Shown: piece after piece, positions 1 to 32,199 of the stretch
How positions within the stretch are numbered: the stretch's first letter is position 1
Layout: each line of letters begins with the position of its first letter
Source of the DNA: an uncultured Flavobacteriaceae bacterium
Lineage (GTDB): Bacteria > Bacteroidota > Bacteroidia > Flavobacteriales > Flavobacteriaceae
DNA: 32,199 nucleotides
NCBI GenBank assembly: GCA_913030895.1
Contig: CAJWGK010000014.1
Coordinates: forward strand, 1 to 32,199
Reading direction: 5' to 3'
Notes under the pieces: model-generated
Databases searched by the model: none
What the model was told of the DNA's origin: nothing
What the model saw: only the letters and a program-made list of their open reading frames with translations
Position numbers and translations under genes: made by a program

Positions 1-414
1 TTTTTTATTTACTAAATAAATCGTGAAAACTAATCCAATGATAAGTGGGACATGTGTATGGTGTTAGTGAAAACCTGATCGTAAATTAAAACCTGTAACA
101 TTAGTCATTATAGATAAGCTTGAAAAAAACTATCATAGAAAAATTGAGCGGTTTAAAATCATTCGCATACATCCCAAGTTAGTGATCGAAAATACCCTAA
201 TAATACTGCTAAGCAACATCGTTTAATTGAGATACTACTTTCAAATTAAGACGAATTGAAAGATTATTCGTAAAAGCATCCTGGAGCAGCTAAAAAGAAT
301 TTAAACAGTGTATGAACCTGCTGACCTAAGATTTTAGGAGTAGTGAACTTAAGGCAATTCAATTAAACCTAACTATTTATAAATTGATATTCCAACCTTG
401 GTTTAAATTAAGCA
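1..414. other. AT-rich region without a recognisable gene
   Basis: No open frame of useful length and no RNA gene was recognised here. Short conceptual peptides can be read on the plus strand (for example around 121-240), but all are broken by stops within about 40 codons and resemble no family I can name. Together with the receptor remnant that follows, the stretch looks like decayed coding DNA. Confidence 0.4.
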
Positions 415-462
415 GTGAAAACAAAAAAAACTTTTCGCTCTGGCTGTTTTGCTTTTTAGTAG

Positions 463-633
463 TTTGTTTTTTATGAGGCTAAAAAAAAATTCTACTACAA
501 AGGATCTAATTTCAACAGTGGATTAAGTATTCATCTTTCTGCAGTCAATTTGTTTAACAATAAATTCAGAGCGCTACCTGGAACGCCACAAATCGGAAGA
601 ACTTTTACCACACGTTTATTGTATGATTTTTGA
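463..633 (+). pseudogene. C-terminal remnant of a TonB-dependent receptor
   Basis: The frame ending at the TGA at 631-633 reads through about 56 codons and ends ...NLFNNKFRALPGTP, then QIGRTFTTRLLYDF. This is the classic last two strands of a TonB-dependent outer-membrane receptor: the NLF(D/N)xxYR-PGTPxxGR motif and a terminal aromatic residue, needed for Bam-dependent assembly. Two in-frame TAG codons (457-462) lie directly upstream and no plug or barrel sequence precedes them, so only the tail of a gene of roughly 700-1000 codons is left. Just before it (415-475) a frame-shifted stretch reads like a signal peptide (KTKKT, then ALAVLLFSSLFF after one base shift). The remnant may therefore be the two ends of one receptor joined by a large internal deletion. 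The receptor identity of the tail is fairly sure; the deletion story is inference. Confidence 0.7.
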
Positions 634-686
634 TTTCTGGATACTCAAAATTAGTGTAAGTCAAAACCAAAACGGCAGGAAATTTG

Positions 687-694
687 TAACTTTG
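687..694 (+). promoter_or_regulatory. candidate -7 box of the ssrA promoter (TAACTTTG)
   Basis: TAACTTTG matches the Bacteroidota -7 consensus TAnnTTTG exactly and lies about 36 bases before the mature 5' end of the tmRNA. No clear TTG at the -33 position was found, so this rests on the -7 box and its position alone. Confidence 0.5.
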
Positions 695-729
695 TAATTC
701 CTTTAAAAAAGGAAGTTCATTGAAAATAT

Positions 730-1125
730 GGGGTCGACTGGTTTTGACAGCAGGTTCCCATGACGGAGTAAGCAGGTCGAGCGCTGAGACACAGCTCGTA
801 AATCATATGTTTCACACTTTAAATGGCGAGAATAACTACGCTCTAGCTGCATAATTGACTGAATTACAGTAAGTCATTGCCTAGTCCCGACCAGGTCGGG
901 AAGCCGGATGTCTCTCGATAGCCCTTGTTGACGGCGATCGATATTGAGGCACCATAAATGTCAACATCGAAATGCTATAGCATCGCTAGCGTTTTTCAAT
1001 AAAGATGATAAGGGTATCTAGGGCGGTTTTCGGTCACTGATACCTCGAAAAACAAACGAGAACTAAACCTGTAGAAAGCTCGGTTGTGACTTGTTTGGAC
1101 GCGGGTTCGATTCCCGCCGACTCCA
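730..1125 (+). ncRNA. ssrA: transfer-messenger RNA (tmRNA)
   Basis: tmRNA rescues stalled ribosomes: its alanyl-tRNA-like end enters the A site and its short reading frame adds a degradation tag. The 5' end GGGGUCGAC pairs with the 3' end CGACUCC to form the acceptor stem (one G-U pair). The T arm GCGGGTTCGATTCCCGC (1101-1117) is intact. The tag frame runs from GGC at 825 to TAA at 852-854 and encodes GENNYALAA, ending in the usual ALAA degron; the exact resume codon is inferred. A strong helix TCCCGA...TCGGGA (about 886-902) fits a pseudoknot-region stem. After the discriminator A (1125) the DNA reads CTA rather than CCA, so the CCA end must be added by nucleotidyltransferase. The length of about 396 bases is normal. 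Confidence 0.97.
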
Positions 1126-1131
1126 CTAATT

Positions 1132-1166
1132 ATCTCTTTAATTTTTTAGAGGTTTTTGTTTTTTTT
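1132..1166 (+). terminator. likely intrinsic terminator of ssrA
   Basis: ATCTCT (1132-1137) pairs with AGAGGT (1148-1153, one G-U pair) around a T-rich loop and is followed by a run of T residues broken by one G, up to 1166. The stem is short but the T tract and its place just after the tmRNA fit a Rho-independent terminator. Confidence 0.5.
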
Positions 1167-1221
1167 AGGCAAAGAAAAGCGGAAAGCTAACTTGATGCTA
1201 AAAAAAGCAGCATTTTATAAT

Positions 1222-2121
1222 ATGAAAAAATCCCATCTAATACTGCTAATCCTTGTAGCAACTTGTTTAATGTTTTTGACAGCATCTGGCGATTTTTTAA
1301 AGCATTCAAGCAATCAAATCGAAGACCCCAATACAATCATCATAGATTCGATTGAACGTGAGTATTTTATTCATCTTCCCGAAAACCTACCCACTAATGC
1401 TCCATTGGTCTTGGTTTTTCACGGGTATTCTGGAAATGCTCTAAGCACCATGCAAACAATGAGTTTTAATCAAATCGCTGATCGTCAGGGGTTTGCAGTG
1501 TGTTATCCACAAGGACTAGTCGATAATGAAGGCAATGGATTTTGGCAGGTCGGATATGATTTTCATAAAAACTTTGAAATTGACGATGTCAAATTTACCA
1601 TCAAGCTGGTCGAAAGGCTCCAAAAAATGTACGCACTGAGCAAAACCAATATTTTTATAACTGGCTTTTCAAATGGTGGTGATTTTTGTAATCTATTGAC
1701 CTGTAAAACAGATGGGATTTTTAAAGCAACTGCCCCTATAATAAGCTGTTTTATGAAAACGTTTTACGACAGTTGCCAGGTGGCAAAACCCATACCTACA
1801 TTTATGCTTAACGGCACTGATGATCCTATTACATTTTGGGGTGGAGACCTCGAAAACAAGCAGGGCTACGGTGCCTATCTTCCAACTCAGAAAATGGTGG
1901 ATTTTAGATTAAAACAAATTCAATATGACGCTGTTATAAGAGATACCGTTAGAAGTGCTGATCCAAATGAAAAAACATTGGTTTCAATTGATAAATACAG
2001 CAACGCACAGTCCAAAAATCAAATCTGGATGTACTCCTATGAAAATGGCGGACATGGACATCCAGACTATCTTGACTTAGAGGAAGAAATTTGGCGTTTT
2101 TTTGATCTCTATATTAATTAG
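1222..2121 (+). CDS. secreted esterase, PHB-depolymerase/LpqC-type alpha/beta hydrolase
   Basis: A serine esterase of the group annotated as poly(3-hydroxybutyrate) depolymerase or feruloyl-esterase-like (LpqC). It would hydrolyse carboxylic esters, for example acyl or feruloyl groups on polysaccharides, outside the cytoplasm. With the ATG at 1222 the protein has 299 residues. A hydrophobic signal segment covers residues 5-20. The oxyanion motif VFHGYSGNA is at 65-73 and the nucleophile elbow GFSNGG at 148-153 (Ser150). The acid Asp is within NGTDDP (197-202) and the catalytic His within GGHGH (276-280). All triad elements are present and spaced as in the family. I prefer 1222 over the ATG at 1195 and a TTG at 1156, because 1222 gives a proper signal peptide and 1156 lies inside the ssrA terminator. 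The natural substrate cannot be told from sequence. Confidence 0.85.
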   Translation: MKKSHLILLILVATCLMFLTASGDFLKHSSNQIEDPNTIIIDSIEREYFIHLPENLPTNAPLVLVFHGYSGNALSTMQTMSFNQIADRQGFAVCYPQGLVDNEGNGFWQVGYDFHKNFEIDDVKFTIKLVERLQKMYALSKTNIFITGFSNGGDFCNLLTCKTDGIFKATAPIISCFMKTFYDSCQVAKPIPTFMLNGTDDPITFWGGDLENKQGYGAYLPTQKMVDFRLKQIQYDAVIRDTVRSADPNEKTLVSIDKYSNAQSKNQIWMYSYENGGHGHPDYLDLEEEIWRFFDLYIN

Positions 2122-2150
2122 AGCTATTTTTTTGTTTTCAAAAAGTAGCT
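2122..2150. terminator. hairpin directly after the esterase stop codon
   Basis: AGCTA plus a T run and TG (2122-2134) pairs with CAAAAAG plus TAGCT (2139-2150), giving a stem of about 12 pairs with one bulged T and a TTTT loop. It starts one base after the stop codon. No T tract follows it on the plus strand, so termination or mRNA 3'-end protection are both possible. Confidence 0.4.
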
Positions 2151-2226
2151 ATTCTAGTTACAGATGGAATAAGGAAAGTCTCAATATCACTTTTTTTAGT
2201 AATTTGTAAGCTAAATCTACTTTTAA

Positions 2227-2661
2227 ATGAAATATCGTTTCTTATTCAAATCCAATGTACTTTTTCATTCAACCTCCTATTTCATGTTGCGGTTGGCAAC
2301 TGGTTCGATGATGTGTTACCTGCACGGTTGGTCAAAACTAACGGGAGACCCTGACCGTTGGTATCGATTGGGAACCTCGCTTACACAGTGGATTGGTATT
2401 GATGCCCTGGCTACCCCCCTTGGATTTATGGCAGCTTTTGCTGAATCGATTGCGGCGCTATTTTTAGCGGTAGGTTTTATGACCCGCCCCATGGCTTTTC
2501 TAATGTTTTTTACCATGTTAGTTGCTAGCACTAAAAAAATTACTCAAGCTGGAATCGGTGGAGCTGAACTCGCTTTACTCTATTTGTTTTTGAGCCTCTT
2601 TATTTTTTTTAATGGGGGTGGAAAATACAGCTTAGATCATTTATTTTTTAAAAAAAAATAG
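2227..2661 (+). CDS. DoxX family membrane protein
   Basis: A 144-residue inner-membrane protein of the DoxX/DoxD superfamily. It has about four transmembrane segments (roughly residues 17-35, 60-80, 85-103 and 112-130). The first carries the family pattern RLATG...HGWSKL (22-38). The middle of the protein has AAFAESIAALFLAVGFMTRP, typical of DoxX. The biochemical role of most members is unclear; some are linked to thiosulfate:quinone oxidoreductase or oxidative-stress complexes. It follows the esterase by about 105 bases, separated by a hairpin, so it may be its own transcription unit. Family assignment is good and the function is open. Confidence 0.85.
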   Translation: MKYRFLFKSNVLFHSTSYFMLRLATGSMMCYLHGWSKLTGDPDRWYRLGTSLTQWIGIDALATPLGFMAAFAESIAALFLAVGFMTRPMAFLMFFTMLVASTKKITQAGIGGAELALLYLFLSLFIFFNGGGKYSLDHLFFKKK

Positions 2662-2775
2662 TTCATTAGCAGGGTCAGGAACTCTGAAAATTGCATTGGA
2701 CATAATTTGGGAGAGTTAGTTGTTAAAATGTTCTCGGATGAGCTAAATAAATCACCGGAGTCCTAAAATAAAAAA

Positions 2776-4116
2776 TTAGAAATCTCGATTTTTTCCACTC
2801 AGAAATGCATTTGCTGCAGCTTCTTTAAATTCAGCTTTTTGACTGTCCCAATGCAAAGTTTTATTGGGGAATCTTCCAGCAATAACCCCCAGAAGAATCG
2901 TTTCAGTCAATCTTGCTGCATATGAAAATGGCGCAGAAACCTTGTCAGTTCCGAGGCAGGTATCAACAAACTGGTGATAGTGCTTGGGGGCATCTCTTTC
3001 ATAATCATTAACCGTGAGGCCCAACTTACCTTTAGGGTCGTATTTTTTGATATCTATATCACTGTATTTACCATTAACAATCAAACGTGGTGGTTCCATA
3101 AAGTGTGGTAATAACAATCTCCCTTTTTCACCGATAAACATCGCGCCTTGTAACGGTAATTTATCCTGATTTGGTAATCTCAACTCTTTATGAGACAGAG
3201 GCGCCCCTTTACCATCATACCATATCCATTCTAATTGATCAGTAGTGTATGGGGTTCCTGGAAAAGTGTAGGTAACTATATTGTTTTCGGGGTAGCCAAA
3301 TCCATTCGGTTTTCGGCATTTATTTTTAACGGTTTTGGGAACATCCAGCGCCAAAGCATTGTAAGGGGTATCAAAAATATGAACGCCCATGTCTCCCAAT
3401 GTGCCACAACCAAAATCAACAAGTTTTCTCCAATTTCCAGGGTGGTAAATTTTCTCTTTGAAAGGACGTTCTTCAGCTGTTCCTAACCACAAATTCCAAT
3501 CTAAATTTGATGGAATAGCATCAGTTCCTTTGGGGTATGGGCCATCATACCCCCAGTTTTTAGGAGACCAGGCTCTTACCCGACTCACCTTCCCAATAAT
3601 ACCTGACTGAATCAATAAGGTTGCTAATTTATAATCGTAAAAGGAATGGACTTGAATACCCATTTGGGTGATCAAATTTTTCTCTTCGGCCATCTTTCTC
3701 ATAGCCCTCACCTCAGTCACATGGTGTGCCAAGGGTTTTTGACAATAGACCGCTTTATTTTTTTCCATAGCCATCAATGCAGCAGGCGCGTGCGTGTGAT
3801 CAGGGGTAGAAACGATTACCGCATCGATTTGATCTGATAACTCGTTTAACATCACACGGTAATCTTTGAAGGTTTTGGCATTAGGAAATTCTCCACCCAC
3901 CTTATCCAGCGCAATAGCATCTACATCACACAGACCAACAACCTGAACACTTTTATGGGAAATTAAAGCTTTAAGATCCTGATAACCCATACCTCCTATT
4001 CCTATATGCGCAGTCCTCAATTTTTTTTGCGCACTTCCTTGGGACATTAACGATTGAGGTAAAAAAACAGAAGAAGCAGCAATCGCTGAAGTTTTTAAAA
4101 AATCTCTTTTTTTCAT
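2776..4116 (-). CDS. exported Gfo/Idh/MocA family oxidoreductase
   Basis: An NAD(P)-dependent type sugar oxidoreductase predicted to work in the periplasm. The N-terminus has a Tat-like signal KRDFLK (3-8) followed by a hydrophobic stretch and a small-residue cleavage zone (about 11-27). It carries Lys-Arg where the canonical signal has Arg-Arg. The Rossmann dinucleotide motif GIGGMG is at 39-44. The family catalytic motif appears as CQKPL (125-129; Lys127), and GDMGVHIFD (241-249) supplies the Asp and His of the second active-site motif. The length (446) fits the secreted subgroup common in Bacteroidota and Planctomycetes. The gene is last in the minus-strand block, 11 bases after a DUF1080 lipoprotein. 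That pairing suggests oxidation of a sugar hydroxyl, possibly C3, to a keto group (inference). The exact substrate is unknown. Confidence 0.88.
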   Translation of the reverse strand: MKKRDFLKTSAIAASSVFLPQSLMSQGSAQKKLRTAHIGIGGMGYQDLKALISHKSVQVVGLCDVDAIALDKVGGEFPNAKTFKDYRVMLNELSDQIDAVIVSTPDHTHAPAALMAMEKNKAVYCQKPLAHHVTEVRAMRKMAEEKNLITQMGIQVHSFYDYKLATLLIQSGIIGKVSRVRAWSPKNWGYDGPYPKGTDAIPSNLDWNLWLGTAEERPFKEKIYHPGNWRKLVDFGCGTLGDMGVHIFDTPYNALALDVPKTVKNKCRKPNGFGYPENNIVTYTFPGTPYTTDQLEWIWYDGKGAPLSHKELRLPNQDKLPLQGAMFIGEKGRLLLPHFMEPPRLIVNGKYSDIDIKKYDPKGKLGLTVNDYERDAPKHYHQFVDTCLGTDKVSAPFSYAARLTETILLGVIAGRFPNKTLHWDSQKAEFKEAAANAFLSGKNRDF

Positions 4117-4127
4117 TTTGGGGATAT

Positions 4128-4847
4128 TTATAATTTTTTGATTTTAACGTTTTTAAACCACAGGTTGCTTCCATGATCCTGAAAGCCTATGAATCCTGTT
4201 TTGTATTTTGCATAATCAGGGGCATTGGTCCACTTCCCTGAATCCCTTCTTTTATACCAGTCCTCTGACCAAGGGGTAAAGTTTAAAACCATTCTCCCGT
4301 TTAGCCAATGTTCCACACGCTCGGGTGTAAAGACAATCCTACTGCTGTTCCATTCTCCAACAGGGTTTAATTTTTTTTGTAAAGTATCTGGTGTATGCAT
4401 GGCATAATCTGCAGCTGTTTTTTGCCATTCATTTAGCTTATAATTATGGACCTCCTCATAATTTTCGTCGTCGAGTAGTTGGTATTCAGGTGCTACCACA
4501 GGGGGGCCATCATAGCCTTCTTTGAGGTGATAAAAAATTCCACTGTTGCCACCTCTCGGAATTTTCCATTCTACATAAAGTTCAAAATTATCAAATTCCG
4601 TTGCACCATAAATGATATCTCTGCTGCCTTTATAATCATAATCTTTCTCAATGATTTGATCAGTAGTAAAAGTCAATACACTATCAACGATCTTCCAGCC
4701 AGGGGGCATTTGATCACCATTATAAGCACGCCAACCTTTGAGCGATGTTCCATCAAAAAGATTGATCCATTCACTACTGTTTTTTTTGGGTTGTTCTCCA
4801 CAAGATAGCAATGAGCAAAGTGTTAGAATCAAAAGTATTTTTTTCAT
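4128..4847 (-). CDS. DUF1080 lipoprotein (3-keto-disaccharide hydrolase family)
   Basis: A 239-residue lipoprotein: the signal peptide ends in lipobox LLSC with Cys16. The rest is one DUF1080 domain (Pfam PF06439, named 3-keto-disaccharide hydrolase), a concanavalin-like beta sandwich. Family landmarks are LFDGTSLKGW (30-39), PRGGNSGIFYHL (97-108) and EYQLLDD (121-127). Characterised members cleave glycosides whose sugar has first been oxidised to the 3-keto form, by elimination and hydration. The gene lies between two exported Gfo/Idh/MocA oxidoreductases, 11 bases from each, so the three were probably selected as a unit: oxidise, then cleave. Membership is clear; activity and substrate are inferred. 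Confidence 0.88.
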   Translation of the reverse strand: MKKILLILTLCSLLSCGEQPKKNSSEWINLFDGTSLKGWRAYNGDQMPPGWKIVDSVLTFTTDQIIEKDYDYKGSRDIIYGATEFDNFELYVEWKIPRGGNSGIFYHLKEGYDGPPVVAPEYQLLDDENYEEVHNYKLNEWQKTAADYAMHTPDTLQKKLNPVGEWNSSRIVFTPERVEHWLNGRMVLNFTPWSEDWYKRRDSGKWTNAPDYAKYKTGFIGFQDHGSNLWFKNVKIKKL

Positions 4848-4858
4848 ATAAATTTGGG

Positions 4859-6259
4859 TTAGTTAATAATTTCAAGTGGTGAGGTCGATTTCCAATTGCC
4901 TCGGGTAAAATCTGGAAATTGTTGTGGAGCACCATCTTGATCGACAGAGCGACCACTCAATTCAGTTACAGCACTCCAAAAGGCTCCCTCATAGACATTT
5001 TGATCAAGTGGCAATCCTTTTTGTAAACATTCAATGATACGATATCTCATGATACCGTCCATACCTCCGTGACCACTTCCTTTAGATTGTTGATTCAGTC
5101 TCTTATATAGAGGGTGATCGTATTTTTCATACACTTTTTCAAGTTGTTCGCCTTCCACCCAATGGTGGTGATCTTTAGTTATTCCTTCAACACCCCCTTC
5201 AAGGGCAACACGCGGGGGAAAACCTGCCAAAGCACCTTTTGTACCCTGAATTAAATTCAATCTTGAATAAGGTCTGGGGCTAGTTTCATCCCATTGAACA
5301 AGAATTGTTCTTCCCATTTCGGTCTTAACTATAGAGGTATTGAGGTCGCCATTTTGAAAATCGAGTTGATTCCACTTATGATCTTCTGGATAATTTTTAT
5401 TGGCATATGATGCCCTCCCTAGGGCAGGGGTAGAATAGGAAACGAGGCTTTTAAAATTATCATCTTTTCTTGCCAAACTCATGTATTGCGCAACAGGTCC
5501 AAGACCGTGGGTTGGATAAAGGTTCCCTTTTCCAGAGGCATATTGGGGGGTTCGCCAAGAGCCAGTCCCGCGCTCAACTTCATTCATCTGCCACCTCAAT
5601 TCATGGATGTAGGCAGCCTCGCCATGGAGAAGTTCTCCAATGACTCCTTTTCGACACATATTGAGATACATCAACTCTGTCCTCCCGTAATTGACGTTTT
5701 CCATCATCATACAGTGCCTCTGAGTTTTTTCGGAAGTATCTACGATGGCCCAAAGGTCTTTTATGTTAGTCGCAAGGGGAACTTCTACAAAAGCGTGGGC
5801 TCCTTTTCTCATACTTTCAATTGCCATTGGAGCATGATTTTTCCAATTGGTGGAAATGAATACCGCATCGGGTTTTACCTCCTCCAACATGGTTTTCCAT
5901 TTGTTTTCATCGCCCCAGTAAGTAGCGATATTCGTATGTTGGTTCTGATTATCAACCTGCTTGATCATGTTGATTTTATCTTTGACCTTATCTTCATACA
6001 AGTCACTTATCGCCACTACTTCAGTTCCTGGGAGATCCGCTATATACTTTAAATGTCCGCTCCCCCGATGTCCAACTCCAATGAAGGCAATCCGAACGTT
6101 ATCCAATTTTGGAGCAGCAAAATCGCCCATATACATACCACCCGAACTGGGCAGTAAACTATTGGAGTCATCACAAGTCGAAATTATCGGAGCAGCTGCA
6201 ATAGCAGCTGCAGATAATGAGGTTTTTTTTAAAAAATTCCTTCTGTCTAGCTTCTTCAT
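4859..6259 (-). CDS. Tat-exported GH109-like Gfo/Idh/MocA glycosidase/oxidoreductase
   Basis: Residues 1-30 form a canonical Tat signal (RRNFLKK at 6-12, then an Ala-rich segment). The mature part has the NAD motif GVGHRG (61-66), VEVPLA (158-163) in place of the usual EKP motif, MENVNYGR (186-193) and HGLGPVAQYM (251-260). These match the pattern of glycoside hydrolase family 109. Family members use tightly bound NAD+ to oxidise C3 transiently, eliminate the aglycone and re-reduce; the founding enzyme is an alpha-N-acetylgalactosaminidase. The length of 466 is typical. The gene starts the three-gene oxidise/cleave set with the DUF1080 and oxidoreductase genes downstream. N-acetylgalactosaminidase activity is possible, but GH109 homologues in environmental loci often have other substrates, so specificity is left open. 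Confidence 0.85.
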   Translation of the reverse strand: MKKLDRRNFLKKTSLSAAAIAAAPIISTCDDSNSLLPSSGGMYMGDFAAPKLDNVRIAFIGVGHRGSGHLKYIADLPGTEVVAISDLYEDKVKDKINMIKQVDNQNQHTNIATYWGDENKWKTMLEEVKPDAVFISTNWKNHAPMAIESMRKGAHAFVEVPLATNIKDLWAIVDTSEKTQRHCMMMENVNYGRTELMYLNMCRKGVIGELLHGEAAYIHELRWQMNEVERGTGSWRTPQYASGKGNLYPTHGLGPVAQYMSLARKDDNFKSLVSYSTPALGRASYANKNYPEDHKWNQLDFQNGDLNTSIVKTEMGRTILVQWDETSPRPYSRLNLIQGTKGALAGFPPRVALEGGVEGITKDHHHWVEGEQLEKVYEKYDHPLYKRLNQQSKGSGHGGMDGIMRYRIIECLQKGLPLDQNVYEGAFWSAVTELSGRSVDQDGAPQQFPDFTRGNWKSTSPLEIIN

Positions 6260-6319
6260 ATTCGGTTGAATTCACAACAAAGTACAAATTCAATGATTTA
6301 AAAAAAATTTTTAATGACA

Positions 6320-7705
6320 TTAATACACTACACTATCTGTATCCAGTTTTTCAAGTTCATAGTATTGTAGAAGAAAAACACTTTTCAAACTATCAGGGAT
6401 TTTTAGGTTGCTATTAAATTGTTTTTTGAGATTGAATAAATTAACTTTTTTAATTGTAGGAAAATTGTACATCTTAGTCAAGTTATGGATTTCGAAATCA
6501 GTATTTACCAAGTTGATCTCTTTCAGGTTTTTTAATTGTGACAAAAGTTCAATCTGGCTACCGTTTATTTTGGTATTATCCAATTTTAAAACAGTGAGGT
6601 TAGGTAGTTTTTGAATGACTCTAAAGACAGAATCTGTAACCTTTGTTTTTCCAAGATCAAGAGAAACAATATGCTCTTTTATGGGAAGTAAACTTTGCGC
6701 TGAAAGGTCGTTAAAATCGTGATAGTTAATACATGAAATTTTAAGTAAAGGAGAAGTTTTATAAATTGGTGAGATAAAAAAACCTTTTTTCTTTAACGCT
6801 TTTAAAACCTCGTTTTCAGCGGGTGCAATACTAATATCAGGGTAAATCCCCGTTGGGTTCTTTTCAAAAAATGAAGCAAATAATTCTTCCTCGATTTTCA
6901 ACGCTTCAATCGAAGCTTCTTTTGGTGCCCCATGAGCTATCCAGCGGCTTAGTAATACATTTTCGGATTTAGTTAGCTGAACTTTAGCTTTAGGAGGCAT
7001 ATGTTTTTCGTCCTCCAAAGGCAAATGGATTCTTTTAAGAAGTAAACTCTGTTCAGGATCGGCTTTAGAAAACAAACTTCCCCCTTCTCCTCCATTCATA
7101 ATTGATGGATAGTCAATCAATACCAATTCGCCTTTCTTTTTTTTAGGACTGTGACAACTGATACATTTTGCATTAAAAACAGGTTGAACTATCGCTTGGT
7201 ATAAAGACTGGCTCCGATAAGTTACTCGATCTAACTCAATTTTTTTTATGGGGTAATCAACGCCCAATATGGCTTTAAAATTATCGGGAAGTGGCGCAGT
7301 TAAATGATCTTTTCCGTGGGTTAGGTTTCCTCCTAGATGACCAGTAATAATTAGTGATAGGATTAAAAAGTAAACTAATATTTTCCGAGATTTAAATCCA
7401 ACGAAAAAAATTCTTTTAAGGTTTAAATAAATCGTAACAGCTATAATTAGGACAATAATCCCAAAAATTAAATGATTTTGAATATCCTCCCACGCATAAC
7501 CCTCTTGATTATATTGAACAAACCCTGTTATTAAAGCCAATAAAGTTGAAATTGCTCCCCAAAAAAAAGAGAAACGCATGATAGGGAGGTATTTGTCTTC
7601 GTTTCCCGAGTAAAAAATCATCAAGGCGCCCAAAAACAAAAATCCTATTGGAAGGTGAACTACCAGAGGGTGGAACCTACCGACAATATCAATGATGAAG
7701 TCCAT
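6320..7705 (-). CDS. membrane-bound c-type cytochrome with leucine-rich C-terminus
   Basis: A 461-residue three-part protein. Residues 1-125 contain four transmembrane segments (about 13-32, 44-65, 78-95, 108-125), with HPLVVHLP (12-19) and GHLGGNLTHG (122-131), as in DUF2231-like membrane domains. Residues about 165-265 form a planctomycete-type cytochrome domain with one heme site CISCH (181-185) and a possible Met ligand in MPP (236-238). Residues about 320-450 carry leucine-rich repeats (for example NLTVLKLDNTKI). The membrane anchor plus heme suggests passing electrons between periplasmic partners and the respiratory chain; the repeats would bind a partner. It follows the DUF1501 gene by 26 bases, completing a trio with the DUF1549/1553 protein. 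The domain reading is good; the electron-transfer role is inferred. Confidence 0.8.
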   Translation of the reverse strand: MDFIIDIVGRFHPLVVHLPIGFLFLGALMIFYSGNEDKYLPIMRFSFFWGAISTLLALITGFVQYNQEGYAWEDIQNHLIFGIIVLIIAVTIYLNLKRIFFVGFKSRKILVYFLILSLIITGHLGGNLTHGKDHLTAPLPDNFKAILGVDYPIKKIELDRVTYRSQSLYQAIVQPVFNAKCISCHSPKKKKGELVLIDYPSIMNGGEGGSLFSKADPEQSLLLKRIHLPLEDEKHMPPKAKVQLTKSENVLLSRWIAHGAPKEASIEALKIEEELFASFFEKNPTGIYPDISIAPAENEVLKALKKKGFFISPIYKTSPLLKISCINYHDFNDLSAQSLLPIKEHIVSLDLGKTKVTDSVFRVIQKLPNLTVLKLDNTKINGSQIELLSQLKNLKEINLVNTDFEIHNLTKMYNFPTIKKVNLFNLKKQFNSNLKIPDSLKSVFLLQYYELEKLDTDSVVY

Positions 7706-7731
7706 TTATTGATGATATACTTTTAATTAAA

Positions 7732-9228
7732 CTAGGCTAATATTTCATTGATCAATTGCCCCTCTACATCGGTTAATCTAAATGGCCTTCCCTGAAAATT
7801 ATAGGTAAATTCCTCATGATTAAAGCCAAGAAGGTGCAAAATAGTTGCCTGGATATCATAAACAGAAACGCGACCTTCCACCCCAGAATAGCCTATCTCA
7901 TCTGTAGCCCCGTGAACAGCTCCTTTTTTGATTCCACCCCCTGCAAGCCACATTGTGAATGCATCACCGTGATGATCTCTTCCTTTGTATTTGTGAGTTC
8001 TTCCTTCCCTGGTTTCCTGCATCGGGGTTCGACCAAATTCTCCCCCCCAGACAATTAATGTTTCGTCTAATAATCCTCTTTGCTTTAGGTCAAGGAGTAA
8101 CGCAGTTATCGGTCTATCAATCTCTCTACATTTATTTTTTAATCCTAAATCAACTGCAGTGCTGTGATTTGTCCCGTGACTGTCCCATCCCCAATCATAG
8201 AGCTGAACAAAACGAACACCCTCTTCTACCATTTTTCTTGCCAATAAGCAGTTGTTAGCAAAGGATTCCTTACCGGGTTCAACCCCATACATTTCTTTTA
8301 TAGCCTCAGGTTCATTATTGATATTCATAACCTCAGGCACAGCAGTTTGCATTCTGTAAGCCATTTCATATTGGTTGATGCGTGTGAGGACTTCTGGGTC
8401 TTTAAATTCTAAAAACTCTTTATAGTTAATAGCATTGATAGATTCCAAAACTTTCTTCTTGAGATGTCTCGGCACACCATCTGGATCTTTGAGGTATAAA
8501 ACGGGATCTCCTTTAGAACGACATTGAACACCCTGGTATATCGAAGGCAGGAAACCACTGCCCCAAACACTTTTTCCCGCATCTGGTGTTCCGCCAGATG
8601 TCAATACCACAAAGCCAGGAAGATTTTGATTTTCAGAGCCTAGCCCATAAGTAACCCAAGAGCCAATGCTGGGTCGACCAAATCGAGAACTACCGGTTTG
8701 CATTAGTAATTGAGCAGGACCGTGATTAAATTGGTCGGTATGAACTGCTTTTAAGAAGGCAACTTCATCAATCACTTTTTTAAAGTGAGGAAGGTAATCT
8801 GAAATCCAGTTTCCAGACTCTCCTGCCCTAGCAAATTTAGCTTGAGGGCCAAGCATATTGGGTACGCCTCTTATAAAAGCAAATTTCTTTCCATCCAACA
8901 GAGAACTTGGACAGGGTTGATTATGAAGTTTTGCTAACTCTGGCTTGTAATCAAACATTTCTAGCTGAGAGGGTGCACCTACCATATGTAAATAAATCAC
9001 ACTTTTAACCTTTGGAAGGTAGGGTGCGGGCAAGGGTGCCATTGGGTTTAGGCTTCTGTCCGAAAGGTAGTGTTGTTTATTTATTGATTTGTTATCACAA
9101 GAAGCCAAAAAACTCCCCAATGCCAATCCTCCAATTCCAAGGGCACATTCTTTTAAAAAATGCCTTCTAGTGTTGAGTTGTGCATTTTTTAACCGCTGTT
9201 CTCTAAGTAATTTTTCAATCCTTTCCAT
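7732..9228 (-). CDS. DUF1501 family Tat lipoprotein
   Basis: A 498-residue DUF1501 protein, a family with an alkaline-phosphatase/sulfatase-like fold and no firmly assigned reaction. An N-terminal 20-residue extension precedes the Tat signal RRHFLK (21-26), and the hydrophobic segment ends in LASC (Cys44), so it is probably a Tat-exported lipoprotein. Family sequences are clear: GAPSQLEMFDYKP, NHGPAQLLMQTG, YDWGWDSHG, WGGEFGRTP and GRDHHGDAFTMW. Several His/Asp residues in these could bind metal. DUF1501 and DUF1553 genes nearly always occur together; here they are 3 bases apart. Its job in the pair is unknown. The family call is sure. Confidence 0.92.
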   Translation of the reverse strand: MERIEKLLREQRLKNAQLNTRRHFLKECALGIGGLALGSFLASCDNKSINKQHYLSDRSLNPMAPLPAPYLPKVKSVIYLHMVGAPSQLEMFDYKPELAKLHNQPCPSSLLDGKKFAFIRGVPNMLGPQAKFARAGESGNWISDYLPHFKKVIDEVAFLKAVHTDQFNHGPAQLLMQTGSSRFGRPSIGSWVTYGLGSENQNLPGFVVLTSGGTPDAGKSVWGSGFLPSIYQGVQCRSKGDPVLYLKDPDGVPRHLKKKVLESINAINYKEFLEFKDPEVLTRINQYEMAYRMQTAVPEVMNINNEPEAIKEMYGVEPGKESFANNCLLARKMVEEGVRFVQLYDWGWDSHGTNHSTAVDLGLKNKCREIDRPITALLLDLKQRGLLDETLIVWGGEFGRTPMQETREGRTHKYKGRDHHGDAFTMWLAGGGIKKGAVHGATDEIGYSGVEGRVSVYDIQATILHLLGFNHEEFTYNFQGRPFRLTDVEGQLINEILA

Positions 9229-9231
9229 ACC

Positions 9232-11952
9232 TCAAGCGTGGGTTAAAAATTCATCTAAATTCATGATCGCATTAGCGACCAAAGTCAATGCGGCTAGAGA
9301 AATCTCTTGCATGTTTTTGTTCCCGAAAAAATTATCGAGTTGATCTGGTTTTTGTTCATATTCAATTAGCGCAGCCAAATACAACTGCTTTAATATTTCA
9401 AAAGTATCAGGGTTAATTTTTTTAAAAATAGCTGCTTCATACATTGCTTTAATCGCATTATCTGGCTGAAGCTTCTGATGATAAAGCTTAGCAAAATTTA
9501 AAGCCGCTTCTAGGTAAACAGGATCATTCATGGTAACCAGAGCCTGCAGTGGAGTATTGGTGGGTGTTCTTTTAACCAAACATACTTCCCTGCTTCCAGT
9601 ATCAAAAGTCATGAATGATGGGTACGGACTAGTACGCTTTAAAAAGGTATAAATTGCTCTTCTAAAACGGTCTTCTCCCTTACTTTCCACCCATAAATTA
9701 CCTAAATAAGCATGTTCCCAAACACCATCTGGCTGTGGAGGCATAACACCTGGCCCATACATTTTATCGCTCAGCAAACCAGAAACGAAGAGCGCCTGAT
9801 CTCTAATTTGTTCCGCTGTAAGCCTAAATTTAGGCCCCCTAGCATAAAAATTATTTTGAGGGTCTGCCCTATGTTTTTTGTCAAAAACTGCTGAACTCTG
9901 ACGGTAGGTTCCCGACATGACAATAGATTTTATAAGACTTTTTAAACGCCATTTTTGGGAATCAACAAATTCAACTGACAACCAATCTAGTAAGGCTGGA
10001 TGCGTTGGCGGAGAAGATTGTGAACCCAAATCTTCTATTGTAGTGACCAATCCCTTGCCAAAAATTTGATCCCAAACACGGTTAACCAATGTCCTAGAGG
10101 TCAACGGATTTTCACTACTGACAATCCAGCGGGCTAGACCCAATCGGTTTTTGGGCCAGTTTTTTTCCCATCGATTGATCACTGCTGGAGTACCAGCAGC
10201 TACAATTTCTTTTTTCATCAACCAATTTCCCCTATCAAATACATGGGTCGTTCTTTTCATGTAATCGGGGTTTTCCGACATTATTGGCGTCATGGTTTGG
10301 GGGGTATTCATCACCTCCAATAAATCATCCGCCACCTCGGCATAACCATCAGAACCTTTTCCAGGGAGATCTGGCACGAAAGCAAACCATAAAATCCTGC
10401 TGGTAGATGATTGAGGGGATAAATCATCATTTTTTGCTTCTATAAATAGGTCTATTGGTTTATCGACTTTAGCAAAAGAGAATCTAGCTATTTTCCAATC
10501 TGATTTTTTTAGCTCCATTTTTCCTAGAATCTTTCCTTTTGAGTCGTTTTCTCGTAAGGTGATTTTAGAGTTTTTGTGTGGGGTTTCATAATAGATATAA
10601 AGACTAGTATTTCCTTTTGAATGGACGTCCCTAAGTAAAGCTGTTCCATTATTCCACAACGCTAGATACTTGCTGTCACTAAGTTCACCGTTGACAAAAT
10701 TCTCGCAATTGTGAAGCTGATATTTGGGCTCCATGAATTGAATGATCTTTTTAAATGCATCATGCGATTCATCTGTTCCATGTTTTTTAATCCAGGATAA
10801 AATCCTTTCAATTTTTTTATTGTTTTCGATGGAATAAGTTCTAAAGTTAGGGGCTTCATCTGGCGTGTCCTCATCTCTAGAATTGTTAAAGAACGCCATT
10901 AACTGATAATAATCCTTTTGTTTAAAAGGATCATAAGGATGTCCATGACACTGCACGCAACTCATGGTAGTACTTTGCCAAACGTCAAATGTGGTATTGA
11001 CACGATCTAAAACAGAAACCACCCTAAACTCCTCATCTTCAGTACCGCCTTCATCGTTATTCATGGTGTTGCGATGAAAACCAGTAGCTATTAACTGATC
11101 TGCGGTAGGATCGGAATATAGGTCCCCAGCCAATTGATCCATTGTGAACTGGTCAAAACTCAAATCCTTATTAAAAGCCTTTATTACCCAATCGCGATAT
11201 TGCCAAATGGATCTTTGAGGGTCTTTTTCATAGCCCTTAGAATCGGCATATCGAGCTAAATCAAGCCACCAACTTGCCCATTTTTCGCCGAAAGAATCAA
11301 ACGAAAGTAAACTATCAACCAGACTTTCATAATTGATCTGCCCATCAATAAATGCATTGAATATGGCTTTTTTTGGAGGTAAGCCTGTCAAATCAAGTGC
11401 CACCCTTCTTGCCAAAATTTCCTTTTTAGCCTGCTGATTTGGTAATAGATTTTTTTCTTCTAATCGGGCAGCAATAAAACGATCAATTGGATTAATAATG
11501 AATTCCATATCACTGTAGTTTTGATCTACCACTGGTGGAGTAGTTTTCTCAGGTTTCTGGTACGCCCAATGCGTTCCCCATTTGGCACCTTGATCAATCC
11601 ATTGCGTAAGTATTTTAATTTCCTCTTTTGATAATGCAGCCTTTTGGTAGGGCATTCTCAACTCGGGATCGGATTCATGCAGTCGTTTAATTAAGGGGCT
11701 ATTTCTGGCATCCCCAGGAATAATAGCTGGATGACCTGATGCTGTTTTACCCAAAGCCTCTTCTTGGAACAACAGACTAAAACCTGCATTTTTTTTTACC
11801 CCTCCGTGGCAAGCAATACAGTGATTATTAAGAATGGGTTTGACATGGATAGCGTAATCAATTTCTTCTTTTGGACGCAGTGTAAAAAAAAGAATGATGG
11901 ACAGACTAAGTATCCCAATCAATAATAACGGTAATGTTTGTTTTGGCTTCAA
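9232..11952 (-). CDS. DUF1549/DUF1553 protein with cytochrome c sites (PSCyt1-PSCyt2-PSD1)
   Basis: A 906-residue periplasmic protein anchored by one N-terminal hydrophobic segment (8-25). Residues about 35-125 form a PSCyt1 domain with heme motif CIACH (45-49). A DUF1549/PSCyt2 region (about 150-370) holds a second CxxCH, CVQCH at 332-336. A DUF1553/PSD1 region (about 610-870) has the family signatures RLGLARW, LVNRVWDQIFGKGLV, RLTAEQIRDQAL and TPLQALVTMNDP. The architecture is abundant in Planctomycetes and Verrucomicrobia and found in some Bacteroidota. The function is unproven; heme sites and constant pairing with DUF1501 point to redox work on extracellular glycans. It lies 107 bases after the Kazal gene, the largest gap inside this block, so an internal promoter is possible, though I found no exact TAnnTTTG there. 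Confidence 0.93.
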   Translation of the reverse strand: MKPKQTLPLLLIGILSLSIILFFTLRPKEEIDYAIHVKPILNNHCIACHGGVKKNAGFSLLFQEEALGKTASGHPAIIPGDARNSPLIKRLHESDPELRMPYQKAALSKEEIKILTQWIDQGAKWGTHWAYQKPEKTTPPVVDQNYSDMEFIINPIDRFIAARLEEKNLLPNQQAKKEILARRVALDLTGLPPKKAIFNAFIDGQINYESLVDSLLSFDSFGEKWASWWLDLARYADSKGYEKDPQRSIWQYRDWVIKAFNKDLSFDQFTMDQLAGDLYSDPTADQLIATGFHRNTMNNDEGGTEDEEFRVVSVLDRVNTTFDVWQSTTMSCVQCHGHPYDPFKQKDYYQLMAFFNNSRDEDTPDEAPNFRTYSIENNKKIERILSWIKKHGTDESHDAFKKIIQFMEPKYQLHNCENFVNGELSDSKYLALWNNGTALLRDVHSKGNTSLYIYYETPHKNSKITLRENDSKGKILGKMELKKSDWKIARFSFAKVDKPIDLFIEAKNDDLSPQSSTSRILWFAFVPDLPGKGSDGYAEVADDLLEVMNTPQTMTPIMSENPDYMKRTTHVFDRGNWLMKKEIVAAGTPAVINRWEKNWPKNRLGLARWIVSSENPLTSRTLVNRVWDQIFGKGLVTTIEDLGSQSSPPTHPALLDWLSVEFVDSQKWRLKSLIKSIVMSGTYRQSSAVFDKKHRADPQNNFYARGPKFRLTAEQIRDQALFVSGLLSDKMYGPGVMPPQPDGVWEHAYLGNLWVESKGEDRFRRAIYTFLKRTSPYPSFMTFDTGSREVCLVKRTPTNTPLQALVTMNDPVYLEAALNFAKLYHQKLQPDNAIKAMYEAAIFKKINPDTFEILKQLYLAALIEYEQKPDQLDNFFGNKNMQEISLAALTLVANAIMNLDEFLTHA

Positions 11953-12059
11953 TCTCCTAAAACTAAAAATTTACAGTATTTCAGCACTTCAATTTAGGAA
12001 TTCCTTTAGCCATTTACAAGTGAGACTTTTCAACGGTTGAGGAGAAGTTTCATTTTGGA

Positions 12060-12320
12060 TTATGGACAAGCTCCCGCTTCCCAATACTTAATTCCAAAGG
12101 ACTCCGCTACGCAGTCGTTTGAATAGGTCTTATTATCACAACCACAAACTGGCATATATTCTTTGGTACAGGAAATGGTTTTTTTCGGTCCGATACAATC
12201 GTCGTTATTATTCGAGGATTTGTCACATGCTGAAATAAATAATAGTATCCCGAATATAGGTGATGACAATATTTTAAAATGGTTTAGAATTACAGTGGTA
12301 TTATTGTAAGGTTCTTCCAA
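12060..12320 (-). CDS. small lipoprotein with a Kazal-type protease-inhibitor domain
   Basis: An 86-residue protein whose C-terminal half (about 42-85) is a Kazal domain. Six cysteines (42, 51, 59, 61, 70, 85) frame the signature YMPVCGCDNKTYSNDC. Kazal domains present a loop that inhibits serine proteases. The N-terminal half has a hydrophobic stretch ending in lipobox ISAC (Cys32), so the domain would be tethered to the membrane surface. The ATG at 12320 overlaps the end of the upstream DUF1080 gene by 31 bases. A later TTG (MSSPIFGILL...) would give a shorter signal, so the start is uncertain. It might protect secreted enzymes from proteases or defend against grazers; neither is shown. The domain call is strong. 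Confidence 0.85.
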   Translation of the reverse strand: MEEPYNNTTVILNHFKILSSPIFGILLFISACDKSSNNNDDCIGPKKTISCTKEYMPVCGCDNKTYSNDCVAESFGIKYWEAGACP

Positions 12321-12985
12321 CGAATCTTCTTATTCTTTTTTAAAGTATTTTTTCCTATCCCATGCAGTTGAAGTGCGATGAAGCCATCAGCCGTTAAATC
12401 ATCATAGACATCTGCGATCATTACATCATTGATCCAAGACTGAATATGATCTCCTTTAACATGAACCTTGAAATGATTCCACTCTAGAGGTTTAAACGCA
12501 GCCTTGACTGTTTCATTTACCCCTGGGGTATGTAAAAAGCCTCTTCCTCCCTCTTCATAGAGCGCACCACTCCAAGCTCGGCTAGTTGGATCAATTTCTA
12601 TTTGATAGCCCCAAAACCTTCCAGCTGGCCATTTGCGTTCAATCGTAGATTTATTCCCGTCTTCATCAAACTTTCCACCCCAACGAATAGTTGTCGTTTT
12701 TTTTTCATAAATATTACTTCTGATCTGAACTCCAGAATTTAATACCGTATCTAATTTTACGTCGAATTCCAGAACGAAATCTTGGTATTTTTTTTCTGTA
12801 TGTAAAAAGGTATTGGGCAATCCATCGATTGATTCCGCCACTATACAGTCGTCCTCAACATAAAATTTACCTCCACCGTAATTCACCCACCCGTCCAAGT
12901 CAGTACCGTTAAATAATTGAACCTCTTTCTCCTTACAAGCGTTTAATACTAAAAACAGCAATATTGGATAAAAATATTTTTTCAT
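12290..12985 (-). CDS. DUF1080 lipoprotein (3-keto-disaccharide hydrolase family), second copy
   Basis: A 231-residue DUF1080 lipoprotein with lipobox LNAC (Cys17). Landmarks are LFNGTDLDGW (24-33), LNSGVQIRS (82-90), GYQIEID (126-132) and GFIALQLHG (201-209), giving the normal single-domain length. It differs widely from the copy at 4128-4847, so the two probably act on different substrates rather than being a recent duplication. It lies 37 bases after the GH29 fucosidase and overlaps the Kazal gene by 31 bases. It may cleave a 3-keto glycoside made by one of the exported oxidoreductases (inference from the family). Confidence 0.87.
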   Translation of the reverse strand: MKKYFYPILLFLVLNACKEKEVQLFNGTDLDGWVNYGGGKFYVEDDCIVAESIDGLPNTFLHTEKKYQDFVLEFDVKLDTVLNSGVQIRSNIYEKKTTTIRWGGKFDEDGNKSTIERKWPAGRFWGYQIEIDPTSRAWSGALYEEGGRGFLHTPGVNETVKAAFKPLEWNHFKVHVKGDHIQSWINDVMIADVYDDLTADGFIALQLHGIGKNTLKKNKKIRWKNLTIIPL

Positions 12986-13022
12986 TTTGATTGTTTAGTT
13001 TATTTCTTAGTTCTTAAAAATA

Positions 13023-14825
13023 TCAATTTATTGGTTCTAACCAAAGCCATTGCCATTTGAATTTTTTCTCCAAATCACTCATAAGCTTTAGTTCTACATC
13101 ATAAAAACCTGATTTACCGAAATTTATATGCCCCATTCGATTTGAAGCAAAATTATCTATGACCCATCTATTATTAGCTTCGCCCACAGTCTTACCAGTA
13201 GGTTTCGTTTGATGAATGAGTTTATCATTACCAACTGTTACCATAATCTGACCATTAGAACCAGTTGCTTGATTACTGTATGAAGTATCGAAAAAGTAAT
13301 CTCCAGGTTTGTCGATAAAGATGTTCCAACGCATAGTCAAAGGTTGGTCAACGTTAATGTGCCTTGGAATAGACCCTCGACGTGAAGGCGTTATTATTTT
13401 GGTCTCGCCATTCATGGAGACAGTATTGTTGAAATCAAGGGAATACCCACCAGCATTAAGCTCAGCTGCCAACCCTCTTTCAATTTGAGGTTTGTCATCG
13501 AATTCCATAACCACGACAGCAACATACTGATTCATCGGTTTATCTGGTAATGCAATGGTGATTTTAGCTTGATTGAAATCAAAGTTTAATGGCTCTTTTT
13601 GTTTGTCTGCCAAAAGATAAATTTTACGAGGTTGGTCAACAATTCCTGATACTTTTAATTTTTTATTCAAAGGCCAATTGAAAAGGTGGAGAAAAGTTTT
13701 GTGTGTGCCTTCACCAGTTAACTTGTAAGTCATCAGACCCCAATCATGTTGGTCATTGGGTAGATCAAAGGCCCCACTGCCATAAATGGCCTCACCATTG
13801 GTTTTAAGCCAATCACCCATTGCTTTAAGTCTGGTTTCAATTTCATAAGGTACCTCGCCATTTGCACGAGGACCAATATTGAGCATAAAATTCCCATTTA
13901 GGCCGACATTCCCGATCAATGATCGCAATAAGGTACTGGTAGATTTCCATTGGTTTTCTGTTGCGTGAAAACCCCAAGAATGTGCTACTGTCGCTGGAGT
14001 CTGCCATGGGTATTCCAACTTATTTTTCCCCAATTGGTTATCACCTAAAGTTCTGAAGTCAACATCACTATCTTCCTCAACCGAAAGCCCCAATCTAGAG
14101 TTAATTAAACAATCTGGTTGTAGTTCGCGAATCAATTCTTTGATTTGCACCAATTGTTCCTTGCTAACCACCGTTTCGGAATGATGAAACCACATATCAA
14201 ACCAAATCATCCCGATATCTTCATATTGCGTTAACAACTCTCTCATTTGAGGGATTACTTTTTCTTGCCAATACCCATCGTATGCCTCTTGATCAATACC
14301 GTAAATTTCTTTGGTATGATCCCACCCGTCAGGATGTTCCCAATCCACCCAATGAGAATAATAAAGTCCCATTTTTAAACCATGTTTTTTACAGGCGGCT
14401 GAAAGCTCTTTAATAATGTCTCTTTTTGGTTTGCTATGTTCATATATGTTATAATCATTAGATGCACTATTCCACAAAGCAAAACCATCGTGGTGTTTGG
14501 CCGTAATAGTAACGTATTTCATTCCGGCTTCTTTGGCAAGTATAACCCATTCCTCAGGATTGATTTTATCCCAATCAAATCGATCAGTTAGCTTTAAATA
14601 TTCCTCTTTGGCAATACGATTTCGGTATTGAATCCACTCGGCATAATCATTTCCATAGCGCAACTTCTCTCCCTTCCAATAACCTTCAGCACCACTGTAA
14701 AGTCCCCAGTGGATAAACATTCCAAAACGATCGTGAACGAACCACTCTGCTCTTTTTCCCGTGTATTTTTGAGCCAAAACACCTAAAGGAATTAGAAAAA
14801 AAAGAACCATTAAAAATTTATTCAT
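13023..14825 (-). CDS. secreted alpha-L-fucosidase, GH29
   Basis: A retaining alpha-L-fucosidase of family GH29, 600 residues, with a Sec signal peptide (1-18, cleavage after VLA). The TIM-barrel domain (about 20-350) contains WFVHDRFGMFIHWGLYS (28-44) and KHHDGFALW (110-118). It also has the nucleophile strand IGMIWFD (204-210; Asp210 is the expected nucleophile). The acid/base residue is not conserved across GH29 and is not assigned here. A beta-sandwich C-terminal module (about 445-600) with W-rich end KWQWLWLEP looks like an appended carbohydrate-binding-type domain. The start codon overlaps the stop of the upstream NHL gene by one base (TAATG), implying translational coupling. The enzyme would remove fucose from a glycan in the periplasm or on the surface. 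Confidence 0.94.
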   Translation of the reverse strand: MNKFLMVLFFLIPLGVLAQKYTGKRAEWFVHDRFGMFIHWGLYSGAEGYWKGEKLRYGNDYAEWIQYRNRIAKEEYLKLTDRFDWDKINPEEWVILAKEAGMKYVTITAKHHDGFALWNSASNDYNIYEHSKPKRDIIKELSAACKKHGLKMGLYYSHWVDWEHPDGWDHTKEIYGIDQEAYDGYWQEKVIPQMRELLTQYEDIGMIWFDMWFHHSETVVSKEQLVQIKELIRELQPDCLINSRLGLSVEEDSDVDFRTLGDNQLGKNKLEYPWQTPATVAHSWGFHATENQWKSTSTLLRSLIGNVGLNGNFMLNIGPRANGEVPYEIETRLKAMGDWLKTNGEAIYGSGAFDLPNDQHDWGLMTYKLTGEGTHKTFLHLFNWPLNKKLKVSGIVDQPRKIYLLADKQKEPLNFDFNQAKITIALPDKPMNQYVAVVVMEFDDKPQIERGLAAELNAGGYSLDFNNTVSMNGETKIITPSRRGSIPRHINVDQPLTMRWNIFIDKPGDYFFDTSYSNQATGSNGQIMVTVGNDKLIHQTKPTGKTVGEANNRWVIDNFASNRMGHINFGKSGFYDVELKLMSDLEKKFKWQWLWLEPIN

Positions 14826-15871
14826 TAAACTCTAGTTAATTTAATTGGGTAGGTTTTATTAGAATTCCATTGGGGTACATAGATGTTATTTTCATTATCC
14901 AAACAAACATCATGGGGATTTAAAAAGGTTTTTTTATCATAAATAGGTGGCGTCAAAACACGGTTTTGGTATTGGGGTTTATTTCCACCAGGAAGAGAAA
15001 TTACCTTGTTATTTTTATCTAAAACTGCTACCATCCCATCAAAAGAGTCCCAGGCATTGGTTATAATTACTGCAAAATAAATTAAATCCCCCTTAATCAC
15101 TGGGCGACAAACATAACAACCCGGTAGCTTGATTGTTTCGAGATGCTGACCATCCATGGTAAACCGCTTAAATTCATTGGCACTTCTTGAGGTGATTAAA
15201 AGCGTTGGATTTTGGCGATCTCTTTGATCGACCGTAATACCATGACAGCATTCAAACTGATCTTTTCCCTTTCCGTGTCCACCAAAGTGACGGATGTAAT
15301 TTCCCTCAGCGTCATACTGAATGATAAAATCCATTCCATAACCATCGGCAATATAAATATCACCATTGGGTGCAACCGCTGTTTCTGTAGGCTTAAATTT
15401 TTTAGATTCCTCATAAGCTAATATTTCGTTGGGAACATTAAAAGTCATTAATATGTCACCCTTGAGTGTGGTTTTACAAACTTTTTGGGTATCCGGATCA
15501 GTTATAAATAAAAATTCTTCTCCTCCCTCATCTACCAACGTCAATCCGTGAGCTCCCGGGAAATCTGTACCCCAGGCGTCAAGAATTTTCCCAGATCGAT
15601 CGTAAATAAGTATATTGTTTTGGGGGTGGGTTGTGGTCATGATCAGTCGTTGATTTTTATCCATTACCATTTCATGACAGTCATTCACTGGATACTGGCT
15701 GGGGTCTTGTATACCCCACTTCTTATCAACTTTGTAAGTGAAATCACCATGTCCTACGATTGGATTTTCTTCGGCTTTGCCCGTTAAAATTCCAAAGACG
15801 GAATGGGAAGAGGAAATTGCTAGACCTGAGGCCACAGCAGTATTCCTAATAAATTTTCTTCGAGTAATCAT
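14825..15871 (-). CDS. Tat-exported NHL-repeat (six-bladed beta-propeller) protein
   Basis: A 348-residue protein with a canonical Tat signal (RRKFIR at 4-9). The mature part is a beta-propeller of NHL-type repeats, for example the stretches around APNGDIYIADGYG and HGITVDQRDRQNP, with blades ending in aromatic or hydrophobic triplets. Similar proteins are related to peptidyl-alpha-hydroxyglycine lyase-like propellers, but I see no basis for a particular reaction; ligand binding or scaffolding is equally likely. It is the first gene of the block and is coupled to the GH29 fucosidase. Tat export suggests folding before export, often seen with cofactor or metal. Confidence 0.8.
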   Translation of the reverse strand: MITRRKFIRNTAVASGLAISSSHSVFGILTGKAEENPIVGHGDFTYKVDKKWGIQDPSQYPVNDCHEMVMDKNQRLIMTTTHPQNNILIYDRSGKILDAWGTDFPGAHGLTLVDEGGEEFLFITDPDTQKVCKTTLKGDILMTFNVPNEILAYEESKKFKPTETAVAPNGDIYIADGYGMDFIIQYDAEGNYIRHFGGHGKGKDQFECCHGITVDQRDRQNPTLLITSRSANEFKRFTMDGQHLETIKLPGCYVCRPVIKGDLIYFAVIITNAWDSFDGMVAVLDKNNKVISLPGGNKPQYQNRVLTPPIYDKKTFLNPHDVCLDNENNIYVPQWNSNKTYPIKLTRV

Positions 15872-15967
15872 TGGTTTATTTAATGGATCAGACTGATTTT
15901 TAGCCTGGATTAATTTCTATTTATTAAAAACACAATATAGCTTTTTTAGAAAAAATAAGGTATAAAT

Positions 15968-15975
15968 CAAAACTA
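15968..15975 (-). promoter_or_regulatory. candidate -7 box for the NHL-fucosidase block (TAGTTTTG)
   Basis: Read on the minus strand, TAGTTTTG matches TAnnTTTG exactly and lies about 97 bases before the start codon at 15871. A convincing -33 TTG is not visible at the usual distance, so confidence is limited. Confidence 0.4.
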
Positions 15976-16049
15976 AATTAGGTTGATACTTGAATTTCTA
16001 TTTTATTTGATAAATGAGTTTAATTAAAATTTAATTGAAAAAAACTGAC

Positions 16050-17243
16050 ATGAAACCTCGCTTTTTATTTTTCACTTTAGTCAATAAAATTTCTTTTTTA
16101 AAGAAAATAAACCTTACACAAACATATATTGCCGCTCTTTTATTTTTGTTTGTATTTTGCACAGATGATTCAAAACAAGAATTTGTGTTAAACGCAACTG
16201 ATTTTCAAAAAACTATTGATGGTAAAGCTACTGACCTTTACCTTTTAAAAAATGATCAAATCGAAGTTTATGTCACCAACTATGGCGCTAGAATTGTTAG
16301 CCTCCTAACACCTGATCGCTTTGGTGCAATGGGTGATGTGGTTTTAGGCTTTAAAAGTATAAACGATTACCTCAGCGCAAAAGGACCTTATCATGGAGCT
16401 TTGATCGGTCGCTTTGGAAATCGTATTGCCAAAGGAAAATTTGAGTTGGACGGTGAAACCTATAATTTACCTATTAACAACAATGAAAATCACCTCCATG
16501 GTGGTCCAGAGGGTTTCAACAATCAGGTTTGGGAAGTCAAAGCAGCCGATAAGTCTTCCATTACCATGAACTATTTTTCAAAGGATGGCGAAATGGGCTA
16601 TCCAGGAAATCTCGATGTGGAAGTAACCTATTCACTAAACAATGAAAATGAACTATTGATTGCTTACAAAGCGACTACAGATAAATCAACTCCAGTCAAT
16701 TTAACTAATCACGCCTTTTTTAACCTTGCTGGTGAAGCTAATGGCACAATTAACGATCATATTTTAAAGTTGAATGCTGATAAATTTACACCTGTAGATA
16801 AAACCCTAATTCCACACGGGGAATTAAGATCTGTCGAAGGAACCCCTTTTGATTTTAGGATACCCAAAGCAATCGGTCAAGATCTAAACCAACAGGAAAC
16901 AAATACCCAAATGAAGTATGGTGGGGGCTATGACCATAACTTTGTGCTTAATAAAGAGACCGATGGAGGAATGAGTCTAGCAGCCTATGTGACGGACCCC
17001 AAAAGCGGGCGTAGGATGGATATCTTTACGGAGGAGCCTGGGATTCAATTTTATGGTGGTAATTTTATGGATGGTTCTGATGTTGGTAAATATGATAAGA
17101 AATTTCTTTACCGTGAGTCATTTGCTTTGGAAACACAGCATTTCCCTGATTCACCCAATCAATCTTCGTTTCCCAACACCATAATAACCCCAGGGGAGGT
17201 ATATCAAACCAAGAGTATATATAAATTTACGGTAGCTGAATAA
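16050..17243 (+). CDS. galM: aldose 1-epimerase (mutarotase), envelope-targeted
   Basis: This enzyme interconverts the alpha and beta anomers of free aldoses released by glycosidases. The protein has 397 residues from the ATG at 16050; a TTG at 16035 is possible but less likely. A basic 20-residue lead is followed by a hydrophobic stretch and FVFCTDD (Cys37), suggesting a lipoprotein or anchored form although the lipobox is imperfect. Family motifs are GRFGNRIAKGKF, NENHLHGG, the catalytic-acid His in TNHAFFNLAG, and the catalytic-base Glu in ALETQHFPDSPNQ. It is the only plus-strand gene between 2.7 and 29.5 kb. It ends three bases from the stop of the convergent GH95 gene. Confidence 0.9.
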   Translation: MKPRFLFFTLVNKISFLKKINLTQTYIAALLFLFVFCTDDSKQEFVLNATDFQKTIDGKATDLYLLKNDQIEVYVTNYGARIVSLLTPDRFGAMGDVVLGFKSINDYLSAKGPYHGALIGRFGNRIAKGKFELDGETYNLPINNNENHLHGGPEGFNNQVWEVKAADKSSITMNYFSKDGEMGYPGNLDVEVTYSLNNENELLIAYKATTDKSTPVNLTNHAFFNLAGEANGTINDHILKLNADKFTPVDKTLIPHGELRSVEGTPFDFRIPKAIGQDLNQQETNTQMKYGGGYDHNFVLNKETDGGMSLAAYVTDPKSGRRMDIFTEEPGIQFYGGNFMDGSDVGKYDKKFLYRESFALETQHFPDSPNQSSFPNTIITPGEVYQTKSIYKFTVAE

Positions 17244-17246
17244 GTT

Positions 17247-19706
17247 TTAATTAAAAGCTTTTGCATCCAGTACAAGAGATTCTCCTGCATTCAAGCGAAC
17301 AGGTATTTTTTTATCCATAAACTTGACGACAAAACGCCCTCCTTTGTCCGAAGTGATTTTGAGGGTGTGAGGCCTTCCCGATTTCCAATTAAGATCTACT
17401 GTGCAGGCTCCTTTGACCCTGACCCCTCTGAGATATCCCTGTGGCCAATCGTTAGGTAATGCAGGTAAAAGGTGAATTTCGTCTTCATTGGACTGAATCA
17501 ACATTTCATTTATTGCCGCTGTTCCACCAAAATTTCCGTCAATTTGAAAAGGAGGGTGGTTGTCAAATAAATTTTTTAATGTACTTTTTTTCAATAGTGC
17601 ATAGAGATTTTCCAAAGCTTTTTCACCATCATAAAAACGTGCGTATAAACCAATGATCCATGCCCTACTCCATCCGGTATGTCCTCCACCATTGGCTAGT
17701 CTTCTAACAACAGTCTTTTTGGCTGCTTCGAATAACTCAGGCTGGCTTGGGTTAATAGTACCAAAAGGATATACTCCTAGGAGGTGAGAAATATGACGAT
17801 GTCCAGGTTCAAATTCATCAAAATCTTTGATCCACTCCTGGATAGTTCCATAAGCAGTAAAACGATATGGCGGTAATTTTTTTCTTACTGATTTGACTTT
17901 AGCGACCATTTTTTTGTCCATCCCCAAAAGATTCGCCGATTTGATGAAAATATCAAAAAGCATTTCAATGATCTGCTTGTCCACGGTTGGCGCATAGCTC
18001 AGTTCAACTTTTTTTCGACTATTGGGGTCGAAATAATGATTTTCAGGAGAAACTGAGGGGGATGAAACCCAATATCCCTCTGGGGAACGAACCAAATAAT
18101 CTAAAACAAATTCGACTGCTCCTTTGATGGTTGGGTAAGCATCATTTTTTAGATAATCAAGGTCTTGAGTATATTCGTAGTGTCGGTATAAGGGAAAAGT
18201 CATCCATGCTCCGTTAAGCGGGGTAATTCCATGAATACCGTCCATCACACCAGTTTTGCCAAAAGGATCTGTTAAATGGTGCATCGTCCACCCTTTGGCA
18301 CCATACATTTTCTTTGCGGTTGCTGTCCCGGGGACAGTCAATTGATTCAAGAAGTTTACCAAGGGAGGTAAGGTCTCATGTAAGTGGGTCATTTCAGCAG
18401 GCCAATAATTCATTTGTAAATTAATATTGGCATGGAAATCAGCGTTCCAAGGCGCTTTAAAAAGATCATTCCAAATCCCTTGAAGATTGGCTGGTAATTT
18501 ACCTGGTGATCTTGAGGATCCCATTAAGAGATACCGCCCAAATTGATAGTAAAGCCCTATAAAACCGTCGTCTTTCGAGTCTTGGTTTTGAATTAATGCC
18601 AAGCGTTGATCAGTCGCCAAATCTTCAAATTGATCCTCTCCTATTTTAATATCAACTCTTTCAAATAAGGAGCGGTGGTCTTTATCGTGATCGCGATATA
18701 TTTGATCGTAATCTTTTTGACTGACCTTTGCTATCTTTTGTTGGGCAACTGCAAATGGTTCAATGCTGCGATCAAAGTTTAATTTTTCAATATTGTAATC
18801 TGTTTCTCCTGTAAAAACCAAAACAATCTCAGTAGCATCGGTAACATTTATTCTAGCACCATAGTCATTACTAAGAGTCTCAACCTTTCCATCAGTAGCA
18901 TGTACTTGCAGTATCGCTGCATATCGCATATGCTCCCCACCTGGACCTTCTTTTTCGTTGGCTATGTCTATTATTTGTCCAGTGTAGTGAATACGATTTT
19001 CTTCATTTGAATAATGAATTTTAAAAGTACTGTCATTATATTTTACCCACCGATCCACATTGAGGTAATTGGTAGGATTAAAAGGTTCAATTTGATCCGC
19101 TGATGAAGGCAGGTTGATACCTCTAGCGAGTTTAAAACTAACAGCTGAGGGATTTGAGAAGTTGATCTTAACAACAATTACATCGTCAACTGCTGAGGAA
19201 AAAACTTTTTGAGTAGCAGTGGTTCTCCTGATCTGAAATTCAGAAGTGGCAACACCATTGTGAAGATTCAATTCGCGTTTGTATACACTGGGATATCTTC
19301 TGTTGTAAGAACTCAATCTTGATTGATAGGAATAATCAATGGTCAAATCTCCTAAAGTTTGGTAAGAACGAACTCCATTTGGGGTTCCAAGCATGTGTTT
19401 TTCAGCCATTGCCTCTGCCTTGACTACTTCACCGTCGAAGAGTGCCTGTCGGATTTTTTTTAAGTTTTTGAATGAATCCGGGTTATTATTATCAAACCGA
19501 TGCCCTGCCCAGAGACTCTCTTCATTCAACTGAATTCGCTCCTGATCAAAATTACCAAAAACCATGGCACCCAATCGTCCATTTCCAATGGGTAATGCCT
19601 CGTACCAGTGACTTGCTGGCTGATTGTAAGTTAATTTGAATGTGTCTGTATTCTGCGCCTTGATAAGAATACTAAACAATAAAAAAAAGATAAATTTATA
19701 TTTCAT
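17247..19706 (-). CDS. secreted alpha-L-fucosidase, GH95
   Basis: An inverting glycosidase of family GH95, known for alpha-1,2-L-fucosidases (some members are alpha-L-galactosidases). It has 819 residues with a Sec signal (1-17). The N-terminal beta domain begins with HWYEALPIGNGRLGAMVFG (33-51). The (alpha/alpha)6 barrel carries HANINLQMNYWPAE (425-438), whose NIN Asn pair matches the residues that help activate water. It also carries SPEN (553-556; Glu555, the expected general acid), GHRHISHLLGVYP (635-647) and QIDGNFGG (721-728; Asp723). All catalytic elements are present. Upstream, in the 130-base gap after kdgA, lies a perfect 14-base palindrome. With GH29 it gives the locus two unrelated fucosidases, useful for different linkages. 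Confidence 0.93.
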   Translation of the reverse strand: MKYKFIFFLLFSILIKAQNTDTFKLTYNQPASHWYEALPIGNGRLGAMVFGNFDQERIQLNEESLWAGHRFDNNNPDSFKNLKKIRQALFDGEVVKAEAMAEKHMLGTPNGVRSYQTLGDLTIDYSYQSRLSSYNRRYPSVYKRELNLHNGVATSEFQIRRTTATQKVFSSAVDDVIVVKINFSNPSAVSFKLARGINLPSSADQIEPFNPTNYLNVDRWVKYNDSTFKIHYSNEENRIHYTGQIIDIANEKEGPGGEHMRYAAILQVHATDGKVETLSNDYGARINVTDATEIVLVFTGETDYNIEKLNFDRSIEPFAVAQQKIAKVSQKDYDQIYRDHDKDHRSLFERVDIKIGEDQFEDLATDQRLALIQNQDSKDDGFIGLYYQFGRYLLMGSSRSPGKLPANLQGIWNDLFKAPWNADFHANINLQMNYWPAEMTHLHETLPPLVNFLNQLTVPGTATAKKMYGAKGWTMHHLTDPFGKTGVMDGIHGITPLNGAWMTFPLYRHYEYTQDLDYLKNDAYPTIKGAVEFVLDYLVRSPEGYWVSSPSVSPENHYFDPNSRKKVELSYAPTVDKQIIEMLFDIFIKSANLLGMDKKMVAKVKSVRKKLPPYRFTAYGTIQEWIKDFDEFEPGHRHISHLLGVYPFGTINPSQPELFEAAKKTVVRRLANGGGHTGWSRAWIIGLYARFYDGEKALENLYALLKKSTLKNLFDNHPPFQIDGNFGGTAAINEMLIQSNEDEIHLLPALPNDWPQGYLRGVRVKGACTVDLNWKSGRPHTLKITSDKGGRFVVKFMDKKIPVRLNAGESLVLDAKAFN

Positions 19707-19755
19707 TACTCTGTTTTACAATGGTTACTATGATTCCATCGTTTACATTAAGGAT

Positions 19756-19769
19756 TTGTCAATTGACAA
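19756..19769. promoter_or_regulatory. perfect palindrome TTGTCAATTGACAA, candidate operator
   Basis: A 14-base perfect inverted repeat in the gap between the end of kdgA and the start of the GH95 gene, about 50 bases before the latter's start codon. Position and symmetry suit a dimeric repressor or activator. No matching copy was noticed elsewhere in the window. Confidence 0.4.
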
Positions 19770-19836
19770 TAAGCTATCTGATTTTTAGTGTATCGGCTGT
19801 TGCGATAATACCTAAATCCAAAACTTCTTTTTGATC

Positions 19837-20505
19837 TTATTTTTTTACTTTTTTTATTAAGGCTAAAGTGGTTTTAACTTTATTTTCAAGTGCTTTAAAA
19901 TCCTCATTGGCCAAAATATCTTTTGAGATTAGTTTTGATCCCATACCTACACAAACTACCCCAGCGTCAAACCATGCTTTTAAATTATCCTCTTCGGTAC
20001 TCACTCCTCCAGTGGGCATGATACTCGTCCATGGTTGGGGTCCTTTGATCGCTTTCACAAACCCTGGACCATAAGTGCTTCCTGGAAATAGTTTTATTAT
20101 TTCTCCCCCCAACTCTTCGGCTCTGGCAATTTCAGTTAATGAACCACATCCGGCAGACCAAAGCACTTTTCTTCTATTACAAACCACAACAATGTCTTCT
20201 CTTAAAACTGGAGTAACGATAAAATTAGCTCCCAATTGCATGTAAAGTGAGGCAGCTGCCGCATCGGTAACAGAACCTACGCCCAAAATCATCTCGGGTA
20301 ACTCAGCCAGCGCATACTTGTTTAACTCCTCAAATATTTGGTGAGCAAAGTCTCCCCTACTAGTAAATTCAAAGAGTCTCGCACCACCTTGGTAACAGGC
20401 TTTTAAGGTTTTTTTAGCGACCTCGATATCGCTGTGATAAAATAATGGCACCATACCAGTCTCTGCCATTTTTGTTGCTACTTCTAATCGATTAAATTTT
20501 GCCAT
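19837..20505 (-). CDS. kdgA: 2-keto-3-deoxy-6-phosphogluconate (KDPG) aldolase
   Basis: A class I aldolase cleaving KDPG to pyruvate and glyceraldehyde 3-phosphate, the last step of hexuronate breakdown. The 222-residue cytoplasmic protein has the family TIM-barrel motifs. Active-site Glu46 and Arg50 are in FEFTSRGD, and the Schiff-base Lys138 is in IIKLFPG. GVGSVTDA (75-82) and MPTGGVS near the C-terminus bind phosphate. The strand between them (VTPVLRED, 97-104) lacks the usual SPG form, as in the variant common in Bacteroidota. It starts 7 bases after kdgK ends, so they form a two-gene unit. Confidence 0.93.
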   Translation of the reverse strand: MAKFNRLEVATKMAETGMVPLFYHSDIEVAKKTLKACYQGGARLFEFTSRGDFAHQIFEELNKYALAELPEMILGVGSVTDAAAASLYMQLGANFIVTPVLREDIVVVCNRRKVLWSAGCGSLTEIARAEELGGEIIKLFPGSTYGPGFVKAIKGPQPWTSIMPTGGVSTEEDNLKAWFDAGVVCVGMGSKLISKDILANEDFKALENKVKTTLALIKKVKK

Positions 20506-20512
20506 AATTCAG

Positions 20513-21553
20513 TTATCTAGCGACTCGGCCACTTGCATCGCCGCCCATTAATTTTTCTACTTCTTCCACTGTGACCAGATTTGCATCTCCTTTAATGGTG
20601 TGCTTTAAGCACGAGGCTGCCACAGCATAATTAAGTGCATTTTGATCATCATCAGGATATTTTAACAAACCGTAAATCAACCCACCCATAAAGGAATCTC
20701 CTCCTCCAACACGATCAACGATATGAGTGATTTGATATTCAGGACTGGTATAAATATTTGTACCATCATATAAAATTCCCGCCCATGTATTGTGGGATGC
20801 AGATATAGAACCCCTTAGAGTAGTAATTACCTTTTTTGCTTTTGGAAATTTCTTCATCATTTGCTCACAAACGGACTGAAAGGCTTCAGCCTTAACTTGA
20901 TCTCCTTGTGTGGTAATATCTAACCCTTCGGGCTTAATTCCAAAATGTTTTTCGGCATCTTCTTCATTACCTAAAATAACGTCGCAATAGGAGGTCAACT
21001 CAGTCATGATAGGTTCAGAAGGTTGACCATATTTCCATAGTTTAGCGCGATAGTTTAGATCTGTGGAAATTGTTATTCCTTTTTCGCTAGCAATCTTTAC
21101 CGCTTCCAAACAGGCATCGGCAGCACCTTGAGAAATTGCAGGAGTAATTCCGGTCCAATGAAACCAACTGACACCATCAAAGACTGCGTCCCAATCCACC
21201 ATTCCAGCACTAATTTCAGCCATAGCGGAATGGGCTCGATCATAAACCACCTTACTCCCTCTACTGACAGCTCCAGTTTCCAAAAAATAAATTCCCAAAC
21301 GATCTCCTCCGTGAACAATGTGTTGGGTGCCGACCCCTCTTTTTCTCATTTCCATCATGGCACAGTCGCCAATGTCATTTTTGGGTAATCTGGTAACAAA
21401 TTCAACGGGAACACCATAATTAGCAAGAGATACGGCGACGTTTGACTCTCCTCCACCATATACAACATCAAAACTATTGGCTTGAGAAAATCTTAAATTA
21501 CTAGCAGGAGAAAGTCTTAACATGATCTCTCCGAAGGCTACTACTTTTTTCAT
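20513..21553 (-). CDS. kdgK: 2-keto-3-deoxygluconate kinase, PfkB family
   Basis: Phosphorylates KDG to KDPG with ATP. The 346-residue protein has the N-terminal PfkB region FGEIMLRLSP and YGGGESNVAVSLANYG (32-47). The C-terminal signature is DRVGGGDSFMGG (280-291), with catalytic-base Asp286. The C-terminal assignment to KDG rather than fructose rests on sequence style and on the adjacent kdgA, uxuA and uxaC. A long leader of about 145 bases, with a good Bacteroidota promoter at its start, lies upstream, so kdgK-kdgA is probably transcribed separately from the TRAP operon. Confidence 0.93.
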   Translation of the reverse strand: MKKVVAFGEIMLRLSPASNLRFSQANSFDVVYGGGESNVAVSLANYGVPVEFVTRLPKNDIGDCAMMEMRKRGVGTQHIVHGGDRLGIYFLETGAVSRGSKVVYDRAHSAMAEISAGMVDWDAVFDGVSWFHWTGITPAISQGAADACLEAVKIASEKGITISTDLNYRAKLWKYGQPSEPIMTELTSYCDVILGNEEDAEKHFGIKPEGLDITTQGDQVKAEAFQSVCEQMMKKFPKAKKVITTLRGSISASHNTWAGILYDGTNIYTSPEYQITHIVDRVGGGDSFMGGLIYGLLKYPDDDQNALNYAVAASCLKHTIKGDANLVTVEEVEKLMGGDASGRVAR

Positions 21554-21858
21554 TAATTTCTTAATTTAATTTTATTTAGGTTTTCTGTTATTGGGGCAAG
21601 CTCAATTAAATTAACCTGCCAAGTACTTTTGTCTTAAAACTGTTTGCTATAAGACCAATAAAATCTTGTGAAACAAATTACCGATTCTCAAAAATTTCAG
21701 GGTCAAAAATACGTTATTTTCTTGTTTAGCAAATCCCATTCTTAATAATCCAACTGGTAAAGGGTTTAAATGAAAAAGATAATGGCGCCAAAACATTGAA
21801 TACAAGAAATGATTAGGAATTAAATTTTAGTTTATTATTCTTTTTCGTTATTTAATTT
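21554..21858. other. intergenic region: kdgK leader and promoter, end of TRAP operon
   Basis: No open frame of interest. It holds a promoter at 21704-21733 reading toward kdgK and a stem-loop at 21595-21620 in the leader: GGCAGGTT pairs with AGCTTGCC on the minus strand, eight pairs including two G-U, with a 10-base loop. An AT-rich stretch follows the dctM stop, in which no clear terminator is seen. Confidence 0.5.
21704..21733 (-). promoter_or_regulatory. kdgK-kdgA promoter (TTTG-N18-TATTTTTG) with overlapping inverted repeat
   Basis: On the minus strand a -33 TTTG (21733-21730) is followed after 18 bases by TATTTTTG (21711-21704), an exact TAnnTTTG box. Spacing is close to the Bacteroidota norm. 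The imperfectly spaced inverted repeat AAAATA-CGT-TATTTT (21706-21720) covers the -7 box and could be an operator. The expected transcript starts near 21697. Confidence 0.6.
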
Positions 21859-23157
21859 TTAAACACCAAAGAATTCGGGTAGCCACAAGCTTAGCTGAGG
21901 TATATAGGTTACCAAAAACAGCGACAATATCATAACCAAAAATAATGGAATCAATGGCTTGATAACTTTTGATATGGATGTTTTGGCAATACCCACTCCA
22001 ACAAAGAGTACAGATCCTACAGGTGGCGTACAAAGACCAATACATAGGTTGAGCATCAATACAATACCAAAATGGGTGGGATCCATACCTAATGCAGTCA
22101 CAATGGGAAGGAAAATTGGTGTGAAAATTAGTACCGCAGGGGTGGCGTCCATAAAAACACCAACAGCCAATAGGATTAAATTGATCATTAACAGAATTAC
22201 AATTTTATTATCACTAATGGACAACAATGCATTACTAATATCCTGAGGGATATTTTCATACGAAAGCACCCATGACATACACATGGAAGCTCCGATCAAT
22301 AACATTACAATGGCAGTGGTCTCAACGGATTCTAAAATCACCTTTGGCAAGTCATTCATTGACAATTCTTTATAATAAAAGGAAAGTAAGACCGTATATA
22401 TTACTGCAACAGCTGAAGCTTCTGTTGCAGTAAAAACACCTCCTATAATTCCACCAATTACGATTACTAAAAGGAGTAAACTTGGAAATGCATCAATAAA
22501 CGCGACAAAAACTTCTTTTAAAGTAGCGCGTTTACCGACAGGGTAATTGTTCTTCTTTGCCCAAATCATTGCAACGATCATCATTAATAATCCAGTTAAA
22601 ATTCCAGGAATATAACCCGCCAAAAACAAAGCAGCAATGGACACCCCACCACTGGCTAGGGAATAGACTATTAGGGTATTGCTCGGAGGAATCACCAGTC
22701 CGGTGGTTGAAGATGTTATATTTACTGCGGCTCCAAACTCTTTGGAGTAACCTTCTTTTTCCATCTCTGGGCCTAAAATAGTTCCCATTGCGGAGGCTGA
22801 TGCCATTGCAGATCCTGCGATAGCTCCCATCAACATGGCAGAAACAATATTGATTAATGCAAGTCCACCGGGTAAAAAACCTACAAGTGTCTTGGCAAAA
22901 GAAATCAACCGATGAGCAATTCCCCCTTTACTCATTATCTGACCCGACAGTATAAAAAACGGTATGGCGAGTAGTGCAAAACTATCAAGGCCGGTAGCTA
23001 TTCTTTGAGAAACAGTGGTAGCAGCAGCCGAGAAAGGCATCGCAACCATCAAAGTAAACATCGAAGAGGTGGCAATACACCAGGCTACAGGAACACCCAT
23101 CATCAGCAAGACTAAAAAAGAAAGAACGAGGACTATTACGGGAAGAAATTCAATCAT
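21859..23157 (-). CDS. dctM: TRAP transporter large permease (DctM)
   Basis: The transport subunit of a sodium-coupled tripartite (TRAP) importer. It has 432 residues with around a dozen hydrophobic segments. The family signature region GSAMASASAMGTILGPEM is followed by ITSSTTGLVIPPSN, and a matching second half near the C-terminus reads FGIVLMLNLCIGLCTPPVG. It works with the small permease, whose gene overlaps its start by 8 bases, and with the binding protein upstream. In this operon the most likely cargo is a hexuronate. Confidence 0.93.
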   Translation of the reverse strand: MIEFLPVIVLVLSFLVLLMMGVPVAWCIATSSMFTLMVAMPFSAAATTVSQRIATGLDSFALLAIPFFILSGQIMSKGGIAHRLISFAKTLVGFLPGGLALINIVSAMLMGAIAGSAMASASAMGTILGPEMEKEGYSKEFGAAVNITSSTTGLVIPPSNTLIVYSLASGGVSIAALFLAGYIPGILTGLLMMIVAMIWAKKNNYPVGKRATLKEVFVAFIDAFPSLLLLVIVIGGIIGGVFTATEASAVAVIYTVLLSFYYKELSMNDLPKVILESVETTAIVMLLIGASMCMSWVLSYENIPQDISNALLSISDNKIVILLMINLILLAVGVFMDATPAVLIFTPIFLPIVTALGMDPTHFGIVLMLNLCIGLCTPPVGSVLFVGVGIAKTSISKVIKPLIPLFLVMILSLFLVTYIPQLSLWLPEFFGV

Positions 23158-23617
23158 GACGGAGCTTCTTTAAATCTAAAATTTTGTAAAAAATAATTAG
23201 CAAGCCACTCAGAGGAATAACAGCATAAACTACTCCAAGGGGAATTTTAAGGGCAGGTGAGAGTTGCTCCAAAAATAGGGTGACATAAACCAGTCGCAGT
23301 CCACCGACTAGCATTCCAAAAAGAGCAAAACTTAAAACAATGAGATTGATAATTACTTTAACTCTTTTTTGATTGACTGGACTAAATTTTTCAGAAAAAT
23401 AAGTGATCGCAACATGATTTCCTTTCCCCGCAACATAAGCGGCTCCTAATACCCCAACCCAGATCATTAGGTAACGAGCCAGTTCATCAGTAAATGAACT
23501 TGGATTGGCCAAAAGATATCGCGAAAACACTTGCCATAATACATTGATCACCATCAATGACATAATTGCCACAAGCGTACGCTCCAAAACCTTATCAATT
23601 TGGGCTCTTAATTTCAT
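23150..23617 (-). CDS. dctQ: TRAP transporter small permease (DctQ)
   Basis: A 155-residue protein with four transmembrane segments (about 14-32, 47-65, 88-108, 127-146). It shows the family patterns VLWQVFSRYLLANPSSFTDELARYLMIWVG (20s-50s, in parts) and VAGKGNHVAI. It supports the large permease and docks the binding protein. It overlaps dctM by 8 bases and starts two bases after the dctP stop, so the three are translationally linked. Confidence 0.9.
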   Translation of the reverse strand: MKLRAQIDKVLERTLVAIMSLMVINVLWQVFSRYLLANPSSFTDELARYLMIWVGVLGAAYVAGKGNHVAITYFSEKFSPVNQKRVKVIINLIVLSFALFGMLVGGLRLVYVTLFLEQLSPALKIPLGVVYAVIPLSGLLIIFYKILDLKKLRHD

Positions 23618-23619
23618 CT

Positions 23620-24597
23620 CTATTGGGTGTTTTTAATTTTATCTATAAACATTTTCAGGTTGGGATCTTTTTGATATTCCTCTAATACAGATTTTGATTT
23701 TTCTGAAAATAAGATTTTATCTGGGTAGCTAACTTTTACACCTGCCGCCTGAACGGCTTCAAGCGATTCGCGCTCAGACTCTAGCCACAATTTACGTTGT
23801 TCTATAACAGACAAATCAATGGCTTTTTGAACCCATTCTTGTTCTTGTTCGTTTAGAGAATTCCATAAGTGGGTGCTCATCAGAACCACGTCTGGGATGG
23901 TGGTGTGTTCATCTAAAATATAATATTTACAAACCTCATAATGTCTAGAGATATAAAAACTAGGTGGATTATTTTCAGCTCCATCAACGACGCCCTGTTG
24001 CAGTGCAGTGTATAGCTCACCATAAGATATGGGTGTCGGTGATCCGCCAAGCGATTTAACCATATCAATGGCTGTTTGACTTTCCATTACCCTAATTTTC
24101 AAACCATCTAGGTCATCAGGATTTTCCAGTGATTTATCAATGGTATAAAAGCTTCTACTTCCAGAATCATAATAGCCCAAACCTTTCAACCAATATTTCT
24201 CTGTTCCGTTGAGCAGTTCTTTTCCAATCGGCCCATCAAGTACACTGAAACAATGTGCTTTATCTCGAAACATGTAAGGAATTCCAAAAACTCGGATACT
24301 CGGTGCAAAATTTTCCAAAACCCCAGCAGAAACCTTAGTCATATCTAAACTTCCAATTTGAAGCAGCTCAAGGCATTGACGTTCAGTTCCTAGCTGTTGA
24401 CTGGGATAGATTTGCACCTTGAATTTACCCTCAGACAAGGCCTCCAACTGTTCTCCAAAATGAACCATACCCTTGTGAACTGAGTGCCCTGTGCTTAAAC
24501 CATGCCCCAACCTTATGACCTTAGTGTTGGAAAGTTGATTACAACCTGTAAACATGAAAACAAGCAATATTGAAGTCAGTAGGATATGCTTTTTCAT
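23620..24597 (-). CDS. dctP: TRAP transporter substrate-binding lipoprotein (DctP)
   Basis: The solute receptor of the TRAP system, 325 residues. The signal ends in FTGC (Cys19), so here it is a lipoprotein rather than a free periplasmic protein. Family motifs are GHSVHKGMVHFGEQLEALSEG (37-57), YPSQQLGTERQ (64-74) and LKIRVMES (166-173). Arg169 is the usual Arg that salt-bridges the ligand carboxylate, and VDGAENNP (204-211) follows. The acidic-ligand site fits glucuronate, galacturonate or an oligouronide. The gene begins 5 bases after uxaC. Confidence 0.92.
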   Translation of the reverse strand: MKKHILLTSILLVFMFTGCNQLSNTKVIRLGHGLSTGHSVHKGMVHFGEQLEALSEGKFKVQIYPSQQLGTERQCLELLQIGSLDMTKVSAGVLENFAPSIRVFGIPYMFRDKAHCFSVLDGPIGKELLNGTEKYWLKGLGYYDSGSRSFYTIDKSLENPDDLDGLKIRVMESQTAIDMVKSLGGSPTPISYGELYTALQQGVVDGAENNPPSFYISRHYEVCKYYILDEHTTIPDVVLMSTHLWNSLNEQEQEWVQKAIDLSVIEQRKLWLESERESLEAVQAAGVKVSYPDKILFSEKSKSVLEEYQKDPNLKMFIDKIKNTQ

Positions 24598-24602
24598 TGG
24601 TT

Positions 24603-26006
24603 TTAATATTTAATAAATTTCTTCAGATTATGGTAGCAAATGTTTTGAATCATTTCTCCAAAGAAGGCACTATCGTGAGGAAGCAATCCTTTTTCGATAT
24701 CACCGCCAATCATGTTACATAACAGCCGTCTGAAGTACTCGTGTCTAGGAAAAGAGAGGAAGCTACGACTATCGGTCAGCATGCCTATAAATTTTGATAA
24801 GAGCCCAATGTTGGACAATGTTCTCATTTGTGTCTCCATGCCTTGTTTTTGATCTAAAAACCACCAAGCAGTACCCCACTGAATTTCAACTTTATCACTA
24901 TTAAAGTTCCCTGGCATGGTTGCAAATACCTCATTCATGGCAGGGTTTAAATTATATAAAATTGTATTGGTCAATTTATCCTTATCGTTTAATCTACTTA
25001 ATAGCTTAGACAAGTTTTTAGCTTGAGAAAAATCACCAATAGAATCACAACCAACATCTAGACCCAGTTGTCGTTTTAATTTTTGATTGTTTCCTCTAAG
25101 TGCACCTAGGTGAAGCTGTTGCGTCCAGTCAAAATCATGATACATTTGAAAAAGCTCAAATAAAATACAGGAATTAAACATTAATTCTTGTTCTATTGTT
25201 GGAATGGCTCCTGTTAATCGGCTTTTTAAAATCGCATTAACTTCAGCATGGGTATAATCGGAGGCATAAGTAAATTCCAGTCCGTGGTCTGAAATTCTAC
25301 AACCATTTGCGTGAAAGTAAGCCACCCGGGATCGAAGTACCTCCAGTAAGCTATCCAAATCCGTGATGTCATTTTCAGCAGTCGTGGATAAACTACCGAG
25401 ATAATCAAGGTAGTTGTCTTGGGCTATTCCAAAAATTCTGTCTGGTCTAAAACCAGGAAAAACTTGAGGTCCTTCGCCACTATGTGCAATCTTCTTATGA
25501 TTGGATAGATCATCTATTGGATCATCTGTGGTACAAATCATCTCAACTTTCATGTTTTCCAACAATTGTTTGGGATGCAAGTTCTTAAGCTGTCGATTGG
25601 TCTCTTCAAATATTTCAGTGGACGTGGAAGGTTGCAACAAGATGTTGATATTAAAATAGCGCGCTAACTCAAGGTGAGTCCAATGAAACAAGGGATTACC
25701 AGCAGTAAATGGAACGGTATAGGCCCATTTGTCAAATTTCTCTTTGTCGCTAGTTTCCTTTCCAGTAATATACTTCTCTTTTATTCCAATTGATCGCATT
25801 GCACGCCACTTATAATGATCTCTGCTTAACCAAATTTCATTGATTCCAGTAAATGGCTGGTTATTGGCAATAACATCAGGCGACAAATGATTGTGATAAT
25901 CAATAATTGGCATGGCTGCCGCATAATCAAAATACAAGCTTTCTGCTGTTTTATTTTCCAGAAGAAAGTTTTCTTTAATAAAGCTTTTATTGCGCTTAAA
26001 TTCCAT
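24603..26006 (-). CDS. uxaC: glucuronate/galacturonate isomerase
   Basis: Converts D-glucuronate to D-fructuronate (and D-galacturonate to D-tagaturonate) in the cytoplasm. The 467-residue length is normal for the amidohydrolase-fold UxaC. It has the metal-site motif DYHNHLSPD (36-44). Typical downstream blocks are DHYKWRAMRSIG, the FHWTHLELARYF region, and GMLTDSRSFLSFPRHEYFRR near residues 407-427. No tagaturonate reductase or altronate dehydratase is nearby, so glucuronate is the more likely substrate in this locus. Confidence 0.96.
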   Translation of the reverse strand: MEFKRNKSFIKENFLLENKTAESLYFDYAAAMPIIDYHNHLSPDVIANNQPFTGINEIWLSRDHYKWRAMRSIGIKEKYITGKETSDKEKFDKWAYTVPFTAGNPLFHWTHLELARYFNINILLQPSTSTEIFEETNRQLKNLHPKQLLENMKVEMICTTDDPIDDLSNHKKIAHSGEGPQVFPGFRPDRIFGIAQDNYLDYLGSLSTTAENDITDLDSLLEVLRSRVAYFHANGCRISDHGLEFTYASDYTHAEVNAILKSRLTGAIPTIEQELMFNSCILFELFQMYHDFDWTQQLHLGALRGNNQKLKRQLGLDVGCDSIGDFSQAKNLSKLLSRLNDKDKLTNTILYNLNPAMNEVFATMPGNFNSDKVEIQWGTAWWFLDQKQGMETQMRTLSNIGLLSKFIGMLTDSRSFLSFPRHEYFRRLLCNMIGGDIEKGLLPHDSAFFGEMIQNICYHNLKKFIKY

Positions 26007-26008
26007 TG

Positions 26009-27193
26009 TTAGATCAATCTATTGATTCCCCATTCTAATCCTCTTAACTCAGCAAGCCCTCTAAGCCTTCCTATTGCGGAATAGCCTGGGTTAATTTTTG
26101 GTTTGGCTAAGTCGTCAAGCATTTGATGTCCGTGATCGGGACGCATGGGTATTGAAGCGTCTTCACGATTTTCTGCGACTCTGCGTCTTTGTTCTTTAAT
26201 TATACAAGTTATGATTTCATGCATATCGACATCTCCAGTGAGGTGATCTGCTTCATGGAAATTCCCTTCAGCGTCTCGCTTAGTACTTCTGAGGTGTAAA
26301 AAATGTACCCTATCCGCAAAGGCATTAAAAATAGCAGGTAAATCGTTGTCAGCTCTTACCCCCAAGGATCCAGTGCAAAATGTAATTCCATTGGACAGCG
26401 GTGGCACTTGATCGAAGATGTATTCATAATCTTGCATGGTGCTGACCACTCTTGGTAATCCTAAAAGGGTAAAAGGTGGGTCATCAGGGTGAATACACAT
26501 CCGTATCCCTAGGGCCTCAGCAACAGGAATGATCTCGGATAAAAACTTTACCAAATGCAATCTTAATTTATCAGCATCAATTCCTCTATAAGTATCGAGC
26601 ATTGCTTTGAACTCCTCCATGGAGTAGCCTTCCTCAGAACCTGGTAATCCTTTTAGCATATTGTCGGATATTCTTTGAATATCCTCGGGGGGCAGGTTAT
26701 CAAACTGTTTTTTCGCTAGAGAAATTTGCTCCGCAGTATAATCTTTTTCAGCACCTACTCGCTTGAGGATAAATAAATCAAAAACTCTTAATTCTGAAGC
26801 ATTGAATTCTAAAGCAAATGAGCCATCTTCTAAAACCATATCTAAGCGGGTTCTGGTCCAATCCAGTATGGGCATAAAATTGTAACAAATGACATAAACT
26901 CCGCAGTCAACCAAGTTTTTCATACTTACCTTGTAATTCTCGATAAGCTGCTCAAAGTCCGCTGTACGGGTTTTTATTTTTTCATGAACAGGAAGGGATT
27001 CTACTACATCCCAAGTCAGTCCTGCTTTTTCAATTTCATCTTTTCTTTTTTGAATTTCCGCTATTGACCAAATGGCGCCATTAGGGATATGGTGAAGGGC
27101 ATTAACAATACCCGTGGCGCCAGCTTGTCGAACATCGGATAAGCTCACTGGGTCATTGGGTCCATACCAGCGCCAGGTTTGTGTCATTTTCAT
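26009..27193 (-). CDS. uxuA: D-mannonate dehydratase
   Basis: Dehydrates D-mannonate to 2-keto-3-deoxygluconate. Starting at the ATG at 27193 gives 394 residues, the usual UxuA length, and an N-terminus [18 protein letters not shown] as in the family. A start at 27250 would add 19 residues and overlap the upstream gene, so I reject it. Metal and substrate motifs are [30 protein letters not shown] and [10 protein letters not shown]. It starts 10 bases after the SDR gene and ends two bases before uxaC. Confidence 0.96.
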
Positions 27194-27203
27194 ATTTCTT
27201 GAT

Positions 27204-28019
27204 TTAAACCCCACTGAAGGCGCTAAAACCGCCGTCGATAGGGAGTACAACTCCAGTTATAAATTGGGCAGCGTCACTACACAAAAAGTGAATGGCACCA
27301 TTTAATTCTTCAGCTTCACCAAATCGTTTCATTGGAGTATTTCTAATAATTGTATCTCCTCTTTCGGTATAGGTTCCGTCTTCATTGAGTAAAAGGGCAC
27401 GATTTTGATTTCCAACAAAAAAACCAGGTGCAATCGCATTAACCCTAACGCCTGATCCAAACTTCAATGCCATCTCAACGGCCATCCAACGCGTAAAATT
27501 CTCAATCCCCGCTTTTGAGGCCGAATATCCTACCACCCTAGTGATAACACGATCCACGCTCATTGAGGAATAATTAATAATTGATCCTCTTTTTTGTTCT
27601 GCCATAATTTTACCAAATACCAAGGAAGGAATTACAGAACCATTGAGGTTCAATTCGGTGACTTTCTTAAAGTCGTCCATGGATAAGTCAAAAATAGTCT
27701 GATCAACGGCTATGGTCGCTCCGGGCATATTACCGCCTGCTGCGTTTAGGAGTATGTCTACCCTACCCCACTCGGCTAAAATCTCTTGGCTTATTTTCTC
27801 AATGGACTCTTTTGAGAGTACGTTAGCGGCAAAGCCTATCGCTGATCCTCCAAAACTTTTAATCACGTCAACTGTCTTTTGTGCTGACGCTTCGGTAAGA
27901 TCTAGGATAGCAATTTTAACGCCTGACTGTGCCAAGCTCTGTGCTATGCATCCCCCAAGCGCTCCTCCTCCTCCGGTAATTACTGCAACTTTGTTATTTA
28001 AATCAAAATTTGGTTTCAT
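27204..28019 (-). CDS. SDR-family oxidoreductase, likely fructuronate reductase
   Basis: A 271-residue short-chain dehydrogenase with TGGGGALG (15-22) for NAD(P), NAAGG (92-96) and the catalytic YSASK (165-169; Tyr165, Lys169). The C-terminal part includes [14 protein letters not shown], characteristic of the SDR group placed beside uxuA in many genomes and annotated as D-mannonate oxidoreductase. It would reduce fructuronate to mannonate, replacing the unrelated long-chain UxuB of E. coli. Pathway logic supports this, since without it no enzyme in the window links UxaC to UxuA. The family is certain; the substrate is a strong inference. Confidence 0.88.
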
Positions 28020-28025
28020 AGGTAA

Positions 28026-29225
28026 TTAAAATATAAAATTAGCATCATCCCATTCTATGACTTGGTTGGTATCCATTGCTTGAATTCCCATTTCCACCGC
28101 ATAAGATGCTTTTGCCCCAGTAGAAACGCCAGATAATGGTTTTTGATTGTTTAAAATAGCATCTTTAAAATCAATCAAAGCCTGTTTGGTTGGATCCATG
28201 TGTTTTAAATCTAGTTCACTCCCTTTTCCCTGTTGCCAATTTGAAGTTGCTCCTGATACCCCATCTACATCACCGTATTCTGTTTTGTATTGCCCCTCAG
28301 GGAAAAACCAAGCAGATTTCTGAAAAATTGTAAGGGTTCCTTTGTCTCCCATAACCATAATTTTATAGTCATCTTTGGCATTAGAGGTTAAGCAGGTATA
28401 GGTCGCCTTGATCCCTTGTGGATATTCATAAATAACCTTGGTGTTGTCATAAGTTTCTCTGCCATCTTTCCAATAATCTATTCCGCCAAAACCTATGGCT
28501 TTTTTTGGTGTGGCATTGAGTAACCAATTGGTAAAATCAATTTGATGTGAACTCAACTCTGCCAAAAGCCCGTAGGAAAATTCTCTGTACATCCGCCAAT
28601 TAATCTGACGCTCCAAAGCAGGGTTTGGGACAGTTCTTCGCCAGTCACCATTTCGATTCCATTGCCCTTCAATTGAAATAATCTTTCCTACTTTACCATT
28701 ATTTATCATTTCAACCAACTGCGTGTACATTCTTGAACTGTGATATTGATGACCTGTCTGAAAAATTTTGTTGGATTGCTTACATTTATTTACGATTCTT
28801 GACGTCGCCGCAGTTCCTTTAGCCATTGTTTTTTCACAATAGACATGCTTATCAGCATCAATAGCATCAATAGCAATTTGATCGTGGGTACTTAGAGGGG
28901 TACTTACAATTACAGCATCTACATCCTTATTGTCCAATAATGCTCTGTAGTCACTATATGCTCTAGAATTTTGATTACCTTTAATCAAGGTGAATGCCTC
29001 CTCCAGTCTAAATGGAATATTATCGCATACACCAATAACATTAAAGCCTGAAATTTTATTTATTAATTTTATTAATCCCTGTCCTCGACCACCAGTTCCA
29101 ATTACCCCAATATTAATTTGGGAATTCAAATTACTTAAGGAATGTAAGTTCGCAAATAGATTACTGGATGTCAATGAACCAAGGATTACCCCACCAGTGT
29201 TAAGTATAAATTCTTTTCTTTTCAT
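28026..29225 (-). CDS. exported Gfo/Idh/MocA family oxidoreductase, first gene of the uronate operon
   Basis: A 399-residue oxidoreductase with a Tat-like N-terminus KRKEF (2-6), Lys-Arg replacing Arg-Arg, followed by a hydrophobic segment to about 26. It has the dinucleotide motif GTGGRG (43-48), catalytic-type CEKTM (130-134; Lys132) and QTGHQYHSS. The second half contains AELSSHQIDFTNWL, the GH-family-like His/Asp motif. It starts the operon, about 6 bases ahead of the SDR gene. Its periplasmic location means it acts before uptake, perhaps oxidising a sugar end or glycoside that later enters through TRAP (inference). The substrate is unknown. Confidence 0.87.
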   Translation of the reverse strand: MKRKEFILNTGGVILGSLTSSNLFANLHSLSNLNSQINIGVIGTGGRGQGLIKLINKISGFNVIGVCDNIPFRLEEAFTLIKGNQNSRAYSDYRALLDNKDVDAVIVSTPLSTHDQIAIDAIDADKHVYCEKTMAKGTAATSRIVNKCKQSNKIFQTGHQYHSSRMYTQLVEMINNGKVGKIISIEGQWNRNGDWRRTVPNPALERQINWRMYREFSYGLLAELSSHQIDFTNWLLNATPKKAIGFGGIDYWKDGRETYDNTKVIYEYPQGIKATYTCLTSNAKDDYKIMVMGDKGTLTIFQKSAWFFPEGQYKTEYGDVDGVSGATSNWQQGKGSELDLKHMDPTKQALIDFKDAILNNQKPLSGVSTGAKASYAVEMGIQAMDTNQVIEWDDANFIF

Positions 29226-29314
29226 TCGGTGGTAAATTATTTGTTATTATTTCGCTAATTGTTTTTTAAAGTTTAATTTTAGTTTCAGGCATTATTATTA
29301 GAAAATAGCGCTTG

Positions 29315-29342
29315 ATATGCCGACATATTTCATCCAAAAATA
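29315..29342 (-). promoter_or_regulatory. second candidate promoter and operator of the uronate operon
   Basis: Minus strand TATTTTTG (29342-29335) fits TAnnTTTG. Six bases downstream lies ATATGCCGACATAT (29315-29328), where six of seven pairs match around a central CG, a form used by LacI-family proteins. A TTG at the normal -33 spacing was not found. Confidence 0.35.
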
Positions 29343-29400
29343 ACCTGGTCGGGAAGCTACTAAAATCAATTTTAAATTTTCTTCAAGCATGTTTAAGTTC

Positions 29401-29430
29401 GTGTGCGTACACAAAGCATCTACAAATATA
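29401..29430 (-). promoter_or_regulatory. candidate uronate-operon promoter with LacI-type operator
   Basis: Minus strand TATATTTG (29430-29423) matches TAnnTTTG. Ten bases downstream, at the expected transcription start, is GTGTGCGTACAC (29401-29412), with five of six pairs matching around a central CG as in LacI-family operators. Occupancy there would block the start of transcription. The -33 element is not clear. Confidence 0.5.
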
Positions 29431-29571
29431 ACCAAATTGTTATTTATAGTATTTAAGAATTTAAATGAAAAAACATCAAATAATATGTTAAATATTATAG
29501 CATTTGCTTCTTAGGATGAACTGTTTTTTTATGTTTATATTTATGTGATTTAGTAAAATTATTTGGACTAA

Positions 29572-30645
29572 TTGATAACTATAAAAGACATTGCCAAGGA
29601 AGCCAACGTATCTGCAGGTACAGTTGATAGAGTATTGCACAAACGCGGTGGGGTATCTCCTAAAACAGAGGAGAAAATCAAGAAAATTTTAAAACAAAAA
29701 AAATTTAAAATTAATCAGATTGCTAGTTCTCTAGCGATGAAGAAGCATTTGAACCTTTCAACGCTAATCCCCTTTTTCGATGAGGATAATTTATTCTGGA
29801 AATCCCCTTTTTCGGGTATTCAAAAAGCAAGTGAACAGGTAAGTGCCTATGGTGTTGAGACCAATAATTTCTTTTTTGATCAATTCGATCCTAAAAGCTA
29901 TATCGAGGCCTATGAAAAATTGATAAAAACCAAACCCGATGCAGTGGTTATGGCTCCTTTATTTATAAAAGAGACTGTTCAAATCATAAGTTCACTAAAC
30001 GAAAAGGAGACCCCTTTTCTTTTTTTAAATGTAAATCAACAAGGGTATAATAACCTTTGTTATATCGGACAAAAGTCATTTGAAGGGGGTGCGCTAGCTG
30101 GTCAATTAATTGACCTTTGTATCCAAGCAGGGGATGAAATACTTATCGTTCAAACCAGAAAAAATCTCGAAAACTACAGCTCAATAAGCCAGCGCGTTAA
30201 AGGTTTTATAAATTTCTTTGAGAAAAATAACCTAAATACGAGTGTCCATCAAGTTCAATTTGAGGGATTAACTAATCTCAAAAAAACAGCTGAAACAATA
30301 AATGAACTCCTGAAAAAAAATCGGAAAATAAAAGGAATAGTCATCCCTTCCAGTAGAGCCTCAAATATAGTCGAACTCATTAACCCTAGTCTTATTGAAG
30401 GGCTAAAAGTAGTCGGCTATGATACCACTCCCAAAAATGTTTCAGCCCTAAAAAAAGGACAAATTACTTTTTTGATCTCCCAAAAATCATTTAATCAGGG
30501 TTACAAGTCCATAACCACAATGGTAAACTATCTAATCCATAAAGAAGTACCTGAAGCTGAACTTCCCACTCCTCTTGAAATCGTTACTCGGGAGAATGTC
30601 GAATTCATAGAATACGATAAAAGACGTTACAATAGCGAATTGTAG
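29572..30645 (+). CDS. LacI-family transcriptional regulator
   Basis: A DNA-binding regulator with an N-terminal LacI helix-turn-helix (ITIKDIAKEANVSAGTVDRVLH, residues 2-23) and hinge (about 45-60, with INQIASSLAMKK). A periplasmic-binding-protein-like effector domain of the sugar-binding type follows. The start is the TTG at 29572: an in-frame TAA stands right before it, and the helix-turn-helix begins at once. The 357-residue length is standard. Divergent placement and operator-like repeats in the shared gap make it the likely regulator of the uronate operon, perhaps responding to a uronate or KDG. The effector is not predictable from sequence. It ends 20 bases from the convergent phosphatase gene. 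Confidence 0.92.
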   Translation: MITIKDIAKEANVSAGTVDRVLHKRGGVSPKTEEKIKKILKQKKFKINQIASSLAMKKHLNLSTLIPFFDEDNLFWKSPFSGIQKASEQVSAYGVETNNFFFDQFDPKSYIEAYEKLIKTKPDAVVMAPLFIKETVQIISSLNEKETPFLFLNVNQQGYNNLCYIGQKSFEGGALAGQLIDLCIQAGDEILIVQTRKNLENYSSISQRVKGFINFFEKNNLNTSVHQVQFEGLTNLKKTAETINELLKKNRKIKGIVIPSSRASNIVELINPSLIEGLKVVGYDTTPKNVSALKKGQITFLISQKSFNQGYKSITTMVNYLIHKEVPEAELPTPLEIVTRENVEFIEYDKRRYNSEL

Positions 30646-30665
30646 TAATCGCTCTAAAATTTATT

Positions 30666-32138
30666 TTAATTTGTGGAAGTGAAGTTCTGCTGATTGACAA
30701 CATTCCCATTTATATCACAATGACTAAAGGTGAGCGAAGGTTTATTTCCTTGTCTTTCAACATCCACAGTTAAAAAGCCACCCTTAACTCTGAGAAATTT
30801 ATGCTCAGGACGAAAATCGTCTTGCTTCCAGCCCCCAGCGTGAACATCAGCTCCCGCACCACAACCAAACTCCCACAAGTTCGTGCCTTCAATATGGGTA
30901 ACATACTGCCAGTGACGATCACCATTTACAATGAAGAAGTTTTTTTGTTTTTTGATAAAGCTTAATAATTCAGTCTGCTCATAAGCGTAATTGGCATTAC
31001 TGAGATTATCATTTTTATTCTTTCGATCGGGACCCAATATGGGTGATGATGTGATTAAAATTTTGTAAGTAGCATCAGAGTTTTCTACTGTTTTGTAAAA
31101 CCATTGTTTTTGTTGATCTCCCCAAATGGTTTTTTCGGGACCATCTTCCAGATAGTTTTGATTTCTGTAATTTCTTCCCTCTACAATCCAAATCTGTAAA
31201 TCCTTACCCCACCGAATAGTTTTGTATCTTTTTTTATAGCTAGGGAATTGTTCCTCATCAAATATTTCCAAGCCTCTTTCGAAAGGAACAATGCCGTAGT
31301 CTCTTCCAGGATAACTGTCATCGAAACCTACATCGTGGTCGTCTTTCATGAAATAGGAAGTGTACTTGTTGTAAAAAGATCTTTGAAAAGGCAATGCGAA
31401 CAAACGATTCCATTTAAAGCGCATTAGTTCTTCAGTCATAGCGTAAGGATTAGGTTTATCCATGTACTCAATGTCTCCTGTATGAACATAAAAATCAGGT
31501 GCCATTTTATCCATACTAGGATAGATTTTATGTCCGTTTTTTATGTCGTCTCTTCGATTGTAATCATGACAAGAAACTACACAAAATTTCACAGCATCTG
31601 AAGAAGATTTTTCATTTGGCAAAAGAAAACTTCCAAAAATACTATCCGAAACCTGTTCTTTTCCAACTGGTCTAGAAAGTATTTTTAACTGGTATGATTT
31701 CCCAGCATTCAATCCCTCTAACTTCCATTGGAAGGTATGATCTCTATTTTGATCGACCGCTTCCCAAGCCAAGGTGACAGCCTTGTCAGGTTGACCTGTC
31801 TCAAAATATTGAAGTTGAACCTCGCCCGGTATTCCTGGACAGTAGCCCTCCATATCTTTTAAGCTTAAATCGTCAGGAATCTGTGAGTTATAGATGGCCT
31901 CTATATTTTTATTTTCGGCTAAGTCTAGCATTTGCTCCTTTGAGATTTCCTTAAAAGGCTGACCATCAAAAAAAGCTTCTTTATTTTTTGTAAGTCTGGT
32001 CCAAACCACAATAGAGTTTTGATCCGCCCAACCATTTTTTATTCCGTTTCCGAAATATGGTCCCTCCATGTCCTCTGGTGAGTGACATGAAAACAAGAAG
32101 AGTACTATAAACCCATATAAAATATTTCTCATATTCAT
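30666..32138 (-). CDS. PhoD-like metallophosphatase lipoprotein
   Basis: A 490-residue lipoprotein (lipobox LFSC, Cys18) of the alkaline phosphatase D/PhoD-like superfamily. An N-terminal fibronectin-like domain (about 25-170) is typical. The metallophosphatase core has VVSCHDY (187-193), HTGDIEY (219-225), KDDHDVGFDD (265-274) and VNGDRHWQY (404-412). These supply the metal-binding Asp, Asn and His residues. It would hydrolyse phosphomono- or diesters at the cell surface. A second ATG at codon 3 (MRNIL) is an equally good start. It is convergent with the lacI-type gene and not visibly tied to the sugar pathway, though phosphate scavenging often accompanies polysaccharide use in marine bacteria. 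Confidence 0.87.
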   Translation of the reverse strand: MNMRNILYGFIVLFLFSCHSPEDMEGPYFGNGIKNGWADQNSIVVWTRLTKNKEAFFDGQPFKEISKEQMLDLAENKNIEAIYNSQIPDDLSLKDMEGYCPGIPGEVQLQYFETGQPDKAVTLAWEAVDQNRDHTFQWKLEGLNAGKSYQLKILSRPVGKEQVSDSIFGSFLLPNEKSSSDAVKFCVVSCHDYNRRDDIKNGHKIYPSMDKMAPDFYVHTGDIEYMDKPNPYAMTEELMRFKWNRLFALPFQRSFYNKYTSYFMKDDHDVGFDDSYPGRDYGIVPFERGLEIFDEEQFPSYKKRYKTIRWGKDLQIWIVEGRNYRNQNYLEDGPEKTIWGDQQKQWFYKTVENSDATYKILITSSPILGPDRKNKNDNLSNANYAYEQTELLSFIKKQKNFFIVNGDRHWQYVTHIEGTNLWEFGCGAGADVHAGGWKQDDFRPEHKFLRVKGGFLTVDVERQGNKPSLTFSHCDINGNVVNQQNFTSTN

Positions 32139-32199
32139 TTTTTAATTACAACAGTTTTGCATTAGTAATTTGAGATTTAGGGCTATTCTTTAATTAAAT

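Follow-up and report, generated by a model that had tools for sequence, protein, structure and literature searches.

Gene content of the locus

We analysed a window of 32,199 nt (the whole stretch of DNA, from an uncultured Flavobacteriaceae bacterium), in which Pfam identifies three neighbouring genes on the minus strand: a PSCyt1-PSCyt2(DUF1549)-PSD1(DUF1553) diheme-motif protein (906 aa, TTG start; 9232-11952), a DUF1501 protein (498 aa; 7732-9228) and a membrane cytochrome with DUF2231, PSCyt1 and an LRR-like C-terminus (461 aa; 6320-7705). According to the ORF table, the spacings are 3 bp between the diheme and DUF1501 genes, 26 bp between the DUF1501 and cytochrome genes and 60 bp between the cytochrome gene and a GH109-like Gfo/Idh/MocA gene, whose product has a Tat-type start by eye (4859-6259). 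This downstream flank continues with a DUF1080 protein (4128-4847) and a Gfo/Idh/MocA oxidoreductase (2776-4116), whose best NCBIfam model, the BT_2158 glycoside 3-dehydrogenase (NF058561), scores 307.5 bits and misses its cut-off of 750. Upstream, the trio is bordered by a small ORF for a Kazal-like lipoprotein (about 12060-12269), also found in all four trio-less loci aligned, followed by another DUF1080 protein (3-keto-disaccharide hydrolase family; 12290-12985) and an alpha-L-fucosidase (GH29, PF01120; 13023-14825). Both DUF1080 proteins have lipoprotein-like N-termini, and all of these flanking genes are on the minus strand. Pfam and the ORF table thus bear out the original prediction of a fucosidase/DUF1080 pair on one side and an oxidise-then-cleave set on the other, on a single strand. 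A Pfam scan of 20 window proteins found neither a SusC/SusD pair, the mark of a Bacteroidota PUL, nor a GMC oxidoreductase (the LacA-type catalytic subunit). The window's own genome contains a cytochrome c assembly gene (PF01578).

The diheme protein matches PSCyt1 (PF07635, E-value 3.8e-13), PSCyt2/DUF1549 (PF07583, 5.6e-76) and PSD1/DUF1553 (PF07587, 8.8e-91), all above cut-off within the single 906-aa chain, and has a hydrophobic N-terminal stretch at residues 3-28. Its translation carries the heme motifs CIACH (residues 45-49) and CVQCH (332-336). An alignment of 55 PSCyt2-PSD1 rows, the window's among them, shows no variation at C332, C335, H336 and H338 or at many further charged residues, and conservation of at least 90% at C45, C48, H49 and M100. 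A confident structure model (pLDDT 88.4) contains a CBM6-like domain, predicted at about residues 417-526; such a fold alone is no proof that the protein binds sugar. Structure comparison with the PDB gave no convincing match for the model outside this part, and no match to an oxygenase or peroxidase fold.

The DUF1501 protein matches its family over the full length (PF07394, 500 bits, E-value 6.7e-150, profile positions 2-390 of 390). At its start, TIGR01409 matches a twin-arginine signal, and the LASC after it reads by eye as a lipobox-like motif, in agreement with the protein's predicted lipoprotein nature. Its fold is that of the sulfatase/alkaline-phosphatase superfamily, and only its C-terminal part aligns with sulfatases (E-value 5.6e-7). 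A CxPSR-type motif marks the active site of canonical FGly sulfatases; it is present in the A5 sulfatases and missing from the DUF1501 translation, which therefore does not classify as a canonical FGly sulfatase. Sequence searches against solved structures returned nothing for either the DUF1501 or the diheme protein, and for the membrane cytochrome they returned only LRR matches.

In the membrane cytochrome, PSCyt1 is matched at 42.3 bits against a cut-off of 22 (PF07635, E-value 1.2e-10), DUF2231 passes marginally at 27.1 against 26.4 bits (PF09990, 5e-6) and LRR_4 stays under its cut-off. The DUF2231 part holds four hydrophobic segments, and the translation has a single heme motif, CISCH, at residues 181-185. 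In an alignment of 64 membrane-cytochrome rows (one being the window's, and two coming from genomes that other rows represent as well), C181, C184, H185 and M236 are 100% conserved and His12, His17, His78, His123 and His130 are 98-100% conserved. This conservation in homologues, together with that of the PSCyt2-PSD1 alignment, indicates that the heme motifs are not chance occurrences. Pfam, the translations and the homologues consequently confirm the prediction of three heme motifs in two proteins with DUF1501 between them.

Distribution and insertion history

We found the trio at the window's site, alongside DUF1080 and Gfo genes, in 12 of the genus's 17 assessable genomes. In five sister genomes (G003, G005, G006, G013 and G019), the DUF1080-GH109-DUF1080-Gfo set is kept and the site has no trio. 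Stand-alone trios occur at other places in the genus as well as in other genera. By its flanking genes, the window groups with the trio-less species, and an rpoB tree agrees with the flanking genes for G003, G005 and G013.

Separate insertion was tested because BLAST identities suggested it, ahead of the concatenated trio tree; eight in-site congeners were used and the fragmentary G012, G014 and G017 were left out. Constraining the window's trio to group with these congeners was rejected with the full concatenation (p-AU 0.019), after removing the long row G002_alone (p-AU 6e-5), after removing G002_alone, G018 and G002_in (p-AU 2e-4) and for two single genes (PSCyt, p-AU 0.013; DUF1501, p-AU 0.011). 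The test did not reject the constraint for the membrane cytochrome by itself or after removing FlavoMAG (L092) together with G002_alone, when the best tree itself unites window and congeners (74/69). Therefore, the data do no more than suggest that the trios of the window and its congeners entered the site separately; a single insertion followed by one loss is a possible alternative history.

A PSCyt protein accompanies DUF1501 in 76 of 80 loci, and a membrane cytochrome in 40 of them. Outside the genus (78 loci), neither Gfo nor DUF1080 genes are enriched near the trio: 10 Gfo genes were found against about 8.0 expected, and 6 DUF1080 genes against about 4.5, the expectations being derived from gene densities in 20 of the outside-genus genomes. 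Conserved linkage to DUF1080 and Gfo, set beforehand as a check on the original prediction, thus holds within the genus and fails beyond it. A xylose-isomerase-like TIM-barrel protein with an export-type N-terminus is present in 25 of the 80 loci, all within the 48 counted as Bacteroidota; this set was collected by similarity, and the four members checked with Pfam (L034, L099, L104 and L130) match AP_endonuc_2, three of them above cut-off. In four Dyadobacter loci, a gene for an L-rhamnose mutarotase separates DUF1501 from the cytochrome; the two examined with Pfam and the one examined with NCBIfam scored above cut-off. In the single locus of each kind scanned with Pfam, a type B trio has sulfatases on the other strand at a distance of about 4 kb, and a type C trio adjoins a PL8 lyase. 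Several trios of Flavobacteriaceae, Algoriphagus and Dyadobacter sit amid genes of housekeeping appearance, as judged by eye; RmuC, thioesterase or SHMT genes lie near those of L042 and L048.

Role of the trio and direction of electron flow

According to the original prediction, reduced cofactor made by the exported Gfo/Idh/MocA enzymes could be re-oxidised by the trio, which would deliver the electrons to respiration. Gfo/Idh/MocA and DUF1080 genes do share an operon-like run with a heme-motif, membrane-linked unit, recurrently in the genus, and the separate site entry that the trees suggest without settling would fit such a role. However, the five sister genomes retain these genes without the trio, which elsewhere shows no Gfo or DUF1080 enrichment and recurs with other partners, so that it does not appear to be an outlet those oxidoreductases need. 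Pfam detected no NADH-oxidising domain in the trio and no flavin-, PQQ- or NAD-binding domain in any of its three proteins. Moreover, the accessible text of PMC10628242 describes GH109 elimination as coupled to an oxidation that is only transient, and GH109 should consequently need no external outlet. We regard cofactor re-oxidation as improbable.

Electrons could instead run in reverse, from quinol through the membrane cytochrome to a diheme protein that would be a heme enzyme using oxygen or peroxide to act on carbohydrate. The invariant CxxCHxH of PSCyt2 and the other invariant charged residues would suit such an enzyme, and excerpts of PMC5615132 report PSCyt genes to be commoner in epilimnion genomes, with oxygen availability suggested as one factor. 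As likely axial ligands, the conserved M100 and M236 speak for simple electron transfer, and with no oxygenase or peroxidase fold match we judge this flow quite unlikely. The trio may also serve the envelope more generally, as a redox or hydrolase module whose position in the glycan locus is an incidental, hitchhiking insertion. Stand-alone trios and presence or absence at one site are consistent with this; the site shared by most of the judged genomes, the short intergenic gaps, the sugar-type companions elsewhere and the CBM6-like domain argue against it, leaving it a real, if minor, possibility.

A predicted sugar-oxidising unit

The reading we prefer, tentatively and at somewhat below even probability, is that the trio is an autonomous, quinone-linked periplasmic redox unit that oxidises a sugar or sugar derivative and that, in this genus, became part of a 3-keto-type glycan locus by insertion. 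The trio comprises a diheme-motif protein, a Tat/lipoprotein-type DUF1501 protein and a membrane cytochrome, in which four hydrophobic segments are combined with a single heme c domain that probably lies on the periplasmic side. The diheme protein would hold carbohydrate through its CBM6-like domain and oxidise it, with DUF1501, of sulfatase-like fold, as its presumed closely paired partner. Electrons would travel along the hemes into the membrane cytochrome and leave it for the quinone pool or a terminal oxidase, and a b-heme or quinone site may be held by the cytochrome's five conserved His. The TIM-barrel protein or the L-rhamnose mutarotase may act on the substrate or on the product. Within the window's genus, where the trio lies within a locus with DUF1080 and GH109 (and, in the window, a fucosidase), it would give oxidised sugar to the 3-keto-type pathway rather than merely drain NADH.

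Points for a sugar-oxidising unit are the conserved heme motifs and axial Met, the five His, the CBM6-like region, the frequency of PSCyt proteins and membrane cytochromes in the DUF1501 loci, the TIM-barrel and mutarotase companions, the nearby sulfatases and PL8 lyase, the PF01578 gene and the LacABC precedent. Points against it are the absence of Pfam cofactor domains, the lack of a convincing PDB match for the rest of the diheme model, the housekeeping-like surroundings and an inverse correlation of PSCyt with glycoside hydrolases. We know of no enzymatic activity for PSCyt2, PSD1 or DUF1501, and no title among the literature matches listed, which cover subscription literature thinly, concerned their function. 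Of the LacABC proteins, LacA is a flavin enzyme of the GMC type and LacB is a cytochrome. Glycoside pathways of oxidation, elimination, hydration and reduction were reportedly described by Nasseri in Nature in 2024.

In the accessible text of PMC9007349, LacABC is a membrane-bound periplasmic lactose 3-dehydrogenase encoded near DUF1080, which resembles the trio's predicted sugar oxidation; unlike LacABC, the trio has no flavin enzyme among its Pfam domains. The oxidation-elimination-hydration-reduction pathways likewise oxidise sugar at position 3 and then cleave it, as we propose here (PMC10628242, in part), and a 3-keto-glycoside eliminase shares its fold class with the trio's TIM-barrel companions, whereas "cytochrome" has 0 occurrences in the main text of that paper. 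PSCyt/PSD proteins of Planctomycetes and Verrucomicrobia have the same domains as the trio; according to parts of PMC5615132 and PMC2754498, their PSCyt2 genes adjoin a gene family of no assigned role, near sulfatases, and a redox or carbohydrate role was proposed for them. The former source also gives the inverse correlation between PSCyt gene and glycoside hydrolase densities (r = -0.62, excerpted text). In contrast to those systems, the unit described here includes a membrane cytochrome, is joined in other genera by a TIM barrel or mutarotase and lies, in the window's genus, within a DUF1080/GH109 locus.

The component families are known, and from their sequences we hypothesize a joint role that they may have. 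More specifically, although we think it rather unlikely, PSCyt2-PSD1 and DUF1501 could represent a periplasmic sugar dehydrogenase of a new class, cytochrome-linked and free of flavin, with a 6-deoxyhexose as a possible substrate, feeding the quinone pool via the DUF2231 b/c-type membrane cytochrome and coupled in this genus, perhaps twice independently, to a 3-keto glycan pathway. The Bacteroidota version of the trio is small and operon-like, and its carriers include named strains of Dyadobacter, Pedobacter and Algoriphagus, which makes its function directly testable. Its membrane electron outlet and sugar-type companions provide a concrete hypothesis on what that function may be.

Trio composition and heme ligands

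The original prediction described a redox trio with three heme motifs, and ORF calls, Pfam, NCBIfam and translations confirm its three genes, domains, motifs and neighbours. On the minus strand lie a PSCyt1-PSCyt2-PSD1 diheme protein (9232-11952), a DUF1501 protein (7732-9228) and a DUF2231-PSCyt1-LRR membrane cytochrome (6320-7705). Across 55 aligned rows, the CxxCH of the PSCyt2 domain is the best-conserved motif (C332, C335, H336 and H338 are invariant), which rules out a chance occurrence there, while C45, C48, H49 and M100 of the first heme motif are at least 90% conserved. In the membrane cytochrome, C181, C184, H185 and M236 occur in 64 of 64 rows (two rows repeat genomes already included), with His12, His17, His78 and His123 conserved in 100% and His130 in 98%. 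The data establish the trio's composition, conserved heme ligands and hydrophobic anchoring, and its cytochromes would be expected to carry covalent heme. Judging by hydropathy and by the loop that joins segments 3 and 4, which is rich in lysine and arginine, the membrane histidines are predicted to lie on the periplasmic side, as is the heme c domain. A PDB sequence search with this cytochrome gave matches confined to its LRR-like C-terminus. The neighbouring oxidoreductases are likely exported, judging by N-termini such as the Tat-type MKKLDRRNF of GH109.

AlphaFold produced good models of the diheme protein (pLDDT 88.4, pTM 0.89) and DUF1501 (pLDDT 85.3, pTM 0.83). One part of the diheme model has solved relatives: all matches with E < 0.001 are CBM6 modules or CBM6-bearing enzymes (1.8e-5 to 6.1e-4), with TM-scores by target of up to 0.77. 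The match table carries no query range, and this CBM6-like part would correspond to a strand-rich stretch at approximately residues 417-526. The DUF1501 model matches LtaS, sulfatases and alkaline phosphatase, and the alignment with sulfatases obtained by profile comparison (E 5.6e-7) covers its C-terminal part; the CxPSR motif is absent from DUF1501.

Occupancy of the site within the genus

Forty genomes were searched, including the window's own incomplete assembly (1.97 Mb, 86.6% complete). PSD1 was found in 24 of them, with every one of the 22 genus genomes positive, and DUF1501 in 27. Three trio types can be told apart by how long the PSD1 frame is: about 920 aa in the window's type, and 1080 and 775 aa in the other two. 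The genus has a conserved gene run of propeller, DUF1080, Kazal-like ORF, trio site, GH109, DUF1080 and Gfo, which in the window extends from the upstream DUF1080 (12290-12985) to GH109 (4859-6259), the second DUF1080 (4128-4847) and Gfo/Idh/MocA (2776-4116). In 6 of 22 genus genomes (G000, G001, G009, G010, G015 and G021), the trio occupies this site on a contig that also carries both flanks. In another 6 (G002, G008, G012, G014, G016 and G017), the contig carries the trio and one flank, although some of these hold part of the trio only, the contig ending inside; the upstream DUF1080 of G016 is on a separate contig and adjoins a different gene. The trio is missing between assembled flanks in 5 of 22 (G003, G005, G006, G013 and G019). 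The remaining 5 were not judged: G004, G011, G018 and G020, whose site is not in the sequence covered, and G007, where other genes follow DUF1080 and neither trio nor GH109 is on that contig (L170). The G007 arrangement speaks rather against a universal linkage, and a window-type DUF1501 match in this genome is on a short contig. Window-type trios also occur elsewhere, without DUF1080 or GH109 adjoining, in G002, G004, G018 and G022. Within the genus, the trio is linked to the DUF1080/Gfo locus. In the stand-alone trio of G018 (L058 8234-12282), the PSCyt protein and DUF1501 are split into several frames, by pseudogene formation or assembly errors.

The Kazal-like lipoprotein ORF (12060-12269, minus strand, possible TTG start) is present in trio-bearing and trio-less loci alike and is kept in all four trio-less loci aligned, of the five (G013 is not among them); its product could be a protease inhibitor. 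Elsewhere, a tmRNA gene with tag GENNYALAA lies near the start of the window (730-1126, plus strand), and the strand that carries the glycan genes also encodes a uronate-type catabolic set (19837-29225: a TRAP transporter with UxaC, UxuA, KDPG aldolase and a sugar kinase).

The trees for GH109, both DUF1080 genes and Gfo group the window with trio-less species, and the rpoB tree agrees for the genomes present in it. This flanking-gene grouping is not clearly recovered for the trio proteins. Holding the window's trio in a single clade with its in-site congeners was rejected in most data sets tested; it was not rejected with two rows removed, nor for the membrane cytochrome alone. Repeated insertion of the trio at the site is at most suggested.

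The window's own genome contains a second trio of a different type (type B, contig C37, L042 1-13500). In this one locus scanned, the other strand encodes two sulfatases at a distance of about 4 kb, and RmuC, lipase-like and thioesterase genes lie in between. In the one type C locus scanned (L048 12110-16522, the 775-aa type), a PL8 polysaccharide lyase directly follows the trio and SHMT precedes it; its membrane cytochrome has Fn3_assoc and CHB_HEX_C_1 domains.

Trio loci outside the genus

Of the relatives matched in a scan with the DUF1501 alignment, at least 586 in number, the best 80 were analysed; they include two genus members (L089 and L090). Among these best 80, a PSCyt-PSD protein was found in 76 loci and the membrane cytochrome in 40 (42 prior to a length filter), with a profile broad enough that single cases, mostly non-Bacteroidota, may be other PSCyt1 proteins. 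DUF1080 was found in 6 and Gfo in 9 of the best 80, using profiles that were grown from the window's genes and may have lower sensitivity than the Pfam models. Once L089 and L090 are set aside, the set holds 6 DUF1080 and 10 Gfo genes in 1.32 Mb, many loci being cut by contig ends. Twenty of the non-genus genomes, of which only L143's represents the 32 loci not counted as Bacteroidota, together amount to about 104.6 Mb, with 359 matches for DUF1080 and 631 for Gfo (summed from tables; domain places, with two-domain proteins counted twice). The expected counts in 1.32 Mb are thus about 4.5 and 8.0, respectively. Because the observed counts are near these expectations, there is no clear DUF1080 or Gfo enrichment near the trio outside the genus; across these 78 loci, the trio shows no wider linkage to DUF1080/Gfo. 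Gfo and DUF1080 do lie near the trio in L143 (Spartobacteria), and L128 (1781-10008) is another of the few such non-genus cases: its trio comes after a galactokinase and leads directly into two Gfo/Idh/MocA genes whose products have Tat-like starts.

We found, by sequence similarity, a recurrent TIM-barrel companion of 290-320 aa within the trio run in 25 of the best 80 loci, all 25 falling in the 48 counted as Bacteroidota, a set that includes L111 (Beijerinckiaceae by record). L111 has a Bacteroidota-like trio and TIM barrel, and is perhaps misbinned or transferred. The companion is also present in L034 and L040. By eye, companion N-termini are Sec-like or Tat-like. Of four companions tested against Pfam AP_endonuc_2, those of L034, L099 and L130 scored above the cut-off and that of L104 below; a protein adjoining DUF1501 in L122, outside the similarity set, matches it too. 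Passages of PMC10628242 place a 3-keto-glycoside beta-eliminase among the TIM-barrel sugar isomerase-like enzymes, a fold class that the companions share. Four Dyadobacter loci (L130, L131, L132 and L134) carry an L-rhamnose mutarotase gene, placed between those for DUF1501 and the cytochrome; the L130 protein scores 101.3 against an NCBIfam cut-off of 99.6. A Barstar-family protein directly follows the trio's TIM barrel in L130 (14277-14717).

A possible redox role

The trio's cytochromes had been proposed as a possible electron outlet for the exported oxidoreductases. If that outlet serves NADH, every genome with a working Gfo pathway should need the trio; the five sister genomes with Gfo pathway genes and a trio-less site speak against this, these genomes being incomplete and having other trio types elsewhere. 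A limited literature search found no description of the membrane-cytochrome trio, its TIM barrel and mutarotase association, or its insertion into a DUF1080 locus. The component families are already known: passages of PMC2754498 propose them as redox-active, and of PMC5615132 as possibly carbohydrate-linked and of unknown function. For the trio as a unit, we infer that a carbohydrate may be the substrate and that a quinone may be the electron acceptor, with a putative direction of electron flow through the trio and a putative role for DUF1501 within it.
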